Shown here: piece after piece, positions 1 to 64,000 of the stretch | How positions within the stretch are numbered: position 1 is the stretch's first letter | Layout of the letters: every line of letters begins with the position of its first letter | The notes under the pieces: model-generated | Database searches by the model: none | The model's input: only the letters and a program-made list of their open reading frames with translations | What the model was told of the DNA's origin: nothing | Source of the DNA: a virus | Length of the DNA: 64,000 bases | Virus record (IMG/VR): IMGVR_UViG_3300030098_001779 | Coordinates: 1 to 64,000 of that record | Direction: 5' to 3' (one strand) | Program-made: the position numbers and the translations under genes

Positions 1-1
1 G

Positions 2-184
2 CAGTATCAGTTTTATCGTGATGGTATAACTGATGCTTTGCTTTATGGTCGTAGAGATGAGAAGAAATTAGATGAGTTCTTCTTTAGTCATTTTTATAAA
101 AGAGGTTATGACTTTGGTCTGTGGTTGTGGAGTGAACAAGATGAAGATGCTAAAGATGAGAAAGATTATGGAGATAGAATATGA
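2..184 (+). CDS. Unknown protein, C-terminal end only
   Basis: An open frame enters from the left edge and stops at TGA 182-184, giving 60 visible residues. They are rich in aromatic and acidic residues, with a Phe-Phe-Phe-Ser-His-Phe-Tyr run. The stop overlaps the next start (ATGA), as at many junctions here, which supports real coding. The start lies outside the window and no family is recognised. Confidence 0.6.
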   Translation, partial: QYQFYRDGITDALLYGRRDEKKLDEFFFSHFYKRGYDFGLWLWSEQDEDAKDEKDYGDRI

Positions 185-369
185 ATGAAGTAGAGAAAGC
201 AGAGAAATTATATAGATTGTTAGATGACTTGGCGTGGGAATTTCAAAGAATGACTACAAGTGGTCAGTCAACACTTAACGAAATATATGAAATGGTTGGG
301 ATAGAACCTATACTTCCCGAAGATACATTAGACTTTCAATACATGATCAATAGAGTAGAGGGTAAATAA
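181..369 (+). CDS. Small unknown protein (62 aa)
   Basis: A short acidic, mostly helical-looking protein starting inside the ATGA overlap with the upstream gene, so probably translationally coupled to it. Its last base is the first base of the next start (TAATG). No motif, membrane segment or cysteine pair is seen. Function unknown; it belongs to the left-arm group of small phage proteins that usually act early in infection. Confidence 0.65.
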   Translation: MNEVEKAEKLYRLLDDLAWEFQRMTTSGQSTLNEIYEMVGIEPILPEDTLDFQYMINRVEGK

Positions 370-551
370 TGAGTAATTTAATGGAATATATGATACAGAT
401 TGCAGATCAGATCCGAGAATTACAAGAAGATGCTGATAAGAAGATGGAGATTATACTCAAAGAGATCGCATTAATTCAAGCCAAATTGCATGAATTAGAT
501 GAGAAAAAAGAGTATAATAGTAATATAGATAAATATATAAAACGAAAGTAG
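369..551 (+). CDS. Small coiled-coil protein (60 aa)
   Basis: Charged heptad-like sequence over residues 8-45 (Ile, Leu and Met spaced among Glu, Lys and Asp) predicts a coiled coil. A Lys/Arg tail follows. The start overlaps the previous stop by one base. Function unknown. The leftward frame covering the same DNA has no ribosome site and is a shadow. Confidence 0.6.
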   Translation: MSNLMEYMIQIADQIRELQEDADKKMEIILKEIALIQAKLHELDEKKEYNSNIDKYIKRK

Positions 552-560
552 GGCAAATAT

Positions 561-1097
561 ATGCAAGAACGAAATTCAAAACCTGATGATAATAAACCAC
601 CTTTATTATCAGAGGGGACAAGTAAAATAATATCTTTGACTAAAGAAGAAAGTTTATTCTTAGATGACTCTTTTACAGTTATTATTGATGGCGAACAGAT
701 GCGTGGCTTGACTACATTAAGAGGTATGTCAGGACAAGCAAGTGTTCCTGTATCAATGGATCTAATAAGCAAAGTCGGTAGTGCAGTATTGTTTACCACC
801 GATAGAAGTAATGGTGGCAAAGAAGCATTAGTTGAATTAGATGAAGCTGACTTACTTGCTTTAAGAGAAGTAGCAAATAGTCAAGCAAGATTTGATGGTG
901 TTTCTGTTGGATACAATCTAAAGAGAAAAGTCTTAGCTTTATTATTAGAGAATGAATATGCCCAAGAAGTCAAGAAACAAAAAGACTTTAGGTATTGGTT
1001 GAGAGCATTAAATCAACTTGCACCTAGAAGAAACTATGATCAGACTAAATGGATACAAGATATAGAAGAACTTAATGAGGAGAAGAATGGAAATTAA
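561..1097 (+). CDS. Unknown protein (178 aa)
   Basis: Soluble mixed alpha/beta protein with a disordered N-terminus (about 20 residues rich in Asn, Lys and Pro). The middle resembles a small beta domain (residues 35-85). A helical basic C-terminal part includes a Tyr-Trp-Leu-Arg-Ala segment near residue 146. It follows the coiled-coil gene by 9 bases and overlaps the start of the membrane gene. No family recognised. Confidence 0.65.
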   Translation: MQERNSKPDDNKPPLLSEGTSKIISLTKEESLFLDDSFTVIIDGEQMRGLTTLRGMSGQASVPVSMDLISKVGSAVLFTTDRSNGGKEALVELDEADLLALREVANSQARFDGVSVGYNLKRKVLALLLENEYAQEVKKQKDFRYWLRALNQLAPRRNYDQTKWIQDIEELNEEKNGN

Positions 1098-1290
1098 TAG
1101 CATCTATATTGCTATCATAGGTTGGACTTCCATTATGGTTACAATACTAACAGGACTATTATTGTATACTAATTGGAAGATTTTAAAGATAACTAATTCA
1201 ATCTATGATCAAGCAAAAGCAACAAGAAAAGAATTACAGAAAGCAAACATAATAAATAAAGATATTAAAAGATTTATTGGTGGTCGTTGA
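1087..1290 (+). CDS. Small single-pass membrane protein (67 aa)
   Basis: One strongly hydrophobic helix near the N-terminus (about residues 5-27, Ile/Leu/Trp/Gly rich) is followed by a basic helical tail, so an N-out, C-in membrane peptide is likely. The ATG at 1087 is preferred over the one at 1075 because GAGGAGA lies 4-10 bases before it. Last gene of the first operon; a terminator hairpin follows. Function unknown. Confidence 0.6.
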   Translation: MEINSIYIAIIGWTSIMVTILTGLLLYTNWKILKITNSIYDQAKATRKELQKANIINKDIKRFIGGR

Positions 1291-1320
1291 TGACTATCTT
1301 AAATATATTAATTTCAACAG

Positions 1321-1347
1321 GGGACTTGACAAGTCCCTTTTTATTTT
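1321..1347 (+). terminator. Terminator hairpin overlapping a promoter
   Basis: GGGACTT (1321-1327) and AAGTCCC (1331-1337) form a 7-bp stem with a 3-base loop, followed by a T-rich run. The -35 box of the next promoter (TTGACA, 1326-1331) lies inside this stem. Confidence 0.7.
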
Positions 1348-1355
1348 GCTATAAT
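1326..1355 (+). promoter_or_regulatory. Class I promoter
   Basis: TTGACA 1326-1331, 18-bp spacer, TATAAT 1350-1355 with an extended -10 TGC just before it. Drives the operon starting at 1391. Confidence 0.85.
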
Positions 1356-1390
1356 GTCATTAAGTCAATAATTTATAAGTAGGAGTAGAC

Positions 1391-1642
1391 ATGAGTTACG
1401 AATATGATGAACTAAAAGAGAAAGATAAATATGAGGACACTAAGGAATATGAATTTATATTTTCAGTTCCATGCTACATGAATTATACCATAGTAGCAGA
1501 GAGTGAGGAACAAGCTAGAACAATATTATTAGATGGTGGTATTGAAATTGATGGCGAATACTTTGAGTGTCCTGATGGCGATTTATCTCTAGAGCCTGAA
1601 GATTATGGAGATGCAGAACTAATAGAACAGTTGGAGATGTAA
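1391..1642 (+). CDS. Small acidic protein (83 aa)
   Basis: Very acidic protein with a Glu/Asp-rich first third, a beta-like centre (residues 23-36) and an acidic tail. First gene after the class I promoter, with AGGAG upstream (TAGGAGTAGACATG). Strong negative charge is common in small phage proteins that inhibit or mimic nucleic-acid-binding host proteins, but nothing specific is recognised. The TAATG junction couples it to the next gene. Confidence 0.65.
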   Translation: MSYEYDELKEKDKYEDTKEYEFIFSVPCYMNYTIVAESEEQARTILLDGGIEIDGEYFECPDGDLSLEPEDYGDAELIEQLEM

Positions 1643-1818
1643 TGATTAAAGTATATTTTGAAACAGATAGTACATCAGAATTAGTGGCTACATTTGAACA
1701 TGAGAGTCATTACATAGCTTGTTTACCGATACTACAAGAATTGGCTAAACAAGAAAATTGGTTAACAGTATCAGAGTCGGTGGTTACTGAAAGACTTTTT
1801 CATAGTCAGGAGATATAA
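1642..1818 (+). CDS. Small unknown protein (58 aa)
   Basis: An intact frame of 58 codons starting on the last base of the previous stop (TAATG) and ending two bases before the next start, so it fills the gap exactly. The protein begins MIKVYFETDSTSELVATF and looks like a small alpha/beta fold (strand, helix at 27-39, strand). No family recognised. The junctions at both ends are the main evidence for coding. Confidence 0.65.
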   Translation: MIKVYFETDSTSELVATFEHESHYIACLPILQELAKQENWLTVSESVVTERLFHSQEI

Positions 1819-1820
1819 TA

Positions 1821-2273
1821 ATGGATCTAAGTAAATACGAACCAAAGATAGAACTAGCAGATCAGTATGAGAAGATAGGGGAATGGTTCTGTGATGAATG
1901 TAATGCTGACCAAGTATATGTTGGAGATGGTAGAATGATGTGTGCCGAACTAGATTGTGAAAATCTATTTGGTAACAATGATAGCCAAGAACATATGACA
2001 GGTAGTTACGCAGACATGAATGATTTAGATGGTCATCAAGTTGAGGAACGAATAAGCGAATTTGATGGTCGCTTAATCAATATACTTTTAAGAGAACAGA
2101 GGGAAGATCTGATGAAAGAAATACTAGATAATTATTTAGGTTCTTGGGCATATGCAACTAAGGATCAACTCATAGATGAATTATCTATGGTTTATTTAGA
2201 GGGGTTGACAGGACTAAGACGAATGAATTATAATGAATTAGAACATCAACTAGCAGACTATAAGGAGAAATAG
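1821..2273 (+). CDS. Zinc-binding-type unknown protein (150 aa)
   Basis: Residues 24-49 hold CDECNADQVYVG followed by two further cysteines (Cys-Ala-Glu-Leu-Asp-Cys), a plausible four-cysteine zinc ribbon. The remainder is helical and charged, with a conserved-looking Leu-rich C-terminus. It could bind nucleic acid or protein through the zinc knuckle. It sits third in the 1391-2971 operon. The exact family is unknown. Confidence 0.65.
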   Translation: MDLSKYEPKIELADQYEKIGEWFCDECNADQVYVGDGRMMCAELDCENLFGNNDSQEHMTGSYADMNDLDGHQVEERISEFDGRLINILLREQREDLMKEILDNYLGSWAYATKDQLIDELSMVYLEGLTGLRRMNYNELEHQLADYKEK

Positions 2274-2274
2274 T

Positions 2275-2700
2275 ATGGGTATGCCAACAGAAGATAGTAT
2301 TAAAAAGTATAAAGAAGATGTACAAGATATGGTAGATGAATTATTGGTCAGTCTTGATGAACATACATACGAAAACAATTATACTTTATATGGGGATCAT
2401 TTAATATATCCCATGATTGTTACAACATTAGTAGATGGGGATAACTATGGAGATGTATACATGGGTGGCACAACATCAGGAGATCTATGGGATACATTTA
2501 TAGATAATCTTTCTAGAGATTATGATGGAGATGCTGACGATTATGTAGGTATAAGATCAGATCAGTATCATCAATTAACTAAACTTAATCCCTATGATTA
2601 CGATCATTTTTTACAGGGCAAGATGATAGACTTATATTGTTTTGCATATAATTTAGAGTGGGACTTTACTCACAATGTATGGGAGATTGCTTATGAATGA
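2275..2700 (+). CDS. Acidic unknown protein (141 aa)
   Basis: Acidic protein rich in Asp and Tyr, with Gly-Asp and Asp-Gly-Asp turns in the middle (residues 55-105). Start chosen at 2275 because AAGGAG lies about 8 bases upstream; an in-frame ATG at 2281 is the alternative. Its end overlaps the next gene by 8 bases. No family recognised. Confidence 0.65.
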   Translation: MGMPTEDSIKKYKEDVQDMVDELLVSLDEHTYENNYTLYGDHLIYPMIVTTLVDGDNYGDVYMGGTTSGDLWDTFIDNLSRDYDGDADDYVGIRSDQYHQLTKLNPYDYDHFLQGKMIDLYCFAYNLEWDFTHNVWEIAYE

Positions 2701-2971
2701 AGTAAGAGATTATGAATTAAGAGTGTATGGAATATCTAATACAATCGGTTTAGAGAAAGATATAGATAATATGTCTGATGATGAGTGGGTAGATCTAGCA
2801 GAAGAATTTGGCTATATCTCAACACTAGATACTTTTATGCACAATGTAAATAAGGGAGTGATAGCAACTGATTATTCTGAATTAATATTTAGAGTAATAG
2901 CTTTTGGCTACCATAATAAAGAGGTTGATATAGTACCTAGTAATAAATTACACTATATGATAAGGGATTGA
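2693..2971 (+). CDS. Small unknown protein (92 aa)
   Basis: Start set at ATG 2693 rather than 2675, because GGGAGA lies 7-12 bases before it and this gives the short overlap (ATGAATGA) typical of the operon. Acidic, mixed alpha/beta, no cysteines or membrane segment. The centre (SDDEWVDLAEEFGY) resembles a helix common in small antirestriction-like phage proteins, but this is too weak to name. Its last codons overlap the next promoter. Confidence 0.6.
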   Translation: MNEVRDYELRVYGISNTIGLEKDIDNMSDDEWVDLAEEFGYISTLDTFMHNVNKGVIATDYSELIFRVIAFGYHNKEVDIVPSNKLHYMIRD

Positions 2972-2997
2972 CATAGGTATTTTAAATATGATACAAT
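2968..2997 (+). promoter_or_regulatory. Class I promoter
   Basis: TTGACA 2968-2973, 18-bp spacer, TACAAT 2992-2997 with extended -10 TATGA. Drives the gene at 3025. Confidence 0.8.
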
Positions 2998-3024
2998 CTA
3001 ATTAACAACGAGTTCGGAGATAGA

Positions 3025-4065
3025 ATGAACAACGAACAATTTAAATTAGCAGAACGAAAACAATTTAGAGGGGATCTATCTAATATGGTAAATGTAGTCA
3101 ATGATTACATTAACATTGATAGACAAGATTTCTTGCAAAGCACATATACTGAATTTTCTCCTGATGAAGATTGGCTCAAATACTATGCCAAAAAAGAGGG
3201 AGAATTCTGTGCAATAGGTTGGTTAGCAATAGCCAAAGACATTGATCTACCTAGCTTTACTCATAACCTAAAACCAACAGGATATGTTTATAAAGGTAAA
3301 AATATACACACTAAATATGGGGAAGATGAGAATGGTAATTGGACTGCACTTGGACAAGAAGAAGTAGTCCATGAAGTAGATGAAAGAGCCTGTGAATGTG
3401 AATTACATACTCAACAAGATGGCGAAGATAGAGAAACTTGGGTAGAAGATGACTACTTAGATTTTGGTGTAACTTATGCAGATACAGATCATATACCTGT
3501 TCCTGAAGTAGATGATGATATATTTGGGGATACATATAAAGAATACTTTTTAAAATCTACTCTTGATTTAGATAGTGTATCTAGCAGAGCATATCAAGAT
3601 ACTAAAAGATTTATTAAAGATTTACTCTTGAATTATAGAGTACCAAATGTAATCTTAGAAGATATACAGTTGATAAATGATGATCCGACTTTTACACGAT
3701 TACATTCAATCTTGGGAGATTGTGGATCAGACTATGCTTATGATAAGTCATTCGCAGTATCCGAAGATATGTATGGTAAAAGAAGTGGAGAATGTATTCA
3801 CTTATTCAATGGTCATGGTTTAAAGATAGGTAGTTGGAAGAAGAATGTTGTAGACTATTTAAAGACTACTCAAAGTTTTGCTTGGGCAGACGAAACAGAA
3901 TTTGAGAAAATGATGGATTGTACATATCAAGCAAATGCAGTAAATTCTATTGATATGGTAAAAGCATTTTTAAATCTATTATTAACGAATGATGATTATG
4001 CAGATTACTATCTGCGTGGCGAAATGAGAACAGAAGTAGATGATGAACTAAGTGAAATCGTTTAG
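3025..4065 (+). CDS. Unknown protein (346 aa)
   Basis: The longest gene of the left arm, transcribed alone between two class I promoters, with GGAGA before the ATG. The protein is acidic and soluble, with a small region containing Cys-Glu-Cys near residue 113 and a C-terminal helical domain. Several Asp-rich segments (residues 129-172) look like linkers. I do not recognise a family. Being a single-gene unit with its own strong promoter argues for high expression soon after infection. Confidence 0.65.
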   Translation: MNNEQFKLAERKQFRGDLSNMVNVVNDYINIDRQDFLQSTYTEFSPDEDWLKYYAKKEGEFCAIGWLAIAKDIDLPSFTHNLKPTGYVYKGKNIHTKYGEDENGNWTALGQEEVVHEVDERACECELHTQQDGEDRETWVEDDYLDFGVTYADTDHIPVPEVDDDIFGDTYKEYFLKSTLDLDSVSSRAYQDTKRFIKDLLLNYRVPNVILEDIQLINDDPTFTRLHSILGDCGSDYAYDKSFAVSEDMYGKRSGECIHLFNGHGLKIGSWKKNVVDYLKTTQSFAWADETEFEKMMDCTYQANAVNSIDMVKAFLNLLLTNDDYADYYLRGEMRTEVDDELSEIV

Positions 4066-4068
4066 GAC

Positions 4069-4098
4069 TTGACATAGATATTTCATTTATGCTAATAT
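4069..4098 (+). promoter_or_regulatory. Class I promoter
   Basis: TTGACA 4069-4074, 18-bp spacer, TAATAT 4093-4098 with extended -10 TATGC. It begins three bases after the stop of the preceding gene. Confidence 0.75.
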
Positions 4099-4131
4099 CT
4101 AATTAACGAAACTAATTAAGGAGAAATGATT

Positions 4132-4746
4132 ATGCCAAATTGGTGTGAAAATACAGTAGAAATATGGGGAGATGAAGAAGATATGAAAGAGTTTTATGAC
4201 TTCTTCGGTGGGCAAGATAAGTTACAAGAGAACTTTTCTTTTGAGATGATCAGTCCCATGCCACAAGAATTAGATGGGACACGCAGTCCACAAAAAATCG
4301 TACCTCAATATAAACTTGATTTATTTGAGAAATTTAAATACGAGATAGATCTTAATTCAACAGAGAAAGATTATCAAAGTCAAACAATGGTTTCCAAATC
4401 TGACGATAAATTCTTTTCTGAATTTGAAAGTGTTAATGAAATTGTAAAAGATTTCTTTTACGAATATGATGGTGCGATTAGCCGAGAAACATCTGATAGA
4501 CTTAAATCAGAATATGGACATGATAATTGGTATGATTGGAGAAACGAACATTGGGGAACTAAGTGGGACATCAAGGGAGATTGTGGAAATGATGTTGTTG
4601 ATGATGATACCTGTACATTAGTCTTTAATACTGCTTGGAGTCCACCTCAACCGATCATATATAAGTTACAGGAGATGTTTCCTAAACTACAAATATTTGG
4701 TGGGTATCTTGGAGAAGGATATGAATATGCAGGAGTATTTGAATGA
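4132..4746 (+). CDS. YubB/Api92-like ferredoxin-fold protein (DUF1281 type)
   Basis: The N-terminus MPNWCENTVEIWG and the C-terminal half (an Asn-Glu-His-Trp-Gly-Thr-Lys-Trp motif, then FNTAWSPPQP, then GYLGEGYEYAG) match the pattern of the DUF1281/YubB ferredoxin-like family found on plasmids and phages. Function of the family is unknown. Start set at ATG 4132, 8 bases after AAGGAG; the ATG at 4126 is too close to that site. Overlaps a small membrane peptide by ATGA. Confidence 0.75.
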   Translation: MPNWCENTVEIWGDEEDMKEFYDFFGGQDKLQENFSFEMISPMPQELDGTRSPQKIVPQYKLDLFEKFKYEIDLNSTEKDYQSQTMVSKSDDKFFSEFESVNEIVKDFFYEYDGAISRETSDRLKSEYGHDNWYDWRNEHWGTKWDIKGDCGNDVVDDDTCTLVFNTAWSPPQPIIYKLQEMFPKLQIFGGYLGEGYEYAGVFE

Positions 4747-4844
4747 AACAAGATTTCTTTATAATACTCATGATGACGTTGTTCATAATGTTATTATGGA
4801 CTTTGACCGAAATGGTAAAAACATTATTTAATATAGTATCATAG
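4743..4844 (+). CDS. Tiny membrane peptide (33 aa)
   Basis: A 33-codon frame starting in an ATGA overlap with the upstream gene and ending just before the next promoter. It is almost entirely hydrophobic (Phe, Ile, Leu, Met) with one Lys at each end, so a single membrane helix. Coding is supported only by the coupled start and the composition. Function unknown. Confidence 0.4.
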   Translation: MKQDFFIILMMTLFIMLLWTLTEMVKTLFNIVS

Positions 4845-4848
4845 AGTA

Positions 4849-4878
4849 TTGACATGGCTATATTAAAAATGTTACAAT
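4849..4878 (+). promoter_or_regulatory. Class I promoter
   Basis: TTGACA 4849-4854, 18-bp spacer, TACAAT 4873-4878 with extended -10 AATGT. Drives the operon from 4911. Confidence 0.8.
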
Positions 4879-4910
4879 ACATTTATAGTAAACAATATTG
4901 ATTGGAGAAT

Positions 4911-5237
4911 ATGAAAATCAAAGATATAGAAAATATAACTAACGAAATAGAAATCAGACTAACTGATTTAGGTTCTGAATTATTAGAACTTAGAACAATC
5001 AAATCTGATATAGAGAAAGTTATCAAAGATATTACTACTGAAATAGTTGGTATGTTAGAAACTATTGATAGTAAGTCATTTGAAACAGACGATCTCAAAG
5101 TTTCTAAACAAGATGTAAGTAGGACTGTTATTGATAACAATGTTGCTAAAGTTGTTATCCCTAAGAAATACTTAGATAAGATTATGAAAACAACTGAGTT
5201 TTCTAAAGTCTTAGTAAAAGAGGTTCAGAATGGATAG
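4911..5237 (+). CDS. Coiled-coil protein, Gp157-like in outline (108 aa)
   Basis: Long charged helix (residues 1-60) followed by a short beta region containing KVSKQDVSRTVI and a C-terminal helix. This helix-then-beta layout resembles siphovirus Gp157-type and host-nuclease-inhibitor proteins, but only loosely. GGAG precedes ATG 4911, so the upstream TTG at 4902 is not used as the start. Overlaps the next gene by 8 bases. Confidence 0.6.
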   Translation: MKIKDIENITNEIEIRLTDLGSELLELRTIKSDIEKVIKDITTEIVGMLETIDSKSFETDDLKVSKQDVSRTVIDNNVAKVVIPKKYLDKIMKTTEFSKVLVKEVQNG

Positions 5238-5418
5238 AGAAGATAAAATGGAGATTATCTTAGACTATTTTCAAGAGGGTTGGTATCAAGAAGATCCTGT
5301 TGATGAACTAAGAGCATTACATATGGGACATGAGAAACCACTTCATCAATGGTCGCATGATGAGATTGATAATGAGTATGAAATGGCAAAAGAATACTTA
5401 AAAGACATTGACGATTAA
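5230..5418 (+). CDS. Small acidic protein (62 aa)
   Basis: Overlaps the coiled-coil gene and probably translated with it. Acidic, helical, rich in Trp, His and Asp (YQEDPVDELRALHMGHEKP). No zinc or membrane feature. A hairpin with a T run follows within 15 bases, so this ends a transcription unit. Function unknown. Confidence 0.6.
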   Translation: MDREDKMEIILDYFQEGWYQEDPVDELRALHMGHEKPLHQWSHDEIDNEYEMAKEYLKDIDD

Positions 5419-5431
5419 AAACGATATCTAG

Positions 5432-5493
5432 ATACCATATGAGTCGCTAAAACGCTTGTAAGACGATTTAAATGGCTCATATGCAGTATTTTT
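5432..5493 (+). terminator. Hairpin with T run (terminator or attenuator)
   Basis: ATAC-CATATGAG (5432-5443) pairs with CTCATATG-CA-GTAT (5476-5489), a 12-bp stem with a 2-base bulge, followed by five T. The 32-base loop can form a smaller hairpin. The ribosome site GAGGGG of the next gene follows immediately, so partial read-through is likely. Confidence 0.55.
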
Positions 5494-5506
5494 GAGGGGT
5501 ATTCCT

Positions 5507-5707
5507 ATGGAACATAGATATAGATTAGTGGTGGAGAAAACAACAGAATATCATTTTGATATTAGCAGTAATGATGTTGATGATATCCAAACTAAAGAAG
5601 AAATAATACAATTAATTATTAATAAGAAATATAATTTACCTAAGAAAGCATTTTCAGAAAAACTTAGAGTAATATCTTGTGATGATAGTCAAGAACTATC
5701 AATATGA
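5507..5707 (+). CDS. Small unknown protein (66 aa)
   Basis: Start at ATG 5507, preceded by GAGGGG at 9-14 bases; the longer frame starting with TTG at 5492 would overlap the ribosome site. The first strand has alternating hydrophobic residues (YRLVVEKTTEYHFDI), suggesting a small beta domain followed by a helix. No family recognised. Confidence 0.6.
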   Translation: MEHRYRLVVEKTTEYHFDISSNDVDDIQTKEEIIQLIINKKYNLPKKAFSEKLRVISCDDSQELSI

Positions 5708-5717
5708 AAGAGGACGT

Positions 5718-6038
5718 ATGAAAACAGAATTTAAATACTATGGTGTGCCAAAAGCGATCATGGATAAATTTGAGGGCAATCTTTTCGTTGCTAGTGATTT
5801 TATCAAAGTAGCAAAAGAATGTAACATGGCTTGGACTGAAAAACAGTATCATGCTATCAAAAAGAATATTAATCATACTGTAAATAATATTAAGAAAATT
5901 AAAGTATGGTCGGATATAAGAGATTTAGTTTACATATTCCAAGAGGGATATAATTACAGATCTACTGAAAAACATGGTGTGTTTGATTACTATCCATGCA
6001 GTAGAGATTTAAAATTCAACATGAAGAAAGGTAGATGA
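5718..6038 (+). CDS. Small basic protein (106 aa)
   Basis: Start at ATG 5718, just after AAAGAGGA. Basic and aromatic; residues 30-70 form a possible helix-turn-helix-like set of helices (VASDFIKVAKECNMAW then a Lys-rich helix), so nucleic-acid binding is conceivable but unproven. Next gene follows after 4 bases. Confidence 0.6.
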   Translation: MKTEFKYYGVPKAIMDKFEGNLFVASDFIKVAKECNMAWTEKQYHAIKKNINHTVNNIKKIKVWSDIRDLVYIFQEGYNYRSTEKHGVFDYYPCSRDLKFNMKKGR

Positions 6039-6042
6039 TATC

Positions 6043-6207
6043 ATGGATAGATATGAATTAATAGATGAATTAGCACAATTACTAATTGATGAGCAGAATA
6101 TGGATTTATTTGACATAGTAGTACAGGGTTTGGATACTTGGTCAGACGCAGATATAAAATCCTTAGCAGATGATTATTCTTTAGTAATGAGTGTTGACAA
6201 TGCTTAG
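6043..6207 (+). CDS. Small acidic helical protein (54 aa)
   Basis: A 54-codon frame that fills the gap between two genes and overlaps the following start by 8 bases. It is an acidic, all-helical protein beginning MDRYELIDELAQLLIDEQN. Coding is supported by position, the ATCATGG start and composition like its neighbours. Function unknown. Confidence 0.55.
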   Translation: MDRYELIDELAQLLIDEQNMDLFDIVVQGLDTWSDADIKSLADDYSLVMSVDNA

Positions 6208-6415
6208 TGAAATATTGTATGATGAAAGTATCAACGATTTAGAAGGTATACTTAAAATGGAGAAATGGGAGAAAAGAGATAAGAAACGAAATACTAAAAA
6301 GAAGTTTAAAGACTTTAAAAATAACATAAAGTCAATAAGCGTTCTTGCAGAGATCTCAACTAAACCTGTTTCTAAAAAGAGGTATAGAAAAGATAAGGGT
6401 ATTGACAAGACATAA
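6200..6415 (+). CDS. Small basic protein (71 aa)
   Basis: Highly basic lysine-rich protein (residues 18-50 carry many Lys/Arg), a contrast with its acidic neighbours. ATG 6200 is the likely start, overlapping the previous gene; a GTG at 6191 is possible. Basic charge suggests nucleic-acid contact. Its last codons contain the -35 box of the next promoter. Function unknown. Confidence 0.5.
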   Translation: MLSEILYDESINDLEGILKMEKWEKRDKKRNTKKKFKDFKNNIKSISVLAEISTKPVSKKRYRKDKGIDKT

Positions 6416-6431
6416 TTGAATATGTTATAAT
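6402..6431 (+). promoter_or_regulatory. Class I promoter
   Basis: TTGACA 6402-6407, 18-bp spacer, TATAAT 6426-6431 with extended -10 TATGT. The -35 overlaps the end of the upstream gene. Confidence 0.85.
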
Positions 6432-6464
6432 ACTTGTATAGCAACTAAAACAGGATATAAAACA

Positions 6465-6950
6465 ATGAGTTTTAATAAAGCACGAAAGACAATAGAATGG
6501 CACAATGAAGGACATCAATTATCACAATGGGCAAAAGCTGATTATGGATTTGATAGTCAACACAATAATTACGAGATTACAGGTAATGGTAATCCTACAA
6601 CTATTGAGGGTTTAGAAGAAGAATACAATAGAGTAGGGTGGAAACAATGTACTGAATGTGATGAGAACGAATTGACACCATACGTTGAATGGAGATTAGT
6701 ATCTGATGACTATGATGAAGATCAAGCTGATGATAGTGAGTGGAACTTAGAAACAGTAGGACATATTGGTAAAATATATCCTATGGCTCATTCAACTGAA
6801 TTAAGTTGTTTAAGTGGTGGTGGAAAACCATGCTTTCTATGTTTAGAAACCATTACAGGTAAATGGGCAGTTGATGAGGGTTGCCCACATATTCAACTAA
6901 AAGAAAATGGTAAATGGGTAACTAAGTATGACTTTAGTTACTATGGTTAA
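6465..6950 (+). CDS. Cysteine-rich unknown protein, possible zinc binder (161 aa)
   Basis: Cys-Thr-Glu-Cys near residue 64 and a later cluster with Cys-Phe-Leu-Cys and a further Cys-Pro-His (residues 111-141) suggest one or two zinc sites. The rest is acidic and Trp-rich. Single gene behind a class I promoter, followed not by a gene but by a predicted structured RNA on the same transcript. No family recognised. Confidence 0.6.
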   Translation: MSFNKARKTIEWHNEGHQLSQWAKADYGFDSQHNNYEITGNGNPTTIEGLEEEYNRVGWKQCTECDENELTPYVEWRLVSDDYDEDQADDSEWNLETVGHIGKIYPMAHSTELSCLSGGGKPCFLCLETITGKWAVDEGCPHIQLKENGKWVTKYDFSYYG

Positions 6951-6963
6951 AAAGTTAATATTT

Positions 6964-7206
6964 TAAAAAAGGGTTTTGGAACATTTATGAAATGTTGATC
7001 AATGGATTAAATGTGAGTGGCAGAACTTTGGGTTGGTATCCCAAATTGCAGATTGGCAAACGAACTGACGAACAAGTGTTTGAGGTCGTGATGAGATCGT
7101 ATGTGTAGAGTATAAAGAAAGCGAGTGTTCAAAGCAGAACTTACTACTCACAGGACATCAGAGGACATAAAATCTCAATTCCTCTCTCTTACCAAAACCT
7201 TTTTTT
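6964..7206 (+). ncRNA. Predicted structured RNA, about 240 nt
   Basis: A 320-base gap with no credible ORF folds by eye into nested stems. The closing helix is GGTTTTGG (6972-6979) with CCAAAACC (7192-7199), extended by A-run against T-run. TGTGAGTGG (7012-7020) pairs with CTACTCACA (7144-7152). Inside are TTTGGG/CCCAAA (7027-7032, 7040-7045) and CAAAC/GTTTG (7057-7061, 7078-7082). AGAGGA/TCCTCT (7160-7165, 7180-7185) forms another arm. The terminal T7 run after the closing stem could end transcription. Probably made as the 3' part of the 6402 transcript; class unknown. Confidence 0.55.
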
Positions 7207-7212
7207 AAGGTA

Positions 7213-7242
7213 TTGACACAACAATATCAAATATGTTATCAT
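7213..7242 (+). promoter_or_regulatory. Class I promoter
   Basis: TTGACA 7213-7218, 18-bp spacer, TATCAT 7237-7242 with extended -10 TATGT. It starts just after the RNA's T run. Confidence 0.75.
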
Positions 7243-7270
7243 GAGGATAACAACGATTTAAGGAGATTAC

Positions 7271-7684
7271 ATGGCTTTAACATGGGACTTACGAAATGTA
7301 GACTTACCACAAGAAACTTTATATGTAAAAGAAGATAGTGGAGAAGAACATTTAAATCCAATCACTTGGGCAATCGTTTGGTCAACTATATTTATAGGAT
7401 TTAATGAAATAACTGAAAAGAATTTAAATGATTGGCACAGACGAATGAAACAATTAGAGATAAGTGGAATGGGATTGCTTGGAGAGAAAGATAGTGATGT
7501 AAAGCGTATGCCGAATTTAAGAGAACTCAAATTACACATTGGTTTAAAAACTAATGGTTCTTTGATTAAGAAAGGTTCAGCGTGGAATAGAGAATTAGTA
7601 AGACAAGTTAATCTTACTGCTGATACTATAATTAAACAAGAAAGAGAAGAACTAGCAGAAGTGGAGAAATCTGATGAAGATTGA
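7271..7684 (+). CDS. Unknown protein (137 aa)
   Basis: AAGGAG lies 7 bases before the ATG. Largely helical; residues 30-66 include a Trp-rich segment and MKQLEISGMGLL, and the last 35 residues are a charged helix ending in an acidic tail. First gene of a three-gene operon, overlapping the next by 11 bases. I do not recognise the family. Confidence 0.65.
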   Translation: MALTWDLRNVDLPQETLYVKEDSGEEHLNPITWAIVWSTIFIGFNEITEKNLNDWHRRMKQLEISGMGLLGEKDSDVKRMPNLRELKLHIGLKTNGSLIKKGSAWNRELVRQVNLTADTIIKQEREELAEVEKSDED

Positions 7685-8063
7685 TATAACAAGTGAAACA
7701 AGTGGATACATGAAGATTGGAGATTGGGTAGTCTATGTTGATGACAGTACAGGAGAGAAGATCATTCACTCTTGGATAGAAAATGATATTAAATATGATG
7801 CAACAGGACAACGAAGTGGAGAGATCTTAGAACACTCTAAGAAAGGTACTAGAACAGTTGATTATAGCGATCATGAAGTCATGGTTAAATTTAGAGAGAA
7901 TAGAAACTACATCAATGATATGCTTGGAGAACACAAGTACAGAGTAGGTAGTATTTTATATAACTCAAATGGTCATGAGGTCAGAGATCTCAATGGCAAT
8001 GCTATTTTTATTGATAGCCATTTTTTATCACATTATGACGATATAGAAATTGAGGTATCATAA
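7674..8063 (+). CDS. Unknown beta-rich protein (129 aa)
   Basis: Starts within the previous gene, 8 bases after GGAG. Many short beta strands with Gly/Asp turns (MKIGDWVVYVDDSTGEKIIH, then GNAIFID) suggest a small SH3- or PAAR-like beta fold, but no signature is clear. One-base overlap with the following coiled-coil gene. Confidence 0.65.
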   Translation: MKIDITSETSGYMKIGDWVVYVDDSTGEKIIHSWIENDIKYDATGQRSGEILEHSKKGTRTVDYSDHEVMVKFRENRNYINDMLGEHKYRVGSILYNSNGHEVRDLNGNAIFIDSHFLSHYDDIEIEVS

Positions 8064-8293
8064 TGGAGAGTTGGGAGAGAAAAGATACTAATAGACAACT
8101 TAAATTGCTTGGAGAAATTAACTTAGAATTTGAAGTGTTGAAAGAAACCAACGCTGAAAATATAAAAAGAGTAGAGGATTTCATAGAGGAATATAAAGAG
8201 GTCATAAATAAATTATCATATGTAGATATCTATAAACCTATTGAGAAAGATTTAAGAGATCTACTAGAAAAACATTTTCCATTAATGACTTGA
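8063..8293 (+). CDS. Small coiled-coil protein (76 aa)
   Basis: Nearly one long charged helix with heptad spacing of Leu/Ile. Last gene of the 7213 operon; its stop lies within the -35 region of the next promoter. Possibly an oligomerising partner of the preceding protein (inference from the operon only). Confidence 0.6.
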   Translation: MESWERKDTNRQLKLLGEINLEFEVLKETNAENIKRVEDFIEEYKEVINKLSYVDIYKPIEKDLRDLLEKHFPLMT

Positions 8294-8319
8294 CATGGTT
8301 ATTTCTAATATGCTACAAT
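8290..8319 (+). promoter_or_regulatory. Class I promoter
   Basis: TTGACA 8290-8295, 18-bp spacer, TACAAT 8314-8319 with extended -10 TATGC. Confidence 0.8.
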
Positions 8320-8347
8320 GTTTATAGAAACAATAACAGGAGAATAA

Positions 8348-8725
8348 ATGAATAGCTTAATTGCAAACTTATCCCCATATGCAGATGAAGAAGAAACTTA
8401 CGCTTTTGAATATGATATAACAGAGGAATTTACACAACATCTTAATAAAGTAGTAAATGTAAAAGGTAAGGATCTCACATGGGCAAGATTAACAGGTAGT
8501 AAAAAATTCTACTTAATTGAACCTTTGGATATCGTAAAACAATTAGTACCTATAAATACTGATTTTACTTACCGAATGGAGAAAGTGGGGAAGATGAAAT
8601 ATAAAGTAGCAAGTTCAAATCATGATAGTACAGAATATTATGATATAGAAATAACTGATGGTTTATCTGATGAAGAAATTGTGAGAATGGAATTATCAGA
8701 TGAACTATTGACAGAGCATTATTAA
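8348..8725 (+). CDS. Unknown acidic protein (125 aa)
   Basis: Single gene with its own promoter and an AACAGGAGAATAAATG start region. This leader is nearly the same as that of the next gene (ACAATAACAGGAGAA), so the two may derive from a duplicated cassette. Acidic, mixed alpha/beta, with a YRMEKVGKMKYKVASS strand pair in the second half. No family recognised. Confidence 0.65.
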   Translation: MNSLIANLSPYADEEETYAFEYDITEEFTQHLNKVVNVKGKDLTWARLTGSKKFYLIEPLDIVKQLVPINTDFTYRMEKVGKMKYKVASSNHDSTEYYDIEITDGLSDEEIVRMELSDELLTEHY

Positions 8726-8737
8726 ATATGCTATAAT
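8708..8737 (+). promoter_or_regulatory. Class I promoter
   Basis: TTGACA 8708-8713, 18-bp spacer, TATAAT 8732-8737 with extended -10 TATGC. The -35 is inside the last codons of the upstream gene. Confidence 0.85.
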
Positions 8738-8766
8738 GTAATTATCAGAACAATAACAGGAGAAAC

Positions 8767-9177
8767 ATGATAAAAGACATAGAGGTAAACACTAAAAGTT
8801 TAACCACTTTAATAGAAGATATCTATGACAGATTTGATGCTCTTGAAGATGATGAGGGTAAATCAAAATCTCAACAAGCATTGATTATGACTTCTTTCTT
8901 TGAAAATATACAGAAGAAGAAAGGATTATCTGATCATTTAGTTGAAAAGTTACAGAATGATAAATTCAAACTTACAAGACAGATAGATAAATTGAAGAAT
9001 GAAATCGCAGTATTGGAACAAGTCTACGATAATATTCAACATAAATATCTAAGCGTGGGAAGGGGAATAGATAGTATACATAGCGTATTAAAAAGATTAG
9101 CATTTGATGATAAACATCAAGTATTTAAAGATGATCTATTAGTAAAGCTATGGAAGATTAAATCAGATTGGTATTGA
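8767..9177 (+). CDS. Coiled-coil protein (136 aa)
   Basis: Helical protein with a strong coiled coil over residues 60-105 (KLQNDKFKLTRQIDKLKNEI). Single-gene unit with AGGAG before the ATG. No enzymatic motif. A structural or scaffolding role is possible but not shown. The stop overlaps the next promoter's -35. Confidence 0.65.
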   Translation: MIKDIEVNTKSLTTLIEDIYDRFDALEDDEGKSKSQQALIMTSFFENIQKKKGLSDHLVEKLQNDKFKLTRQIDKLKNEIAVLEQVYDNIQHKYLSVGRGIDSIHSVLKRLAFDDKHQVFKDDLLVKLWKIKSDWY

Positions 9178-9203
9178 CAAGCATATAATCAATATGATAT
9201 AAT
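9174..9203 (+). promoter_or_regulatory. Class I promoter
   Basis: TTGACA 9174-9179, 18-bp spacer, TATAAT 9198-9203 with extended -10 TATGA. Confidence 0.85.
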
Positions 9204-9209
9204 CATTAT

Positions 9210-9320
9210 GTAGGGTAAATAAAGAGATGTATGAAGTCTAATGGTATGTTAAAGAGCCAATTCACACTCATCTCACAGAACACTTTACAAGAAATAAACA
9301 ATAAATAAACTATTAAATGG
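9210..9320 (+). other. Long, possibly structured 5' leader
   Basis: About 120 bases separate the promoter from the next start, against 25-40 in neighbouring units. GTAAA (9215-9219) can pair with TTTAC (9284-9288), and GAGATG (9224-9229) with CATCTC (9269-9274). No ORF longer than five codons is seen. Confidence 0.35.
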
Positions 9321-9329
9321 AGTATGATA

Positions 9330-9806
9330 ATGGCAAATAAGCTAAAGATCAGAAAAGCTGATGATTGGCACTATAATCTAGGATTTGAGGTAAATTCTAT
9401 GAATACTGTACAGAAATCAGACAATAAGTACATAAAAGTAAGCGATTTGACTAATGGTACGATATTTAGAGGTAGAACAATTCCTAGTAGGATTGTATGC
9501 TTTTATAATATAAAACCACTAGAAATATCGTGGAAATATGATACTGCTAAAAAGCAAGAAGAATGTAGTGGGAGAAGTGATTATTGTTATCTAGTTAGAG
9601 ATGATTATTACTGTCCTAGTGGGTTCTATCTATGCTTACCTCATAATAATATAGTGGATTGGAGAGTATCAGGATTGGATCATTACTTTCTTTCCCCACA
9701 GGAATTTGAGGAAGATCACAAGATGACAATGCAAGAATATGGTGTTATTCAAAAAGAAGAACACATGAATTCTTACAATGCAGTTAAATCAAAACTAGGG
9801 TATTGA
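9330..9806 (+). CDS. Unknown protein with cysteines (158 aa)
   Basis: Start at ATG 9330, 8 bases after GGAG; the ATG at 9324 is too near the ribosome site. Mixed alpha/beta with Tyr-rich middle (residues 86-104 include four Cys and several Tyr), so metal binding is possible. Single-gene unit behind a long leader. No family recognised. Confidence 0.6.
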   Translation: MANKLKIRKADDWHYNLGFEVNSMNTVQKSDNKYIKVSDLTNGTIFRGRTIPSRIVCFYNIKPLEISWKYDTAKKQEECSGRSDYCYLVRDDYYCPSGFYLCLPHNNIVDWRVSGLDHYFLSPQEFEEDHKMTMQEYGVIQKEEHMNSYNAVKSKLGY

Positions 9807-9832
9807 CAATGGTACTTTGATTATGATATAAT
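9803..9832 (+). promoter_or_regulatory. Class I promoter
   Basis: TTGACA 9803-9808, 18-bp spacer, TATAAT 9827-9832 with extended -10 TATGA. Confidence 0.85.
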
Positions 9833-9862
9833 ATAATTATAAAGATAAGTAAAGGATCAAAA

Positions 9863-9997
9863 GTGAGAACACTAGAAGAAATAAATAAAGGTTGTACTAA
9901 CTGTACAATACCTGAAATAATGTTATGTTCTAAATGCAGAGCAGAGCATAAAAGAACCTTAGCAAAGCTATATAGCCAAGCTAAAATATATAATTAA
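9863..9997 (+). CDS. Tiny zinc-knuckle protein (44 aa)
   Basis: A GTG-start frame 6 bases after AAGGA and right behind a class I promoter. Two CxxC pairs (Cys-Thr-Asn-Cys at 11-14, Cys-Ser-Lys-Cys at 22-25) are followed by a basic helix, a layout typical of small zinc-ribbon DNA- or RNA-binding proteins. Last rightward gene before the leftward block; a strong hairpin follows. Confidence 0.6.
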   Translation: MRTLEEINKGCTNCTIPEIMLCSKCRAEHKRTLAKLYSQAKIYN

Positions 9998-10002
9998 TCC
10001 TG

Positions 10003-10045
10003 AATAGAGGGTTAGGTTTTATGGTTTTTTCCCTAACTCTCTATT
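10003..10045. terminator. Bidirectional terminator hairpin
   Basis: AATAGAGGGTTAGG (10003-10016) pairs with CCTAACTCTCTATT (10032-10045), with one mismatch. The loop holds T runs, and AT-rich DNA lies on both sides. It separates the rightward left arm from the leftward block. Confidence 0.75.
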
Positions 10046-10072
10046 ATATCATAAACCACCACCCCCTGTCAA
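10043..10072 (-). promoter_or_regulatory. Class I promoter pointing into the terminator
   Basis: On the minus strand TTGACA (10067-10072), 18-bp spacer, TATAAT (10043-10048). The predicted start near 10036 lies inside the hairpin, so it would make only a short RNA antisense to the 9863 gene. Confidence 0.6.
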
Positions 10073-10086
10073 GTACCCCTATATAC

Positions 10087-10103
10087 GATATATCAATAAC
10101 TCC
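10087..10103 (-). promoter_or_regulatory. Operator copy 1
   Basis: Plus-strand GATATATCAATAACTCC, one of eleven copies of the leftward-block element. Ends 14 bases upstream of a leftward -35. Confidence 0.7.
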
Positions 10104-10157
10104 TATTAAATATATTGCTATATAAAAAATTTTAGGGAAGTAAGGAGGGGTATATAT

Positions 10158-10245
10158 GGAAGGGAAGGAGAGGAAGAAGGGGTTAGGATACAGGAAGGAA
10201 GGGAGAGGAAAGGCGAGGAAAGGGAAAGGAAGGAAGGGGAGAAAG
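10158..10245. repeat. Polypurine tract
   Basis: Only five pyrimidines in 88 positions on the plus strand, built from irregular GGAA/GGAGA units. It lies downstream of the 10275 gene. A lone half-operator CATAACTCCC follows at 10249-10258. No ORF on either strand is convincing. Confidence 0.7.
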
Positions 10246-10264
10246 CCGCATAACTCCCACCCCT

Positions 10265-10290
10265 AGAGGACTGCTTAAAAACAGTCCCCT
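10265..10290 (-). terminator. Hairpin at the gene end
   Basis: AGAGGACTG (10265-10273) pairs with CAGTCCCCT (10282-10290), one mismatch. It overlaps the stop of the leftward gene, so it may act as a terminator or 3'-end stabiliser. Confidence 0.55.
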
Positions 10291-10766
10291 TTGGTGTCAT
10301 CAAAGATATTATTTTCTCCACTTATGTATCTCTGGTAATTCTTGTATGCTTGTTGTAATCCCCATTCATACTCCATACCCATTCCAAACGATCTTTTAAA
10401 CCAGATGTGGTCAAAGTCGTATACATCATCAACAACAATTTCACCAACTGTTGAAAACCATTGGGCAAGGTGTGGAGAAATGGCAAAATGTTGCATTACA
10501 TCACCTTGTTTCCACTCAATCAGCTCCTGTTTATATTCATCTTCTAATTGGTCTAGAGTCAAGACAGGATCAAAATTGTTCCTGAAGTCTTCCATGTCTT
10601 CGGAGGTGATAGCGTTTTGAGTAGCAATCCAAAGTTTTTCATGGGGTTCTTGTGTGTCATCTTGATACCAAATATCCATAACTTGATTTACAAGGTGATA
10701 AACATTATTATCAATCCATTTTTTAAAGTCTTGATCTTGTGCTAAATCTGTTTTTTGTTGTGTCAT
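10275..10766 (-). CDS. Unknown acidic protein (163 aa)
   Basis: Leftward gene. Start set at ATG 10766 because AAAGG lies 8 bases before it; an in-frame ATG six codons earlier lacks a site. Acidic, Trp-rich and helical, with a central segment WKQGDVMQHFAIS and a Gly-Met-Gly-Met region near residue 130. The largest protein of the leftward block. Controlled by two tandem promoters with an operator between them. No family recognised. Confidence 0.65.
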   Translation of the reverse strand: MTQQKTDLAQDQDFKKWIDNNVYHLVNQVMDIWYQDDTQEPHEKLWIATQNAITSEDMEDFRNNFDPVLTLDQLEDEYKQELIEWKQGDVMQHFAISPHLAQWFSTVGEIVVDDVYDFDHIWFKRSFGMGMEYEWGLQQAYKNYQRYISGENNIFDDTKGDCF

Positions 10767-10807
10767 TTTAATGCCTTTCTGCATTGGTTTATTTATTAAC
10801 TAATCTC

Positions 10808-10837
10808 ATAATATCACATTTAACAGTTCTGTGTCAA
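10808..10837 (-). promoter_or_regulatory. Class I promoter (proximal)
   Basis: Minus strand TTGACA (10832-10837), 18-bp spacer, TATTAT (10808-10813) with extended -10 TGTGA. A second TTGACA overlaps just upstream. Confidence 0.75.
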
Positions 10838-10851
10838 TATGTCAATATAGC

Positions 10852-10868
10852 GATATATCTATAACTCC
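10852..10868 (-). promoter_or_regulatory. Operator copy 2
   Basis: Plus-strand GATATATCTATAACTCC, sitting between the two promoters of the 10275 gene. Confidence 0.75.
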
Positions 10869-10878
10869 ACCTACTATC

Positions 10879-10908
10879 ATTATATCATATATGGAAGGGG
10901 TGTGTCAA
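10879..10908 (-). promoter_or_regulatory. Class I promoter (distal)
   Basis: Minus strand TTGACA (10903-10908), 18-bp spacer, TATAAT (10879-10884). Its transcript would run through the operator. Confidence 0.7.
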
Positions 10909-10954
10909 GAGGGAAGCAAGGGAAAAGGAGAGTAAAGGAAGGAAGGACAAGGGG
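10907..10954. repeat. Second polypurine tract
   Basis: Three pyrimidines in 48 positions, similar in texture to the tract at 10158. Flanked by a half-operator CCATAACTCCCC (10957-10968). Confidence 0.6.
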
Positions 10955-10962
10955 TGCCATAA

Positions 10963-10977
10963 CTCCCCAGAGGGGAG
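10963..10977 (-). terminator. Short GC hairpin at the gene end
   Basis: CTCCCC-AGA-GGGGAG, a perfect 6-bp stem directly after the stop of the leftward gene 10980-11249, overlapping the half-operator. Confidence 0.5.
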
Positions 10978-10979
10978 GA

Positions 10980-11249
10980 CTATGCCTCCCACTCTGCCTG
11001 TTCCTTTCTTGCATATTCAAGGTCATCCTCTAGAAGTTCTTCTAGTTGCTCCCATGAAATCCATCCCATGTAAACCATTTCTTGGATAAGAGCTGGTTTT
11101 AATCCATTTACTGGAACTAGATCTTCGTCATATTCTCCGATATGAGAAGTAATATCTACGAAGGGGTGATTTCCTTCAAATGAGTCAGCAAACTCAATTA
11201 GGTCGTTTATACTTATATTCAATTGTAGGTTTAAAAATTCCTTATTCAT
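10980..11249 (-). CDS. Small acidic protein (89 aa)
   Basis: Leftward single-gene cassette. Acidic and helical; two amphipathic helices (residues 12-22, 55-80) and a Glu-rich tail. A GGGAAT stretch lies upstream of the ATG. Function unknown; the cassette layout (operator, promoter, gene, hairpin) is the same as in its neighbours. Confidence 0.65.
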   Translation of the reverse strand: MNKEFLNLQLNISINDLIEFADSFEGNHPFVDITSHIGEYDEDLVPVNGLKPALIQEMVYMGWISWEQLEELLEDDLEYARKEQAEWEA

Positions 11250-11291
11250 TTTTAATTCCCTTTTTGTTTTTTTATTTATTTCTTATATATA

Positions 11292-11321
11292 ATAGTAGCA
11301 TATTTTTCCTAAATGTGTCAA
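11292..11321 (-). promoter_or_regulatory. Class I promoter
   Basis: Minus strand TTGACA (11316-11321), 18-bp spacer, TACTAT (11292-11297) with extended -10 TATGC. Confidence 0.75.
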
Positions 11322-11326
11322 CAACT

Positions 11327-11344
11327 GATATATCGTATAACTCC
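11327..11344 (-). promoter_or_regulatory. Operator copy 3
   Basis: Plus-strand GATATATCGTATAACTCC, five bases upstream of the -35 box. Confidence 0.8.
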
Positions 11345-11358
11345 AATAAAATGCGGGG

Positions 11359-11388
11359 GGACAGGGGAAAAATTGAAAAACCCTGTCC
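11359..11388 (-). terminator. Hairpin with U-rich loop
   Basis: GGACAGGG (11359-11366) pairs with CCCTGTCC (11381-11388). On the minus strand the loop is TTTTTCAATTTTTC. It sits between the 11408 stop and the next operator. Confidence 0.65.
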
Positions 11389-11407
11389 ATGTGTCCCCTA
11401 GTTTAGT

Positions 11408-11638
11408 TTATATAGCCAATTTTCTTTGCTCTTTTTCTTCTTCCCAGATCACGCTTTCTACTGCATCTCTGAACCTTTGCTCATCAAATCGGGGATTATC
11501 TTCTCTGAAAACTTCACACATTGATTGGTATAAACTATCAGCATCAATGTAATGATATCCTTTTTCTCTAGCATCTCCCATAAATCTAATGCTTTTCTTC
11601 CACACTCCAACGAATTTTATGTAATCTTTCTTAGTCAT
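11408..11638 (-). CDS. Small unknown protein (76 aa)
   Basis: Start at ATG 11638 with AAAGGAG upstream; the longer open frame runs through the promoter and operator and is not used. Helical and charged (MTKKDYIKFVGVWKK at the start; a Glu/Arg-rich second half). Could be a small nucleic-acid or polymerase-binding protein, but no motif proves it. Confidence 0.65.
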   Translation of the reverse strand: MTKKDYIKFVGVWKKSIRFMGDAREKGYHYIDADSLYQSMCEVFREDNPRFDEQRFRDAVESVIWEEEKEQRKLAI

Positions 11639-11667
11639 TTTTCTCCTTTGTTTTTCCTTATATACAT

Positions 11668-11697
11668 ATAATAACATATTTCTTATAGGTAATGCAA
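11668..11697 (-). promoter_or_regulatory. Class I promoter, weak -35
   Basis: Minus strand TTGCAT (11692-11697), 18-bp spacer, TATTAT (11668-11673) with extended -10 TATGT. Confidence 0.65.
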
Positions 11698-11712
11698 TAG
11701 TACCGCTACCAT

Positions 11713-11730
11713 GATATATCACATAACTCC
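11713..11730 (-). promoter_or_regulatory. Operator copy 4
   Basis: Plus-strand GATATATCACATAACTCC, 15 bases from the -35 of the 11408 gene. Confidence 0.8.
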
Positions 11731-11744
11731 CAAAAAATTTAGTT

Positions 11745-12150
11745 CAACAGGCGTGGCAAGGGTGTCAGATGAATGAGAACTCACTTTCAAACTTAGCCTT
11801 ACGATTTGAGGTGTAATCGTGATACATCAGGCTCAACACTGGCTTTCCTTATACCATTCCTAGGATATGGTGGAAGCATCAGGTGATACATCTGGCTCAA
11901 CGTCATTGACCACAGGGATCTGCAAGATACTCTATCTCTATTCTTTTTCTGAACTCGCATTAGAAGTCCATCATGATTAAGTACAACTAATAATTTTCGT
12001 AACCCTTAAAGTTTCTGTTTAGGTTGCGATCCTAAGAGCCTACTAACCACGCCTACTATATTGTTAAACACAAGATTGATGATCGGTTGTTATAGATCAT
12101 TTCTGTCCACATTCCCTACTTCGTTGTATTTCTACTTCCTCAACCTTGTA
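11745..12150 (-). ncRNA. Predicted structured leftward RNA, about 400 nt
   Basis: A 640-base stretch without a plausible ORF lies in the place where a cassette gene is expected, downstream of an operator and leftward promoter. GGCGTGG (11750-11756) and CCACGCC (12047-12053) can close a domain of about 300 nt. Inside are two 19-base direct repeats, GTGATACATC-A/T-GGCTCAAC (11819-11837, 11883-11901). Hairpins include ACGATT/AATCGT (11801-11820) and TTCC..ACCAT/ATGGT.GGAA (about 11845-11876). ATGATC/GATCAT (about 12079-12099) lies outside the closing stem, near the 5' end. The family is not recognised. Confidence 0.5.
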
Positions 12151-12155
12151 ATATA

Positions 12156-12185
12156 AGTATACCATATTTAATAAACCCATGTCAA
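12156..12185 (-). promoter_or_regulatory. Class I promoter for the leftward RNA
   Basis: Minus strand TTGACA (12180-12185), 18-bp spacer, TATACT (12156-12161) with extended -10 TATGG. Divergent from the promoter at 12215. Confidence 0.75.
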
Positions 12186-12189
12186 TACT

Positions 12190-12205
12190 GATATATCATA
12201 ACTCC
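12190..12205 (-). promoter_or_regulatory. Operator copy 5, between divergent promoters
   Basis: Plus-strand GATATATCATAACTCC, lacking the central AT. It lies 4 bases from the leftward -35 and 9 bases from the rightward -35. Confidence 0.8.
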
Positions 12206-12214
12206 CCACCCCTA

Positions 12215-12244
12215 TTGACTCAACTATTTTAAAAATGCTATAAT
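12215..12244 (+). promoter_or_regulatory. Class I promoter (rightward)
   Basis: TTGACT 12215-12220, 18-bp spacer, TATAAT 12239-12244 with extended -10 AATGC. Drives the only rightward gene in the block. Confidence 0.8.
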
Positions 12245-12282
12245 ATTAGAGTAAATAAAAAACAAGTAGATAAGGACTACTA

Positions 12283-12531
12283 ATGAATTCAATAGAACCA
12301 AATGATATCAAGAAGGGTGATATCGGATACTTAAAAAATGGGTGGAAGTTTGAAATGATGGATAACAAGAAGGGTAATATCAGAATGGCAATGGTACATG
12401 GCGACTTCCCTGAAATGGGTAGCATCTATACCCATGATATAGCCTTCATTGAAAAAGATGGCGATGATGTTCCTGTTAATGCTTCACGCTATGAGAAGCA
12501 AACAACTATGATTAGAAATTTAGGTTTCTAG
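12283..12531 (+). CDS. Small beta-rich protein (82 aa)
   Basis: The only rightward gene of the leftward block, with AAGGA before the ATG. The sequence is rich in strands and Gly turns (KKGDIGYLKNGWKFEMMDN, then a Gly-Ser-Ile-Tyr-Thr-His-Asp-Ile segment), which fits a small SH3-like barrel. Small proteins of this look are common in aquatic phages, but I cannot assign a function. It shares an operator region with the divergent RNA. Confidence 0.65.
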   Translation: MNSIEPNDIKKGDIGYLKNGWKFEMMDNKKGNIRMAMVHGDFPEMGSIYTHDIAFIEKDGDDVPVNASRYEKQTTMIRNLGF

Positions 12532-12569
12532 TCTATGGAATATATATTACTCATAGGAATTTTTCTATG

Positions 12570-12592
12570 GTGGCTCTCTTTATAAGAGCCAC
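12570..12592. terminator. Hairpin between converging genes
   Basis: GTGGCTCT (12570-12577) pairs with AGAGCCAC (12585-12592), and outer bases CTATG/TATGG extend it with wobbles. No clear T run, so termination is inferred from position. Confidence 0.5.
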
Positions 12593-12595
12593 TAT

Positions 12596-12615
12596 GGAGT
12601 TATGTGATATATCAG
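12596..12615 (+). promoter_or_regulatory. Operator copy 6, inverted
   Basis: GGAGTTATGTGATATATCAG on the plus strand, opposite to all other copies. No TTGACA promoter follows; it lies between two converging 3' ends. Confidence 0.65.
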
Positions 12616-12621
12616 CACACC

Positions 12622-12843
12622 CTAGTTAATGGGTATATAGAAATCCATATTTCCAGAGTTCTCCTCACCTCCCACAATACTGATGAAATCCCTTTGCGTG
12701 GGATCCTCAACATCAAAAGGGTGTGGCTCTACCCAGTAGCAATAACCACAGATAACCACTTCATCACCCTGTACATCAGCCACCAATCCCCAAGATGATA
12801 TTTGATTGATTATTAAGTTGCAGAAGTTACATTCTTTATCCAT
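12622..12843 (-). CDS. Small zinc-knuckle protein (73 aa)
   Basis: Leftward gene with AAGGAG upstream. Cys-Asn-Phe-Cys at residues 5-8 and Cys-Gly-Tyr-Cys near 32-35 form a four-cysteine zinc site with a 23-residue spacing. The acidic tail is rich in Asp and Pro. Such small zinc proteins often bind host transcription or replication proteins. Family unknown. Confidence 0.65.
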   Translation of the reverse strand: MDKECNFCNLIINQISSWGLVADVQGDEVVICGYCYWVEPHPFDVEDPTQRDFISIVGGEENSGNMDFYIPIN

Positions 12844-12897
12844 TTTTTTAAATCTCCTTAAATCGTTTTGCCTGTATTTTTTACAGAGCTCAATTTA

Positions 12898-12925
12898 ATA
12901 ATACCAAAGTTAAAATAAATGTAAA
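12898..12925 (-). promoter_or_regulatory. Probable promoter, weak -35
   Basis: Minus strand TTTACA (12920-12925), 16-bp spacer, TATTAT (12898-12903). Placed by its position below an operator. Confidence 0.5.
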
Positions 12926-12940
12926 GAGTGGCGGCACCCT

Positions 12941-12958
12941 GATATATCATATAACTCC
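12941..12958 (-). promoter_or_regulatory. Operator copy 7
   Basis: Plus-strand GATATATCATATAACTCC, the exact consensus. Confidence 0.85.
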
Positions 12959-12991
12959 CCAATATATATCATTTCAACTGGGGATTAGATT

Positions 12992-13240
12992 TTACCAATC
13001 TATAGTATTAATACCGAATTCAGCATATCCTTTTTCAATATTTTCATCAGGATCATCTTCATGATCTAAACTTATTGGCAGTACAACTGCAGAGTCTGGT
13101 ATTGGTTGTCCATAATCATCAGTAACATCAGACGCATTTAAACAATCTAAAAGATTTTTTTCATCTATATCTTCTTTAGACCATAACGCTAAATTCTGTA
13201 ATTCATGTTCAACTTGTGCATTTTTTATTTCATTTAACAT
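12992..13240 (-). CDS. Small acidic protein (82 aa)
   Basis: Leftward cassette gene with a strong ribosome site (AAAGGAGG) before the ATG. Starts with an amphipathic helix, then an Asp-rich segment (DVTDDYGQPIPDSAVVLPIS) and a C-terminal acidic loop. Very low pI. Function unknown. Confidence 0.65.
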   Translation of the reverse strand: MLNEIKNAQVEHELQNLALWSKEDIDEKNLLDCLNASDVTDDYGQPIPDSAVVLPISLDHEDDPDENIEKGYAEFGINTIDW

Positions 13241-13264
13241 TTTTTTATCACCTCCTTTAATATA

Positions 13265-13292
13265 AGTATATCATAGGTAGGTAATATGTCAA
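13265..13292 (-). promoter_or_regulatory. Promoter, 16-bp spacer
   Basis: Minus strand TTGACA (13287-13292), 16-bp spacer, TATACT (13265-13270) with extended -10 TATGA. Confidence 0.65.
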
Positions 13293-13297
13293 AGACT

Positions 13298-13315
13298 GAT
13301 ATATCATATAACTCC
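13298..13315 (-). promoter_or_regulatory. Operator copy 8
   Basis: Plus-strand GATATATCATATAACTCC, exact consensus, five bases from the -35. Confidence 0.85.
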
Positions 13316-13330
13316 CCGAAAAAATCGGGG
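13314..13330 (-). terminator. Hairpin fused to the operator
   Basis: CCCCGA (13314-13319) pairs with TCGGGG (13325-13330) around an A5 loop. Its left arm shares bases with the operator, and it lies just after the 13339 stop in transcript order. Confidence 0.5.
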
Positions 13331-13338
13331 GGTAGTGG

Positions 13339-13560
13339 CTAGTCCATGTATTGATTAGTTACATGCCCTAAAGGACTATCAGTAGTTAATCCTTGAACAC
13401 CTTCATCAAATGCGATGAAAACTTTTTTCCAAAGTTGCCCACTATCAGAGTAGAAATATTCATCTCCCTCTGCTTTAATGCCATTTTCTATTATGGCTTG
13501 TGCTAAATCTCTGTATCCTTCATTGATTGCCATTTCTTTATTTATTTCTGCGTAAGACAT
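13339..13560 (-). CDS. Small unknown protein (73 aa)
   Basis: Leftward cassette gene; AGGAG lies 7 bases before the ATG. Helix at 3-28 (INKEMAINEGYRDLAQAI), then a short beta segment with Tyr-Phe-Tyr-Ser-Asp and an amphipathic C-terminus. No recognised family. Confidence 0.65.
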   Translation of the reverse strand: MSYAEINKEMAINEGYRDLAQAIIENGIKAEGDEYFYSDSGQLWKKVFIAFDEGVQGLTTDSPLGHVTNQYMD

Positions 13561-13600
13561 TTTTTTCTCCTATTGGTTGTTTATTTAACTTACATTTATA

Positions 13601-13628
13601 AGTATACCAGAATATAAAAATTATACAA
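13601..13628 (-). promoter_or_regulatory. Promoter, 16-bp spacer
   Basis: Minus strand TTGTAT (13623-13628), 16-bp spacer, TATACT (13601-13606) with extended -10 CTGG. Confidence 0.5.
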
Positions 13629-13643
13629 TAGCAATTTTATACC

Positions 13644-13661
13644 GATATATCATATAACTCC
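13644..13661 (-). promoter_or_regulatory. Operator copy 9
   Basis: Plus-strand GATATATCATATAACTCC, exact consensus, 15 bases from the -35. Confidence 0.85.
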
Positions 13662-13676
13662 AAAAAAATGGGGTGG

Positions 13677-13742
13677 TGGCTGAAATAATCCCGATCCTAT
13701 GTTTCTGATGATCGGTTATAGTGTCTTCCACTTTTTCAGCCA
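13677..13742 (-). terminator. Nested hairpin between cassettes
   Basis: TGGCTGAAA (13677-13685) pairs with TTTCAGCCA (13734-13742); inside, CCGATC (13691-13696) pairs with GATCGG (13710-13715). It follows the three-gene operon ending at 13756. A 40-codon leftward frame overlaps it but reads through the operator, so a 3'-end structure is preferred. Confidence 0.5.
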
Positions 13743-13755
13743 TTACCCTTTTATA

Positions 13756-13884
13756 TTATTGTTGAGGTATATTTTCTTCTTCTAAAAGTTTTCTCCACTG
13801 CTCTCTGATTTTTGCTTGTTCAGGTGTCAAGATTTTTTCATCTGTTCCCTCGTTTAGCAAATCTTCAAAACTTTTCTCTTTCAT
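13756..13884 (-). CDS. Tiny helical protein (42 aa)
   Basis: Third gene of a leftward trio, starting in an ATGA overlap with the preceding gene. Charged, helical (MKEKSFEDLLNEG start; a Glu/Arg-rich helix after residue 20 containing TPEQAKIREQWRKLL). Coupled start and codon use like its neighbours support coding. Function unknown. Confidence 0.55.
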   Translation of the reverse strand: MKEKSFEDLLNEGTDEKILTPEQAKIREQWRKLLEEENIPQQ

Positions 13885-14012
13885 TTTTTATTCCTTTTTA
13901 ACTCGTTTTTATATTTTTGTATTGCCTCTTTTTTAGAGTAATAGTAATAAATTCGTCTTCCTATATCTCCGAAAATTACTAACGCTCCTTCTCTGTTTTT
14001 TTCTATAATCAT
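13881..14012 (-). CDS. Tiny basic protein (43 aa)
   Basis: Second gene of the trio, with AAAGGAAA before the ATG and an ATGA overlap with the following gene. A strand-turn-strand start (ALVIFGDIGRRIYYYYS) leads to a lysine-rich helix. Basic charge contrasts with most leftward proteins. Function unknown. Confidence 0.55.
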   Translation of the reverse strand: MIIEKNREGALVIFGDIGRRIYYYYSKKEAIQKYKNELKRNKK

Positions 14013-14022
14013 TTTTTCCTTT

Positions 14023-14181
14023 CTATCTTCTTGGGTTCTGTCGTTCCAATGTCTGTTTTACTATTAATCTTTTAATTTGGTTTTTAGTTAATCCTTTTGG
14101 CTTTGCTTTTGAACCTTTCACAACTGTGATACATTCTCCATTCTTGCCACTTGGTTTTACTTCTAATTTTATTCTAGCCAT
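14023..14181 (-). CDS. Tiny basic protein (52 aa)
   Basis: First gene of the trio, directly behind an operator-linked promoter, with AAAGGAAA before the ATG. Lys/Arg-rich throughout, with a helix (LTKNQIKRLIVKQTLER). Size and charge suggest nucleic-acid contact. No family recognised. Confidence 0.55.
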   Translation of the reverse strand: MARIKLEVKPSGKNGECITVVKGSKAKPKGLTKNQIKRLIVKQTLERQNPRR

Positions 14182-14213
14182 TTTTTTCCTTTGTTTATTT
14201 ATTTGTTAATATA

Positions 14214-14243
14214 ATAATAGCATATTTTCTTTAGGTGTGTCAA
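14214..14243 (-). promoter_or_regulatory. Class I promoter
   Basis: Minus strand TTGACA (14238-14243), 18-bp spacer, TATTAT (14214-14219) with extended -10 TATGC. Confidence 0.8.
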
Positions 14244-14259
14244 CAAGGTATGTCCACAT

Positions 14260-14277
14260 GATATATCATATAACTCC
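14260..14277 (-). promoter_or_regulatory. Operator copy 10
   Basis: Plus-strand GATATATCATATAACTCC, exact consensus, 16 bases from the -35. The rightmost copy found. Confidence 0.85.
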
Positions 14278-14292
14278 CACTTGGGTGGTGGT

Positions 14293-14327
14293 GGCAGTAG
14301 AGAAAAAATGAAAAAACTCTATCTGCC
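14293..14327 (-). terminator. Hairpin with U-rich loop
   Basis: GGCAGTAGAG (14293-14302) pairs with CTCTATCTGCC (14317-14327), one bulge. Minus-strand loop is TTTTTTCATTTTTT, close to the loop at 11367-11380. Confidence 0.65.
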
Positions 14328-14340
14328 CCACTCTAGTTTA

Positions 14341-14583
14341 TTAAATAGCTTGTGCTAGATTTAATACTACCACTTCGGTTCTCTTTGACATTTCAAAGTG
14401 GTGGTCGCAACATATTAAACTATCACTTATTTCCTTTGGGTTTCGTTTAAAGATATCTGTGATTGAGAATTTCTTCTTATCAGGACAATCAAACCATTGT
14501 CGCCAATATCCTTTGTCTTTGTCTATTTCATAGTGAACATTCTCATTCTGCTCACCAAACTTAAATGTACCTTTAACCTTCAT
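14341..14583 (-). CDS. Small unknown protein (80 aa)
   Basis: Leftward gene with AAAGGA upstream. A beta-like first half (KVKGTFKFGEQNENVHYEID), a Trp-rich turn and a Cys-Cys-Asp-His-His segment near residue 59 that could hold a metal. It has a class I promoter but no operator, unlike genes farther left. Function unknown. Confidence 0.65.
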   Translation of the reverse strand: MKVKGTFKFGEQNENVHYEIDKDKGYWRQWFDCPDKKKFSITDIFKRNPKEISDSLICCDHHFEMSKRTEVVVLNLAQAI

Positions 14584-14617
14584 CTTTATTCCTTTGCTAG
14601 TTTTCTTATCTACTTAT

Positions 14618-14647
14618 ATTATATCATATATAGTGGTGGCTTGTCAA
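14618..14647 (-). promoter_or_regulatory. Class I promoter
   Basis: Minus strand TTGACA (14642-14647), 18-bp spacer, TATAAT (14618-14623) with extended -10 TATGA. No operator nearby. Confidence 0.8.
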
Positions 14648-14650
14648 GGG

Positions 14651-14851
14651 TTAATACTCATCGTCCCATGCTTTCTCAAACATCATCTCATTAACCTCAT
14701 CTAGGTTCACAAACAACTCTCTCCATAGGTTTTCAGTTTTCCTACTCTCCCAACCCTCATTCCGAGTGTCATTGAGTTCCTTCACTAAGTCAATAACCAT
14801 AGTGTCAAATATAGTTTTTCTATATTGTTTAGTTTCTTTACAGTAATTCAT
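14651..14851 (-). CDS. Small helical protein (66 aa)
   Basis: Leftward gene with AAGGGG before the ATG. Entirely helical and charged, with two Trp-Glu/Trp-Arg motifs (EGWESRKTENLWREL). Ends immediately before the next promoter. Function unknown. Confidence 0.65.
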   Translation of the reverse strand: MNYCKETKQYRKTIFDTMVIDLVKELNDTRNEGWESRKTENLWRELFVNLDEVNEMMFEKAWDDEY

Positions 14852-14880
14852 TTTTACCCCTTATAATAGTTACTAATAAC

Positions 14881-14910
14881 ATTATATCACATTTGATATA
14901 GCCATGTCAA
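14881..14910 (-). promoter_or_regulatory. Class I promoter
   Basis: Minus strand TTGACA (14905-14910), 18-bp spacer, TATAAT (14881-14886) with extended -10 TGTGA. Confidence 0.8.
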
Positions 14911-15118
14911 CAATAACCCCCTATTGTGCTATTTTAGGTGCTAGTTTTAGCTAATAAAGGGGTTCTTAAAAAAAATACTAATTTTTTAAAAAATGGCTTT
15001 TTGAAGGGTGGGGGGTCTAATATTTGAAAAAACGGAAAGGGTCCCATGTACAGGGCTAATTTTTTTAAAAATAAAAATTTGTAGAAAACGGCGTTTAGCT
15101 CTATGCTAGGTTGGCGTT
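14911..15118. other. Gene-free AT-rich stretch
   Basis: About 200 bases with no gene. It holds long A and T runs, a G-run (about 15008-15017), and an imperfect stem AAAACG..CGTTTT (about 15084-15120) enclosing TAGC/GCTA, which could end the leftward 15184 operon. An origin is conceivable but no iteron set is seen. Confidence 0.4.
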
Positions 15119-15184
15119 TTAAATAAAATGTATTATTGCAGATACTATTATAGCTAACAATACTGCTAATCCTATTCTAGTCAC
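15119..15184 (-). CDS. Tiny membrane peptide (21 aa)
   Basis: A GTG-start frame overlapping the stop of the 15184 gene (TAGTG). All but the ends is one hydrophobic helix (GLAVLLAIIVSAII). Coding rests on the coupled start and composition. Function unknown. Confidence 0.35.
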   Translation of the reverse strand: MTRIGLAVLLAIIVSAIIHFI

Positions 15185-15324
15185 TATACTTGAGCTAAAT
15201 AGTAAACAACTAATTCGTTGGATGCTTTGTAACTGGGGTGGTAGTAATCATCTTCAATGTGGATTACATCTTCTAATCTATAGGATTCTGATCTTGTGAA
15301 TAATGCTTTTAAGAATTTAGTCAA
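15184..15324 (-). CDS. Small protein with TTG start (46 aa)
   Basis: The first leftward gene. A TTG codon lies 6 bases after a perfect AAAGGAGG and about 32 bases below a class I promoter, so the unusual start is well supported. Basic N-terminus, then an acidic, Tyr- and His-rich part (VIHIEDDYYHPSY). Function unknown. Confidence 0.55.
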   Translation of the reverse strand: MTKFLKALFTRSESYRLEDVIHIEDDYYHPSYKASNELVVYYLAQV

Positions 15325-15356
15325 TTAAACCTCCTTTACTAATTCTTTCTATGTAT

Positions 15357-15386
15357 ATTATATCATATCAAGGGGTGGGATTTCAA
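15357..15386 (-). promoter_or_regulatory. Class I promoter, start of leftward block
   Basis: Minus strand TTGAAA (15381-15386), 18-bp spacer, TATAAT (15357-15362) with extended -10 TATGA. Divergent from 15433. Confidence 0.75.
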
Positions 15387-15432
15387 TATGTTGTATTACA
15401 TAAATGTTAACAATGTATTAAGTATAGGAGGG

Positions 15433-15462
15433 TTGACTCAGCTATCAAGGTTGTGCTATAAT
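15433..15462 (+). promoter_or_regulatory. Class I promoter, start of rightward block
   Basis: TTGACT 15433-15438, 18-bp spacer, TATAAT 15457-15462 with extended -10 TGTGC. An AT-rich TATA repeat follows. Confidence 0.75.
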
Positions 15463-15503
15463 ATACTATATATAATATATATAATAGAAAAGGATAGTAT
15501 AGT

Positions 15504-15584
15504 ATGATTAGAAATATATTTATTACTTTAGTAGTATATCTAACATTTATCTGGTTAGTCTTAGCAGGACTACTGATTGAGTAG
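15504..15584 (+). CDS. Tiny membrane peptide (26 aa)
   Basis: First rightward frame after the divergent promoters, with AAAGGA upstream of the ATG. Nearly all hydrophobic (IFITLVVYLTFIWLVLAGLL), one membrane helix. Together with the next hydrophobic-start protein it might form a lysis pair, but this is a guess from size and order. Confidence 0.45.
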   Translation: MIRNIFITLVVYLTFIWLVLAGLLIE

Positions 15585-15588
15585 ATTA

Positions 15589-15801
15589 GTGCTACTATTG
15601 TTCCTAGTGTCAGTATGCATATTATCACTGCCCGACCTAGTTAACTTAGAAAAGCACTCAGATGATTTTGCACAGATGGCATGGAATAGGATCAAGCGTG
15701 ATATATTTCGTGAGTCGCCTTCGGCTCCTCAAAAGTATGTGGGATTGCCGCCGCCGACCATTACCCGTGACTCCGTGACACAAGTGATAGGAAATTCTTA
15801 A
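15589..15801 (+). CDS. Small secreted or membrane-anchored protein, atypical GC
   Basis: Frame open from TTG 15577; GTG 15589 would give 70 residues. Starts with a signal-like hydrophobic stretch (LLLFLVSVCILSLPDLV), then a charged helix and a Pro-rich tail (PPPTITRD). No ATG and no clear ribosome site, so the start is unsure. The second half is visibly richer in G and C than its neighbours (CCGCCGCCG near 15750), suggesting recent acquisition. A spanin-like role is possible, but the lipobox is imperfect. Confidence 0.4.
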   Translation: MLLLFLVSVCILSLPDLVNLEKHSDDFAQMAWNRIKRDIFRESPSAPQKYVGLPPPTITRDSVTQVIGNS

Positions 15802-15816
15802 AAAGATAGTATAATA
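15790..15816 (+). promoter_or_regulatory. Class II promoter
   Basis: GGAAA 15790-15794, 13-bp spacer, AGTATAATA 15808-15816. The ATG of the nuclease gene lies only five bases downstream. Confidence 0.7.
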
Positions 15817-15820
15817 GTAT

Positions 15821-16243
15821 ATGTATACATACAAATGCACAGTTACAAAAATTATTGATGGTGACACAATCGATGTGGACATCAATTTAGGATTTGACGT
15901 TGTTCTGACTAAACAGAGAATAAGGTTGATGGGTATTGACACGCCAGAATCTAGAACTCGTAACTTAGAAGAAAAAGAACGAGGACTATTATCTAAAGCA
16001 TATATGGAAAACAAATGCCCTGTAGGTTCTAGTATTACTTTAAAATCTCTAGACAGAGGTAAGTTTGGTAGAATATTAGGAGAGATATGGGAAGCAGATG
16101 TAGATTCCACGACTGTTGAACCTTTAAACAAGAGAATGATTACAGATGGGTTTGCAGTAGAATACTATGGTGGTAGTAAAGATGAACTTGAAGCCAAGCA
16201 TATGAAAAATAAAGAAATACTAATCGCAAAAGGATTACTATAA
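15821..16243 (+). CDS. Staphylococcal-nuclease-like (thermonuclease) protein
   Basis: A 140-residue SNase-fold nuclease that would cut DNA or RNA using calcium. IIDGDTIDVD is at 11-20 and the catalytic segment RIRLMGIDTPE at 33-43, giving Arg35, Asp40 and Glu43; a second Arg (84) follows in GKFGR. These match the active-site set of the family. No signal peptide, so it acts inside the cell or is packaged with the virion. There is no ribosome site: the ATG is placed where the class II promoter should start its RNA, which suggests leaderless translation, or coupling to the upstream frame. Confidence 0.85.
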   Translation: MYTYKCTVTKIIDGDTIDVDINLGFDVVLTKQRIRLMGIDTPESRTRNLEEKERGLLSKAYMENKCPVGSSITLKSLDRGKFGRILGEIWEADVDSTTVEPLNKRMITDGFAVEYYGGSKDELEAKHMKNKEILIAKGLL

Positions 16244-16246
16244 ACG

Positions 16247-19200
16247 ATGCCAAATATTGAAGCCTTGACAGAAAAACTAATGAAAGATCCTGACTTCAAA
16301 CCAAAAGCAGGCAAGACTAAACTTGAAACTGCTCAAGAAGAAGCAACTCAGAGAATGAATCAGCATAGAAAAAATGCTGCTGCATTAGCTTTAGCTGTAG
16401 AAAATAAAACTGCTATTGAAGCTCTTAGTGACCATGCTGAAAAACAAAAAGAATTAAAAGAAGTAGATGAGATGGTATTTGGTGTTCCTAGTGAGAGTGA
16501 TAGAGAAGCTATGGAACGTGAATTAGATTTAATAGAATTAAATGTTGATACAGATATAAAATTAGCTCCTCCACCAAAAAATACAAGTAGTCAAGTAAAA
16601 GAAGAATTAAAAACTATAATTGATTTACATTTGGCTACAAAAGAAGATACGGAAAACTTTGAGTTTGAAATTGCAAAACCTGCAAAATTACAAGATTTAG
16701 ATATAACAAAGGCATTTACAAATTTAGCTAAAGAATTAGGTTTAGGTGATGAAATCACAAAAGATAAATTAAAGCCTATAATAAGAGAAACTGCTATGAT
16801 AGTCATGAACTTAAAATATCAGTTTAACAGACCTAGACCTTTTCAATTAATGGATTTTCATGAAGTAGAATTTGAACCTGCAGATTTTAAATCTTCTAAA
16901 ACCCCTGCTTATCCTTCAGGACATTCTTTTCAAGGAACTTTAATAGGTCAAATATTATCTGATCTTTTCCCTATTTACGAAGAACAATTTAAAAAACTTG
17001 GAAAGTCTATTGGGGATAATCGTGTAATATTTGGAGTACATTACCCTTCTGATAATTATGCTGGAGTAGAACTAGCAAAACAAGTGTATCCATTTGTAAA
17101 CTTTGATAAGTTAGGCTTTCAAGCTATTCCACAAGAATCAGAACCTTTAGAAAAAGAGGACAATCCTAGAATACCTAGAAAAAAAGGACAGCCTGCAAAA
17201 TCAGATAAACACTCTGATTTATATACAGATGAAGATCCAAAAGACACAATTCAAGGATTAGGGTTTAAAGATGTAAAAACAGCAGAGGCATCTGTGAATA
17301 AAATAAAAAAATCTGGTAGAACTCATGCTCATAAGATACAAGCTGCTGTTGCTATGGAACAAAGAGCAAAAGCTGCTGGTAAAACTACAGCCGCAGGCGT
17401 ATATAGAAAATATATAAATGAGATGAAAGAAAAAACACAGGAGAAAGAGATTGAAAAACATTCTGAAGAACATCACACTGTGGAACATACAGCTGAAGAA
17501 AAACCATTTAACTATGATGACGCAATAGAATCCATAGGAACTCAAATAGAACAGATTAAAAATAAAATAAAAACTGGTGATTATGGCATAGAAAAAGCTG
17601 ACATGCCTCTAGAAAAAGCTACTCCTTTAGAAGTTCTTACAACTGGAGCTGCACTTGCTGCTGGTGGAGTCGCATTGTGGGATTTATACCAAACTTTTAA
17701 AAATAATAAAAGATTAACTAGAGATCAAAGAATTGAATTAGACGAAGCATTAGAGGCAAACGAAGAAGAAATAAAAAATATTCAAGTAAACTTTAATGAA
17801 GATCAAGAATTACCAGATTTAGAAGACACAGACAATGTTGCTGAAATAGTTGAAGCTGCTAAAGATCCAGAAAAAGCAGAAGATGTTGTAAAAAAAGTTA
17901 GGAAGAAAAGATGGGATGCAGGAAAAACTGCAGAAGAAAAACAGAAAATAAAAGAAGAAAGAGATAGGAGAAGAGCAGAGAGAGAAGAGAGAGGGGAGAC
18001 ATCACCTTTAGCTCCTGTTGGAGAACTTACTCCTGAACTAGAAATAGACTCTGTGCTTAGACAAGCAGAAGATTCTGGATTAATAGATCACATACATGAA
18101 CAAATAGAAGGGCATGGTAAAGATAACCCTTTCCATACTAAAGAAGATACTGAGAAAGCTATAAGAGCTAAATATAAAACACCTGAAAAGATGAAAGAAT
18201 ATTTAGGTAAACAACACGGTAAATTTGAAACATTTAAAGCTAAAGCTGAACAACAAAAAGAAAAAGATGATCAAAAAGCTGCTGAAAATCAACAGAAGAA
18301 TGAAGCTAATAGTGCTAAATGGGACATAGATGAAAATGTAAGTTCTGAAGATGCTGCTAAATCTATAAGAGAAATGTTACATCACCAAGAAAAATATGGT
18401 GGTAAGGGTCAAATGAGTTCAGCTCAAAGAGCTCACATTAAAGAACAAATAGATGAAGCTAAAGCTAGACTATCTCCAGATGATACAGAAAAATTAGCTA
18501 GAGAGATTCAAGATCATAATGATGAAAAAAAGAAACCTAAGAGTGAACAAGACACATCAAAAACTTTCGGTAGTTCAGATTATGAACAAAATGTTTTAGG
18601 TCAGACTCCTAAAAAAGAAGATGAGCCTGAAGAAGATAAAGACTACGAAGGTAAAGATATACCACCAGAAAGAAGAGTATATGGTGATCCTCCTGAAGAC
18701 ACTAATGTAAAAACTTATCAAGGACCAGAAGGTGGCTCTTTTTACGATAGAGATGAAGCTGAATCTAAAGAAACAGGTGATGATAGTGCCACAGGTGCAA
18801 AAGGTGAAGATGGAAAAGCAGTTCCACCACCAGTAAGAGAAGGTGATAAAGTTTCTCAAGATGCTCCAGTAGGTCAAAAAGCTGAACAATGGGGTAAATC
18901 TAAAAAAGGATTTATAGCAAGATTTCTAGAAGCTGAAAAAGCAGGATATGAAGCAGCAAAGAAAGAAGATAAAAAAGGTGACTTAAAAGATATATTTAGG
19001 CGTGATATTAAAGATGCAGTTACAGGAAAAAGTTTAGTAGACCAACTAACTTACTCTATAGCTAGATCAAGAGGATATGATAAAAAATCTGCAGAAACTG
19101 CAAAACTGTCAAATCAGGTCAGAGCATTAGTGAGAGCTACACAAATAGGTAAAGTAATTGCTAGAAAGACTCCGGGTTTTGAAGCCGAAGCAAGAGTCGC

Positions 19201-19345
19201 TGCTGGAGCAGAGGCTAGGCAGAATAAAGAAGCCTTAAATAGAGAGATGAAAATAGCTAGACAACGAAGAGATGGACAGCTAGATACTAAACTAGATAAG
19301 GGTGAAATAAAAAAACTACAGGATTTTCTAAGAAAGCGAGTATAA
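16247..19345 (+). CDS. Giant virion-type protein with PAP2 phosphatase domain (1032 aa)
   Basis: Residues 120-290 carry the full PAP2/acid phosphatase signature: Lys190-x6-Arg197-Pro198, Pro223-Ser-Gly-His226 and Arg259-x5-His265-x3-Asp269. These residues bind phosphate, with His265 as nucleophile in the family. Around 322-400 is a domain with DLYTDEDPKDT and many Lys, a type I have seen in phage and large-virus proteins but cannot name firmly. A hydrophobic segment lies at about 460-482. From 500 on the protein is charged, low-complexity and coiled-coil, ending in a basic tail. Size and position at the head of the virion block suggest a structural or ejected protein. AAGGA lies upstream of the ATG. 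Confidence 0.75.
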   Translation: MPNIEALTEKLMKDPDFKPKAGKTKLETAQEEATQRMNQHRKNAAALALAVENKTAIEALSDHAEKQKELKEVDEMVFGVPSESDREAMERELDLIELNVDTDIKLAPPPKNTSSQVKEELKTIIDLHLATKEDTENFEFEIAKPAKLQDLDITKAFTNLAKELGLGDEITKDKLKPIIRETAMIVMNLKYQFNRPRPFQLMDFHEVEFEPADFKSSKTPAYPSGHSFQGTLIGQILSDLFPIYEEQFKKLGKSIGDNRVIFGVHYPSDNYAGVELAKQVYPFVNFDKLGFQAIPQESEPLEKEDNPRIPRKKGQPAKSDKHSDLYTDEDPKDTIQGLGFKDVKTAEASVNKIKKSGRTHAHKIQAAVAMEQRAKAAGKTTAAGVYRKYINEMKEKTQEKEIEKHSEEHHTVEHTAEEKPFNYDDAIESIGTQIEQIKNKIKTGDYGIEKADMPLEKATPLEVLTTGAALAAGGVALWDLYQTFKNNKRLTRDQRIELDEALEANEEEIKNIQVNFNEDQELPDLEDTDNVAEIVEAAKDPEKAEDVVKKVRKKRWDAGKTAEEKQKIKEERDRRRAEREERGETSPLAPVGELTPELEIDSVLRQAEDSGLIDHIHEQIEGHGKDNPFHTKEDTEKAIRAKYKTPEKMKEYLGKQHGKFETFKAKAEQQKEKDDQKAAENQQKNEANSAKWDIDENVSSEDAAKSIREMLHHQEKYGGKGQMSSAQRAHIKEQIDEAKARLSPDDTEKLAREIQDHNDEKKKPKSEQDTSKTFGSSDYEQNVLGQTPKKEDEPEEDKDYEGKDIPPERRVYGDPPEDTNVKTYQGPEGGSFYDRDEAESKETGDDSATGAKGEDGKAVPPPVREGDKVSQDAPVGQKAEQWGKSKKGFIARFLEAEKAGYEAAKKEDKKGDLKDIFRRDIKDAVTGKSLVDQLTYSIARSRGYDKKSAETAKLSNQVRALVRATQIGKVIARKTPGFEAEARVAAGAEARQNKEALNREMKIARQRRDGQLDTKLDKGEIKKLQDFLRKRV

Positions 19346-19347
19346 TA
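19321..19347 (+). promoter_or_regulatory. Class II promoter variant
   Basis: GGATT 19321-19325, 13-bp spacer, AGTATAATA 19339-19347, inside the last codons of the upstream gene. The next ATG is five bases downstream, as at 15821. Confidence 0.5.
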
Positions 19348-19351
19348 GATT

Positions 19352-20854
19352 ATGGACATATTAAAACGATGGTTAAAATTAAAAAAAGCACAGAGGGTGA
19401 GGAATCCTTGGGCTGTGGCTACGGCTTTAAATCAAGGTAAACACACAGGTAACTCTGGTACATCTAAAGGTGCTTATGTTGCTGGTATTAATAGAAATGA
19501 ATGGAACTCACCAGAAGGTATGGAATCAGCTGCAGAGAGATCTGCTGAATATCATGGCATGAGTCCTAAAAGAAAAAAAGGTCACAAATACTCTGCAGCT
19601 AAAAAACAAAATGAAAACAAACCTCTAACAGCAAAACAAAGAGCAGCAACACCTAAAACGACTGCAAAAAAGACTACAGCTAAGAAAACTACTACAGCAA
19701 AAACTGAACCTAAAAAATCTAAATCTAAAAAAACTACTACTCCAAAACCTAAAACTAAAGGAGTATTTTCAGATATTAAAATCGCAGATACAAATAGAGA
19801 TACTATAGACAAAGTATATAAAGATATAAAAGATAAAATTAAAGAGTTCGGTTCAGCTTCAAGAGGTACTCCTAATACAGCCGCAAAAAGAAAACAAAAA
19901 GCAGATGGTCTTAAAAAGATAACAGATCAAACAAATCAAGATTTAGCGGACTTAGAAGGAGAAATAAAATTTGATCCTAGTGAGAAAAATATTAAAGCCT
20001 TTAAAGATTTAGCTGGTAAAATAGAAACAGCTGCTGATAAATTTAATTCAGATTTCCCTATACAAAAATCATCTACATCTAGAAAACTACTTAATATACT
20101 AAAAGAAAGTGTAACAGTAGACAATGATCAACTAGAAAAAGACTTTACCAGTGCTTTATATCAAGCTATGAAGAAACATAAAAAAGACTTCGGTGTTCCT
20201 ACTGGTAATAATGAAATATTAAAAGGCGTAAAAAATAAACAAAAACCTGAAGAGGTTAAAAAGATTATGGACTTACCTAATTTTACAAAAGTTAAAAATG
20301 CACCTCAAGTAAAAAAAGGTATTACAGATTCATTACTTGCAATGTTAGCTGGATATAAATTAACACCAAAAGTAAATCCGGGTGAAATGACTCCTGCACA
20401 ACAAAGACAGTGGGAGAGAACATTACAAAATCAAATGAGAAGAAAGAATATCGATATAGATAAAGATATTTTCAAACAATTACAAAACTTTTATAAAGAC
20501 AAATCAGATACTTATACAAGAAAGAAACCTGCAAAGAACGGAGTCAAGGTAGAAAAAATTCTTACATCACCTCCGTTTCAAGGAGCAGAGTTTGACCCAG
20601 TTTCTCACAGATGGAAGAAACCGGGAGAAGTTGCAGCTCAAACTGGAAATGTAAATGTAGGTACTGGTGGTAAAAGAAGGGTTAGAGGTGCTGGTACAGG
20701 GGCTGCTCAACGATCAGTAGGTGGACATGCTAGAGGTATAAGAAGAGCAGAAAGACTAGGAGTAGCTGCAAGAGGTAAAGCTAAAGGAAAATCCGCTTCA
20801 GCTAAAAGATCAGCTAGAATTAAAGCATTTAAGAAATTAACAAGAAAGAGATAG
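19352..20854 (+). CDS. Very basic, low-complexity protein (500 aa)
   Basis: Residues 70-135 are Lys/Thr/Ala/Pro repeats (TAKKTTAKKTTTAKTEPKK) like histone H1 or bacterial HU tails; the C-terminal 60 residues are Gly/Ala/Arg/Lys rich. The middle is helical and charged. Such composition fits binding DNA in the capsid or an ejected protein, but no fold is recognised. It follows the giant PAP2 protein by six bases. No ribosome site is obvious, so it may be leaderless from the overlapping class II-like site. Confidence 0.7.
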   Translation: MDILKRWLKLKKAQRVRNPWAVATALNQGKHTGNSGTSKGAYVAGINRNEWNSPEGMESAAERSAEYHGMSPKRKKGHKYSAAKKQNENKPLTAKQRAATPKTTAKKTTAKKTTTAKTEPKKSKSKKTTTPKPKTKGVFSDIKIADTNRDTIDKVYKDIKDKIKEFGSASRGTPNTAAKRKQKADGLKKITDQTNQDLADLEGEIKFDPSEKNIKAFKDLAGKIETAADKFNSDFPIQKSSTSRKLLNILKESVTVDNDQLEKDFTSALYQAMKKHKKDFGVPTGNNEILKGVKNKQKPEEVKKIMDLPNFTKVKNAPQVKKGITDSLLAMLAGYKLTPKVNPGEMTPAQQRQWERTLQNQMRRKNIDIDKDIFKQLQNFYKDKSDTYTRKKPAKNGVKVEKILTSPPFQGAEFDPVSHRWKKPGEVAAQTGNVNVGTGGKRRVRGAGTGAAQRSVGGHARGIRRAERLGVAARGKAKGKSASAKRSARIKAFKKLTRKR

Positions 20855-20863
20855 GAGATTACT

Positions 20864-21325
20864 ATGGCTATTAAAAAGAATAAAAAGAAAACTACTGAAA
20901 AAGTGGTAGAAAAAAAGCCGAGATATGCAACTTTGGCTCCGCAAGAAGAGATAGAAGAATCTAGAGAAGCTACACTAAAAGCTAAAAAAGCAGAAGATGC
21001 AGCTAAAAAAGAAGAATCTAAAAGATATGAAACGCGAATATTTATAAAGAAAGAACCTATAGCTAAAAATATTCATGTAGCTACTTATGCTTATCATGAA
21101 TCTAGCAACCAATTGTCTATTACATATGGACAAGATGGAGTAGCTGGAGCAGATATAGAAAATTTATTTATAAGTGACGCTTTAATAATTGATCCTGAAA
21201 CTAATGCTAAATCAATGGTAAGTAGAACTGATAATCCAAAATTATGGATACAAAGTTTATACAAAGCTAACTTAGGTAGACCATACATAGCAGAGGAGGC
21301 AGTATCATATTATGAAACTGAATAA
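20864..21325 (+). CDS. Unknown protein, probable virion-associated (153 aa)
   Basis: Ribosome site AGGAG before the ATG. N-terminal 55 residues are Lys/Glu-rich and disordered; the rest looks like a compact alpha/beta domain with ATYAYHESSNQLSITYG and a helix LWIQSLYKANL. Overlaps the following coiled-coil gene by 14 bases. Its lysine-rich start resembles the neighbouring basic protein. Function unknown. Confidence 0.65.
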   Translation: MAIKKNKKKTTEKVVEKKPRYATLAPQEEIEESREATLKAKKAEDAAKKEESKRYETRIFIKKEPIAKNIHVATYAYHESSNQLSITYGQDGVAGADIENLFISDALIIDPETNAKSMVSRTDNPKLWIQSLYKANLGRPYIAEEAVSYYETE

Positions 21326-22247
21326 TTTTTTTGAGAAAAGTAAAGTACAAAAAAAGGTAAAACAAGTAATATCGTTCAACAATGAAGCTAAAGAAAACGA
21401 ATTACAAAATACTATCGATTTACTTCATACTGAATTAAAACATTATAAAGGTGTTGAGTCTGCGAATGATCATCTCAGACATACTAACAGCACTTATATG
21501 AGGGAAAAATCAAATTATATAGAAGAAATTGATAAGCAAAATACTGAAATACAAGAATTAAAACTTATTATTAGTGATCTAGAACCGAAAGCAACTGCTG
21601 CGGAAGACGCAATGAAAAGTTCTAAAAGTCATCAAGATGCTTTAAATCAAGCAAAACATGATTTACAACAAGTAAAAAACAGTAGATTGCAGCAAGATAA
21701 AAATATTGATATGCTTTCTAAAGAAAGATCTGAATATCAACTTGCATTAAAAAATGTAGAAAAGCAATACGAAATAGAAAAAAGGGCACATAAAGATGTA
21801 AATGATAAATATCAACATTTACAAAAAGAATACAAAAAGGTGTTCGGTTTTTCAGAAGAAAATAGTAAAATAAATATAGAGGTACAGAAAAAGAATAGGG
21901 ATTTAGAAAGAGAACGTAATTTTTTAAGAGATACTTTAGTTGGTATGAAAAAACAACTAGCTCAGAAAGATAAAAATACTATCGATTTAGAAAATTGGGT
22001 GACCTCTCTAAGAGAAACAATCCTAGAAAATGGAGACAAAGATCAAGAATTTACTTATAAAAAGATAAGTGAATTAATTTTTGATCATTATACAAGATAC
22101 AAGAAAGACTTAGAAAAGCCTAGATACATGTCGATGGAATCGATAGCTAGAAAGGAAGGGTTTAAAATACCCGGACCTACAGCAGCGAGTAATTATAACA
22201 AATTACATCTAGGTAATGCTAAACCAACATTATTAAAGTTTAAATAA
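21312..22247 (+). CDS. Long coiled-coil protein (311 aa)
   Basis: Residues 25-230 are a continuous charged coiled coil (many Glu/Lys heptads, QLAQKDKNTIDLENW near 213). The C-terminus has a short Pro/Gly-containing segment (KIPGPTAAS). It could be a fibrous or connector part of the virion, or a scaffold. Starts inside the preceding gene after GAGGAGG, so coupled expression is expected. No family recognised. Confidence 0.65.
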   Translation: MKLNNFFEKSKVQKKVKQVISFNNEAKENELQNTIDLLHTELKHYKGVESANDHLRHTNSTYMREKSNYIEEIDKQNTEIQELKLIISDLEPKATAAEDAMKSSKSHQDALNQAKHDLQQVKNSRLQQDKNIDMLSKERSEYQLALKNVEKQYEIEKRAHKDVNDKYQHLQKEYKKVFGFSEENSKINIEVQKKNRDLERERNFLRDTLVGMKKQLAQKDKNTIDLENWVTSLRETILENGDKDQEFTYKKISELIFDHYTRYKKDLEKPRYMSMESIARKEGFKIPGPTAASNYNKLHLGNAKPTLLKFK

Positions 22248-22257
22248 GGAGAAAACG

Positions 22258-22578
22258 ATGCCAAAACCTTTTCGACAAGAAATCGAATTGCTTCAAAACT
22301 ATGGTAGTCACAAGACGTTTACTTTCACTACGTCTGGTTCCTCTGCTGAAACAGTGGTGGATATTGGATCTAATTTTGAGGAAGTAAATAAAATCTCATT
22401 TGTTGTAGAACTCGCAGATGCATTTATAGCTTTTGATGAAGATGCGACTACTTCATCTATGCTTATTCCTCAAAACGAGGGATATTTTGATGAAGGAATT
22501 TGGATTCAAGATAAAATCAGTATTATACGATCTGGTAGCACAAATGCGAGAATCAGAGGTATAGTCTGGGGTAGATAA
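22258..22578 (+). CDS. Small beta-rich virion-type protein (106 aa)
   Basis: AAGGAG lies just upstream. Strand-rich and Ser/Thr-rich with Asp/Glu turns; the end (GSTNARIRGIVWG) looks like a beta sandwich edge. Size and order just before a fibre suggest a small capsid or fibre adaptor; the protein at 26382 sits in the same place before the next fibre cassette and is of the same size and texture. Confidence 0.6.
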   Translation: MPKPFRQEIELLQNYGSHKTFTFTTSGSSAETVVDIGSNFEEVNKISFVVELADAFIAFDEDATTSSMLIPQNEGYFDEGIWIQDKISIIRSGSTNARIRGIVWGR

Positions 22579-22593
22579 ATAGGGAGCAACTAA

Positions 22594-25500
22594 ATGCCAA
22601 AAAGTAGAGGGATACAAGGTGGACTAACCAGAGGTCGACTATTTGATACTAATATAAAAGCAACTCAGATAGATGAAGATATCTTTTCTGACCAAGAGCT
22701 ATTGTCTTCTATTGCAGGAGATGATTTAGTATTAGTTCTTGACGTATCTGAAACACCAGATAAAGTTAAATATATTACTAAAAGTAATTTCGTTACTGGT
22801 ATTACTGGAGTAACAGTCACTGATAACGAATCTACTAATGAAGATAATTTACTTACCTTTGTTGCAGATGCAGCTACATCAACTGGATCTCATGAACTTG
22901 AAATGGATGGAGATCTTACTTATAATCCATCTACAGGTAACCTTTCCGCTACACAATTAACAGGTGCTTTACAAACTGCATCACATCCTAATGTGACTAC
23001 TCTTGCTGGTGTAACAGCTATGGGTTCAGTATCAAATGCTCTAACTCTTACTTATAGTGATGCAACTTTATTTCACGATGCAAATAATGCAGACACCTCT
23101 TTTACAATGGGTACAAGTGCTACTGAAGCACTAAAAATAGAAGTATTAAATGGTGGATCTAATAAAACTGCAGAGTCTATTGCCTTTACTTCTACAACAG
23201 CATCAGGAACTGGAGATCACGGTAAGTTTACATTTAGTGTTGATGAAGCAACTGCAATGTTTACAATTGATGATGGTGGAGTAAGTATAGCTGAAAGTGG
23301 TGCTTATGAAATAAATGGCACAGCAATATTATCAGACTCGTCAGGCACTTTAACATTACAAAATGTAGATGCCTTAGATGCTACAACAGAATCAACTATA
23401 GAAGCAGCTCTAGATACATTATCTAATCTAGCTTCTGCTACAGCCTTGACTACAATAGGTTCAGCAGGAGCTACAACAAATTTTGCAGCTGGTGATGTTA
23501 CCTTCTTTAATCCTGTTAACGATGGTAATCCTACACTTAGTTTAGGATCAGATAGTAATGAAAGATTAAAAATAACATCAACTTATGACTCTGGAGCTCA
23601 GACATTAGATAAAGTTACATTTGAGACTGCTGCCGCTTCAGGTAGTTCAGACAAAGGTAAATATGTATTTAACGTGGATGGTACAGATATATTCGATATT
23701 GATGATTCAGGTATAAATTTAACTTCTGGTAAATCAGTTAGAGTAGCTGGAGCAGCTGTTGTAGGTGGCGTTAATGAGTTTGCAGCTGGAGCGGTAGCAG
23801 ACGGAGATTCATTTATATTTTCAGATGCTAATGATAGCAACGCAACTAAAAAAGATGCTATAGCAGATCTTGCAACATTATTCGCAGGAACAGGATTAAC
23901 AGCATCTAGCTCTGTCATATCAGTTGATGCAGCACAATCAGGTATTACATCATTAGGAACATTAACAGGTTTAACTTTAGATGGTGATAAAAACGTAACA
24001 CCGGGTGATGGTGCTATGATACATCTTGATACATCTACAATTACAGATAATAATACGTCAGGTTCAGGAACTGCGGCATTATATACACATGTAAGATTTG
24101 AGGCACCTACTTTAGCTGCTTCTAATTCATCTGTAACAACAACTACAGCAAGCACTGTATACATTAGTGGTGCTCCATCAGCAGGAACAAATCAAACTGT
24201 ATCAAATGGATTAGCATTATTCGTGGATGCAGGAAATGTAAGATTTGATGGCGACATTATCATGGGGACTAATACTGCTGGTAATTTATTAATTGCTGAT
24301 GGTAGTAACTTTAGTTCAACAGCAGTTGGTGATTTATCCGAAATATCTACAGTTGCATCTGACGATGTGTTACTTGCAGTAGATACATCAGGTGGTGGAC
24401 TAAAGAGAATTACAAGGTCAACACTTGTAGCTGGTCTTGCTACAGGTAGTGAAATATCAAATGTTGTTGAAGATACTTCACCACAACTTGGTGGCGACTT
24501 AGATGTAAATGGTAATGGTCTAGTATCTACTTCAAATGGTAATATAGCACTTACACCAAACGGTTCAGGTGTTGTTAGAATAGATGGCTCTAATGGTATT
24601 GACATGGAGTCAGGAGCTATATCAATTAAAAACTCTGGGGCACAGTCTTATGTAAGATTTTATTGTGAAGTAAGTAATGCACATTATGCCCAATTACAAG
24701 CACCAGCACATGCAGATTTTGGTGGAAATATAACTTTAACTTTACCTGCAACTACAGATACTCTTGCAGGTTTAGCAGCTACACAAACATTTACAAATAA
24801 ATCTTTTGGTAGTGATGTAGATATATTTGAAGATGCAAACAACGCTGATGTAACATTAAGAATGGGTACAAGTGCTACAGAATCTTTAGCTATTTCAGTA
24901 TTGAATGGTGGTTCTAATAAGACAGCCGAGTCTGTTACATTTACAACTGCTACAGCATCGGGTACAAGTGATCATGGTAAATTTACATTTAATGTGGACG
25001 GCTCAGACATTTTTGATGTTGATGATTCGGGTATTAACTTAGCATCAGGTAAAACATTTAGAATAAATGGAACTGCTATTTCTTCAGCAGTTATCACTGC
25101 ATTAAATAATGCAACTGAAAATGAATTAGTAACTATTGGTAGTACAACTACTGAACTAGATGCAGAAACAGCTTTAACATTTGACGGAACTGATTTAAAA
25201 TTACTTAAAGATGCAAATAATGCGGATGTATCATTCGTATTAGGTACAGCTGATGCAGAATCATTGACAATACAGGTATTAAATGGTGGTTCCAACAAGA
25301 CTGCAGAAGAGATACACTTTAGTACAGCGACTGCATCGGGTACAGCCAATCATGGAAAAATGGTGTTTGATATTGATGGAACTGATCAATTTGAAATTAA
25401 TGATAGTGGTGTTACAGTTACAGGCGATTTAACAATTACTGGTGATGATTTATTTATGAACACAAACACAGCAGGACACATTCTTGTTGGTGATGATACA

Positions 25501-26328
25501 AATTACAATCCAGTAGCTGTAAGTGGTGATGTTAGTTTAGCATCAAATGGTGCAGTTACAATAGCAAATGATGCTGTTGAGTCAGGAATGTTAAATGACA
25601 ATATTATATCTGGGCAAACTGAAATATCATCAGGTCTAGCAGATGCTGACGAGTTACTATATTCAGATGCTGGAACTCTTAAAAGAGTAGGACTAGACAC
25701 ACTTACAGCTCACATACAATCAGGTATTGGTGGTGACATTACAGGCGTAACAGCAGGAGTAGGTTTATCGGGTGGTGGTAGCTCAGGTGCAGTAACACTT
25801 ACATTAGACTTATCTGAATTAAGTTCTGTGACACCAGCATCAGGAGATAGTTTGTCTACATTAGATAGTGATGGAGCAAACGAACAACTTACAACAGTTG
25901 ACAACCTTGCTACGTTATTTGCAGGTGATGGTCTAGCAGCATCTAGTGCTGTATTAGGCATAGACTTAGGCACTAACTCTGGACTTGAAATATCAAGTAA
26001 TAAATTACAAATAGCAAAAGGTATATCGCAACACGATGTACCACAGTTTACATCAGGTGTAGCAGATAATGATTTCTTACGAGTAGATGGCACAGTTATT
26101 GAAGGTAGAAGTGCATCAGAAGTCTTATCCGATATAGGTGGTCAAGCAACATTAACATTTGGTATTTCAAACACCAATGCAGTTAAAATTGATAGTGCCA
26201 GTGTAGCTGATGATGAATACGCTAGATTTACGGCAAATGGTTTAGAAAGTAGAAGTACAACAGAAGTAGCTTCTGACATAGGAGCTTCTACTAAAGGATT
26301 TGCTGTGGCAATGGCTATAGCATTATAA
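22594..26328 (+). CDS. Large repetitive fibre protein (1244 aa)
   Basis: Ser/Thr/Ala/Gly-rich beta-type repeats typical of receptor-binding tail fibres. A block of about 85 residues recurs at roughly 158, 304, 744 and 870, holding forms of DANNAD, LNGGSNKTAES, TATASGT and DHGKFTFNVDG-DIFD. A conserved N-terminus probably attaches to the tail. No enzyme or S74 chaperone domain is seen. It precedes two fibre cassettes, so the particle may carry several fibre types. Confidence 0.8.
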   Translation: MPKSRGIQGGLTRGRLFDTNIKATQIDEDIFSDQELLSSIAGDDLVLVLDVSETPDKVKYITKSNFVTGITGVTVTDNESTNEDNLLTFVADAATSTGSHELEMDGDLTYNPSTGNLSATQLTGALQTASHPNVTTLAGVTAMGSVSNALTLTYSDATLFHDANNADTSFTMGTSATEALKIEVLNGGSNKTAESIAFTSTTASGTGDHGKFTFSVDEATAMFTIDDGGVSIAESGAYEINGTAILSDSSGTLTLQNVDALDATTESTIEAALDTLSNLASATALTTIGSAGATTNFAAGDVTFFNPVNDGNPTLSLGSDSNERLKITSTYDSGAQTLDKVTFETAAASGSSDKGKYVFNVDGTDIFDIDDSGINLTSGKSVRVAGAAVVGGVNEFAAGAVADGDSFIFSDANDSNATKKDAIADLATLFAGTGLTASSSVISVDAAQSGITSLGTLTGLTLDGDKNVTPGDGAMIHLDTSTITDNNTSGSGTAALYTHVRFEAPTLAASNSSVTTTTASTVYISGAPSAGTNQTVSNGLALFVDAGNVRFDGDIIMGTNTAGNLLIADGSNFSSTAVGDLSEISTVASDDVLLAVDTSGGGLKRITRSTLVAGLATGSEISNVVEDTSPQLGGDLDVNGNGLVSTSNGNIALTPNGSGVVRIDGSNGIDMESGAISIKNSGAQSYVRFYCEVSNAHYAQLQAPAHADFGGNITLTLPATTDTLAGLAATQTFTNKSFGSDVDIFEDANNADVTLRMGTSATESLAISVLNGGSNKTAESVTFTTATASGTSDHGKFTFNVDGSDIFDVDDSGINLASGKTFRINGTAISSAVITALNNATENELVTIGSTTTELDAETALTFDGTDLKLLKDANNADVSFVLGTADAESLTIQVLNGGSNKTAEEIHFSTATASGTANHGKMVFDIDGTDQFEINDSGVTVTGDLTITGDDLFMNTNTAGHILVGDDTNYNPVAVSGDVSLASNGAVTIANDAVESGMLNDNIISGQTEISSGLADADELLYSDAGTLKRVGLDTLTAHIQSGIGGDITGVTAGVGLSGGGSSGAVTLTLDLSELSSVTPASGDSLSTLDSDGANEQLTTVDNLATLFAGDGLAASSAVLGIDLGTNSGLEISSNKLQIAKGISQHDVPQFTSGVADNDFLRVDGTVIEGRSASEVLSDIGGQATLTFGISNTNAVKIDSASVADDEYARFTANGLESRSTTEVASDIGASTKGFAVAMAIAL

Positions 26329-26335
26329 ATATGAC

Positions 26336-26362
26336 GGAAAAAAGACTAATAATAGTATAATA
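26336..26362 (+). promoter_or_regulatory. Class II promoter
   Basis: GGAAA 26336-26340, 13-bp spacer, AGTATAATA 26354-26362. Precedes fibre cassette 1; TAGGAG and ATG follow. Confidence 0.75.
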
Positions 26363-26381
26363 TATATAGGAGACTAAATAA

Positions 26382-26708
26382 ATGGCACAAGATTTTGAAA
26401 ATAGCATAGCCAGAGATACTGGCACTTCAGGGGCGACCATCAGAACTGCTAATAGTGATGACGCTATTGTAGGATTACGCCTTGCTAATATCCATACAGC
26501 AGCAATTACTGTAGATGTATTTATTGAACGAAGTAGTGCTAATTATTTTTTAGTTAAAGGTGCCACTATCCCTGCTGGCTCCTCTTTAGAACTTATCGAT
26601 GGGGGAAGTAAAATAGTTTTAGTAAGTGGTGATGCATTAAAAGTAGACTGTAACACAGACAATGCGTTAGACGTATGGTGCAGTGTAGTAGACACAATTA
26701 GCGAATAG
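26382..26708 (+). CDS. Small beta-rich protein before fibre cassette 1 (108 aa)
   Basis: First gene after a class II promoter. Short strands with Ser/Thr and Gly-Asp turns (GLRLANIHTAAITVDVFIE) suggest a small beta sandwich, like the 22258 protein. Possibly an adaptor or decoration protein for the fibre. The second fibre cassette lacks an equivalent. Confidence 0.65.
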   Translation: MAQDFENSIARDTGTSGATIRTANSDDAIVGLRLANIHTAAITVDVFIERSSANYFLVKGATIPAGSSLELIDGGSKIVLVSGDALKVDCNTDNALDVWCSVVDTISE

Positions 26709-26719
26709 GAGATTGACAT

Positions 26720-27964
26720 ATGGCATATATTGGAAATCAACCTGCTGAAACACCAGTAAAAGAAATTTTAGAAACCGATATAAAAATTGGTGAAGACGAT
26801 CAAACTAAAATTGACTTTGAAACTGCTAATACAATTAATTTTTATGCTAATAACGCTAAAGAAGTTGTCTTAACAGAGAATAGTCTTACGCCGGGCACAA
26901 GTGATGGAACAGCTCTAGGAACTACAAGTCTTATGTGGTCTGATTTGTTTCTTGCTAGTGGTTCAGTAATAAATTTAAATAATGGTGATGTGACATTAAC
27001 ACATTCTGCTAATACATTAACAGTTGCTGGAGGCACATTAGCCACAGCAGCACTAACAGCTTCTACAGGTACTTTCTCAGGAATCTTAAAAACTGACGAC
27101 ACTACAGAAGCAACATCTACCACTGACGGTTCTTTACAAACAGATGGTGGTTTAAGTGTTGCTAAGGATGCAGTTATGGGAGATGATGTGCTATTATTAT
27201 CAGACAGTGCCGTGCTTAAGTTCGGAGCTGACTCTGATACTACACTTACTCATACAGACGGAACTGGTTTGACTTTAAACAGCACCAACAAGTTAACTTT
27301 TGGGGATGCTGCTTCTTTTATTCAACAGTCAAGTGATGGGGTATTAAGAATAGATGGTGAGGCTACTGTAGATATTAATGCATCTACAGCAGTAACAATT
27401 AGTAATGATCTTAAACTAGATAGTGATTCAGCTGTGTTGGGGTTTGGAGCTGATAATGATGCTACAATAACTCACGCAGATGATGCAGGATTAACATTTA
27501 ATTCTGCCACAACATTTTCATCATCAATAAATTTAGCTTTAGATGCCCATCTTGATAGCACACCGGGTGATGAAAAAGTATCTGGTATAACTGCTACATT
27601 TCAAGCAGGTGAAGCATTAGAAAGAGGAGAGTGTGTATATTTTAAAGCATCAGATTCTAAGATGCATAAAGCTGTAGCAACAGCATCAGCAACTTCAAGA
27701 TGTGTTGCATTAGCAGCAGAAGATCTTTCAGCAGATGCTAATGGTAAATTTTTACTCTATGGTTTTATAGAAGATAATGGTACTTTCCCAGCATATACAG
27801 TTGGAGGCACAATATTTACACCAGAAGCAGAAACATCTTCTCAAAATGTACCTGAACAAACAGCTCCAGATAGTGATGGAGATTTTGTTCAAGTATTAGG
27901 TTTTGCAGTAACAGCAAACAAATTATTTTTTAATCCAAGCAACGATGTAATAGAACACGCATAA
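26720..27964 (+). CDS. Tail fibre protein, cassette 1 (414 aa)
   Basis: Begins MAYIGNQPAETPV and continues with Thr/Ser/Asp-rich repeats typical of aquatic-phage fibres. Residues about 16-185 match the 29948 protein almost residue for residue (TDIKIGEDD, GTTSLMWSDLFLASGSV, TDDTTEATSTTDGSLQTDGG). The C-terminal 140 residues differ more and probably meet a partner or receptor. AGGAG is upstream; the stop overlaps the next ATG by one base. Confidence 0.8.
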   Translation: MAYIGNQPAETPVKEILETDIKIGEDDQTKIDFETANTINFYANNAKEVVLTENSLTPGTSDGTALGTTSLMWSDLFLASGSVINLNNGDVTLTHSANTLTVAGGTLATAALTASTGTFSGILKTDDTTEATSTTDGSLQTDGGLSVAKDAVMGDDVLLLSDSAVLKFGADSDTTLTHTDGTGLTLNSTNKLTFGDAASFIQQSSDGVLRIDGEATVDINASTAVTISNDLKLDSDSAVLGFGADNDATITHADDAGLTFNSATTFSSSINLALDAHLDSTPGDEKVSGITATFQAGEALERGECVYFKASDSKMHKAVATASATSRCVALAAEDLSADANGKFLLYGFIEDNGTFPAYTVGGTIFTPEAETSSQNVPEQTAPDSDGDFVQVLGFAVTANKLFFNPSNDVIEHA

Positions 27965-28980
27965 TGGCTAACGAAATAGAAAAAGTAAATGCAAAAGCAA
28001 TAACCAGCATTGAAACATTAAACGGTAAAACAGACTCTAATATTGAAAAAATAAATGGTTTAGAGTTTACAGGTTTATCTGCTGGTACTTGGTCTAGTAG
28101 TAGTGCTGCATTAGGTACTGCTAGAACTAGATTTTATTCTGCACAAGGTTCTACAAGAGCTGCTATGGCAGTAATTGGTGGGCTTAATACAAGTGGATTA
28201 ACAGGTAGATTAGCTACTGAAGAAGAATATGATGGCTCTGGAGACTCTATAAGTAGTGGGCAATCTATTGGTATTTCAGGAATGATGGGGGGTGCTGGCT
28301 CTGCAACAAGTGCTGTAGTAGTAGGTGGAACTGATAATGGAAGCTATGTGGGTAAAAGAGACTCTTACGAATTTAGTGGTGGTAGTTGGTCCTCTATAAC
28401 TAATTTAAGCAAAGTTGTAGGACAAGGACACTACTGTGGTGGTATTTCTGAAAATGATATTATGATGCTTGGTGGTACAGCTAGTGGTGGTTGTGATTTA
28501 GACAATACAAGGTCAGAATCATGGGATGGTAGTAGTTGGACAGTTGAAACTGCCTTTGCTGGAAGCACCTATGGTCCAGCTTATGGATATGGTGGTGGTG
28601 CTGGACATAATGACTTTAGAATGGCTTGTGGTTATTATACACAAGGCACAGGTGGTTGTAGTAGAGCAAATGGACAACAAAACTATTCTTATGATGGTTC
28701 TTCATGGAGCGATGATGGAAATGCAACTACAACTGGTAATAGTGGTTGGGGTGGTGGATCTACAAGCTCTTTTGCGTATTATCACTTTAATGGTAGTGGT
28801 GCTGCTACAACATATCTTTTTGATGGTTCTGCTTGGTCAGCAGGAGGTGCAAATAGTAATGATAGATATGCACCTGACCAAAATCACCAAACAACTAATG
28901 TAGATACAGCATCTTTCGGTGGAGGAACAGGAAGTGGATATAGTGCTGCTTCAACAACAATAAGTTTATATGATAGATAA
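27964..28980 (+). CDS. Kelch-like beta-propeller fibre protein, cassette 1 (338 aa)
   Basis: Gly/Ser-rich with repeated blades containing YDGSSWS or similar (SWDGSSWTVE, SYDGSSWSDD, LFDGSAWS), and GGG turns between. This is the kelch-like pattern used by phage receptor-binding tips. The first 60 residues (EIEKVNAKAITSIETLNGK) probably attach it. One-base overlaps on both sides place it firmly in the fibre operon. Confidence 0.75.
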   Translation: MANEIEKVNAKAITSIETLNGKTDSNIEKINGLEFTGLSAGTWSSSSAALGTARTRFYSAQGSTRAAMAVIGGLNTSGLTGRLATEEEYDGSGDSISSGQSIGISGMMGGAGSATSAVVVGGTDNGSYVGKRDSYEFSGGSWSSITNLSKVVGQGHYCGGISENDIMMLGGTASGGCDLDNTRSESWDGSSWTVETAFAGSTYGPAYGYGGGAGHNDFRMACGYYTQGTGGCSRANGQQNYSYDGSSWSDDGNATTTGNSGWGGGSTSSFAYYHFNGSGAATTYLFDGSAWSAGGANSNDRYAPDQNHQTTNVDTASFGGGTGSGYSAASTTISLYDR

Positions 28981-29279
28981 TGGCTAAATATTACGAATTT
29001 ACAAATTTTACATTTACTACAGGGCAATACAATGGTATGAGCCCTGTTATACTTACGCCTACTTTAGTAAGATTAGAAGAAGGTAGAAGTTTAGATAGAT
29101 GGCTTGCAAATAATACAGGCTACACAGAAAAGACCGAAACAGAAGCTAAGGCATTGTGGAAAACTTATGCTGAAGGGCAACTTGATGAAGATACAAGAGC
29201 CCCAGAACTTGATATTGAACCATCAACACATAGAGTTTTGACTGACTTAGACGGAGCATGGGAGGATATTAATGGATAA
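28980..29279 (+). CDS. Small protein of fibre cassette 1 (99 aa)
   Basis: Acidic, alpha/beta, with NFTFTTGQYNGMSP and a helix rich in Lys and Glu (EKTETEAKALWKTYAEG). Same slot as the 33382 gene in cassette 2, though the sequences differ. Position between propeller and coiled coil suggests a fibre chaperone or assembly factor (inference from order). Confidence 0.6.
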   Translation: MAKYYEFTNFTFTTGQYNGMSPVILTPTLVRLEEGRSLDRWLANNTGYTEKTETEAKALWKTYAEGQLDEDTRAPELDIEPSTHRVLTDLDGAWEDING

Positions 29280-29892
29280 TTTTCCAGTATTATCAAAAGA
29301 ACAAAATAAAGAGCTTACAGAATTAAAACAAGAATTAAAAGAAACAGTAGAAAAAAACCAGATATATAGAACAGAAATTCAAATGAGATATTCTGTTTTG
29401 CAAGATGGTAAGCAACCAACTAATGCTGCTAAATATTGGCAATGTGTTAGAGAACAAGCTGCGATGTATGACGAACTTACAAGAGATTCTTTTGCATTTA
29501 GAAATTTAATGATTGATTTAGATGAAGCTAAAGATAAATTAAGTAAAGAATCTAATGAATTTGAAAAACGTAGATTAGAAGTAAAAATAGATGAACTTGA
29601 ATTTAATAAAAATACTATACTTAGAATAGGAAAAGATAGATTTAGAGAAATTAAACTATGGTCAAAATTAAAAAAAGAATTTGATGATGGTAGTTTTGAT
29701 AGCACAAATGTACATGAGTTTGATGTGCAAAAAGAAGCACACCAGATAAGATTAGAAAACAGGGCTGTTACATTAACAAATGGTAGTAATCAAGCAGAAG
29801 TTTTAAATGTTGTTGGACCTTTAGCAACTATGAGTGAAGAACACAAGCATTTATTAGATCCGAAAGAGTTTAAAAAACTTAATAAAAAATAG
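29272..29892 (+). CDS. Coiled-coil protein of fibre cassette 1 (206 aa)
   Basis: Starts MDNFPVLSKEQNK; residues 10-130 form a charged coiled coil and the tail has TNGSNQAEVLNVVGPLATM. It aligns along its length with 33662-34285 (RTEIQMRYSVLQDG against RTETEMRYSVLNDG). An assembly factor or fibre shaft are both possible. Overlaps the previous gene by 8 bases. Confidence 0.7.
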   Translation: MDNFPVLSKEQNKELTELKQELKETVEKNQIYRTEIQMRYSVLQDGKQPTNAAKYWQCVREQAAMYDELTRDSFAFRNLMIDLDEAKDKLSKESNEFEKRRLEVKIDELEFNKNTILRIGKDRFREIKLWSKLKKEFDDGSFDSTNVHEFDVQKEAHQIRLENRAVTLTNGSNQAEVLNVVGPLATMSEEHKHLLDPKEFKKLNKK

Positions 29893-29902
29893 TTAAGTAG
29901 TC

Positions 29903-29929
29903 GGAAATCTATAAAAAATAAGTATAATA
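29903..29929 (+). promoter_or_regulatory. Class II promoter
   Basis: GGAAA 29903-29907, 13-bp spacer, AGTATAATA 29921-29929. Precedes fibre cassette 2; AAGGAG and ATG follow. Confidence 0.75.
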
Positions 29930-29947
29930 AAACAAGGAGATTTTATT

Positions 29948-30973
29948 ATGGCATATATAGGTAATAAACCACCAGTTGTAGACAATTTAATAACTGATAT
30001 AAAAATCGGAGAAGATGACGAAACTAAGATAGATTTCGCAGATGCTAATACTATAAACTTTCATGCGAATAACTCGAAAGAAATGGTATTAGTTGAAAAC
30101 GCGTTGACTCCGGGAACAAGCGATGGTATTGCATTAGGTACGACTAGCCTTATGTGGTCCGATCTATTTCTTGCAAGTGGTAGTGTTATAAATTTAAATA
30201 ACGGTGATGTAACACTGACACACTCCGCTAATACCTTGACTGTAGCAGGAGGTACACTTGCGACAGCAGCATTGACTTCAAGCACTATAACTGCGAGTGG
30301 TATTATAAAAACTGATGATACAACAGAAGCTACCTCTACTACAGATGGATCACTTCAGACAGATGGAGGTTTATCAGTAGTAAAAGACGCAGTATTTGGT
30401 GATGATGTCCTATTATTGTCTGATAGTGCTGTGCTTAAATTTGGGGCTGATTCAGAAGCAACAATAACTCATGCAGATGACGCTGGATTAACATTTAACT
30501 CTACTACAACATTTCAAGATGTGGTACTAGCAGATGATAAAACAATTACATTAGCAGATGAAGGTCAATTAATATTTGGGGATACTGCTCCATCAGCAGA
30601 TCATAAAGCAACTGGTGTTGTAGTTTCAATAGCATCAGGTGAGTCAGTAACAGCATTTAACGCTGTATATATTAGAAGCGATGGTGAAGTTGGTCCAGCA
30701 GATGCAGATGCAGCAACAAGTATGCCTGCAATAGGTGTAGCTTTAGAATCAAAGAGTGATGGACAAGCTACTAAAATATTAATATCTGGTGTATTAAGAG
30801 ATGATACATATAACTTTACACCGGGTGCAGATTTATTTATTGGTACAACGGCAGGAGAAATAACTGCAACTGCTCCATCAGGTTCTGGAGATACGGTACA
30901 GAAAATTGGAGTAGCTTTAACAGCAGACTCAATATATGTAAACTTTAATACAACAGAAGTATTATTAGCATAA
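29948..30973 (+). CDS. Tail fibre protein, cassette 2 (341 aa)
   Basis: Paralogue of the 26720 protein, with a 73-residue shorter repeat region. The shared N-terminal 170 residues are nearly identical as protein but differ at many third codon positions, so the copies are not a fresh duplication. The C-terminal region (IASGESVTAFNAVYIRSDGE) differs. It opens cassette 2 behind its own class II promoter. Confidence 0.8.
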   Translation: MAYIGNKPPVVDNLITDIKIGEDDETKIDFADANTINFHANNSKEMVLVENALTPGTSDGIALGTTSLMWSDLFLASGSVINLNNGDVTLTHSANTLTVAGGTLATAALTSSTITASGIIKTDDTTEATSTTDGSLQTDGGLSVVKDAVFGDDVLLLSDSAVLKFGADSEATITHADDAGLTFNSTTTFQDVVLADDKTITLADEGQLIFGDTAPSADHKATGVVVSIASGESVTAFNAVYIRSDGEVGPADADAATSMPAIGVALESKSDGQATKILISGVLRDDTYNFTPGADLFIGTTAGEITATAPSGSGDTVQKIGVALTADSIYVNFNTTEVLLA

Positions 30974-30982
30974 GGAGAACTT

Positions 30983-33376
30983 ATGGCAGATATAAGTAAA
31001 GTAAATGGTGTTGAAGTCGGCAACATTAGTAAAGTAGATAATGTTGAAACTGGTAATGTAAGTACATTGTTATCAGGTGAGTTTCCTGCACAACAATCAG
31101 ATCCAGCCAATGTTGATATGACATCGGGTGATAATGACCATCCAAATGGCAACACTGCATCAGACCAAACATGGGGTCCAGCATCAACTGTCGCTACGAT
31201 TAGTGGTACACAATATCTTTGTGTTGCTTATGGTGACCAAAACGATGGTGATAAAGCAAAAGTTAGAATTGCAACATGGAATGGTTCTGCATTAAGTTGG
31301 GGAGATGAAACCACTATACATTCATCAGGTTCTTCTTATGCAAATGGTATATGCTTTGACCCGAACAATAATAGAATTATTGGCAGTTTTATGGTTTCTA
31401 ATGGTGGTCAAAATTATAACGACTACCATGCTTACGGAGCAGGTATTGCTACATCAGGTAGTGGGGCTCCAAAATTAGAAAACATAGATGATGTGAGTGA
31501 TGTATATCACCCATACGATGATGGTAGTAGCACTAACTATAACCAAACAGGTAAACACGTTGGTAATGTGATTTATGACGATAATGCTGACAGAGGTTTA
31601 ATGTTTTTTGAAAAAGGTGGTCCTGATAGTGGTTCAAGTCATGGTGGAGATTATCACGATTTCGTAGTGGCTTCCATAACATTTGATGATGTAAGTAGTA
31701 ACAATAATATAACAGTATCAGATTTGTCAGTTGTAAAAGATGAAGGTGACCACGGATACGCAAGTTATGACCAACTTAGGAATAGAGTTGTTTATTTAAC
31801 ACAAGATGAGTCAGGAACTTATCAAGCAGAAGCAGGTACGATAACAGGTACAGGTGCTACGCATACAATTGCAAGCCCTACACAATACGCAGACCAAAGC
31901 GTAATTAATCATGGTAATTTTAGTGGTGGTAGTAGTCTTGCTGGTCATGTATCTGATACTCATATGCAAACTATAGTTTTTGATGATACTAATAATGTAC
32001 ATCATGTTCTTATGTGGGATGATGTGGTAAATGACTGGGTAGTAACTAATTTTTCAGTAGGTGCAGATAACAGTATTACATGGGCAACTTCTAATGGTCA
32101 ACCTCTTAGGTCAAATGGTTTAATAGATCAATTTGCTGGTGCCATGACACAAGGCGAAACAGACCCAACTAATTTTTCGTATAGTCATGGTGATGGGCAA
32201 CCATATTTTTCTTTTGGTTTTGGTTATAGTAGCAAGAGAGGTAGATTAGTAATCACGGGTCCATCATCATCTAACAAAACTAATGTCGTAACAAGAGCAG
32301 TAGGTTTGGTATATAGTCCCACTACTGGTTATAACTATACTGGTAATTATCACGAAATACTTACAAATTCACAAGGTGGGGGTGGTTATCAAATTTCTAC
32401 ACCGAGTGGTAGTCATGCAACAGATGAAACATTTTTAAGTGGTGGAGTATTATTTTTTCATTACAGGCAAAATAGTGCTGTAGGTGGTGTTGTATATGGT
32501 TATGACCCCGGAGTAGGTCAAAGAACTGCTAGTGGTGGAATATTTAGTGCTTCAAATTCAGTTTTATCTACTGCAAGAACTAGATGTAATGGTTTTGGCA
32601 CATCAAGAATCGCTTGTATAGCTGTTGGTGGTTCTAATACAAGTGGTACATATCTAGCATCAACAGAAGAATATAATGGTAGTGTTATAGTGGCAGGTGG
32701 TAATATAGCAACTGCAAAAAATCAACCGGGCTCATGTGGCACATTAACTGCTGGTTTTGTACATGGTGGTTGGACAGGTAGTGGAAGTAAAACATCAGAA
32801 GAATATGATGGTTCATCTTTTACAAGTGGTGGAACATCAAGTTCAATAGGTGGTGATGGTAGTCGTGTAGCAGGAACACAAACTGATGCGTTAGGAGCAG
32901 GTGGATATATTAGTGTTTATAGAGATGATGTAGAATCATATAATGGTTCTTCTTGGTCTACAGAAGCAGACTCACCGGCAAATATAAATTATGGTGGCAT
33001 GGCAGGTACAGGGCATGAAGATGCTTTTTCTTTTGGGGGATATCCGGGTTCTGTTTCATCTGCGACTTACAAATACAACGGCAGTTCTTGGTCAACATTA
33101 AATTCAATGTCTAATGGTCGTTTCAGTTATCAAGGTGGTGGAACAGGAGAAGACTTTTTACTTTTTGGTGGAGATAGAATAGCTAATAATGATGGAGAAA
33201 TATGGAATGGTACAAGTTGGGCAGCTTCTGCTACAAATGGTCTATCTAGTCATGACTTATATTCAGCTACACCAGATACAGACTGTGGTGGAACATCAGC
33301 ATTAGTATCTTTTGGTGGCGGTACTGGTACAGCAACTGGCACTGGACAAAATAAAATAGTACATCACGATAGGTAG
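30983..33376 (+). CDS. Kelch-like receptor-binding protein, cassette 2 (797 aa)
   Basis: The last 290 residues are the same propeller type as the cassette 1 protein (LSTARTRCNGFGTSR, blades such as SYNGSSWSTEA, KYNGSSWSTL, IWNGTSWA). The first 500 residues are an extra domain rich in Asp, His and Gly, with WDDVVNDWV and several WNG/YDD segments, possibly a second propeller. The two cassettes therefore differ mainly in the tip, as expected for alternative host receptors. Confidence 0.75.
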   Translation: MADISKVNGVEVGNISKVDNVETGNVSTLLSGEFPAQQSDPANVDMTSGDNDHPNGNTASDQTWGPASTVATISGTQYLCVAYGDQNDGDKAKVRIATWNGSALSWGDETTIHSSGSSYANGICFDPNNNRIIGSFMVSNGGQNYNDYHAYGAGIATSGSGAPKLENIDDVSDVYHPYDDGSSTNYNQTGKHVGNVIYDDNADRGLMFFEKGGPDSGSSHGGDYHDFVVASITFDDVSSNNNITVSDLSVVKDEGDHGYASYDQLRNRVVYLTQDESGTYQAEAGTITGTGATHTIASPTQYADQSVINHGNFSGGSSLAGHVSDTHMQTIVFDDTNNVHHVLMWDDVVNDWVVTNFSVGADNSITWATSNGQPLRSNGLIDQFAGAMTQGETDPTNFSYSHGDGQPYFSFGFGYSSKRGRLVITGPSSSNKTNVVTRAVGLVYSPTTGYNYTGNYHEILTNSQGGGGYQISTPSGSHATDETFLSGGVLFFHYRQNSAVGGVVYGYDPGVGQRTASGGIFSASNSVLSTARTRCNGFGTSRIACIAVGGSNTSGTYLASTEEYNGSVIVAGGNIATAKNQPGSCGTLTAGFVHGGWTGSGSKTSEEYDGSSFTSGGTSSSIGGDGSRVAGTQTDALGAGGYISVYRDDVESYNGSSWSTEADSPANINYGGMAGTGHEDAFSFGGYPGSVSSATYKYNGSSWSTLNSMSNGRFSYQGGGTGEDFLLFGGDRIANNDGEIWNGTSWAASATNGLSSHDLYSATPDTDCGGTSALVSFGGGTGTATGTGQNKIVHHDR

Positions 33377-33381
33377 GAATT

Positions 33382-33669
33382 ATGATTTATTTTTATGCAC
33401 AACCATTAGAAAATTACAAACACACAGATGCAAAAAGATTTAAACTTACAGGATATCCGGGTGGTATATATAAAGCAATAGATAACGCTGATCATGGTGG
33501 TGGCATAGAACATTGCACAGAATGGGTAGAAAAGTATGGCTACACAATTAAAACAAAAGCAGAAGCACAAGAATTAGTAAATGCTGGTATAATAACCTTA
33601 AATAACTTAATGTCAGATGAAACATTAGGTGGGCAAACACCAGTACAAGGAGGGATAACACTTGAATAA
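33382..33669 (+). CDS. Small protein of fibre cassette 2 (95 aa)
   Basis: Begins MIYFYAQPLENYKHTD; alpha/beta, mixed charge, with a possible metal-like His/Cys segment (HGGGIEHCTEW). It holds the third slot in cassette 2, as 28980 does in cassette 1, without clear sequence match. Fibre assembly role inferred from order. Confidence 0.6.
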   Translation: MIYFYAQPLENYKHTDAKRFKLTGYPGGIYKAIDNADHGGGIEHCTEWVEKYGYTIKTKAEAQELVNAGIITLNNLMSDETLGGQTPVQGGITLE

Positions 33670-34285
33670 TTTTCCAATGTTAAAAAAAGAAGATAATAAA
33701 TTCTTAAAAGAATTAAAAGCAGAATTAGAAGATACGCATAACAAAGCACAGTTGTATAGAACTGAAACTGAAATGCGTTACTCTGTGCTTAATGACGGTA
33801 GATTTCCTACAAAGGCAAGCAAATATTGGCAAGCTGTAAGAGAACAAAATGTATTTTATACTAATCTTAGAATGGAAGCGTATCAATACAGAAAACTTTT
33901 AGTTGAAATAAAAAAACTAGAGAGAAGTATTGAAAAAGAAAGAGATAATTTAGAATTAGAATTACTAGAAATAGAATTAGAAGAAAAATTGTGGGATAAA
34001 GATGAAAGAGAAAGAATGGGTGCTGACAGAGTGAGAGAAATAGAACACTGGTCTAGAATAAAAAAAGAACTAGATGATGGCACATTTGATACACAAAATG
34101 TTGATACTCATCAAAAAGAATCTCTTAAATTACAATTACAAGAAAGAGCTAAAAACTTGACACCGGGTAGTAGTCAAGGTGAAATGATAAATGTACTTGG
34201 TCCACTAAAAACAATAGATGAAGACTTCAAAAAACAAATTGAAGCACAAGAAAAGGCGATGTTAAATGGCAAAAATAATAGTTAG
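33662..34285 (+). CDS. Coiled-coil protein of fibre cassette 2 (207 aa)
   Basis: Starts with TTG at 33662 (ACTTGAATAATTTTCC), in the same overlap position as its partner in cassette 1. Coiled coil over 10-130, with ATNL/EYR spacing and the tail TPGSSQGEMINVLGPLKT. Clear paralogue of 29272-29892. The next gene starts 20 bases before its end. Confidence 0.7.
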   Translation: MNNFPMLKKEDNKFLKELKAELEDTHNKAQLYRTETEMRYSVLNDGRFPTKASKYWQAVREQNVFYTNLRMEAYQYRKLLVEIKKLERSIEKERDNLELELLEIELEEKLWDKDERERMGADRVREIEHWSRIKKELDDGTFDTQNVDTHQKESLKLQLQERAKNLTPGSSQGEMINVLGPLKTIDEDFKKQIEAQEKAMLNGKNNS

Positions 34286-34568
34286 AAATTCAGATAATAA
34301 AGTTCAAGTCCTTGTTCCTAATAGTTCAGATGTGACATTAACAGATACAGAATGTACTTATGTTAAATCGAATGGCATAAAAACTACTGCTATTGATATA
34401 AATAGTACAACACATACTCTAATTGAAGATGTAACAGAACCGACTAAATTTCATGCTAATTGTTTTACATATATTGATGGAACTTGGACAATACTTACTG
34501 ATGCAGTAACAAGTATGAATAAAGGTAGAGCCTTATATGATATACCTGAATTAGAAGTAGAACTTTAG
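34266..34568 (+). CDS. Small unknown protein (100 aa)
   Basis: Starts inside the coiled-coil gene. Beta-rich (NKVQVLVPNSSDVTLTDTECTYVKSNG), one Cys pair separated by about 52 residues, acidic tail. Closes the fibre region before a pair of promoters. No family recognised. Confidence 0.6.
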   Translation: MAKIIVRNSDNKVQVLVPNSSDVTLTDTECTYVKSNGIKTTAIDINSTTHTLIEDVTEPTKFHANCFTYIDGTWTILTDAVTSMNKGRALYDIPELEVEL

Positions 34569-34579
34569 AATAAACGGTT

Positions 34580-34606
34580 GTAAATCTGTATAAATTTAGT
34601 ATAATA
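34580..34606 (+). promoter_or_regulatory. Class II promoter
   Basis: GTAAA 34580-34584, 13-bp spacer, AGTATAATA 34598-34606. Stands 12 bases upstream of a class I promoter. Confidence 0.65.
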
Positions 34607-34617
34607 ATAAGAGGGAC

Positions 34618-34647
34618 TTGACTTGGCTAGGTCAATTATGTTATAAT
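34618..34647 (+). promoter_or_regulatory. Class I promoter
   Basis: TTGACT 34618-34623, 18-bp spacer, TATAAT 34642-34647 with extended -10 TATGT. Confidence 0.8.
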
Positions 34648-34663
34648 ACTCTTAGGAGGAGTA

Positions 34664-35029
34664 ATGAAAAAGCTATACAGTAAATGGTCTGGAGAAGAAT
34701 ATCAAGTTCCAGAGCTAACATATAAAGTTCATTTTAAAAGAACTAAAACAGTAGAAGCAAAAATAAGAAGATATGAAAAGAATAATACTGCTTATTTTTT
34801 AACTACAAATGCTTTAGAAGATAAAAAAATAAAATGGATTGCAAAAGGTAAACATTTTACGCATGAAGGTCTAGATGAAAGAGTTTTTGGTAAAAACGAA
34901 GAACTTTTTATAGATGGATCTGGATGGGTAAGTCAAAATGGTAAACATTTAATATATGGGAGAACTAAAAAACCCATACATATTAAAAATTTAGTTCCAG
35001 AATTATGGACTATAAAGAGAAGAAAATAG
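34664..35029 (+). CDS. Small basic protein (121 aa)
   Basis: AGGAGG lies before the ATG. Lys/Arg-rich, alpha/beta, with YKVHFKRTKTVEAKIRRYE and GRTKKPIHIKNLVPELW. It lies behind tandem class II and class I promoters, so it may be wanted at both stages of infection. No domain recognised. Confidence 0.6.
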   Translation: MKKLYSKWSGEEYQVPELTYKVHFKRTKTVEAKIRRYEKNNTAYFLTTNALEDKKIKWIAKGKHFTHEGLDERVFGKNEELFIDGSGWVSQNGKHLIYGRTKKPIHIKNLVPELWTIKRRK

Positions 35030-35037
35030 GAGGACAT

Positions 35038-35268
35038 ATGTCAGAAATAGATATACAAGGTGATTTAACTTTATTAGAAGCAGAGTTAAAGGCACTAACA
35101 GAACAATTGCAGAAACTAGAAGAACAAAGAGTGCAATTAATAACTAAATTACAACAGTTACAGGGAGCAGCAGCTTATTTAAGAGGTAAACAAGAACCTA
35201 CACCTGATCAAACTGTAGCAGAAGCGTTAGAAGAGAAGAAGGAAGAAGAATCAACTGATAACGAATAG
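35038..35268 (+). CDS. Coiled-coil protein (76 aa)
   Basis: Start at ATG 35038 with AGGAGG upstream, rather than the ATG at 35005. Two Glu/Gln-rich helices with Leu heptads (TLLEAELKALTEQLQKLEEQ) and an acidic tail of Glu/Lys. Might be a neck or scaffold protein by order; not recognised. Confidence 0.6.
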   Translation: MSEIDIQGDLTLLEAELKALTEQLQKLEEQRVQLITKLQQLQGAAAYLRGKQEPTPDQTVAEALEEKKEEESTDNE

Positions 35269-35277
35269 GAGGGCTAA

Positions 35278-36396
35278 ATGCCATCTACTGTAGAACAATA
35301 TTTTGATAAAGTGGAAGTATTTGATGGTAGCTCATTTACAGATAGAACACTAGAGGCACAGTCACCAGCTGGTACAGCATTTGCTATACTAGAGGGAACT
35401 GACGACTTCTTATATCTAGGAGATGCCTCTAAATTTGATATGGCATTATTTGATATTGCTACAGCTGGTAGTTTAGGAACTCTTAAATATGAATACTTTA
35501 ATGGATCTGCTTTCCAAGAATTTATACCCATGTCTGGAACATACCAAAATGATCCTGACGATAATGAAAGCACATCATATGGATTTGGTGAAGATGGAGC
35601 AGAACTATTTCCTGTAAACAGATTAGGAAATTGGGCTGAAACAACTATAAATGGAGAGTCTGCTTTTTGGATTAGAATTAGTAGTCCTACCAGCACATCA
35701 ACGGCACCTACCATAAAGAGTATTAAAAAGCGTGGATTACAAGCATATTGTACTACAGCAGATGTATTTCAACTATTACAGTTAGGAAATGTCATAGGTG
35801 GAGATAATTTTACTTCATCTACAACACCTAGCCTATCTGCAGTAGAAAACTACATCCACGAAGCCCAAGCTAAAATAGATTACTATACTAGAAAGTCATG
35901 GAGACCTAATATAGCTTATCAAGAGTACCATGAATTTAACGTAAATGGTTTTAAATTAGATAGGCTTGATCCATATAAATTAGTAAAGCTACAAATTTGG
36001 AATGGTGCATCTTATGATACTAAAGATCAAGGTAGAACTCAAGACTTTTTCTTAGTACCAAATACAGGAATGGTTCAGTTTTCTAGATATTTTTTACTTC
36101 CTGCAAGATTTACTTCATATAATGCTCCAGTCTTTAGATTTGGAGGAGGTGAATTTACTATGCCTATAAAGGTTACTTATTTTTATGGTCGAGATATAAC
36201 AACAGACGGTAGAGATGGAGCTTTAGTAACAGATTTAACTAAAAAATTAGCAGCTATTGATGTTCTTAGACATGCTGACTACGGTGGAGTATCAGTAAGT
36301 GGTATGGACAGAGTGCAAATAGCTCAAAAAATTGATGCATATACTGCAGAAACAGCAGAGCTTCTAGATTCTCTCCGAGCATTTGAGGTATTTTAA
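35278..36396 (+). CDS. Head-tail connector-like protein (372 aa)
   Basis: Two-part protein. Residues 1-145 form a beta-rich N-terminal domain (TLEAQSPAGTAFAIL, then FWIRISSPTSTST). Residues 155-372 look like a gp6-type head-tail connector: YCTTADVFQLLQLGN, then VENYIHEAQAKIDYYTRKSW, the helix bundle and short loop common in siphophage neck proteins. It would sit below the portal. GGAGG precedes the ATG; the stop overlaps the next gene. Confidence 0.65.
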   Translation: MPSTVEQYFDKVEVFDGSSFTDRTLEAQSPAGTAFAILEGTDDFLYLGDASKFDMALFDIATAGSLGTLKYEYFNGSAFQEFIPMSGTYQNDPDDNESTSYGFGEDGAELFPVNRLGNWAETTINGESAFWIRISSPTSTSTAPTIKSIKKRGLQAYCTTADVFQLLQLGNVIGGDNFTSSTTPSLSAVENYIHEAQAKIDYYTRKSWRPNIAYQEYHEFNVNGFKLDRLDPYKLVKLQIWNGASYDTKDQGRTQDFFLVPNTGMVQFSRYFLLPARFTSYNAPVFRFGGGEFTMPIKVTYFYGRDITTDGRDGALVTDLTKKLAAIDVLRHADYGGVSVSGMDRVQIAQKIDAYTAETAELLDSLRAFEVF

Positions 36397-36830
36397 TGTC
36401 TAATGAACCAATGGCAGCTAAAGAATTTATTGATGAATTAAATTCTCAGTGGAATTCAAGTAATGTAACTGAACCTAATTACATCGTAGTTACTGGTGCT
36501 AATGAACAAATAAGATATGATCTAAATAAAGGTGATTATATTATTGCTAGACCGGGAACTCAACAAGAAATTCCAATAGGTAACTACAAATATGCTGATA
36601 GAATATATGAAGTTGATTTAGAAGTCTATACAAATAATAGTAGACAGAGATTATATAACTTAATGAAAGAAATAAGAAGAATTTGCCATGTCAGAAGACA
36701 TAGTTTAACTAATTTTCAAAGAATTACATTTCAAAACTTTAGAGAAGATATGGATGAAAATGTAAATGTTTGGAGTGCAACTATAGACATAGAGCTAGTA
36801 AATAGTGCTATTCTGTTGGAAAGTTCGTAA
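36396..36830 (+). CDS. Probable tail-completion or neck protein (144 aa)
   Basis: Compact alpha/beta domain with YEVDLEVYTNNSRQRLYNLMKEI and a final strand ATIDIELVNS, a layout like tail terminator or tail-completion proteins. It lies between the connector and the tail-tube candidate, as such proteins do in siphophages. Assignment rests on order and secondary structure only. Its end overlaps a class II promoter. Confidence 0.5.
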   Translation: MSNEPMAAKEFIDELNSQWNSSNVTEPNYIVVTGANEQIRYDLNKGDYIIARPGTQQEIPIGNYKYADRIYEVDLEVYTNNSRQRLYNLMKEIRRICHVRRHSLTNFQRITFQNFREDMDENVNVWSATIDIELVNSAILLESS

Positions 36831-36844
36831 AATTTAGTATAATA
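36818..36844 (+). promoter_or_regulatory. Class II promoter
   Basis: GGAAA 36818-36822, 13-bp spacer, AGTATAATA 36836-36844, followed by AAGGAG and the tail-tube ATG. Confidence 0.75.
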
Positions 36845-36860
36845 ATATAAGGAGAACAAT

Positions 36861-38615
36861 ATGGCTATACTACGAAGTGATCAATCACAAGTGACATTTG
36901 CGGCTGAAGCTGCCCAAGGAGGAGATCCTGAGTTAAATTCAGGTACTCGTCATACGGGTGGTTTTAATGGGTTAATCAACGACAGTAATGATTTACCTGC
37001 AGGAAGCACACAAATCACCTACGATAATGGAACTAACACTCTATATGTAGGGGATTTTATTAGAATTGGTAATGTAAATGCAGGAAGTAGTGAGTCTAGC
37101 AGTGATGCTGACACATCTACAGCTACTGAATATGAAATAAGAAGAGTAGTTCACTTTACAGGAACTACTGCAGGTATTATATTTTTAGATAGACCAACAG
37201 CTTTTTTTCATGCAAATAACGAAATTATAATAAATATAGAATCTACAGCTAGTACAGGATCTGTAAGTTATATTACAGACGTACCGGGAGTGTATGAAGC
37301 AGTTAGCGTGCCTGATATGGCACCTACTATAGAGCCTAGATACTTCTTAGGCACTACTGCAAAGAGACAACCTGCTGAATTTTATGCTGGACAACAATCA
37401 TTTTCAGGGGGTATATCAGATATGGTTTTACTTAACGCAAATCCTTTAAGATTTCCGATAGGTAAAATGACAACTGTACCATCGTCTGTAGCATCTGATA
37501 CTATTTTACTAGATGGAGCTGTTAAAAAAGGTGATATTTTTATTGATTGTGATGGAAGTGATGTGGGTAACTTAGCAGTAAACGATTATATCCAAATTAC
37601 AGATGATTCTGGAGGCACAGATACTTCAGAAGTTAGACAGATAATTGCAGAACCCGGAACTGATATATTTAGATTAGATAAACCATTAAGGTTTGATCAT
37701 GCAGATAATACTCAAGTTCATGAAGTTTCAGGTGGAGCTTCTCCTACAGGGCATTTTACACATACTATTACTCCTACAAATGACTTAGACACAATCTCTA
37801 TGCATGTGCATATGAGAGATAGTGGTGAAACTGCAGCAAATGACTTCAATAGAAGATTCTTTGGAGGAATGGTAGACTCAGCTACTATATCTGCAGATGA
37901 AGGTGGACTGTTAGCTTTTGGATGGGATACTATAAACTTCTTAGGTATGACACACAACCAAGCTGATCAAGCTACTGTAGGTAATAATATATACGCTGAT
38001 GGTGGGGGTTCAGAAGATGCTGGTATGCCTAAGTATTCTATAATGAATAGTATTACATCTAGTGATATAAACTTCCCTTCAAATAATCCATATTATTTTT
38101 CACAAGGATCTATCTCATTATTCGGACAAGAAATTGCTAGAATAAGAAGTTTTAACATTAATATTTCTAACTCAACAGAACCTAGATACTATATATCAGG
38201 CAGACATGGTAGAAACAGAGGACCGAATGAAATTAGAGAGGGAAGAAAAGCATATACCATGAGCTGTACATTAGCTCTACCAGATACAACTTCTGCATCA
38301 GCAAACACATTTACTGGTACTACAGGTGCATTAGAAATATTCAAACAGTTGCTTCTTGAAGGTAACTACGGTGATGCAGCTGGAGCCAAAGGTTTCGCGG
38401 TGCAAGTAGTATTTACAAGAGGAAGTAACGACTCAATAACCATTGATATTCCGGGAGATGGCTCTGCAGGAACTGGTATAAACAATCAAGGAGCATTTAT
38501 AACAGGTGCTCCACACAATATTACAGGAGATGGATCTGCGATGCAAGTAGATGTAGATATGATTTTCAGAGATTTGAAAATTACTGTTCTAGATTCTACT
38601 CCATCTTATGCATAA
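36861..38615 (+). CDS. Probable major tail tube protein (584 aa)
   Basis: A strong class II promoter and ribosome site fit an abundant structural protein. The sequence is beta-rich with immunoglobulin-like and Gly/Asp loops (YEIRRVVHFTGTTAGIIF, QQSFSGGISDMVL, YYISGRHGRNRG). At 584 residues it is longer than common tube proteins, so extra Ig-like domains are likely. Position before the tail chaperones and tape measure supports the call. No sheath gene was found. Confidence 0.65.
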   Translation: MAILRSDQSQVTFAAEAAQGGDPELNSGTRHTGGFNGLINDSNDLPAGSTQITYDNGTNTLYVGDFIRIGNVNAGSSESSSDADTSTATEYEIRRVVHFTGTTAGIIFLDRPTAFFHANNEIIINIESTASTGSVSYITDVPGVYEAVSVPDMAPTIEPRYFLGTTAKRQPAEFYAGQQSFSGGISDMVLLNANPLRFPIGKMTTVPSSVASDTILLDGAVKKGDIFIDCDGSDVGNLAVNDYIQITDDSGGTDTSEVRQIIAEPGTDIFRLDKPLRFDHADNTQVHEVSGGASPTGHFTHTITPTNDLDTISMHVHMRDSGETAANDFNRRFFGGMVDSATISADEGGLLAFGWDTINFLGMTHNQADQATVGNNIYADGGGSEDAGMPKYSIMNSITSSDINFPSNNPYYFSQGSISLFGQEIARIRSFNINISNSTEPRYYISGRHGRNRGPNEIREGRKAYTMSCTLALPDTTSASANTFTGTTGALEIFKQLLLEGNYGDAAGAKGFAVQVVFTRGSNDSITIDIPGDGSAGTGINNQGAFITGAPHNITGDGSAMQVDVDMIFRDLKITVLDSTPSYA

Positions 38616-38642
38616 GAAATAAAGTAAAGATAAGGAGGACAT

Positions 38643-38987
38643 ATGGGTTTCGATTTAGCAAAATATCAAATCAAATCTGATCCTAGTGAAGTAACAGTTG
38701 ATATCCCTGAAACAGGAGATAGCTTTGAAGTGACTGTAAAACCTTTAAGCTGGAGCAAACAGAATCAACTTCTGTCTAATTCAGTTATTATAGGTAAAAA
38801 TGGAGTCACAAGTTTTGATGGAGATGCTTATGTTAAAGCATATCTAAAAGAATATATAGTAAAAGCTCCATGGGGACCAACAAATGAAGCCTTTCTAGTA
38901 TCTATTGATTCTAGATTAGGTAAAGCACTAGAAAATTTAGTACCAAAAGTTGATGAATTAGATACTGATGAATTAAAAAAAGCGTAG
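38643..38987 (+). CDS. Tail assembly chaperone, short form (114 aa)
   Basis: A small acidic protein between tube and tape-measure genes, with AGGAGG upstream, matching the lambda gpG position. It ends with DELDTDELKKA, and its last codons contain the slippery run A AAA AAA. A second frame in the -1 register follows, so a longer fusion is probably made at low frequency. In lambda-like phages these chaperones wrap the tape measure and recruit the tube protein. Confidence 0.75.
   Translation: MGFDLAKYQIKSDPSEVTVDIPETGDSFEVTVKPLSWSKQNQLLSNSVIIGKNGVTSFDGDAYVKAYLKEYIVKAPWGPTNEAFLVSIDSRLGKALENLVPKVDELDTDELKKA
38975..38982 (+). promoter_or_regulatory. Programmed -1 frameshift site
   Basis: A-AAA-AAA-G in the frame of the short chaperone, two codons before its TAG. 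The downstream frame is exactly -1. A hairpin beyond it is possible but was not located. Confidence 0.7.
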
Positions 38988-39232
38988 ATGCCTTTTTGAA
39001 GGGGCATGATTCTGATCTACAAAGTGAGGAAAAAGTAATTTTAGGTTATTGGTCTCTCACTATCAGATTGCTTCAATTAGGCATACCTTGGGATTTTATC
39101 CAAGAGTTAAGTTTACCACAAGTTATAATGGTAACAACGCTTGCGGCTTCTATGCTCGAAGTTGAGAAAGAAAAAAACGTAAATGTTGATGCTGCTTATT
39201 CAGGAATGGCAGCCTATTATGGAGGAATGTAA
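38981..39232 (+). CDS. Tail assembly chaperone, -1 extension (83 aa)
   Basis: Open in the -1 frame from the slippery run; reading through gives a fusion of about 196 residues. Its own only early start is TTG 38996 with no ribosome site, which argues for frameshifted expression. The segment is helical (SLTIRLLQLGIPWDFIQEL) and ends with YSGMAAYYGGM, as in T-domain extensions. Four bases separate it from the tape-measure ATG. Confidence 0.7.
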   Translation, partial: SVDAFLKGHDSDLQSEEKVILGYWSLTIRLLQLGIPWDFIQELSLPQVIMVTTLAASMLEVEKEKNVNVDAAYSGMAAYYGGM

Positions 39233-39235
39233 CCT

Positions 39236-40417
39236 ATGACCATGGAAAGGGGTGCCGGTAGACTCGGCAGAATTAGAAGAGCGGCTTCAGTTGCGGCTGC
39301 AAGTCCGGGTAGAACTGCGTTAAGAGCAGGAGCTATTGGTGGAAACATAGCTACATTCGGAGCTTCAGGATTTCTTGGTAAAACCTTAATGGGTATTAAG
39401 AAAGATATTTCTAGTCCTAATGGTGGTTTCTTTAAAACTCTTAGTAAAAATAAAGCGTTTTTAGGTATTAACTTTGGAGTAGGTTCACTACTAAAGCAAT
39501 CACAGGTATTTACTGGTATTATAGGATCAATATTACAGATAATTGGTGCAATGGTGGATGCATTTATAGCTCCATTTATAGTCCCATTGTTTGTACCTTT
39601 AGCTAAAAAAGCAGGATCATTCATTCCTAAAATTCAAAAATATTCTCAACAACTAGCAGAAAAATGGGTTCCTAGAATTCAAGAAGCCTTTCAAAATTTA
39701 ACTGGTGGAAAAGGACCATTTTTAGAAAGATTAAAAGAATTTATATTTGGTTTCTTAGATGGAGTACCTGAATTCTTAAATGATGTATTCGCTGGAATGG
39801 GTTTTGACGAATTTGGAGCATCAGTTGAAAGATATTCTCAGATGGTTGCAAATGTATTTAAAGCTCTATATAATATTATTTTTGATTTGATAATACCGGG
39901 CTTTGATAAAATAGGTGTTTTAATTGGAAATGTAATAGGTGGATTTAATGATTTAGGAAATGCTTTTGAATATGTTATTGCTTTAACTAGAGAAGCATTT
40001 GGAAAATTTCAATTAGGTATAGAAAATTTATTAGATATAGTAAAATTAGGTAGAATGAGTGATACTGAAGAAGCTATGTTACAATCAGATATAGAAAGAT
40101 TCGGAGCTACTAGAGACGAAATAGGAACTGCAATGTCCTTATCTAGACAAATTAGAAACATGGAATTTACTGATGAAGCAAATGCAGCAATGAAGAATAG
40201 ATATGGTATAGATGCTAGAACTGTACATTCAGGTGAAACTAGAGGATTACTGCAAGAAGGATTTACTCAAAGTGAAATACAAAATATGATTCAGGCTTTA
40301 TTCATGGATACGATGAAAACTGGTGGTAATGTTAACTTTAAATTCGGACAAGAAGGTGGTATGTTTAATAACTTTGGATCATTAATGTCAGCAGGATTTA
40401 GTAGTAACGGAAAATAA
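39236..40417 (+). CDS. Tape-measure-type protein (393 aa)
   Basis: Gly/Ala-rich N-terminus, then hydrophobic helices (IIGSILQIIGAMVDAFIAPF at about 101-120 and more after 125) and long amphipathic helices, as in tape-measure proteins that set tail length and enter the membrane. It directly follows the frameshifted chaperones. At 393 residues it is short; the usual 0.15 nm per residue would give a tail near 60 nm (inference). Confidence 0.7.
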   Translation: MTMERGAGRLGRIRRAASVAAASPGRTALRAGAIGGNIATFGASGFLGKTLMGIKKDISSPNGGFFKTLSKNKAFLGINFGVGSLLKQSQVFTGIIGSILQIIGAMVDAFIAPFIVPLFVPLAKKAGSFIPKIQKYSQQLAEKWVPRIQEAFQNLTGGKGPFLERLKEFIFGFLDGVPEFLNDVFAGMGFDEFGASVERYSQMVANVFKALYNIIFDLIIPGFDKIGVLIGNVIGGFNDLGNAFEYVIALTREAFGKFQLGIENLLDIVKLGRMSDTEEAMLQSDIERFGATRDEIGTAMSLSRQIRNMEFTDEANAAMKNRYGIDARTVHSGETRGLLQEGFTQSEIQNMIQALFMDTMKTGGNVNFKFGQEGGMFNNFGSLMSAGFSSNGK

Positions 40418-40429
40418 ATAAGGAGAATT

Positions 40430-40975
40430 ATGGCAGAAGGAACACTATCAATACTATTAAGAAACGGAACACATGCCGCAGCTACGAAAAGATTAGCTTT
40501 GAAATGTGATAATATTAGTATTCAATTAGGTAGAACACCTATTCAGGTTCCTATTCCCACAACCACGCCACAGTTAATTGACTTAGGTACTATTAGACCT
40601 ACAATTTCTTGTGCTGGATTGGTTGATACTGTAGGTGGAGATACTACAAATACATCAGATACAGCTGAAGTAAGAGGAATGGCTAGTTTTAGTTACAATG
40701 ATGGATCTAGCAGTCAGACTTATTTTATACCATATAAAAATTATTTAGAACAATTCATATGTGAAGAACTATATTCTTCAGATAAACTCGTACAAGTACA
40801 GATAGGTGATCCTAGTGTAGGTATTGGTAGTTCAGCTAATGGTTTTTCAACTGGTGGATCTATTTATGAATGTGCTGTACAAAGTTGTAACTTTACATTA
40901 GTGCCGGGATTTGAAGATAGATATCAATTTGCATTACAATTCGTAGCAAAAACTGCAAATCATGTGTTTGACTAG
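40430..40975 (+). CDS. Probable distal tail protein (181 aa)
   Basis: AAGGAG precedes the ATG. Beta-rich with three Cys and conserved-looking PIPTTTPQLIDLGTIRPTISC; the last part is a strand pair (FEDRYQFALQFVAK). Order between tape measure and the large hub-fibre gene suggests a distal tail or baseplate component. No motif proves this. Confidence 0.5.
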   Translation: MAEGTLSILLRNGTHAAATKRLALKCDNISIQLGRTPIQVPIPTTTPQLIDLGTIRPTISCAGLVDTVGGDTTNTSDTAEVRGMASFSYNDGSSSQTYFIPYKNYLEQFICEELYSSDKLVQVQIGDPSVGIGSSANGFSTGGSIYECAVQSCNFTLVPGFEDRYQFALQFVAKTANHVFD

Positions 40976-40983
40976 GAGAAAAG

Positions 40984-43900
40984 ATGGCAAAATTAGCAGA
41001 GCTTTATTACTGGACAGGAGATAATCCTAACCACAATATTACAGATCAATGGAAGAGAGCAGAAACAGCACAATCTGGAAATGCTCTTAACTATGTTGAA
41101 TTTACCCATGAATTAGGTAATCCTGCAGAGGCATATATTACTTTACTCAATCCAGTCCCTAACCCTTTCTCAGGAACACTAGATAAGAAAACTGGTCCAC
41201 TAAATATTTTAACAGCTTCTGAAGATGATGGCACAGCAAGTGCTGTATTTGCAGATTTACAAAGAGTATATTTAAGAGATCCTGAAACAAAAATTATATT
41301 AATAGCAGGGCGAATATATGATATTGAAAACGATTTTAATAAAATGCAAGGACATACAGTAAATCTTAGAGTAAAAGATGAACTAGAAATGTTAAGAGGT
41401 GTATATACCAAAGATTTAAATGAATTTTCTATAACAGGTGGTAGTACAAAAAGATCAGATGTAATTAAAACATCTCTTATTGGTAATGCTGCATTTAATA
41501 CACCTGCCGCATTAGGACTATCTAATAAAGTAGATACATCAGATTCTAATAGATTCAATGATTCTTTAAGAACTTACCCTACTAATTATGTTGGAAGTAT
41601 AGATTCAAAAAAATCCAACTCTAATTTACTAGGTATGATTGCAGAATTAGCTCAAGAAGATCCTAATGATAGTACAAGCACAACTATTGCAGATAATTTT
41701 GGATATGATTACTATATTGACCATAACTTCCAATCTGTAGACAATAGTGGAGCAGATACAACAACCCCACCAACACCACATTTAAATTATTTTCCAAGAG
41801 GAACAAGACCAAATTCAAATGTATCAAGTTTTGGTTTAACAGTTGAGTTTCCTACAACAGGAACTTTTGCTGAAACAGGGCAGAAAGTGGCAATGTTAGA
41901 TGACTTTGACTTTGAACGCCCTAAAAATGAAATATTTACAGATTGTACTTTAGATGGAATTAAAAATAAAGAGGGTGAATTTACTAAAAACTTTGAAGTT
42001 ATTAATGTTTCAAGTATAAGTGGTACATTTACATGGTCAGAAAAAGAATTTTCAAACGAAATAGATAGAACAAAAGTTGCTGGTACTTCAGCTGCGGAGA
42101 CTTTAAATTTATTAAATGCAGATGGTTCTGGTACTCCTACACCAGTAGCAACAGTTCAATATCAAAGTAAAACAAGTGGAAGTGGATATTTATTAATATC
42201 TGATTTGCTTGCTGCTTTTCCTTCAGGCACTACACAGGTCATGTTAAAAGGAGCTTCAAGTAATACAACTTGTTTATTTACTCCTAGCACAGATAGACCT
42301 AGAGAACAATTAGGTGTAAAAAGAACTTTTAGAACTAAATATGGATTGGAAACTGATGTAGATAACATTAGAAAAAAGATAGCTGGTAAACTTTCTAGAT
42401 CAGGAGCAAGTGGAACAGATATCCTAAGAGGAAGTTTTGCTTTTCCAAGGATGCCATATTTTTTTAAAGATGTAACACCAACTAGCAGTAGTAGCACTGT
42501 TTGTAATATGTCAATTAATCCAGAGTCTTTTGGGTTTGAAAAAGGTATGACAATAGGTACATTAGATTCATCAGGCAATATAGAAGATTTTAGCTATGCC
42601 TCAAACACTTCAAGTAGTTCTATTACTACTACAGGAATATCTGATACTTCTGGAAGTGCTGGATCTTTCTCTGGTTCTACCACAGCAAGATTTTTTGTGC
42701 CTGTAAGAGCAGGAGATATGATATTTGTATCAAATCCAACTGAAAGTGTAACCAGTAATATGTTAGTTACTAAACTTGAGTTCAGACAAGGAGCAGGTTT
42801 AGGACATAGTACAAGAGTAGAGGTAGTAGGTAAAGATGCAGCTGTTGGTGGCAAGGTGCCTAAGATAACTGTATCTAATGTTGATAATGGTGCAGGTACA
42901 GAAGGAACTAGAGTAGCAAGAGGAACATTTAATTTTAGTTTTCCAGATGATGGTTCAAATAATTCAGTAAAATTTACACCTAATGCATCTAATAAACACG
43001 ATCAAATTGACGTAAGTGCAGGTATATTACTATTTGATAATGGTGAAAAATTTGCTATAAGTGCTCATACTTTAACTTTAGGTACACTTTTTGACCCTGA
43101 TAATCCTGCTTCAACAACATTTAATATATATTTTGACCCTGACGCATCTGAAACACAATTTCAAATAGTATTACAGAATGGTTTTGATGCAGTTTCAGAT
43201 CATAATACAACCCTCATAGGTTGGGCAAGAGCTGATGAAGATCCTGCTGGTATAGTTGAATTTTTAATAGGTATAAATCCAGATGGTCAAAGTATTGGAC
43301 TGTCTACAGAAATACATAGCCCGAAAAACTCTGTATCTGTAGACTCAGGTGGATTAACAATAAGAGAGGGTGATGAGACAGATTCTTTCTTAAACTTTAC
43401 TAAATTAGTTAGCACCACTGATACTAATGTTTTAAAAATGTTCGTAGCTGATGCTTCTACATTTAATGGTAACACAGCAACAGGAGGTTCAGGTACACCA
43501 ACTGTAAACATGCAAATGTTTCTCGCTAATAGTAATTCAACTATGACTATTGGTAGTCTCGGTAACTTTGTTCTAAGACCTCATGCAAATGATGCTGTAT
43601 TAGGAACATCTAGCAGAGGTTGGAACACCATATATACTCAAAATTTATATTCTACTTCAGGTGATTTACAGCTAAAAAGTGGAGTAAGTTCTGCTAGTGG
43701 GGTTACTTTTGGAGATGGAAGCACTGGTGGTATTATAACTATAGGGACTGAAAATTCTTCTCAAAGCACAAGTGGTTTAAGTGAAGGTGGTAAAATCTAT
43801 GCTAAAACTGATAGTAAATTATATTTTAGAGCTCACGGCGATGGCACTGAGTATGATCTAACTGGCGGAGGAGGTGGTGGATCAACTGCATTAGATGATA

Positions 43901-44961
43901 TTACAGCAGGTGATGCCGAATCTACACTAGCTACAACAGCAGGTAATATAATAATAGATGCACAGGGCACTGACACTGATGTGATTATTAAAGTGGATGA
44001 TGCTGATACATCAGTCGATGCAGTTACATTTGATGGTAGTAATGCAGGAACAGCTTCATTTAATAATAGAGTAAGAGCTGCTGATGGTAGTGCTAGTTCC
44101 CCTACATTTAGTTTTACTGGGGATACAGATACGGGTATGTATAAATACGCTGCAAATGCACCCGGTTTTTCTACTCAAGGAAGTTTAGTTGCATATTTTG
44201 ATGATGATTATTTCTATGTAAAAGATGGACTTGTTGCTATAGATGACACTAATACATTCATAAATTGGGGAGTAGACTCGACTTTTGGTTTAGCGGATTC
44301 AATATACTTTGTTACAGGTGGCACTACGAATACAGTACACTACAATGGTTATGTATTTGCAGCTGAGGGTTTTATACCTTCTCTCACTGACACAGATACT
44401 TATGTAGATAATGGTGGGGCAAATGTTTTAAGAATAATAGCAGGTAATGCTACTGCAGCAGAATTCACAAATGATGGTTCAGACAATATGGAAGTGGGTA
44501 TAGCTGGAATACATAGCAATAGCTATAATTTAATAGTTAGAGGAAGTGCTGCTAAAACAGCTGGAGGCACTACATGGGTAGATGCATCTGATGATAGAAT
44601 AAAAACTGACGTGTTATCGCTTACAGGTGCAACTGAAACATTAAAAAAATTAAATCCAATATCTTTTAAGTATACAGATGAGTGGAGAACTGCAACAAAG
44701 AATAAATCTCACACTATGCATGGTTTCTTAGCAAGTGATTATGAGAATACTTTTCCAGATTTTACAGATGTCACTGATTTAAAATTAGTTAAAACAGCCG
44801 ATGATACTTACAAAACAAAAAGTAAAAGTGAAGAAGTGGGAGATGACGAAACTATAATGTATGAGGATGTTAAATTTATTGATACTACCTCATTAGTGCC
44901 GCATTTAGTTGCATCAATAAAAGAATTAGAAGATAGAATAACTAAACTAGAAGGAGAATAA
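40984..44961 (+). CDS. Tail hub and fibre protein with S74 chaperone (1325 aa)
   Basis: The N-terminal 400 residues resemble a tail-hub domain (EFTHELGNPAEAYITLLNPV); the middle and second half carry fibre repeats (SGDLQLKSGVSSASGVTF and similar). The end is an S74 intramolecular chaperone: D1200-A-S1202-D-D-R1205-I-K1207 is the autocleavage motif, followed by KLNPISFKYTDEW and a coiled-coil tail (LVASIKELEDRITKLEGE). The chaperone trimerises the fibre and is cut off at Ser1202 in known members. Confidence 0.75.
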   Translation: MAKLAELYYWTGDNPNHNITDQWKRAETAQSGNALNYVEFTHELGNPAEAYITLLNPVPNPFSGTLDKKTGPLNILTASEDDGTASAVFADLQRVYLRDPETKIILIAGRIYDIENDFNKMQGHTVNLRVKDELEMLRGVYTKDLNEFSITGGSTKRSDVIKTSLIGNAAFNTPAALGLSNKVDTSDSNRFNDSLRTYPTNYVGSIDSKKSNSNLLGMIAELAQEDPNDSTSTTIADNFGYDYYIDHNFQSVDNSGADTTTPPTPHLNYFPRGTRPNSNVSSFGLTVEFPTTGTFAETGQKVAMLDDFDFERPKNEIFTDCTLDGIKNKEGEFTKNFEVINVSSISGTFTWSEKEFSNEIDRTKVAGTSAAETLNLLNADGSGTPTPVATVQYQSKTSGSGYLLISDLLAAFPSGTTQVMLKGASSNTTCLFTPSTDRPREQLGVKRTFRTKYGLETDVDNIRKKIAGKLSRSGASGTDILRGSFAFPRMPYFFKDVTPTSSSSTVCNMSINPESFGFEKGMTIGTLDSSGNIEDFSYASNTSSSSITTTGISDTSGSAGSFSGSTTARFFVPVRAGDMIFVSNPTESVTSNMLVTKLEFRQGAGLGHSTRVEVVGKDAAVGGKVPKITVSNVDNGAGTEGTRVARGTFNFSFPDDGSNNSVKFTPNASNKHDQIDVSAGILLFDNGEKFAISAHTLTLGTLFDPDNPASTTFNIYFDPDASETQFQIVLQNGFDAVSDHNTTLIGWARADEDPAGIVEFLIGINPDGQSIGLSTEIHSPKNSVSVDSGGLTIREGDETDSFLNFTKLVSTTDTNVLKMFVADASTFNGNTATGGSGTPTVNMQMFLANSNSTMTIGSLGNFVLRPHANDAVLGTSSRGWNTIYTQNLYSTSGDLQLKSGVSSASGVTFGDGSTGGIITIGTENSSQSTSGLSEGGKIYAKTDSKLYFRAHGDGTEYDLTGGGGGGSTALDDITAGDAESTLATTAGNIIIDAQGTDTDVIIKVDDADTSVDAVTFDGSNAGTASFNNRVRAADGSASSPTFSFTGDTDTGMYKYAANAPGFSTQGSLVAYFDDDYFYVKDGLVAIDDTNTFINWGVDSTFGLADSIYFVTGGTTNTVHYNGYVFAAEGFIPSLTDTDTYVDNGGANVLRIIAGNATAAEFTNDGSDNMEVGIAGIHSNSYNLIVRGSAAKTAGGTTWVDASDDRIKTDVLSLTGATETLKKLNPISFKYTDEWRTATKNKSHTMHGFLASDYENTFPDFTDVTDLKLVKTADDTYKTKSKSEEVGDDETIMYEDVKFIDTTSLVPHLVASIKELEDRITKLEGE

Positions 44962-44962
44962 T

Positions 44963-45160
44963 ATGCCAGATATAACAGTAAGTTTTACAGATGCTCAATG
45001 GACTAGAATAGTAGCAGCAACATCTCACATAAAGGGACCATCAATAACAGATAATCCGGGAGATGTAACTGTAGATTATTTTTCTACGTTGTGGAAACAA
45101 ATGGTTTCTAATAAAGTAAAAGAATATGAAAAGCAGCAAGCATCAGTTGATGACTTCTAA
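44963..45160 (+). CDS. Small unknown protein (65 aa)
   Basis: Starts two bases after the S74 fibre gene. Short strand then helix (DVTVDYFSTLWKQMVSNKVKEYEKQQ). Many phages place a tiny helical protein here; function unknown. It overlaps the next start. Confidence 0.6.
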   Translation: MPDITVSFTDAQWTRIVAATSHIKGPSITDNPGDVTVDYFSTLWKQMVSNKVKEYEKQQASVDDF

Positions 45161-45422
45161 ATTTAATAAAGAAAAAGCTCTAAAAAGTTTAGATGTATTA
45201 TTTGATATATTTAAAGATATATCTACAAATGCTGACGAAGTTTTTAAAAAGAGATGTCCTTATAAAAATGCAAAGTCTAGATGTACTGCTAAATTTGAAT
45301 GTAAAAATCAATATAATATTAAGAAATTTGGAGAAAGCCCTGTTTGTACAGGATCAGATTTACTTGATTACAGACCAGCGTGGATACCAGATAAAAGATT
45401 AAATTCTAATAATGAGACTTGA
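45150..45422 (+). CDS. Cysteine-rich protein, likely metal site (90 aa)
   Basis: Four cysteines in Cys-Pro-Tyr..Cys-Thr-Ala..Cys and a later Cys suggest an iron-sulfur or zinc site. The rest is helical with a Pro/Trp-rich end (LDYRPAWIPDKRLN). ATG 45150 gives a short overlap; the ATG at 45126 is an alternative with no better ribosome site. Overlaps the next gene. Function unknown. Confidence 0.55.
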   Translation: MTSKFNKEKALKSLDVLFDIFKDISTNADEVFKKRCPYKNAKSRCTAKFECKNQYNIKKFGESPVCTGSDLLDYRPAWIPDKRLNSNNET

Positions 45423-45792
45423 TACTAAAGTAATTAAATATAGGAATCAAAACCCTTTTATGTCAACACGTCAGATTGCAAGAGAGGTTGGAGCTTCTGT
45501 AAGTTGGGTGCATAACATATTAAAAACAGCTAACTTACCTACAAACCCACCTAAGAAGAAAAAGATTACTTATATCTGCCCAGAATGTAAACAACTTGTT
45601 AATGCTAGACGTAAATTCTGTAGTGAAAAATGTAAATACAACTATAGAAATCCTTTACTTACTTGTCATTATTGCCACGCAAAGTTCAGAAGATCTAGGT
45701 CAAGAGTAATAGCAGCCATAAAAAGAGGCTGTGATCACATATATTGTGACCAAAAATGTACAAATAGAGCAAAAAGAGACAAAATTACTTGA
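45412..45792 (+). CDS. HTH plus double zinc-ribbon protein (126 aa)
   Basis: Residues 17-39 (MSTRQIAREVGASVSWVHNI) form a clear helix-turn-helix of the recombinase or sigma-region-4 type. After it lie two zinc sites: Cys56-x2-Cys59...Cys70-x3-Cys74, and Cys85-x2-Cys88...Cys112-x3-Cys116. The C-terminus is basic. It very likely binds DNA and is a candidate regulator, possibly of the leftward operator or the next promoter. It ends at a class I promoter. Confidence 0.75.
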   Translation: MRLDTKVIKYRNQNPFMSTRQIAREVGASVSWVHNILKTANLPTNPPKKKKITYICPECKQLVNARRKFCSEKCKYNYRNPLLTCHYCHAKFRRSRSRVIAAIKRGCDHIYCDQKCTNRAKRDKIT

Positions 45793-45818
45793 CACGCCTA
45801 CCCCAAATATGATATAAT
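45789..45818 (+). promoter_or_regulatory. Class I promoter
   Basis: TTGACA 45789-45794, 18-bp spacer, TATAAT 45813-45818 with extended -10 TATGA. It starts the structured leader and hsp20. Confidence 0.85.
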
Positions 45819-45824
45819 TAATAA

Positions 45825-46006
45825 TGTATTAAGGAATAAAGTTATTATTCTGAAGTCGCCCTTGACTACAACTGAGAGTATCAGGGGCAAGAGAGAGAAA
45901 CTCAGAACTCTCTCTAAGACATAGTGCGAATTAATAACATTTATTCCATTAATACAATGATACGGATGGGGAGATGCAGATAAATCATTGGATTACTGCA
46001 CTCCCC
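45825..46006 (+). ncRNA. Structured RNA or leader before hsp20
   Basis: The predicted transcript start coincides with the 5' arm of a long stem: 45825-45850 pairs with 45928-45956 (about 24 bp, small bulges). It encloses two hairpins, GCCCTTGA/TCAGGGGC (45858-45865, 45881-45888) and AGAGAGAG/CTCTCTCT (45890-45897, 45908-45915). Loop 1 holds CTGAG and loop 2 CTCAG, exact complements able to form a kissing contact. A third hairpin, GGGGAG-A-TGCAG with CTGCACTCCCC (45968-46006), follows. The hsp20 ribosome site is 18 bases beyond. Confidence 0.6.
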
Positions 46007-46035
46007 TCTCTATAAATTAATTATTAGGAGGAGAT

Positions 46036-46446
46036 ATGACAATAGCAACGAAAACAGCTGACCCTTTTGACATTTTTGCAGACTTTTTTAGTGATAAGTG
46101 GGTGGGTTCAACAATCCACAAGTATCCATTGGATGTAATTGAATCAGATACAGGGTATGAAGTCAAAATTTCACTACCGGGTGTAGAAAAGGGTAACCTT
46201 TCTGTAACCTTAGATAAAGACACTTTAATAATAGAAGCAACAACTTCTGAAACTAAGAGTGATAAGAACAAATATTTATACAGAGGTATAAAGACAGGTT
46301 CTTATAAAAAACATATTTCAGTAAAAGATTATGGTGTAGATTCTAAGAAGATTAGCTCTAGCTACAAAAATGGAATCTTAACTATAACTTTACCTAAACA
46401 TAAAGAAGCTAAACCTCAAACAATACAAGTAGCCATGGAGAGTTAG
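46036..46446 (+). CDS. hsp20: Small heat-shock protein Hsp20
   Basis: An alpha-crystallin-domain chaperone of 136 residues. Residues 30-130 show the beta-sandwich pattern (YEVKISLPGVEKGNLSVTLD) and the family's end motif NGILTITLPKH. No ATPase; it holds unfolding proteins. Phages of marine bacteria often carry one, thought to aid virion or replication protein folding. AGGAGGAGAT precedes the ATG. Its long structured leader suggests RNA-level control, possibly by temperature. Confidence 0.85.
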   Translation: MTIATKTADPFDIFADFFSDKWVGSTIHKYPLDVIESDTGYEVKISLPGVEKGNLSVTLDKDTLIIEATTSETKSDKNKYLYRGIKTGSYKKHISVKDYGVDSKKISSSYKNGILTITLPKHKEAKPQTIQVAMES

Positions 46447-46449
46447 CAA

Positions 46450-46983
46450 ATGGAGATAAACGATGAATTGATTAGGCAATGGGAACCTAAGATTCATAAA
46501 ATGCTCCAAACATCGTATGTAGTAGGGTATGATCGAGAAGATTTAGCACAAGAACTTAGAATCGCTATTATGAAAGCGGCTAAGGCATATAAAGCAGACA
46601 GAGGTAGCATCTTTCATACCTACTTACATACCACGATGGTAAACACGATCAGAACTTTAATCAGTAAGGCACAGAAAAAGCCTATGACTGTAAGCTATGA
46701 TGAAACATTTTTAGACTATGAATCTGATTTTTTACCTGATTTTATAGCAAAAGCTATTGGATATGAGGAAGAATGGGAATTACTAGAACTAAAAGATGAA
46801 TTATCAAAGTTTAATTTATCTGAACGTGAGAAAAGATTTGTTGAGTTAAGATTAGAAGGTTGGACTATGGATGAGATATCTGATGATATTGAGAAATCTG
46901 CATACAGAGTGCGTCAAAATCTTAGAACAAAGGTAGAGAAGATATTTTATGGTCAAGAGAACAAAGAAGAAGAGTCAATATAA
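46450..46983 (+). CDS. Phage sigma-70-family sigma factor (ECF-like, 177 aa)
   Basis: Compact sigma factor with region 2 (residues 24-75: DREDLAQELRIAIMKAAKAY, then the FHTYLHTTMVNTIR segment that melts the -10) and region 4 (about 121-166: NLSEREKRFVELRLEGWTMD and VRQNL, the HTH that reads the -35). Regions 1 and 3 are missing, as in group 4/ECF sigmas, which prefer GGAAC-like -35 boxes. It is the obvious candidate to read the GGAAA-N13-AGTATAATA promoters in the virion block. Lies three bases after hsp20. Confidence 0.8.
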   Translation: MEINDELIRQWEPKIHKMLQTSYVVGYDREDLAQELRIAIMKAAKAYKADRGSIFHTYLHTTMVNTIRTLISKAQKKPMTVSYDETFLDYESDFLPDFIAKAIGYEEEWELLELKDELSKFNLSEREKRFVELRLEGWTMDEISDDIEKSAYRVRQNLRTKVEKIFYGQENKEEESI

Positions 46984-47380
46984 TTCAAACGATTTATTTA
47001 AAGAATTTGAAGCGTTATATTCTAAGCAACATAAAAAAGAATATAAGGCTAGAAACTTTATTGGTAATGAAATGAAGTCTTTAAAAAATCTTTTGGAGAA
47101 ATATTCTGTATATGAGATACTATCAGCAATGTATAATTGCATAATTAGAAATCCTGATAGTATTTCTGTTAACTATTTTGCAAATGGTATTAAGTATTAT
47201 CTAACAGACTACGATCCGCAATTGTATTGGTCTGTTGTATCCTCTCCAGATCCTAGTATGAAAAAGAAGTGGAGAGCTTTTACTATTTTAAATTCTAAAT
47301 GGTTACCTACTGCGACAGATAAGAAAAGATTAAAAGCACTAGAAGAGCAATTACAAGGAGCTATAAATGAAGAGAAGTAG
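46949..47380 (+). CDS. Unknown basic protein before the helicase (143 aa)
   Basis: Lys-rich N-terminus, then helices (ARNFIGNEMKSLKNLLEKY, DPQLYWSVVSS). Overlaps the sigma gene by 35 bases and lies two genes before the helicase; helicase loaders of the DnaD/DnaT style have similar size and place, but no motif shows this. The second half is charged and helical. Function unknown. Confidence 0.55.
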   Translation: MVKRTKKKSQYNSNDLFKEFEALYSKQHKKEYKARNFIGNEMKSLKNLLEKYSVYEILSAMYNCIIRNPDSISVNYFANGIKYYLTDYDPQLYWSVVSSPDPSMKKKWRAFTILNSKWLPTATDKKRLKALEEQLQGAINEEK

Positions 47381-47603
47381 AAAAGGGGGGTTGACACGGA
47401 CCCACACAAAAGTGTATAATAATAATATAAATAATATATATAGAGTTATAAGTATACATAACAAAACTAAACATATAACTATTATTGGAACATATGATTG
47501 TATTAATGCAGCTAAATTAATGGCAGATGATCTAGCTAATAAAGATGTTAAGTGTTATGTACATGGAGATGATAGTAGAGTTTTACACATAGCAGGAGAG
47601 TAG
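47367..47603 (+). CDS. Small unknown protein (78 aa) with an internal promoter
   Basis: Starts in an overlap with the previous gene (ATGAAGAG) with AGGAG nearby. Residues 9-20 are encoded by the promoter at 47391-47420. Asn-rich strand (YNNNINNIYRVISIHNKTKH) then a helix with Ala and Asp. Translation from RNA started at that promoter would need a later, unclear start. Function unknown. Confidence 0.45.
   Translation: MKRSRKGGLTRTHTKVYNNNINNIYRVISIHNKTKHITIIGTYDCINAAKLMADDLANKDVKCYVHGDDSRVLHIAGE
47391..47420 (+). promoter_or_regulatory. Class I promoter for the replication genes
   Basis: TTGACA 47391-47396, 18-bp spacer, TATAAT 47415-47420. It lies inside the small gene just before the helicase. 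Confidence 0.75.
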
Positions 47604-47604
47604 A

Positions 47605-48858
47605 ATGGAAAGTTATGAATACATAGAGTCTGGGATATTACTTAACTTAAATGATAAGGAATCTCTCAAAAAATTTAAACACTCAGCAAAAGATTTTGCT
47701 AAACACGGGGAAGCATTTAAATTCATAAATAAACATTTTGATGATTATGGTACATTTCCATCATCAGATACTTTAGTAGAAAATTATCCTACAATAGATA
47801 TTACTGCTAACAGTCTTAACTTAGATTATGCAATAGATTCTTTCAAGAACCAAGTATTATTTAGGACTATTGTGTCAGCATTTCAATCCAACAAAGAGTT
47901 ATTGAAAGAAGATGCTAAAAAAGCCTTATCACATATACAATCTAACTTAAATGATATTGAAGTTGTATATGATGAAGATGTAGTAGCCTATGATACTTTG
48001 GCAGAAGATAGATATTCAGAATGGCAAGAAAAAAGTAAGAAGAGAAAAATGGGAGAAGGTATGATGGGTATTCCTACTCCTTTCAAGTCACTAAATAAAA
48101 CAGGGGTTGGATGGATGCCGGGAGAACTTATAGCAATGTTTGCAAGACCTACAGTAGGTAAGACATGGATGTGTATCCAAGTTGCTGCAACTGCAATGAT
48201 GCATGGACATAAGACATTGTTAATCTCTACTGAGATGCCTACAAGTGCTATTAGTTTAAGAGCTGATGTAGTGTTAGCTAAGATGATGGGATATAATTTC
48301 TCACACTCTGCTCTTAGAACAGGTAGACCGATAGACGAAGATAAATATAAAGAGTTTTTACAAAAACTAAATGGTAGACCACTATTAATATGTGATCACA
48401 TACAAGGAGAAAGTAGCATCTCACTAGAAAGTATTGCTAGTTTGATTAGAAAACACTCTCCTGAGTTGGTTGTATTAGATGGTATATACTTAGTTTCATC
48501 AGGCGATGGTAGAAAAGCAATGTGGGAGCAATCTCATTCATTGTTTTATGGTATGAAAACTCTAGCTCTTAGCACTAATACTCCTGTATTCGTATCAACA
48601 CAAGCGACTAGGGAAGCTGCAAATATGTTTGAGCCACCTAGAGCAGATCAAGTAGCCTTTGGAGATGCGTTAATTCGTTCTGCAGATGTTGCTATGGCAA
48701 TGTGTAGAGTAGAGGATGAAGAAGATAAGAGATTAATTCAATACCAAAAATACAGAGATGGGGTTCTCGGATCAGATATCTCTATAATGGACTGGAAAGT
48801 CGATACAGGACATATAGAAGAGACTGAGGAAGACATTTTTAACAACGGAGACTTTTAA
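47605..48858 (+). CDS. DnaB-type replicative helicase (417 aa)
   Basis: Unwinds DNA ahead of the phage polymerase. The RecA-like core has Walker A A180-RPTVGKT187 and a Walker B strand LVVLD (Asp292), plus MPGELIAMFA before the P-loop as in DnaB/gp4 helicases. The N-terminal part is shorter than E. coli DnaB, as in phage forms where the primase is separate; here the primase is the gene at 49059. GGAGAG lies just before the ATG. Confidence 0.85.
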   Translation: MESYEYIESGILLNLNDKESLKKFKHSAKDFAKHGEAFKFINKHFDDYGTFPSSDTLVENYPTIDITANSLNLDYAIDSFKNQVLFRTIVSAFQSNKELLKEDAKKALSHIQSNLNDIEVVYDEDVVAYDTLAEDRYSEWQEKSKKRKMGEGMMGIPTPFKSLNKTGVGWMPGELIAMFARPTVGKTWMCIQVAATAMMHGHKTLLISTEMPTSAISLRADVVLAKMMGYNFSHSALRTGRPIDEDKYKEFLQKLNGRPLLICDHIQGESSISLESIASLIRKHSPELVVLDGIYLVSSGDGRKAMWEQSHSLFYGMKTLALSTNTPVFVSTQATREAANMFEPPRADQVAFGDALIRSADVAMAMCRVEDEEDKRLIQYQKYRDGVLGSDISIMDWKVDTGHIEETEEDIFNNGDF

Positions 48859-48867
48859 GGAGGCGAT

Positions 48868-49059
48868 ATGAAAGTTCTAGGAATGATCATGAAATATTAC
48901 AGTCTTTTCAATAAGTATTCAGATGTGATACCTGAAGTGGTACAACTTGTAGATACTGCAGTAAAAGCAGTAGAAGATAAGAAAATCACTAAGGCAGAAC
49001 AGAGTGCTTTGATGAAAGAGTATTGGAACGTGATTAATAAAATAAAAGAGGCTAAATAA
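48868..49059 (+). CDS. Small helical protein between helicase and primase (63 aa)
   Basis: AAGGAGG just before the ATG and a one-base overlap with the primase start. Almost all helix, Lys/Glu rich, beginning MKVLGMIMKYYS. Position between the two replisome genes suggests an accessory protein, but it shows no motif. Confidence 0.6.
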   Translation: MKVLGMIMKYYSLFNKYSDVIPEVVQLVDTAVKAVEDKKITKAEQSALMKEYWNVINKIKEAK

Positions 49060-49922
49060 TGGTAAATTGGGCACAGTTACTATTAGAAAATGGAATAGAC
49101 GTACCTAGTGAGCATGAAGAATTCTCAATTAGGTGTCCTTTCCACAATGATAGTGTAGCTTCGTGTTCAATAAATACTGAGAAAGGCGTATGGATTTGTT
49201 TTGCAGGTTGTGGAGCAGGTTCATTAGAGAGTTTCTTAAAAAGATACTTAAGATCTGATGCTATTGATATAACAAAGTTATTGCTTGAAAGCCAAGCTAA
49301 CTTTAGTGTTGACATATTTGATGATCTAGAGGAGACTATCAAAGGTAGACCTGAGTATTTTATGGAAGCTGATACATCTAGATTCCCAATATGGGCATAT
49401 GATAGAGGTTTTACAGAAGAAACTTTGAAGAAGTGGGGATGTGGAAGCACAGAGTATAATGATTTAGTTATACCAATACATGATATAGATGATAGACTTG
49501 TAGGATCTGTTACTAGAAGGACAAATGCAGTCCCAAAGTATATGTATTCTAAAGGTTTACAGAAGTCTAGAGTCATGTTTGGAGCTAATAAATTAGAAGG
49601 ACATCATAAATACATTTGTATTACTGAAGGTTCTTTAGATACTATGTGGCTAACACAAAATGGATATCCAAGTGTTGCAATTTTAGGGGCAACCATGTCC
49701 AAAGCACAATTGGATATACTGCGATCATTACAAACAGAGGAATATATCTTATGTTTTGATAATGATGCAGCAGGACAAAAGGCGATATCAAGAGCAATGC
49801 TTGACATATCGACCAGTTTTATGGTATCATATATAAAGATGCCAAAGAAATATAAGGATGTACAAGATGTACGTTCCGAGGCATTACTCAAAGAAGTAAT
49901 AGCAAAACGACATTATTGGTAA
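49059..49922 (+). CDS. DNA primase with zinc finger and TOPRIM domain (287 aa)
   Basis: Makes RNA primers for DNA synthesis. A CHC2-type zinc finger is at residues 26-51 (Cys26-Pro-Phe-His29, Cys47, Cys51). The TOPRIM core follows: ITEGSLDT with Glu190, and FDNDAAG with Asp234 and Asp236 as the metal-binding pair. It is shorter than bacterial DnaG and lacks the helicase domain, which is a separate gene here. It overlaps the small upstream gene. Confidence 0.85.
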   Translation: MVNWAQLLLENGIDVPSEHEEFSIRCPFHNDSVASCSINTEKGVWICFAGCGAGSLESFLKRYLRSDAIDITKLLLESQANFSVDIFDDLEETIKGRPEYFMEADTSRFPIWAYDRGFTEETLKKWGCGSTEYNDLVIPIHDIDDRLVGSVTRRTNAVPKYMYSKGLQKSRVMFGANKLEGHHKYICITEGSLDTMWLTQNGYPSVAILGATMSKAQLDILRSLQTEEYILCFDNDAAGQKAISRAMLDISTSFMVSYIKMPKKYKDVQDVRSEALLKEVIAKRHYW

Positions 49923-49935
49923 AGGAGGATTTACT

Positions 49936-50622
49936 ATGTCAGGAATAGCAAAAATTTTGCAAAAACGTGAAGCACTACTAAATCCATCAGAAAATCAATC
50001 TCTAGGAAAAGAGATTTGGTTCAAAGATGGAGATCAAGCATTTCTTACTCCAATTGCTTCAGGAGAAGAAGGGGATGCACTATTAGATGAAATCTATCTG
50101 TATACATACAGGTCAGGAAACCGATGGATTAACTTACTATCAGATGATTCAGTAGACACAAGCTCTGTACCATCTGATTCTAGACCATCACACAAGTTTG
50201 CTTTTTGGGCATATGTCCATGAAATCTATCACTCTGAAAAGAAAATGGATGATTGGGAGGAAATAGAAGGTCCAGCAGGCAAGAAAATGTATAAGCAAAC
50301 TGTTAACGATTTCAAAGTTGTACCTTTAGGCTTCGGAAGAAGTGACTACATTTGGAACCAACTTGTAGATGTCTACAATGATTGGGGTAAATTAGACAAA
50401 GGTGTAATTAGAATTAAAAGAACAGGTGCAGGTATGTATGACACCTCATACACTATCGCAGCTACAACTAGAGATACAGTTGTACCTGAAGATAGAAAAG
50501 CTGAAATTAGCGAATTACCATCTATCAAAGATTACTACATGGATAGATATGGTAACGCACCTGAAGGCGATAACGAAGTTGCTACATTTAGCACTGATGA
50601 TACAGAGGATGACTTATTTTAA
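49936..50622 (+). CDS. Probable single-stranded DNA-binding protein (228 aa)
   Basis: Between primase and polymerase. A beta-rich centre with aromatic residues (FAFWAYVHEIYHSEKK, FKVVPLGFGRSDYIW) and an acidic C-terminal tail ending DDTEDDLF, the kind of tip SSBs use to bind partners. It resembles T4 gp32-like proteins in role rather than clear sequence. AAGGAGG precedes the ATG. Reasonably sure by context and tail. Confidence 0.6.
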   Translation: MSGIAKILQKREALLNPSENQSLGKEIWFKDGDQAFLTPIASGEEGDALLDEIYLYTYRSGNRWINLLSDDSVDTSSVPSDSRPSHKFAFWAYVHEIYHSEKKMDDWEEIEGPAGKKMYKQTVNDFKVVPLGFGRSDYIWNQLVDVYNDWGKLDKGVIRIKRTGAGMYDTSYTIAATTRDTVVPEDRKAEISELPSIKDYYMDRYGNAPEGDNEVATFSTDDTEDDLF

Positions 50623-52593
50623 ATGATAATCAAAGATCAAAATACATTTAATGAGATACTTCCTACGCTGGATAATCATTCAGTTGTGGTGGATGTAGAG
50701 ACAAATGGTTTTGATTCCTATGGTATACATCAAATATGTGGAATCGGAATCGGATTTGGTAACAACTCAGACTCGTACTACTTCCCTTTCCGACACCAGC
50801 ATGTAGGAACTAACCTTCCTAGCGAGTGTTTGGCAGCCTTAATTGCGTGGCTCAATAAATCCAAACACCTTGTTGGTTATAATATCAAATTTGATCTCCG
50901 ATTCCTCGAGAAAGAAGGTTTAGTGGTAAAAGATAAAGAATTAGTAGATGTACTTACTATGGTAAGGCTAACAGAACCATCTACTGTTAAAGATCTAGAT
51001 CTTACTAACACTATAAAAAGAAGCTATGGAGAAAGTCATGCTAGTTATGATATAGAAACTAAGAAACTCTTAAGGTCTAATAAGTGGCATAAGGACTTCT
51101 CTATGGCTCCTGTAGACGTTTTAGGACCTTACTGTGAGAAAGATGTCATCTATACAGCTAAACTGTACAATGACAGGGCGAAATTGATTAAAGAATCAAA
51201 TCAAAATGACATTTGGAAGATGCAGATACAATTAACTAAGGTATTATATGCTATGGAAGGGCGTGGCATAAAGATAAATAACACTTATGTTAAAGAAACT
51301 ATGACTCAAATAGAAGATCGGAAGTCTGAGATAGAAAGTAGAGTCATAAATCTTGCAGGTAAGGAATTTAATCTGAATAGTACGCAACAATTAGGCGAGA
51401 TACTCAACGAAAGAGGTATAACATCGCCTGAGAAGACTGCAAAAGGGCAACAATCATGGAATGAGGCAGCGTTAGTACAAATAAATGATCCTATCGCAGG
51501 ATATGTAAGACAATATAGAGCTTTAGAGAAGTTAAGGTCTACATATTTAGAGCCTTTTCTAGAATTAGATGAATTACATACTACTTTTTGCAATTGGGGT
51601 ACATTGACAGGCAGATTGTCGTCTAGAAATCCTAATTTACAGAATATTCCTAGAAATCATTTCAATTTAGTTGACAAACAGCTATCTGAAGCCGATAAAC
51701 AGGAGCTAAAGGGTAGAATTAACGCTACACTAGCAGCGAAAGGGCAAACAAGTAGAGTAGAAGGACTAAGTGATGAGGTGTTAAACACTTGGACATTCGT
51801 TGGGAACGAATCTTTTGATAAATCTCAAGAGGGACAGATAGCAATTAGAAATATATTTGTACCTAGAGAAGATTATTCACTTATATCTTTTGACTATTCA
51901 CAAATGGAAGTTAGAGTATTCCTAAGCTATCTACAAAACGAAGAAGTAAATCAAATGCTTACAAAGTCTAACGTAGATTTTCATGGAGAAGCTGCAAAAC
52001 TTGCATTTAATGTTACAGAAGATGACGATACATTTAAGATGTTTAGACAAACTGCTAAAAGTATTACCTTTGGAACTATATATGGTATAGGTAATCAGAA
52101 GTTAGGTATACAATTAGGTGTACCATCACAAGAAGCGGCAGATTATAAGAAAAGATATTTTGATGGGATCAAAGGGTCTAGAGAGTTCTTCAATGCAGTA
52201 GTTAGAAAAGTAGAATTATTAGGACAGATTAAAAATAAATATGGTAGAGTATATAAAATACCTAAGAATTTAGGTTACAAAGGTATAAATTATCTAGTAC
52301 AAGGCACAAGTGCTGATATTCTTAACGAAAGAATGATAGAAGTACATGGTTTATTAGAAAATTTTAAGAGTAATCTATTATTACAAGTGCATGATGAAAT
52401 AATATGTGAGATACATAAGGATGAAATAGAGCTATTACCAAACTTAATTAGAGATGTGTTAGTAGAGAATACTCTACGCATACCTTTAGAAGTTGACATA
52501 GAGTTATGTGAGCCATCATGGGCAGTAAAGAAAGATTATGCATATACATTATATCATGAAAAAGAATTAGTAAATAGTATAGATTGGAGCTAA
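50623..52593 (+). CDS. polA: Family A DNA polymerase with 3'-5' exonuclease (656 aa)
   Basis: Phage replicative polymerase. Exonuclease motif DVET has Asp24 and Glu26. Polymerase motif A is Asp424-YSQMEVR, motif B is R475-QTAKSITFGTIYG488 with Lys479, and motif C is VHDE (His590-Asp591). Metal-binding Asp424 and Asp591 are present. The fold is T7/Pol I-like without a 5' nuclease domain. It follows the SSB candidate without a gap (TAAATG). All key residues are intact. Confidence 0.95.
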   Translation: MIIKDQNTFNEILPTLDNHSVVVDVETNGFDSYGIHQICGIGIGFGNNSDSYYFPFRHQHVGTNLPSECLAALIAWLNKSKHLVGYNIKFDLRFLEKEGLVVKDKELVDVLTMVRLTEPSTVKDLDLTNTIKRSYGESHASYDIETKKLLRSNKWHKDFSMAPVDVLGPYCEKDVIYTAKLYNDRAKLIKESNQNDIWKMQIQLTKVLYAMEGRGIKINNTYVKETMTQIEDRKSEIESRVINLAGKEFNLNSTQQLGEILNERGITSPEKTAKGQQSWNEAALVQINDPIAGYVRQYRALEKLRSTYLEPFLELDELHTTFCNWGTLTGRLSSRNPNLQNIPRNHFNLVDKQLSEADKQELKGRINATLAAKGQTSRVEGLSDEVLNTWTFVGNESFDKSQEGQIAIRNIFVPREDYSLISFDYSQMEVRVFLSYLQNEEVNQMLTKSNVDFHGEAAKLAFNVTEDDDTFKMFRQTAKSITFGTIYGIGNQKLGIQLGVPSQEAADYKKRYFDGIKGSREFFNAVVRKVELLGQIKNKYGRVYKIPKNLGYKGINYLVQGTSADILNERMIEVHGLLENFKSNLLLQVHDEIICEIHKDEIELLPNLIRDVLVENTLRIPLEVDIELCEPSWAVKKDYAYTLYHEKELVNSIDWS

Positions 52594-52594
52594 C

Positions 52595-52771
52595 ATGGAT
52601 GTTAAATTAAAGAAAGGCGAAACATTTGAAAAGATGTTAAGACGCTTTAGTAAGAAAGTACAAAAAGATGAGTTGATAGATACTTATAGGAAGAAGCAAG
52701 TCTTTGAACCTAAAAGTATAAAGCGACAACAACAAAAAGCAAACAAATTAAGAAAAAGTAGGGAATCATGA
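52595..52771 (+). CDS. rpsU: Ribosomal protein bS21
   Basis: A 58-residue protein with the bS21 pattern: VKLKKGETFEKMLRRFSKKV near the start, then a helix with YRKKQVFEPKS and a basic tail (KRQQQKANKLRKS). In cells bS21 sits on the 30S platform near the anti-Shine-Dalgarno region and helps initiation. Phage copies of bS21 are known in aquatic viruses and could steer host ribosomes to phage mRNA. Starts one base after the polymerase stop; ATGA overlap with the next gene. Confidence 0.85.
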   Translation: MDVKLKKGETFEKMLRRFSKKVQKDELIDTYRKKQVFEPKSIKRQQQKANKLRKSRES

Positions 52772-53091
52772 ATCTACACGATAAATTAACTGAATACTTA
52801 GAGCCGAGTGAAGAATCGGTTATGTTATATGATGAGTATGAAGATGCTTTTATTGGACTAGGATATAAACAATTTAGAGGTCCAGTAGCAGTTTATGATG
52901 CATCAAAGTGCATAGACATACTAACAGAACAATTTAAAGAAGATCCTGATTACGATGGAGATGAAATGGATGCTTTAGAAATGGCAGTGGAGTATTTTGA
53001 TTACAATACAATGGGTGCGTGGTATGGAGAAGATACACCAGTCTTTGTAACAGCTACTTTAGAAGAAATAGAAAATAACGTAGGAGAATAA
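52768..53091 (+). CDS. Acidic unknown protein (107 aa)
   Basis: Starts in ATGA overlap with bS21. Acidic, helical, Asp/Tyr rich (EDAFIGLGYKQFRG, DYDGDEMDALEMAVEYFDY). It resembles other small acidic proteins of aquatic phages. One base separates its stop from the next ATG. Function unknown. Confidence 0.6.
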   Translation: MNLHDKLTEYLEPSEESVMLYDEYEDAFIGLGYKQFRGPVAVYDASKCIDILTEQFKEDPDYDGDEMDALEMAVEYFDYNTMGAWYGEDTPVFVTATLEEIENNVGE

Positions 53092-53092
53092 T

Positions 53093-53473
53093 ATGACAGC
53101 AGGATGGATAAACCCAAAAGCTCCTTATGATTTTACACAAGGAGAATGGGAAGATTATAAGAAGAACTACCCAAATTTATCTTGGGGAGAATATAAACAA
53201 ATGAAAGAATGGGATGTAGAAAACAGAATGGCAAAAGTGCCTAATAAAAAATATAGCTTTATAGAAGCATACAATAATCCAATTGATCCTGACCATTACT
53301 ATTTTGAAATAGAACCATGGGACTTTATACATGCAAATAAACTTGACTTTGCACAGGGTAATGTGATAAAATATATATGTAGGTATAAAAATAAGAATGG
53401 TATTGAAGACCTCAAGAAAGCAAAACAATATATAGAAATGTTAATTGAGAAGGAGCTAAATGGCAAGACGTAA
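53093..53473 (+). CDS. DUF3310-family protein
   Basis: The C-terminal 60 residues carry the DUF3310 signature: PDHYYFEIEPWDFIHANKLD, then GNVIKYICRYKNKNG and EDLKKAKQYIEMLI. T7 gp1.7, a relative, is a nucleotide kinase affecting dTMP, so a nucleotide role is possible. The N-terminal 60 residues (Trp- and Pro-rich) are an extra segment. AGGAG before the ATG. Overlaps the zinc protein gene. Confidence 0.75.
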   Translation: MTAGWINPKAPYDFTQGEWEDYKKNYPNLSWGEYKQMKEWDVENRMAKVPNKKYSFIEAYNNPIDPDHYYFEIEPWDFIHANKLDFAQGNVIKYICRYKNKNGIEDLKKAKQYIEMLIEKELNGKT

Positions 53474-53597
53474 TTGGAGAAAATGCTACGACTGTGGCAT
53501 AAAGATAAATGTAAAGAAACAAGCAAAGTCTGGACACGATTATGATTGTACAGCTTGCTACTTAAAAGAGAGAAGGAGAGCTAGAAGAGATGGCTAA
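53460..53597 (+). CDS. Tiny zinc-ribbon protein (45 aa)
   Basis: A 45-codon frame starting inside the DUF3310 gene and overlapping the next start. Cys9-x2-Cys12 and Cys30-x2-Cys33 form a zinc ribbon; the tail is Arg-rich (YLKERRRARRDG). The AAGGAG site lies 6 bases before the ATG. Small basic zinc proteins like this often bind nucleic acid. Confidence 0.65.
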   Translation: MARRNWRKCYDCGIKINVKKQAKSGHDYDCTACYLKERRRARRDG

Positions 53598-53811
53598 AAT
53601 AGGCGTAAAATTAGGATTCACTTATAGAGTAGGAGACCTAAACAACAATCAATATGGAAGAATAGATCTAGATATACATGATATAGACACTGATCTTCCT
53701 TTAGATGAACAACTCACTAAATCAAAAGAATATGCTGATAAGATATTTGAATCTGTAAAAGATCAAGTAGATACAAACTTAGATAAGATTTTGGAGGAAA
53801 CTAATGAGTGA
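53590..53811 (+). CDS. Small unknown protein (73 aa)
   Basis: Starts within the zinc-protein gene. First half beta (GVKLGFTYRVGDLNNNQYG), second half an amphipathic helix ending in Glu. No known domain; overlaps the MazG-like gene by 8 bases. Confidence 0.6.
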   Translation: MAKIGVKLGFTYRVGDLNNNQYGRIDLDIHDIDTDLPLDEQLTKSKEYADKIFESVKDQVDTNLDKILEETNE

Positions 53812-54052
53812 GATGACTAGAGCACAAGTTTTAGAAGATGTTCTAAAAGAACGAGAAAGACAGGACTCCATGTATGGCGACCAGACTAAACATTCAGATA
53901 TGTATTGGAATGTGATTGCCACAGAAGAAAATGGAGAGGTAGCTAGAGCAATATGGGAAGAAGATGATGGACACATGTATGAAGAAATTATACAAGCATG
54001 TTCTGTTTACTTTGCATGGGCAGAAGCTATAAGAGCTAGAGGTGATAAATGA
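53804..54052 (+). CDS. MazG-like nucleotide pyrophosphohydrolase (82 aa)
   Basis: All-alpha NTP-PPase of the MazG superfamily. It has RERQDSMYGDQTKHSDMYW, then Glu41-Glu42-x2-Glu45 and a later Glu60-Glu61 set, as in the ExxE..ExxD metal site. MazG enzymes split NTPs or (p)ppGpp; phage forms are common in marine viruses and linked to nucleotide supply or host stress signals. GGAGG precedes the ATG; ATGA overlap with recA. Confidence 0.7.
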   Translation: MSEMTRAQVLEDVLKERERQDSMYGDQTKHSDMYWNVIATEENGEVARAIWEEDDGHMYEEIIQACSVYFAWAEAIRARGDK

Positions 54053-54990
54053 AAGATACAGCAGAAAAAGCAATACAAGATTTACTAAAAGACAAGAATC
54101 TTAACTTAACTATGGGCGACAGTAACGTATTTGACTATGGTAGAATACCTTTTGGTATACCAGCATTAGATACTTTAACAGGTGGTGGCATACCAAAGAA
54201 AAGAATGACCTTAATATATGGTCCGACTAACGTAGGTAAGTCATACTTATCATCTCAGATAGTTGCACAAGTACAGAAACAAGGTGGTAGAGCAGCTTGG
54301 ATAGATACAGAACTATCATGGGATGCTGATTGGATGGCTAAATGTGGTATAGATGCAAGTAAAGTAGTAGTAGGGCAACCATCAAGTGGTGAACAAGCTA
54401 TGGATTCTATAAAAGCATTAGCTACATCAGGTGAGTTTGATGTAATTGTATTAGATAGTATAGCAGGTTTAGTTCCTGCTCAGAATATGGATGAAGACTT
54501 TTCGTTTAGTCCTATGGCATGGCAAGCGAGATTTGTTAACTCATCATTACCAAGACTATTACCTAGTCTCCACAATGGTACAGCTTTAGTATGCATCAAT
54601 CAAGTAAGAGCTAGTATGGGACCTGTCGCATTAGAAAACATGCCGGGTGGTAAAGCTCAAACTTACTTTGCTCATTTCTTACTAGAAGTTAGAAGAAACG
54701 GGTGGATTGAAGAATCTGGTGAGAAAGTTGGCTTTGATATGCAAGTAAGACTAAGAAAGACTAAAGTAGGTGGACAAAACTGGAAGTCTGCTGCAGTTCC
54801 TTTCAGAGTTGATGGTGGTATAGATATACTAGAAAGCTACATAAGAGAAGCTATTGAACAAGGATTCATCAAAAAGGCAGGAGCATGGTATACATATGAA
54901 GATGTCAAAGCTCAAGGTATGAATGGTCTTAAACAGATCTTTATAGATACACCTGAGTTAGAGGAGCAACTTATAAATGACATTTCCTAG
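54049..54990 (+). CDS. RecA-like recombinase (313 aa)
   Basis: Strand-exchange ATPase. Walker A is GPTNVGKS (Lys64, Ser65); Walker B is DVIVLD (Asp131-Asp136). The L2-side motif INQVRASMGP and GGKAQTYFAHF are typical of RecA. It lacks the C-terminal extension of bacterial RecA. Its neighbours, nucleases and a resolvase, make a full recombination module. Overlaps the endonuclease-like gene by 14 bases. Confidence 0.9.
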   Translation: MKDTAEKAIQDLLKDKNLNLTMGDSNVFDYGRIPFGIPALDTLTGGGIPKKRMTLIYGPTNVGKSYLSSQIVAQVQKQGGRAAWIDTELSWDADWMAKCGIDASKVVVGQPSSGEQAMDSIKALATSGEFDVIVLDSIAGLVPAQNMDEDFSFSPMAWQARFVNSSLPRLLPSLHNGTALVCINQVRASMGPVALENMPGGKAQTYFAHFLLEVRRNGWIEESGEKVGFDMQVRLRKTKVGGQNWKSAAVPFRVDGGIDILESYIREAIEQGFIKKAGAWYTYEDVKAQGMNGLKQIFIDTPELEEQLINDIS

Positions 54991-55285
54991 AGATTATACT
55001 GAACAAGAAATGAAGGTAGCAGAAGTTCTAGATACAACAGGACTCAGATATGAAACTCAAGCTCCATTTGGTAAATATACTGTAGACTTCTATATAGCAG
55101 AAATAGATACAGTTGTTGAAGCAGATGGAGTCATGGGGCATTTAAGAAAAAAAGATAGGCAAAGAGATGCTGATTTAAAAGAAATGGGTGTAGAACATAT
55201 TATTCATATTAGGTCAACTACTAAAAGTAATATCAAGGAGGAAGTATGGCAGGCATTAAACAGCTTGGAAAAAAAGCAAACGTAA
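54977..55285 (+). CDS. VSR/DUF559-type endonuclease-like protein (102 aa)
   Basis: Restriction-endonuclease-like fold: YETQAPFGKYTVDFYIAEID then VVEADG, with Asp37, Glu48 and Asp50 as likely metal ligands. A basic KKDRQRDADLKEMG helix and HIIHIRS strand follow, as in very-short-patch-repair and DUF559 proteins. It may nick or trim DNA during recombination. Overlaps RecA and the next nuclease gene. Confidence 0.7.
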   Translation: MTFPRDYTEQEMKVAEVLDTTGLRYETQAPFGKYTVDFYIAEIDTVVEADGVMGHLRKKDRQRDADLKEMGVEHIIHIRSTTKSNIKEEVWQALNSLEKKQT

Positions 55286-55923
55286 GAGGTGTACAAGATA
55301 GATGGTTATTAAAAGCTATAGATCAACATCTTACTAAAAAGCAAAGTCCTCCAAGAAAAGGTGTATTCTTTCCATCATCGGTTTCCAATCCTTGTGATAG
55401 ATTTGTCTTCATGGCATATAATGGACTATTAGAATCTTCTACAATAGATGGTACTTTGGCTAGAATATTCGATAATGGTGGATTCCTAGAGGACCGAATA
55501 AATAAATACTTTACAAATATGGGTATATTAGAAGGTAGAGAAATATCTTTGAAAAGCACTATGCCACCAATATCAGGTCGTATGGACTTTTTAATTAGAC
55601 ATGAAAAATATGGGCAAGTGCCTGTAGAATTAAAGTCTATAAATGCTAGAGGCTTTGAGAGTTTAAAAGAAGCTAAACCTGAGCATGTTTTACAATTACA
55701 TACTTACATGAACTTATGGAATGATAATAACAAATCAACACCTGTAACACATGGAATTGTATTGTATGAAAATAAAAATGATCAGAAACTAAAAGCATTT
55801 TTAGAAGAACTTAGTCCCAAAATTTGGGATGATATATTAACTAGACTACTTAATATAATGGGCATGGCGACCATACCTGAGAAATGTACAGGAAATAAGT
55901 GGTGTAAATGTAAGGAGGTTTAA
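55246..55923 (+). CDS. Cas4-like PD-(D/E)XK exonuclease (225 aa)
   Basis: Nuclease motifs: GRMDFLI (Asp114), VELKSI (Glu128-x-Lys130) and Gln150-x3-Tyr154. Four cysteines, Cys50 and Cys214, Cys220, Cys222, match the split iron-sulfur cluster of Cas4/AddB-like exonucleases. No CRISPR array is near, so it serves phage recombination or end processing, not immunity. AAGGAGG before the ATG; overlaps the upstream gene by 40 bases. Confidence 0.75.
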   Translation: MAGIKQLGKKANVRGVQDRWLLKAIDQHLTKKQSPPRKGVFFPSSVSNPCDRFVFMAYNGLLESSTIDGTLARIFDNGGFLEDRINKYFTNMGILEGREISLKSTMPPISGRMDFLIRHEKYGQVPVELKSINARGFESLKEAKPEHVLQLHTYMNLWNDNNKSTPVTHGIVLYENKNDQKLKAFLEELSPKIWDDILTRLLNIMGMATIPEKCTGNKWCKCKEV

Positions 55924-56420
55924 TGGAAGACGAGAAATGGACTCCAATAAAAGCTCTAGGAAGAGCTAGAAAATCGATTAGTGAATTAGCTATTAATGAA
56001 TTAGTGATTGACAAATCTGATAAACCTGAATTAATGTTTTCACAAGTATACAACGCTAACAATGAAAAGTTAGAAGAATTTTTAGTGATGTATAGTGGAT
56101 ATAAAGCATACTTAGAAACGGAGATTGCAAAAAGAGAATCAGAAAGAAATGCTTTAGAAGCAGCTTTTGAAGAAGGTTACTCTAAAGCAATGTATACTTT
56201 GTATCAAGAAAGAGAAAACGAAGGTAAAAAGAAACCTGTAAAGGATGAAATTAGAGGTGAGATCTTTAGTAAATATCCGGGACTTGAAAACAGGAGAAAA
56301 GAAATAATAGAGAAAGAGATAGCTGTAAAAGAACTATCAGGACTATTGAACACATATACAACTGCATATAACACTATAAGTAGAATTGTAGCTCTACGAA
56401 CATATGGGGGTGAGAAATGA
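55923..56420 (+). CDS. Coiled-coil unknown protein (165 aa)
   Basis: Glu/Lys-rich helices along most of its length (residues 35-150), short Pro/Gly break at FSKYPGLE. It sits between two nucleic-acid enzymes of the recombination operon, one-base overlap with the exonuclease and ATGA overlap with the resolvase. Function unknown. Confidence 0.6.
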   Translation: MEDEKWTPIKALGRARKSISELAINELVIDKSDKPELMFSQVYNANNEKLEEFLVMYSGYKAYLETEIAKRESERNALEAAFEEGYSKAMYTLYQERENEGKKKPVKDEIRGEIFSKYPGLENRRKEIIEKEIAVKELSGLLNTYTTAYNTISRIVALRTYGGEK

Positions 56421-56884
56421 TACTCGGATTAGACTGTTCATCAAGAGCAATACATGGTGCTGTTGTTGATGAACATGAAAACTTAGTAATGCAATTTAGG
56501 ACAGAGAAACCTGACAATAAAGCTGAATTTAATACTAGATTCTTAAATATTGTTGATAATTTTGCAAAGATATTAAGTAAAATAAATATAGAAAAGGCTT
56601 TTGTAGAAGCTGCGATTTATATACAAAACCCAAAATCCACGATTGAAATAGCTAGGGTTGTAGGTGGTGTTCAAATAACATGTCATAAAAATCGCGTACC
56701 TTGTCAATTAGTAGATAATACAAAGTGGAAAAAAGAAATAGTAGGCAAAGGCAACTGCTCTAAAACACAAATTATGGAATTTGCTGTAGATAAATGGGGA
56801 GATGTCTTTTTAGAACAAGATTATGCTGATGCAGCATGTATTGCATTATATGGATTAAAGGAGAGCAGAGATGGGGATTCCTAA
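56417..56884 (+). CDS. RuvC-like Holliday junction resolvase (155 aa)
   Basis: RNase H-fold endonuclease that cuts branched DNA before packaging. Acidic residues fit RuvC: Asp6 in ILGLDCSS, Glu64 in AFVEAA and Asp135/Asp138 in QDYADAACIA. VGKGNCSK between them is the conserved loop. Starts in an ATGA overlap; the end overlaps the next gene. Confidence 0.8.
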   Translation: MILGLDCSSRAIHGAVVDEHENLVMQFRTEKPDNKAEFNTRFLNIVDNFAKILSKINIEKAFVEAAIYIQNPKSTIEIARVVGGVQITCHKNRVPCQLVDNTKWKKEIVGKGNCSKTQIMEFAVDKWGDVFLEQDYADAACIALYGLKESRDGDS

Positions 56885-57371
56885 AGGATATAAGAAAACT
56901 AGCGATGATATGAAATTTTACTATTCATCACCTAGAAAGCAAAAGAAGACTAAACCTAAAGACAGTTTACCTAAAGGTATGACTGCAAAAGAATTTAAAG
57001 AGAAATACGCCAAAGTAGTTTGGTGTGATTATTATTCTTGTATACATAATGAATCTCCTGAAGGAGCAAGTAGAAAAATAGGAACTATATTAGAAAATCC
57101 TAACTATGAACCTCTTGGAACTAAAGATGAATCTTGGAGAGGTATATGTAATAAGAAAGAAATAGGTATAAGATTCAAAACTATAACAGGATCAGGTAAC
57201 TTAAAACACAAAGTTCCAGAGTGTTTCAATGCCGCATCTAATAAAACAGGTAGAGTTGATATGAGTAAATTTTTACAAGGTGGCTCTGCAATAGGTGGTA
57301 GCATAGAATCACAAAGTGGTGATCAAGGTTATACAAACTATTCATTTGGTTCTAAATGGGAGGGTAAATAA
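56871..57371 (+). CDS. Unknown protein before terminase (166 aa)
   Basis: Basic Lys-rich start (SSPRKQKKTKPKDSLPKG), then an alpha/beta part with Cys-Asp-Tyr-Tyr-Ser-Cys and a later Cys pair that could bind zinc, and a Gly/Ser-rich tail. Overlaps the resolvase gene by 14 bases and the terminase small subunit by one. Function unknown. Confidence 0.6.
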   Translation: MGIPKGYKKTSDDMKFYYSSPRKQKKTKPKDSLPKGMTAKEFKEKYAKVVWCDYYSCIHNESPEGASRKIGTILENPNYEPLGTKDESWRGICNKKEIGIRFKTITGSGNLKHKVPECFNAASNKTGRVDMSKFLQGGSAIGGSIESQSGDQGYTNYSFGSKWEGK

Positions 57372-57874
57372 TGCCTAAAAACTATCCTGAAGAAGTAAAA
57401 TTAGCTGCTCTTGAATTATTTTTAGACAATAAAACAGGGGAACAAATAGCTACAATTGTAAATCAAGAGTTTGATCTTGAATTAAAAGCTCCAACTATAT
57501 ATGCTTGGGCTAAAAAGTATGATTGGAAAGGTGAAAATGCTTCTATGACAACAAAAGCAAAAGAGATAGTTAAAGAGAAACAAAGTCAAAGAATAGCTAG
57601 ACTACAAAATGAACATCTAGATTCTTATGAAAAGATGAGAAAGAAAGCTGAATCTGAACTAGAATTTTTAGATTTTGAAAGAGCTTTTGAAGCAGTTAAA
57701 GCTATGGATATTGGTATACAAGGTGAAAGAAAAACCATGGAAGGTATGGTAAACTTACAGTTTGTACAAGATGTTCTAAGTGTATTAGTAGAAGAAATTA
57801 CAGATCCAGACGTAATAACAAAAGTTGCAAATAGATTGCGAAGATTAGTTGCGGAGCGAGACGACATTGAATAA
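57371..57874 (+). CDS. Probable terminase small subunit (167 aa)
   Basis: Directly before the large terminase. The N-terminal 50 residues hold an HTH-like set (YPEEVKLAALELFLDN, GEQIATIVNQEF, TIYAWAKKYDW) as in TerS that picks the phage DNA. The rest is a long helix for oligomerisation. One-base start overlap; the large subunit begins near its end. Confidence 0.7.
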   Translation: MPKNYPEEVKLAALELFLDNKTGEQIATIVNQEFDLELKAPTIYAWAKKYDWKGENASMTTKAKEIVKEKQSQRIARLQNEHLDSYEKMRKKAESELEFLDFERAFEAVKAMDIGIQGERKTMEGMVNLQFVQDVLSVLVEEITDPDVITKVANRLRRLVAERDDIE

Positions 57875-59516
57875 GAAAGATGAATTAGTTACATTTGATG
57901 ATGCCTTTAGTAAATTAGCTGAAGGTATTACTACAGGTAATACATCATATCAAGTTGGTAGTTTCTATGAGTTTCTTAGAGATACATGGTCACAAAGTTT
58001 TGATAATCCTGAATACTTTAATGCTTGGCATGTTGGTGTTCTTGCCGATGATATTGAAGATTGTCTAGAAAAAGGTCTAAATTATGTAGCAGTGTTACCA
58101 CGTTTTCATTTTAAATCTACTATTTTAGGGCATGCTTTCAGTGTTTGGAGACTATTGAAAGCTAAAAGAGACATGTCTATACTTTATTTATCTTATAGTG
58201 ATGGTATGGCAAGATATCATTTACAAGAAATAAATAAAACAATAAATAGAAATCCACAATTGTTGGATATGATGGACAACCGATCTCCAAAAGCAGATTA
58301 CTCATTTAGATACCATGTAAATAAAAAACCAGTAGAAATCATGCATGGTGGATTATTCTCTTTCAAAAGAGGTATGCATGTTAATGGTGCTTTAATTGCT
58401 GATGACGTATTGAGAGATCCTGAAAACCCTCTTAACACAGGTCAGATAACTAAGGTTGAAGATCATTTTATGACAGAAAGTTTATTCATCCCACTAAAAG
58501 GTGTACCTGTAATTGTACTAGGTACTCCAATGATGCCGGGAGACTTACTGAGTAATTTACAAAAAGATGACAGATTTAAATCAAGAGTGTTGCCAGCGTT
58601 AGATCCAACACCAGATAGAAGAGTATTGATGCCAGAACTATACAGTGAGAAGTGGCTACTAGATCAACAAAAAGCAAGACCTAAGTCGTTTGCTTCAGAG
58701 TTTTTGCTAGTACCTCACTTCGCAACTGAAGCGTACTTTAGTGAAGATGACATTGTAAAATGTGAAGATGAAACACTAAAAAGCTATTCTGCACATCAAA
58801 CTTTTAAAACTGAAGCAGGTGACCAATTGTTTGCAGGATTTGATGTAGGTAAAAAGAGACACCCATCTCATCTGGTTATATTTAGAAGAAGGGGTGATAA
58901 GATAGAACAAGTACATCAATCTTGGTTAGATGGATGGAGCTATTCAGATCAGATACAATATTTGAATGAAATAGCTGAAAATTACAACTTAGAGAAAGGT
59001 TACATAGATAATACAAGAGGGGAACTAGAAGATAGAGGACTAGATCATGTCTGGCACTCTATGACATTCTCACAGAAAAGTAAACGAACTATGGCTCAGA
59101 TTTTTGAAGAATATGTATATTCTGATAATCTAACCTTAATAAAAGATGAAAGACAGAAACAACAAATATTATCTGTTAGTAATGACCTTAAAGCACCAGA
59201 GACTCCGATGGGGCATGGAGATGCGTTCTTCTCAATAGCTATGGCATTACAAGCAGCTTACGAAACAACCCTTTACAGATACGAAAGTTTAGGTAGTGCT
59301 ACTGATTGGCTAGAGGCAGTATCACCTGAAGAAAAAAATACTGTAAAAGAACAAACTAAGTTACCTGACCTGTCAAAATGGACAGGAAATGAGTATAATA
59401 ATAAGACAGATAAAATACAAAAAGCCCCGAACCCAAACTGCGATGAGATGGTTTGTATGCCGAGCTTTTGGGTAGAAGAAAGAAATTTATGCCTGTACTG
59501 TGGGTACAGAGGATAG
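57867..59516 (+). CDS. terL: Terminase large subunit (549 aa)
   Basis: Packaging ATPase and nuclease. ATPase motif LPRFHFKST (residues 77-85) serves as the Walker A; Walker B is ALIADD (Asp179/Asp180). The nuclease domain begins at FAGFDVGKKR with Asp326. A C-terminal Cys pair set (CDEMVC, CLYCGYR) suggests a zinc knuckle. No ATG; TTG 57867 after GGAG is chosen, with TTG 57849 as an alternative. Overlaps the small subunit. Confidence 0.85.
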   Translation: MNKKDELVTFDDAFSKLAEGITTGNTSYQVGSFYEFLRDTWSQSFDNPEYFNAWHVGVLADDIEDCLEKGLNYVAVLPRFHFKSTILGHAFSVWRLLKAKRDMSILYLSYSDGMARYHLQEINKTINRNPQLLDMMDNRSPKADYSFRYHVNKKPVEIMHGGLFSFKRGMHVNGALIADDVLRDPENPLNTGQITKVEDHFMTESLFIPLKGVPVIVLGTPMMPGDLLSNLQKDDRFKSRVLPALDPTPDRRVLMPELYSEKWLLDQQKARPKSFASEFLLVPHFATEAYFSEDDIVKCEDETLKSYSAHQTFKTEAGDQLFAGFDVGKKRHPSHLVIFRRRGDKIEQVHQSWLDGWSYSDQIQYLNEIAENYNLEKGYIDNTRGELEDRGLDHVWHSMTFSQKSKRTMAQIFEEYVYSDNLTLIKDERQKQQILSVSNDLKAPETPMGHGDAFFSIAMALQAAYETTLYRYESLGSATDWLEAVSPEEKNTVKEQTKLPDLSKWTGNEYNNKTDKIQKAPNPNCDEMVCMPSFWVEERNLCLYCGYRG

Positions 59517-59529
59517 GAAGGAGATCACA

Positions 59530-61407
59530 TTGGTCACGCAATTAACACAACAAGCAGAAACAGTTGCATCAAGTCGATACTATTTAAAGGACGAAAACAA
59601 CGAAGTTATTGAAACAGCAGATGATATGTTTGAACGAGTAGGTCAAGCAATCGCAAAAGTAGACATGGAACTCTATGGTAAGTTAGCTGCTGAAGCAGCA
59701 CTAACAGCTGTAGATTTTACAGACATGATGAAGAAATTAAAATTTGTACCTAACTCTCCTACTTTAATGAACGCAGGGACTGAACAAGGAACTTTATCAG
59801 CATGTTTTGTATTACCTCTAAAAGATAGCATGGAAGATATTATGAAGACTGCTCATGATATAGCCATGGTACAAAAGTTTGGGGGAGGAACAGGATTTGC
59901 TCTTAGTGAATTAAGACCAAGAGGTGACCGAATAAAAACAACTCACGGTATTGCATGTGGTCCAATACAAGTATTACAAACACTATCTAGGGTATCATCT
60001 ATGATTACCCAAGGTGGTAAAAGAGATGGTGCTAATATGGCAGTGATGTCAGTATACCATCCAGATATATTAGAATTTATTGACTGTAAAAAAGTTGAAG
60101 GTGAAATACATAACTTTAACATATCAGTAGGGGTAGATGCAGACTTTATGAAAGCAGTACAAGCTAATCTTAAATACCCATTAATCAATCCAAAGAGTAA
60201 ACAAGTAGTGGGTGAGTTAAATGCTAGAGAAGTATTTGATAAAATAGTATATGGAGCTTGGAGAAATGGTGAACCGGGCATGATATTCTTAGACAATGTA
60301 AACAAAGATAATCATGTAAAAGCAGAATATGGCGAAATGATTGCTACAAACCCTTGTGGTGAACAACCTTTACTAGGAAATGAGTCATGTAATTTAGGTT
60401 CTATTAATTTAGCAAAGTTTTTTCATGAAGATTACAATGATGTTGATTGGAGAGAACTAGAAAAAACTGTTAAAAGTGCTGTACATTTCTTAGATAATGT
60501 GATAGATGCTAACAAATATGCAACCCCTGAGATAGAAAAAATGACTAAATCTACAAGAAAAATAGGTTTAGGCGTAATGGGATTCGCAGATTTGCTAATT
60601 CAGCTAAAAATTAAGTATAATAGTATAGAAGGGCGTAAATTAGGTAAAGATATTATGTCCTTTATAAGAGACAAAGCTGATGCAGAGTCTAAAAAAATAG
60701 CTAATGAAAGAGGTACTTTTCCTGCATGGAACGAAAGTGACTATGGAGAAGATGAAAAATACAGAAATGCTTGTAGATTAACAGTAGCTCCAACAGGAAC
60801 TATCTCTATGTTAGCAGATACTTCTAGTGGTATAGAGCCTACATTTGCTCTAGCTTGGAAAAAGTCAAACATACTAGAAGGACAGACTTTGTATTATGTA
60901 AATAAATACTTTGAGGCAGATGCTAAAAGACATAACTTCTATTCAGAAGATTTGATGGAGCATTTATCTCAAGGCGGTTCTTTACAAACAAGAGAAGATG
61001 TGCCACCATGGGCGAAGGATATATACATCACTGCTCCTGAGATATCTGCTGAGGATCATGTAGAGATGCAAGCAGCTTTCCAAGAGGATTGTGATTCAGG
61101 TATATCAAAAACAATTAACTTCCCTAATGAGGCAACTATCGCTGATGTTGAAGCTGCTTATGTACATGCTTGGAAGCTAGGTTGTAAAGGTATTACAGTC
61201 TACAGAGCTGGTAGCAGACAGATTGAAGTCTTGGTAAAAGGAACTGAAGAAAAAGAAGAAAACGATAGTACAGAACAAATGAGTTTCTTTGATATGGTTG
61301 AGACACCAGAATCAACACCTGAGTGTTGTGAGTCTCCTAACATAGTTATGGAGTCTGGCTGTGAAACTTGTAAAGTCTGTGGATGGAGTATGTGCCATGT
61401 CGCTTAA
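59530..61407 (+). CDS. nrdJ: Class II (B12-dependent) ribonucleotide reductase
   Basis: Converts ribonucleotides to deoxyribonucleotides using adenosylcobalamin. N274-P-C276-G-E278 is the radical/catalytic triad; Cys92 in SACFVLP is the first redox cysteine; the glycyl/cofactor loop [17 protein letters not shown] is intact. The end has a CxxC zinc pair set ([12 protein letters not shown]) that re-reduces the enzyme. Start is TTG 59530, 7 bases after GGAAGGAG; the GTG at 59500 has no site. Common in marine phages. Confidence 0.9.
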
Positions 61408-61630
61408 TAGAACCTTTAGTATTTTTACTAATATAATAGAGAAAGCAAAAAAGAAAAAATCATCAGTTAATCAAGCTGGTAATTACACTAAACCTGCTAT
61501 GAGAAAAAGGCAGTTCGCTGCTATCAAAGCTGGTAGTAAAGGTGGTGCTCCCGGACAATGGTCTGCTAGGAAAGCACAATTACTTGCACAAAGATATAAG
61601 AAAGCTGGTGGAGGATATAGGAAGAAATAA
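61397..61630 (+). CDS. Small basic protein (77 aa)
   Basis: Start ATG 61397 after GGAG, slightly inside the reductase gene. Lys/Arg/Gly-rich with NYTKPAMRKRQFAAIKAG and GAPGQWSARKAQLLAQ, a pattern I recognise from small basic proteins beside terminase and portal genes of aquatic phages, whose role is unknown. ATG overlaps by one base with the next gene. Confidence 0.65.
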   Translation: MSLNRTFSIFTNIIEKAKKKKSSVNQAGNYTKPAMRKRQFAAIKAGSKGGAPGQWSARKAQLLAQRYKKAGGGYRKK

Positions 61631-61905
61631 TGGCTAAGACTGAAGGACAAAGATCTCTTAGCAGATGGACTGATCAAGATTGGGATTACGTTACTGCTAG
61701 AGATAAAAAGAAACCTAAAAGTAAAAGAGGTAGATATTTACCTAAAAAAGTACGTCAAGGTCTAACTGCGTCACAGAAAGCTGCTACTAATCGTAAGAAA
61801 CGAAAAGCTGGTGGTGTAGGTAGTCGTGCTAAATATTCAAAAAAAGTAGCAAGTAGAGTTGGAGCAATTAGCAAACTCTTAAATTATGTAAAAGGACTCA
61901 GATAA
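61630..61905 (+). CDS. Small basic protein (91 aa)
   Basis: Begins MAKTEGQRSLSRWTDQDW; rest is Lys/Arg/Gly-rich, with GRYLPKKVRQGLTASQKA then RKKRKAGG. Paired with the preceding basic protein before the portal. This type of short, tRNA- or DNA-binding-looking protein occurs in many phages near packaging genes; the role is not established. A class I promoter follows. Confidence 0.65.
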   Translation: MAKTEGQRSLSRWTDQDWDYVTARDKKKPKSKRGRYLPKKVRQGLTASQKAATNRKKRKAGGVGSRAKYSKKVASRVGAISKLLNYVKGLR

Positions 61906-61908
61906 TAC

Positions 61909-61938
61909 TTGACAAAGCTACGTCAAATATGATATAAT
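61909..61938 (+). promoter_or_regulatory. Class I promoter
   Basis: TTGACA 61909-61914, 18-bp spacer, TATAAT 61933-61938 with extended -10 TATGA. Confidence 0.85.
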
Positions 61939-61969
61939 AGAGTAAAGTATAGAAAACAGGAGGTCAATT

Positions 61970-62422
61970 ATGGCTATTGGAAGTTTACTAAGAGACAGAG
62001 ATATACAGTATGTTGCAATCAAAGATGATGCAACTAAAACATGGAGAATATTAGATACATGGAGCCCAGCATTAAAGGATTTTGATTCTGAAGATGATAT
62101 TCCAGATGATAGTGCTGCAGTATCTATTATAACAGAAGCTGCATTTATTGCATTGATTAAGGAAGCAACTCGTTTAGGTGTGTTAGAAAATGCTTCTTTA
62201 GGCGGTGGCGAAGTAAATGATGAAGATTTACTTGCATTAGAGCGTGAAAATCAAGAATTACACGAAAAACTGTCGAAAATGGAGCAAAATGTAGTAAAAT
62301 ATAAAGAGGAACCAAAAAAACCTCAATACTCAGAAAATTATGCGATAAAGGATAGAGCTATTCAAGCTATTATAAATCTTGCAGGTATGGCTGATGTAGA
62401 AAAAATAAGTGAGGATAAATAA
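61970..62422 (+). CDS. Unknown protein before the portal (150 aa)
   Basis: Strong ribosome site (AGGAGG) before the ATG. Alpha/beta N-terminal half with ILDTWSPALKDFDSEDDIP, coiled coil at 90-112, and a helical C-terminus (AIKDRAIQAIINLAGMA). Two bases separate it from the portal, so it may be a scaffold-like or portal-linked protein (inference). Confidence 0.6.
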   Translation: MAIGSLLRDRDIQYVAIKDDATKTWRILDTWSPALKDFDSEDDIPDDSAAVSIITEAAFIALIKEATRLGVLENASLGGGEVNDEDLLALERENQELHEKLSKMEQNVVKYKEEPKKPQYSENYAIKDRAIQAIINLAGMADVEKISEDK

Positions 62423-62424
62423 TT

Positions 62425-64000
62425 ATGGCAAAACTATCAGAATTTCTTCCAGATGTTCCAGAGGTTGCTAAAACAATTGCTAGTTTAAACGAACAAATTA
62501 ACATGTTGCAGTTGTCAAAAGCAGCAGGTGATACCGGACAAGCTCCGACTATCGGTCTTGATCATGTTGTAAACACATGGGTCAGACATCAGATGGCATA
62601 TCGTCAACAACTTGTAATGGATTTACAGACTATTACTTATTCTGTACAAGAAATACGAGGTCCGTTGACACATATCACAGGTGAAGTATTTAGACGTGGT
62701 ATGAAGATAAAGCCTAAAGTAAAAGATCCTGATAAATCACAATTAGTAAGATTTAGTAAGTTCCTCACTGATTCAAACGTATTTGACCAAAGTCTTGAAG
62801 AAGTTTTAAGACAATTTCACTATGATTTAAACTCTATTGATGATGCCTTTTTATATTTAGCAAAAGAATATGAAGAACTACCTAATGGTAAACTAGGTGC
62901 AAAAGTAAAAGAAATCAGAAGGTTGAACCCTGCATTAGTAGAATTTGACTTAGATGCAGCAGGTTTACCTAAAAATGCACATTTCTTATGTCCTATAGAC
63001 AGGACTGATGTCGCTGAAGAACCGGGTACGTCTAAAAAAGGTTACAAGAGAATACCTGCAATGTATAAGTATTACCACAGAAACCAACACATGTACTTAG
63101 CAGATTCAGAAGTAATACATCTATCTAAGTTCTCACCATCTGAAACTTATGGATGGTCACCTATATTAACAGTATTTGAAAAAGCCTTAACACTTATAGG
63201 TATGGATAAAAACTTATACCGATACTTCTTTGAAAGAAAGATGCCTGCTTCTATGATCATGGTAACTACTGATGATCCTGAAAGTTTAAGAAGGGAAAGA
63301 GCACATATAGCGGCTCAAACAAGACTTGACCCTAACTTTATACCTATGGTAGCAGTATCATCAAGAAACAATAGAGGTAGAGTTGACATGGTAAGATTGT
63401 TCCACACATTACAAGAGATGGATTACTTACCAGTAAAACAAGAAATAAGAGAAAGAATTGCATCTATGTGGGGAGTATCTCCTACATGGCAAGGAACACC
63501 TGAAGCATTTGGTGGAATGTCAGCAACTACACAAAACTTAACAGTGATGAGTAGAGTGGTAGAATCAGATCAAAGACTATTCCATGAAAAAGTATTCCCA
63601 GAATTGTTAAAAGCGTTTGGTGTAACTGATTATGAAATAGAATTACCTAGACCTGAAGAAAAAGCAGATGCAACTATAATCTCTCACACTCAACAAAAAG
63701 TAGCTATGGCAAGTCAATTAAGTCAATTAGGATTCACTGTTGAATTAAAAGAGAAAAATGAAACTGACATGCTAGAGATTGACTTCGTAATAAGTGGTGA
63801 ACCAGTTCCAACTGCTAAGATGCAAGGTGAACAACAAGCTATGCAGTTAGAACAACAGCAACAACAGATTGAACAAGCTAAACAACAAGCTGAAATGGCT
63901 CAGATGCAAGCAGTTCTTCAAGAAGAATCTGAAGAGCCTACAGGCGAAGATGATGTTGAAAAGATGGAGAAAGGATATCCATTTAAAAACCTAGATGATT
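62425..64000 (+). CDS. Portal protein, partial at the right edge
   Basis: The frame runs 525 codons to the right edge without a stop. It has the make-up of a portal: an N-terminal arm, a beta and helical centre with ITYSVQEIRGPLTH, KYYHRNQHMYLAD and EVIHLSKFSPSETYGWSP, and a Gln-rich coiled end. It follows the terminases, as expected. Similar portals form the 12-subunit ring through which DNA enters. The capsid genes would lie beyond. Confidence 0.8.
   Translation, partial: MAKLSEFLPDVPEVAKTIASLNEQINMLQLSKAAGDTGQAPTIGLDHVVNTWVRHQMAYRQQLVMDLQTITYSVQEIRGPLTHITGEVFRRGMKIKPKVKDPDKSQLVRFSKFLTDSNVFDQSLEEVLRQFHYDLNSIDDAFLYLAKEYEELPNGKLGAKVKEIRRLNPALVEFDLDAAGLPKNAHFLCPIDRTDVAEEPGTSKKGYKRIPAMYKYYHRNQHMYLADSEVIHLSKFSPSETYGWSPILTVFEKALTLIGMDKNLYRYFFERKMPASMIMVTTDDPESLRRERAHIAAQTRLDPNFIPMVAVSSRNNRGRVDMVRLFHTLQEMDYLPVKQEIRERIASMWGVSPTWQGTPEAFGGMSATTQNLTVMSRVVESDQRLFHEKVFPELLKAFGVTDYEIELPRPEEKADATIISHTQQKVAMASQLSQLGFTVELKEKNETDMLEIDFVISGEPVPTAKMQGEQQAMQLEQQQQQIEQAKQQAEMAQMQAVLQEESEEPTGEDDVEKMEKGYPFKNLDD

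Follow-up and report, generated by a model that had tools for sequence, protein, structure and literature searches.

What is encoded by the stretch at 6964-7206, about 240 bases lying between the stop codon of gene 6465-6950 (gene A) and a promoter at 7213-7242 in an uncultured phage? The DNA analysed, hereafter the window, is taken from an uncultured virus record of 82,411 bases, of which it covers bases 1-64000. A sequence-only reading had described the stretch as a gene-free, multi-stem RNA between two transcription units. The absence of genes was borne out, since only short ORFs and no convincing gene were found there. We also considered a small-peptide gene and rejected it, as the longest stop-free stretches fall in different frames and strands in the different homologues. 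The placement between two units holds on the downstream side, where the promoter and gene B follow. On the upstream side it does not hold, because a promoter scan of 6900-6964 gave no promoter-like site and the nearest promoter lies at 6402-6431. The RNA of the window phage would thus be the tail of the transcript of the 6465 gene.

The window belongs to a tailed phage with genes for a family A DNA polymerase, a sigma factor and a large terminase. Its first 25 kb gave no nucleotide match among 50,697 phage records and only weak terminase matches were obtained, indicating that the phage has no close isolate. Two further observations were made on its proteins. The 1032-aa product of 16247-19345 carries, by eye, an apparent PAP2/haloperoxidase-type phosphatase signature (RPRP...PSGHSF...NRVIFGVHYPSD), which is unusual for a putative structural gene region. 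Two related proteins (26720-27964 and 29948-30973), both starting MAYIGN.P.. and sharing near-identical segments, are apparently duplicated modules of the structural region.

We searched for relatives of the RNA among viral contigs by several routes. Searches with the flanking proteins led to the same locus in L005 (99% identity) and L007 and to an empty site in L006, a genome that holds the RNA at another place (L015). A gapped pattern of the core identified L020/L111, and a covariance model built from five sequences and run on 50 records identified the remote copies L112 and L113 (E of about 2e-14 and 2e-13), both in records with related terminases. Two more patterns yielded L115, L118 and L121. 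The search of metagenomic phages proposed by the sequence-only reading thus gave nine further full-length viral copies, with identities of 99% (one), 92% (one), about 80% (two) and 52-56% (five distant copies). A second model (R2) built from all ten sequences recovered each of them at E below 1e-46, as expected by construction. Its scan of 61 records showed one credible copy per record in ten and nothing credible in the other 51, most of which are fragments. Several candidates were discarded: pattern matches in bacterial genomes (L026-L029) share the pattern alone and look like chance in coding DNA, L119 and L120 did not match the covariance model, and weak model matches in G029 and G030 were at chance level, the stretch in G030 being devoid of any invariant motif. 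A blastn search of the RNA against GenBank phages gave no phage carrying it. The contigs with relatives are IMG/VR records, presumably of marine origin to judge from their dataset numbers. As far as tested, the RNA family is confined to related phages without isolates.

Conservation of the stems had been fixed beforehand as one of the points on which the RNA would stand or fall, and the stems proved to be conserved. In the ten-sequence alignment (A4), which was fitted to the model and in which the key stems P1, P3 and P7 were also read directly in the sequences, 96.4% of the paired cells were standard pairs. Both sides had changed in 32 of 56 pairs (108 cells), many of these double changes being carried by the two main sequence groups, which are 52-56% identical to each other. 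Control structures slid by 1 to 3 columns gave 39-46% pairing and 6-11 double-changed pairs, and the observed pairing, double changes and covariation score were each above those of every shuffle. Among the five close sequences, 99.6% of the cells pair and 10 pairs have changed on both sides. The paired cells of the ten sequences include 42 G-U and 1 A-C, which shows that the RNA is read on the plus strand. The covariation thus exceeds the controls on one strand, as befits a structured non-coding RNA, and the proposal of a structured intergenic RNA is upheld by compensatory change across ten sequences. The features of the locus are listed in Table 1.

Table 1. Coordinates of the structured RNA, its elements and the neighbouring promoters in the window.
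Feature	Position	Strand	Observation
Promoter TTGACA-18-TATAAT of the transcript predicted to carry the RNA at its 3' end	6402..6431	+	12/12 consensus match
Whole structured RNA	6964..7207	+	Covariance model matches in ten viral sequences; covariation; G-U cells
P1 closing helix, 5' strand AAAAAAGGGUUUUGG	6965..6979	+	Largely rewritten in L015/L111/L115/L121, pairing kept
P2 hairpin (6981-6987 with 7008-7014), conserved loop UGAAAUG...AAUGGAU	6981..7014	+	ACAUUUA/UAAAUGU <-> ACUCUUA/UAAGAGU <-> CUUGA/UCAAG
Single-stranded block UGxGUGGCAGAA	7014..7025	+	Invariant in ten sequences bar one position
P3 hairpin (7027-7032 with 7040-7045)	7027..7045	+	5/6 pairs double-changed
P5 hairpin ACGA.CU..CGAAC / GUUUG.GG.UCGU	7060..7089	+	Upper stem CGAAC/GUUUG -> UGGCA/UGCUG
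P6 composite helix (7101-7104/7155-7158, 7108-7112/7145-7149, 7127-7130/7137-7140)	7101..7158	+	AUGU/ACAU <-> AUGC/GCAU; GUUC/GAAC <-> GUAC/GUAC
P7 hairpin (7160-7165 with 7180-7185)	7160..7185	+	AGAGGA/UCCUCU <-> GAAUGU/ACAUUC <-> GAUUGG/CCAAUC; 100% of cells paired
P1 closing helix, 3' strand CCAAAACCUUUUUUU	7192..7206	+	Covariation; T7 run at 7200-7206
Promoter TTGACA-18-TATCAT of the next unit (gene 7271-7684)	7213..7242	+	11/12 consensus match

The closing stem described earlier, GGUUUUGG/CCAAAACC plus A6/U6, is present in the window together with the terminal T run, and it corresponds to P1, which reads GGUUUUGG/CCAAAACC, GUUGGG/CCCAAC and GUGUGUUGG/CCAGCACAC in different copies. P3 likewise reads UUUGGG/CCCAAA, UUCGGU/ACCGAA and UUGUUC/GAACAA. 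Other stems of that description did not survive the comparison. The 9-bp internal stem UGUGAGUGG/CUACUCACA, which the single-sequence fold also prefers, is broken in L015 and L111/L020 and absent from the distant copies, and its place is taken by the conserved pairing AUGU/ACAU plus GAGUA/UACUC. One of the hairpins was wrong as well: the local hairpin ACAUUUAUGAAAUGU is not conserved, and the helix kept instead is P2. A helix P4 enclosing P5 is supported in the distant group only (GCUUA/UAAGC vs GUCUA/UAGAC), with one mismatch in L112. Two tertiary contacts were tried by eye and dropped. A pseudoknot joining the P5-P6 joint to the P7 loop (UGAGAU/AUCUCA) fits the window and fails in L015, and a dimer contact through the palindromic P2 loop (UUGAUCAA, UUAGCUAA) fails in L113.

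Invariant or nearly invariant blocks lie in the loops and junctions (GAAA...A.UGGAUU, UG.GUGGCAGAA, ACGAAC and UGAGGUCGU), and the last two, which flank P5, are also part of it. The window and L007 copies of the RNA share 92.5% identity, as against 82% and 85% identity at the nucleotide level for genes A and B. This conservation pattern would fit an RNA selected for its shape and for specific contacts. An unpaired invariant core between rewritten stems also has a ribozyme-like look, and a self-cleaving or otherwise catalytic RNA may be considered. With no ribozyme in Rfam matching, we give that reading a slim chance.

The folding energy by itself is modestly above chance, and the comparative evidence is decisive. 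The MFE of 6964-7206 was -61.5 as compared to -50.7 +/- 4.3 for shuffled sequences (z = -2.5; 0 of 200 shuffles), and the minus strand folded about equally well (z = -2.3). This z value, similar on both strands, and the T7 run directly after the closing stem are what an elaborate intrinsic terminator or a chance fold in AT-rich DNA would give, and the stem plus T run at the 3' end of the window RNA does resemble a terminator. However, neither reading accounts for double changes and covariation above the controls, nor for loops and junctions that are strongly conserved and would be needless for a terminator. Furthermore, the T run is missing in L015 and the distant copies, and no terminator-like site was called in a scan of 6300-7350. 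The earlier remark that there is more pairing here than in a terminator applies to a conserved multibranch, multi-helix structure of over 200 nt. A terminator or chance fold is scarcely tenable, and the terminator is rejected.

The surroundings of the RNA vary among the copies; the gene names Y, HTH-like and NUDIX-like used here were read from sequence alone. In the window group, the RNA begins 13 bases after gene A and a new promoter begins 6 bases past its end. The RNA in L015/L111 lies ~17 bases after a strong promoter and before gene Y, in a 5' UTR without a terminator. In L113 it is preceded by a 57-codon ORF and followed by a promoter, and in L115 a promoter-like site is found about 210 bases upstream of it and an HTH-like gene downstream. 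In L112 a near-consensus promoter precedes it by about 610 bases, in DNA without a long ORF and with a clear terminator at the end; a NUDIX-like gene behind a terminator follows in both L112 and L118. In L121 a promoter-like stretch, seen by eye and missed by the promoter scan, shortly precedes the RNA, and a second foldable stretch follows. Since the neighbouring genes differ, no single gene is tied to the RNA.

These contexts bear on whether the RNA is a cis-acting mRNA element (a leader, a riboswitch-like element or a 3' stability or processing element) that controls the attached gene. Its position between the promoter and the ribosome-binding site of gene Y in L015/L111 fits a leader role there, and in the window it forms the 3' tail of gene 6465-6950, ending in the T run. 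However, the six contexts share no constant upstream or downstream gene, in several copies a terminator or a new promoter comes next, and genes A, B and Y also occur without the RNA. No constant downstream gene or function, as expected for a cis-regulatory leader, was found. The differing neighbours, together with an empty site in a genome that holds the RNA elsewhere, indicate that it is not a terminator and probably not the leader of one gene. We consider a cis-acting element rather unlikely, with about one chance in five.

The clean empty site in L006 and the two alternative sites in related genomes could also reflect a selfish or mobile element of a MITE-like or intron-like kind, moving from one intergenic site to another, and the terminal inverted repeat with TTAA at both ends in the window points the same way. 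However, there is one copy per genome record, no intron in Rfam matched, and the local gene order is shuffled anyway, which can explain the move: in G002, where a gene block has been swapped, genes A and B directly adjoin each other with no RNA in between, and the RNA lies at another site. In addition, the terminal repeat is conserved in pairing and not in sequence, so that there is no fixed end for a transposase. Neither conserved terminal repeats nor multiple copies, as in MITEs and other inverted-repeat transposons, were found; the inverted-repeat transposon is rejected, and mobility of any kind is very improbable.

Some features near the copies were noted in passing. Promoters of very similar sequence (TTGACA-18-TATAAT, a TG preceding the second hexamer) recur before small genes at 6402-6431 and 7213-7242 in the window and at L015:1443-1472, and such repeats may drive the local gene shuffling between G000 and G002. 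A hairpin at about 5434-5485 of the window, CAUAUGAG...CUCAUAUG followed by T5, also occurs with a changed stem just upstream of the promoter of the RNA in L015 and is likely a terminator or other small element. Units of ~0.95 kb without 50-codon ORFs and with a promoter were seen at L112:590-1570 and L118:5290-6190 (both minus strand), with a terminator in L112. The RNA lies near their 3' ends and the upstream parts seem to form stems, e.g. CUCAUGAAAUUGAUGAG versus UUCAUAAAGCUAAUGAA; these units may be a longer structured RNA. L115:186-386, between the promoter-like site and the RNA, holds two foldable stretches (CUGGUG..CACCAG and AGAGAAUAAG..CUUAUUCUCU), the first sharing GGGAGAUAG with L112. 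Directly after the RNA in L121 (9905-10030), a long closing stem AAGAUGAG/CUCAUCUU is found, with an energy no better than that of shuffles.

We favour a trans role, on account of the changing neighbours, the single copy, the loop conservation and the apparent own transcription units in several relatives. The locus would encode a phage-encoded structured non-coding RNA of ~240 nt that acts in trans by its shape and invariant blocks, most plausibly by binding a protein or RNP; this reading is about twice as likely as not. In the proposed architecture, P1 would close a multibranch junction bearing hairpins P2, P3 and P5, composite helix P6 and hairpin P7, with the invariant blocks UGAAAUG..AAUGGAU, GUGGCAGAA, ACGAAC and UGAGGUCGU presented as single strands between the stems. 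The window phage, in which no dedicated promoter is seen, would produce the RNA as the 3' end of the transcript of the 6465-6950 gene and would have to release it by processing. Relatives would transcribe it from a promoter directly upstream or carry it as the 3' domain of a longer RNA. Whereas family, structure, strand and variable location are shown by the comparison, transcription and release, action in trans and the binding partner are what we infer from it. The partner may most plausibly be a host or phage protein or RNP, for which the RNA would serve as decoy or scaffold, as a best guess. The strong comparative support, the defined invariant core and the variable genome position make a trans role directly testable, and the covariance model can be used on marine metatranscriptomes to gauge the abundance of the RNA during infection.

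Phages are thought to hold many structured RNAs, and to our knowledge few such families have been documented outside cultured phages. The window gave no Rfam 15 match at gathering score, a negative that covers published marine RNA motifs such as IMES only as far as Rfam includes them. Under relaxed settings the best scores were 11.9 and 7.5 bits, far below the cut-offs, and L112, L113, L115 and L118 gave no match at E<=1. Weak matches to the sR12 C/D-box and SCARNA7 RNAs were dismissed as chance-level. A search of the literature outside subscription papers found no description of the RNA. The phi29-type pRNA, also encoded by a phage, shares with the present RNA a closing helix and a multihelix junction; however, there is no Rfam match, and the large terminase of the window phage is encoded by a gene of the usual kind. 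GOLLD RNAs often lie near tRNA genes, whereas no tRNA was found in the window or in eight related loci, and the GOLLD model gave no match, even at a relaxed E-value.

By kind, GOLLD and ROOL are nearest to the present RNA. Both are phage-encoded ornate RNAs that form cages (PMC12286853). GOLLD, whose function is unknown, has a conserved 3' region and a less conserved 5' region, and ROOL is a multibranch RNA of phages and prophages, also of unknown function, with an example of 659 nt (PMC12286853). L112 and L118 resemble GOLLD in that a long 5' part precedes the conserved domain, which lies at the 3' end, but the conserved portion of the present RNA measures about 240 nt and occurs by itself in the window. 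The likeness to ROOL is that of a phage-encoded multibranch RNA; ROOL is, however, much longer and different in sequence, and the present RNA is without an Rfam match. The cages of GOLLD and ROOL are RNA-only, homo-oligomeric assemblies. The present RNA appears to be a previously unlisted phage RNA family, new within a known kind, the orphan structured RNAs of phages, to which GOLLD and ROOL belong. More speculatively, and with the odds well against it, the RNA could be the core common to a modular phage RNA family whose members span 240 nt to roughly 1 kb (window, L115, L112/L118). During infection these RNAs would come together in a particle or an inhibitory complex, by themselves or jointly with a host factor, and would thereby parallel GOLLD and ROOL as an independent counterpart.

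Follow-up and report, generated by a model that had tools for sequence, protein, structure and literature searches.

A short DNA element, here called the tag, occurs ten times within a single 4.2-kb block of the phage G000 (positions 10087–14277 of the window, the 64,000-nt stretch analysed) and lies in fixed helical register with predicted σ70 promoters. The tag is probably a site for a sequence-specific regulator, itself probably phage-encoded, that acts at these promoters like a class I activator. An earlier note on this DNA had proposed a protein-binding site; this remains likely from the sequence features, as the tag is tied to promoters, restricted to an accessory block and conserved in relatives at the same promoter-relative position.

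The tag reads GGAGTTAT-(0–2 nt)-GATATATC. Across 32 copies in four phages both 8-bp halves are invariant, as defined by a copy pattern that demanded exact halves, and the intervening bases vary; the spacer shrinks to 0–1 nt in three copies. The ten positions given earlier are correct as positions of the GATATATC half. All ten copies are real; nine are leftward and one is inverted. A 20-mer with up to three mismatches matched seven times where 0.04 matches are expected by chance, and no shuffle reached seven. The claim that other phage regions lack the tag withstood a comparison of copy density: the rest of the 82,411-bp record holds no further copy and, in a mismatch-tolerant scan, few near-misses, none of them a degenerate copy linked to a promoter. 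In 257 Gb of prokaryote genomes there are three exact matches to the 18-mer, each of them isolated, and therefore no host regulon is seen. A host regulator was accordingly rejected as a candidate, although degenerate host sites may exist. We also rejected a translated mini-ORF based on a GGAG-ATG reading, as the tag lies upstream of its own promoter and variants lose the ATG.

The promoter association noticed earlier holds: a σ70-like promoter lies 4–16 bp downstream of nine of the ten tags, and the inverted copy lacks one. In 17 non-redundant cassettes from two phages, with −35 boxes called without reference to the tag, the gaps to −35 are 4, 4, 5, 5, 5, 5, 5 and 7 bp, then 14, 14, 15, 15, 15, 16, 16 and 16 bp, and finally 25 bp. 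These gaps to predicted promoters are phased at 10.5 bp (R = 0.88, Rayleigh p = 1.8e-6), a new result of this analysis. The corresponding distances to −10 are about 27–30, 37–40 or 47 nt. As a control, the distance from tag to ATG varies between 53 and 187 nt and is unphased (R = 0.31, p = 0.23). Orthologous cassettes change the helical turn and keep the face (gap 16 to 5 in cassette A, 14 to 5 in J, 15 to 7 in B). Promoter-linked copies lie upstream of −35 without overlap, at gaps of 3–25 bp, and occupy the same helix face at all predicted promoters, as sites of class I activators do. Three copies are exceptions, being either inverted or without an ordinary promoter (G000 12596, G001 21601 and G001 27024). 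Early promoters in the left arm carry no tag, which argues that the block is separately controlled. The presence of a tag does not go with significantly weaker promoter cores, so core weakness was dropped as proof of activation; the cassette promoter at 10072 has a perfect consensus core.

Table 1. Tags, cassettes, hairpins and other features of the window. Promoters are predicted and given as −35 box and position, spacer length, −10 box and position; gaps run from tag to −35.
Feature	Position	Strand	Promoter	Gap (bp)	Remarks
Tag copy, 18 bp	14260..14277	-	TTGACA 14243, 18, TATTAT 14214	16
Tag copy	13644..13661	-	TTGTAT, 16, TATACT	15	weak promoter
Tag copy	13298..13315	-	TTGACA 13292, 16, TATACT 13265	5
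Tag copy	12941..12958	-	TTTACA 12925, 16, TATTAT 12898	15
Tag copy, inverted	12596..12613	+			separates convergent genes at their 3' ends; no promoter detected
Tag copy, spacerless (GGAGTTATGATATATC)	12190..12205	-	TTGACA 12185, 18, TATACT 12156	4
Tag copy	11713..11730	-	TTGCAT, 18, TATTAT	15	weak promoter
Tag copy	11327..11344	-	TTGACA 11321, 18, TACTAT 11292	5
Tag copy, 1-nt spacer	10852..10868	-	TTGACA 10837, 18, TATTAT 10808	14
Tag copy, 1-nt spacer	10087..10103	-	TTGACA 10072, 18, TATAAT 10043	14	consensus promoter
Hairpin, U-rich loop	14287..14331	-			upstream of tag 14277; -20 kcal/mol
Branched hairpin, then T-run	13670..13748	-			upstream of tag 13661; -29.7 kcal/mol
Hairpin, U-rich loop	11357..11400	-			upstream of tag 11344; -19.7 kcal/mol
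Second-class element GGAGTTATGG	10957..10966	-			followed by CT-rich tract and promoter at 10908
Second-class element GGAGTTATGCG	10247..10257	-			followed by CT-rich tract of ~100 nt
Cassette A gene	14023..14181	-			52 aa, pI 11.2; at other positions in G001, G002
Also in cassette A, behind its gene	13881-14012 and 13756-13884	-
Cassette B gene	13339..13560	-			73 aa
Cassette C gene	12992..13240	-			82 aa, acidic; relatives without homologue
Cassette D gene	12622..12843	-			73 aa, two CxxC pairs; G001 version 79% identical
Cassette E gene	12283..12531	+			82 aa; reversed in G001
Cassette R, structured noncoding RNA, ~400 nt	11740..12156	-			conserved in four phages
Cassette F gene	11408..11638	-			76 aa
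Cassette H gene	10980..11249	-			89 aa, acidic; other genes instead in G002, G003
Cassette J gene	10275..10766	-			163 aa, acidic; final cassette in 4/4 phages
HTH + zinc-ribbon protein	45412..45792	+			regulator candidate only; kept in tag-bearing and tagless relatives

The repeated architecture seen earlier holds: the block comprises eight full cassettes, seven with genes and one with a noncoding RNA, plus one orphan promoter. The orphan belongs to the tag at 10087..10103, which has no gene behind it; its predicted transcript would begin at a hairpin. The tag at 12190..12205 sits between divergent promoters, the plus-strand one being TTGACT at 12215. The description of the block as a library of swappable small genes is right in that modules are truly swapped, but one "gene" is the structured RNA of cassette R, which has no Rfam match.

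The same block holds 12, 5 and 5 tags in three related viral contigs, and in the 81-kb relative G001, as in G000, the tag is limited to that block. Both the tag and its promoter-relative position are thus kept in relatives, a test that the proposed site withstood. The cassettes themselves differ in order, some members are swapped and some inverted; cassette D has an inverted tag in G001, and the G003 gene at the position of cassette H is 32% identical over 47 aa. The phage has an SU10-like capsid, PolA and no close cultured relative. Its sister phage G010 shares the architecture and uses another tag (tandem TGTGATATTAGA). No comparable repeated element was found among exact 11-mers of the relatives G008, G009 and G011 (56–62% DNA polymerase identity), and scans for further relatives with flanking and cassette genes returned the same contigs only.

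We propose that a transcription factor bound to GGAGTTAT-(NN)-GATATATC just upstream of a σ70 promoter would touch host RNA polymerase; such contact would explain three distances one helical turn apart, always on the same face. The tag would then mark a regulon of self-contained accessory cassettes, each composed of a gene-end hairpin, the site, a promoter and a small gene or structured RNA. Because all start with the same short tag, cassettes could change order, be exchanged or be turned round and still stay in the regulon, and the repeats may assist recombination. More tentatively, an incoming gene or RNA placed behind an 18-bp tag on the right face might join the programme of one phage activator, and sister lineages might have changed the tag, which would make it a lineage-specific code for exchangeable cassettes. 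Phages carry blocks of uncharacterised small early genes, and it is rarely clear how genes newly acquired are brought under control. Here, sequence alone yields a testable rule that joins tag, promoter register and cassette boundary. This rule defines a putative regulon usable for finding the activator, a conserved structured RNA is flagged under the same control as the small genes, and the sister phage, with the same architecture and another tag, provides a natural experiment.

The earlier note called the tag an operator. In the repressor sense this name suits it less well, since the helical register fits an activator better. A repressor from phage or host that binds upstream of −35 might contact polymerase on the same face and close the block at some stage of infection, and we consider this rather unlikely. 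Cluster A mycobacteriophages have known asymmetric, repeated intergenic repressor sites oriented with transcription (PMC9283540), and several promoter cores in the block are near consensus and would need no help. However, steric repression does not need helical phasing, the tag lies upstream of the core promoter without overlap except where promoters are in tandem (10908 in the window; 24105 in G001, downstream of its tag), and no immunity repressor was recognised by Pfam or PHROG match among the proteins searched. An element of DNA architecture, either a UP-element-like site for the α subunit or a site for a host nucleoid protein of the IHF/Fis type, would dispense with a dedicated regulator. 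The tag is AT-rich, and αCTD binding would presumably also give phasing; yet UP elements are nowhere near as strict as the tag with its 16 fixed positions, GGAG among them, comparable left-arm core promoters do without the tag, and the sister phage G010 carries a different element at this place. We regard such an element as improbable.

Still more doubtful is a tag that serves cassette exchange alone, as homology or a recombinase site of PeSL-like kind without regulatory role. The homology of close relatives does break at or just past the site (0.95–0.97 upstream and 0.57 downstream of 11730 between G000 and G002), the noncoding RNA cassettes of G000 and G001 align exactly from site to site, and one cassette is inverted. 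Such breaks are expected anyway for any swapped cassettes that start with the same site, and exchange leaves the 10-bp promoter register and the orientation unexplained. Scarcely credible is a tag that itself serves as promoter, either for a phage RNA polymerase or for the σ70-family factor that the phage encodes (46450–46983). Tagless relatives conserve this factor too, and it fits a different box, GTATAATA, which precedes the virion genes without a −35; none of the proteins searched proved to be a single-subunit RNA polymerase, and the phasing with σ70 promoters would be left unexplained. For the favoured activator, the HTH-zinc protein at 45412–45792, suggested earlier as the regulator and zinc-binding in its second part, is a candidate only: it is also kept in motif-less relatives, and nothing links it to the tag. 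Two further proteins were discarded: the left-arm protein at 7271–7684 has a weak RHH_8 score and its profile search against proteins of known structure returned no meaningful match, and the structure model of the cassette J protein is too poor (pLDDT 45).

The tag system resembles PeSL modules and mycobacteriophage operators without belonging fully to either class, and no direct precedent for a multi-site phased phage activator was found in the open-access literature. Like the tag, PhoP boxes lie upstream of −35 at alternative positions one helical turn apart. In Salmonella the reverse PhoP box activates at 27, 37 and 48 nt to −10, and a box at positions 28–32 gives little expression (PMC3335776); our distances are close to these, the match of the nearest class (27–30) being approximate only. 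PhoP differs in governing a cellular two-component regulon and in its sequence (a TGTTTA-type direct repeat). As far as the account of Arbiol 2010 and Comeau 2014 in PMC4503421 goes, PeSL (promoter early stem-loop) modules of T4-type phages likewise repeat an intergenic stem-loop and early promoter between small early genes and are tied to gene shuffling among close relatives; here too the modules stand at gene positions that are shuffled from relative to relative. The phage families are unrelated, the tag phage not being T4-type, and here an additional 18-bp site in strict helical register and one module with a structured RNA are present. In cluster A mycobacteriophages such as L5 and TipsytheTRex, operators/stoperators are also many, near-identical, asymmetric, set in short intergenic regions and oriented with transcription, but they are spread genome-wide in transcribed gaps and halt elongation (PMC9283540), whereas tags are confined to one block, phased and upstream of promoters, and none of the proteins searched was recognised as a homologue of the repressor, which joins an HTH to a stoperator domain. 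Like the tag, the start-associated sequences (SAS/ESAS) of cluster K mycobacteriophages are short asymmetric repeats that mark a set of non-structural genes, mostly in one orientation, and are conserved among related phages; the host genome contains none of them in exact form (PMC3203893). SAS lie 3–7 bp before start codons, with a proposed translational role (PMC3203893); the tag lies upstream of the promoter, at an unconstrained distance from the start codon.

The gene-end hairpins reported earlier are real, but most hold the U-run in the loop instead of after the stem, which is why just two canonical terminators are scored, a smaller number than shuffles give. The branched hairpin at 13670..13748 and the noncoding RNA of cassette R have CCGATCATCA in common. 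The two half-copies also exist, as GGAGTTATG at 10257 and 10966; they represent a second conserved class, GGAGTTATGCG(A/G) followed by a polypyrimidine tract, which is present in all four phages.

The site, or tag, consists of two fixed 8-bp blocks, GGAGTTAT and GATATATC, usually spaced by 2 bases. The ten copies counted in an earlier note at 10087-14277, in the leftward accessory block of the phage (G000), are correct: nine are leftward and one (12596) is inverted. The 18.4 kb of the 82,411-bp virus record outside the window contain no extra copy. In a mismatch-tolerant scan with both blocks, only scattered near-misses were found outside the accessory block and no degenerate promoter-linked versions; the site thus appears to occur either in full or not at all, the pattern that one stringent, putative DNA-binding protein would be expected to leave.

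G000 has no close cultured relative. Its DNA polymerase matches in the phage collection are all below 60% identity (~28% for the best among the matches listed), and its terminase and capsid find only partial and distant matches. Three related contigs in IMG/VR (G001, G002, and G003), from metagenomes presumably marine judging by their sample numbers, carry the site, and all their copies are confined to the same accessory block. Beyond these phages, the exact pattern matches four times, each a single copy in another contig; the more distant relatives G008, G009, and G011 (56-62% DNA polymerase identity) contain neither the site nor a comparable repeated 11-mer.

Features of the site-bearing phages and of the sister phage G010 (G000 in window positions unless marked; orders in transcription sense; x, y, and z are genes without a G000 counterpart)
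Feature	G000	G001	G002	G003	G010
IMG/VR record		3300030450_002944 (81 kb; DNA polymerase 85% identical)	3300025132_005424	3300006920_000450	
Site copies	10	12	5	5	
Cassette order	A-B-C-D-(E inverted)-R-F-H-J	D-x-B-A-F-y-K-R-E-J	R-A-z-J	(E inverted)-R-F-H'-J	
Cassette R, structured noncoding RNA (~400 nt)	11740-12172 (-)	23060-23515	5455-5892	346-790	
GGAGTTATGCG(A/G) element	10257, 10966 (-)	21737, 22411	3842, 4571	1598, 2313	
Tandem TGTGATATTAGA (12-bp period), replacing the tag					46400-46440, 47525-47555, 48715-48745
GTATAATA boxes without a -35, before virion genes	15809, 26355, 29922, 34599, 36837; 71529 (record)				

The repeated cassette proposed on first reading was also borne out: each unit comprises site, promoter, one small gene (three in cassette A), and gene-end hairpin. 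Cassette K corresponds to the G000 gene 14341-14583, which is untagged there. Homology between sister phages breaks at the site or just past it. G000 and G002 are 95-97% identical upstream of 11730 and 57% over 40 nt downstream; the block aligned between G000 and G003 stops at 11326, one base past site 11327-11344, and restarts near the half-site at 10966; and between G000 and G001, the alignment of the noncoding cassette runs exactly from one site to the next. Such breaks are partly trivial because every swapped cassette starts with the same site; they reveal the exchange unit, not the mechanism. Several gene-end hairpins carry their U-run within the loop, not after the stem (14287-14331, 13313-13330, 11357-11400, and 10268-10287 (-), and 10003-10045 (+)), as do several in G001.

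For each copy, the best sigma-70 core within 90 nt downstream was chosen without using its distance to the site; three copies among the four phages, each either inverted or with no ordinary promoter (G000 12596, G001 21601, and G001 27024), were omitted from the gap statistics. Gaps between site and predicted -35 cluster at 3-7, 14-16, and 25 bp (one G002 gap was called 18 automatically and 16 by eye). G000 and G001 together supply 17 non-redundant cassettes; their gaps give a Rayleigh vector of 0.88 at 10.5 bp (p=1.8e-6), none being 8-13 or 17-24. Distances from site to start codon are not periodic in this way (R=0.31, p=0.23). Orthologous cassettes shift their gap by about one turn from G000 to G001 (A, 16 to 5; J, 14 to 5; B, 15 to 7), preserving the helix face despite the change. 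Phased gaps to predicted promoters are the signature of a protein that would need contact with RNA polymerase. In Salmonella, a PhoP box in reverse orientation activates from 27, 37, and 48, near the distances to the -10 box seen here (27-30, 37-40, and 47), but the register is comparable, not identical, because PhoP box positions 28-32 gave little expression (PMC3335776).

Activation is the more likely, though not proven, direction of control. The whole site is upstream of the promoter core; tagged cores show no significant weakness relative to untagged ones, and the tag-bearing core at 10072 is perfect. Left-arm early promoters match these in their 18-bp spacer and extended -10 yet have no site; the leftward block is therefore separately controlled. 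The tagged consensus promoter at the block's left end, 10072-10004 (-), runs straight into a hairpin, antisense to rightward genes 9863-9997 and 9324-9806, and is conserved in G002 and G003.

The HTH-zinc protein (45412-45792), earlier named as possible regulator, has a well-predicted HTH (pLDDT 89), conserved cysteines, and short Lrp- and FapR-like HTH matches, none with E <0.1; however, it is a candidate only, since relatives lacking the site also keep it. The phage-encoded sigma-70-family factor (46450-46983) fits the separate GTATAATA box set, likely its late promoters. This factor is conserved throughout the phage family.

In G010 (3300025097_000996; DNA polymerase 83%), leftward units of the same kind have, in place of the tag, TGTGATATTAGA repeats plus a CT-rich tract separating hairpin from promoter, suggesting that one tag can give way to another with the architecture retained. 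The second conserved element, GGAGTTATGCG(A/G), occurs twice per phage in four phages, lacks the GATATATC half, and precedes a polypyrimidine tract up to 100 nt long.

Cassette R is noncoding; its predicted promoter bears the tag, and conservation across four phages covers its 430 bp. The consensus fold contains 108 pairs, 12 of them altered on both sides yet kept; none of 500 shuffles equals this, and slid versions get no further than 2. The proposed structure is provisional because four sequences are few. No Rfam match was found, and when the viral collection was scanned for exact 19-mers, only the three relatives matched. The hairpin behind cassette A, 13670-13748 (-), shares CCGATCATCA with the noncoding RNA (12086, -), possibly reflecting pairing or common origin.

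Elsewhere, a 1105-aa protein (record 64095-67412) combines a poly(A) polymerase/CCA-enzyme head with HD and RNA-binding domains, and its C-terminal part weakly matches the integrase family. The left edge of the virion region is occupied by a 1032-aa protein (window 16247-19345) that contains a PAP2 phosphatase domain.
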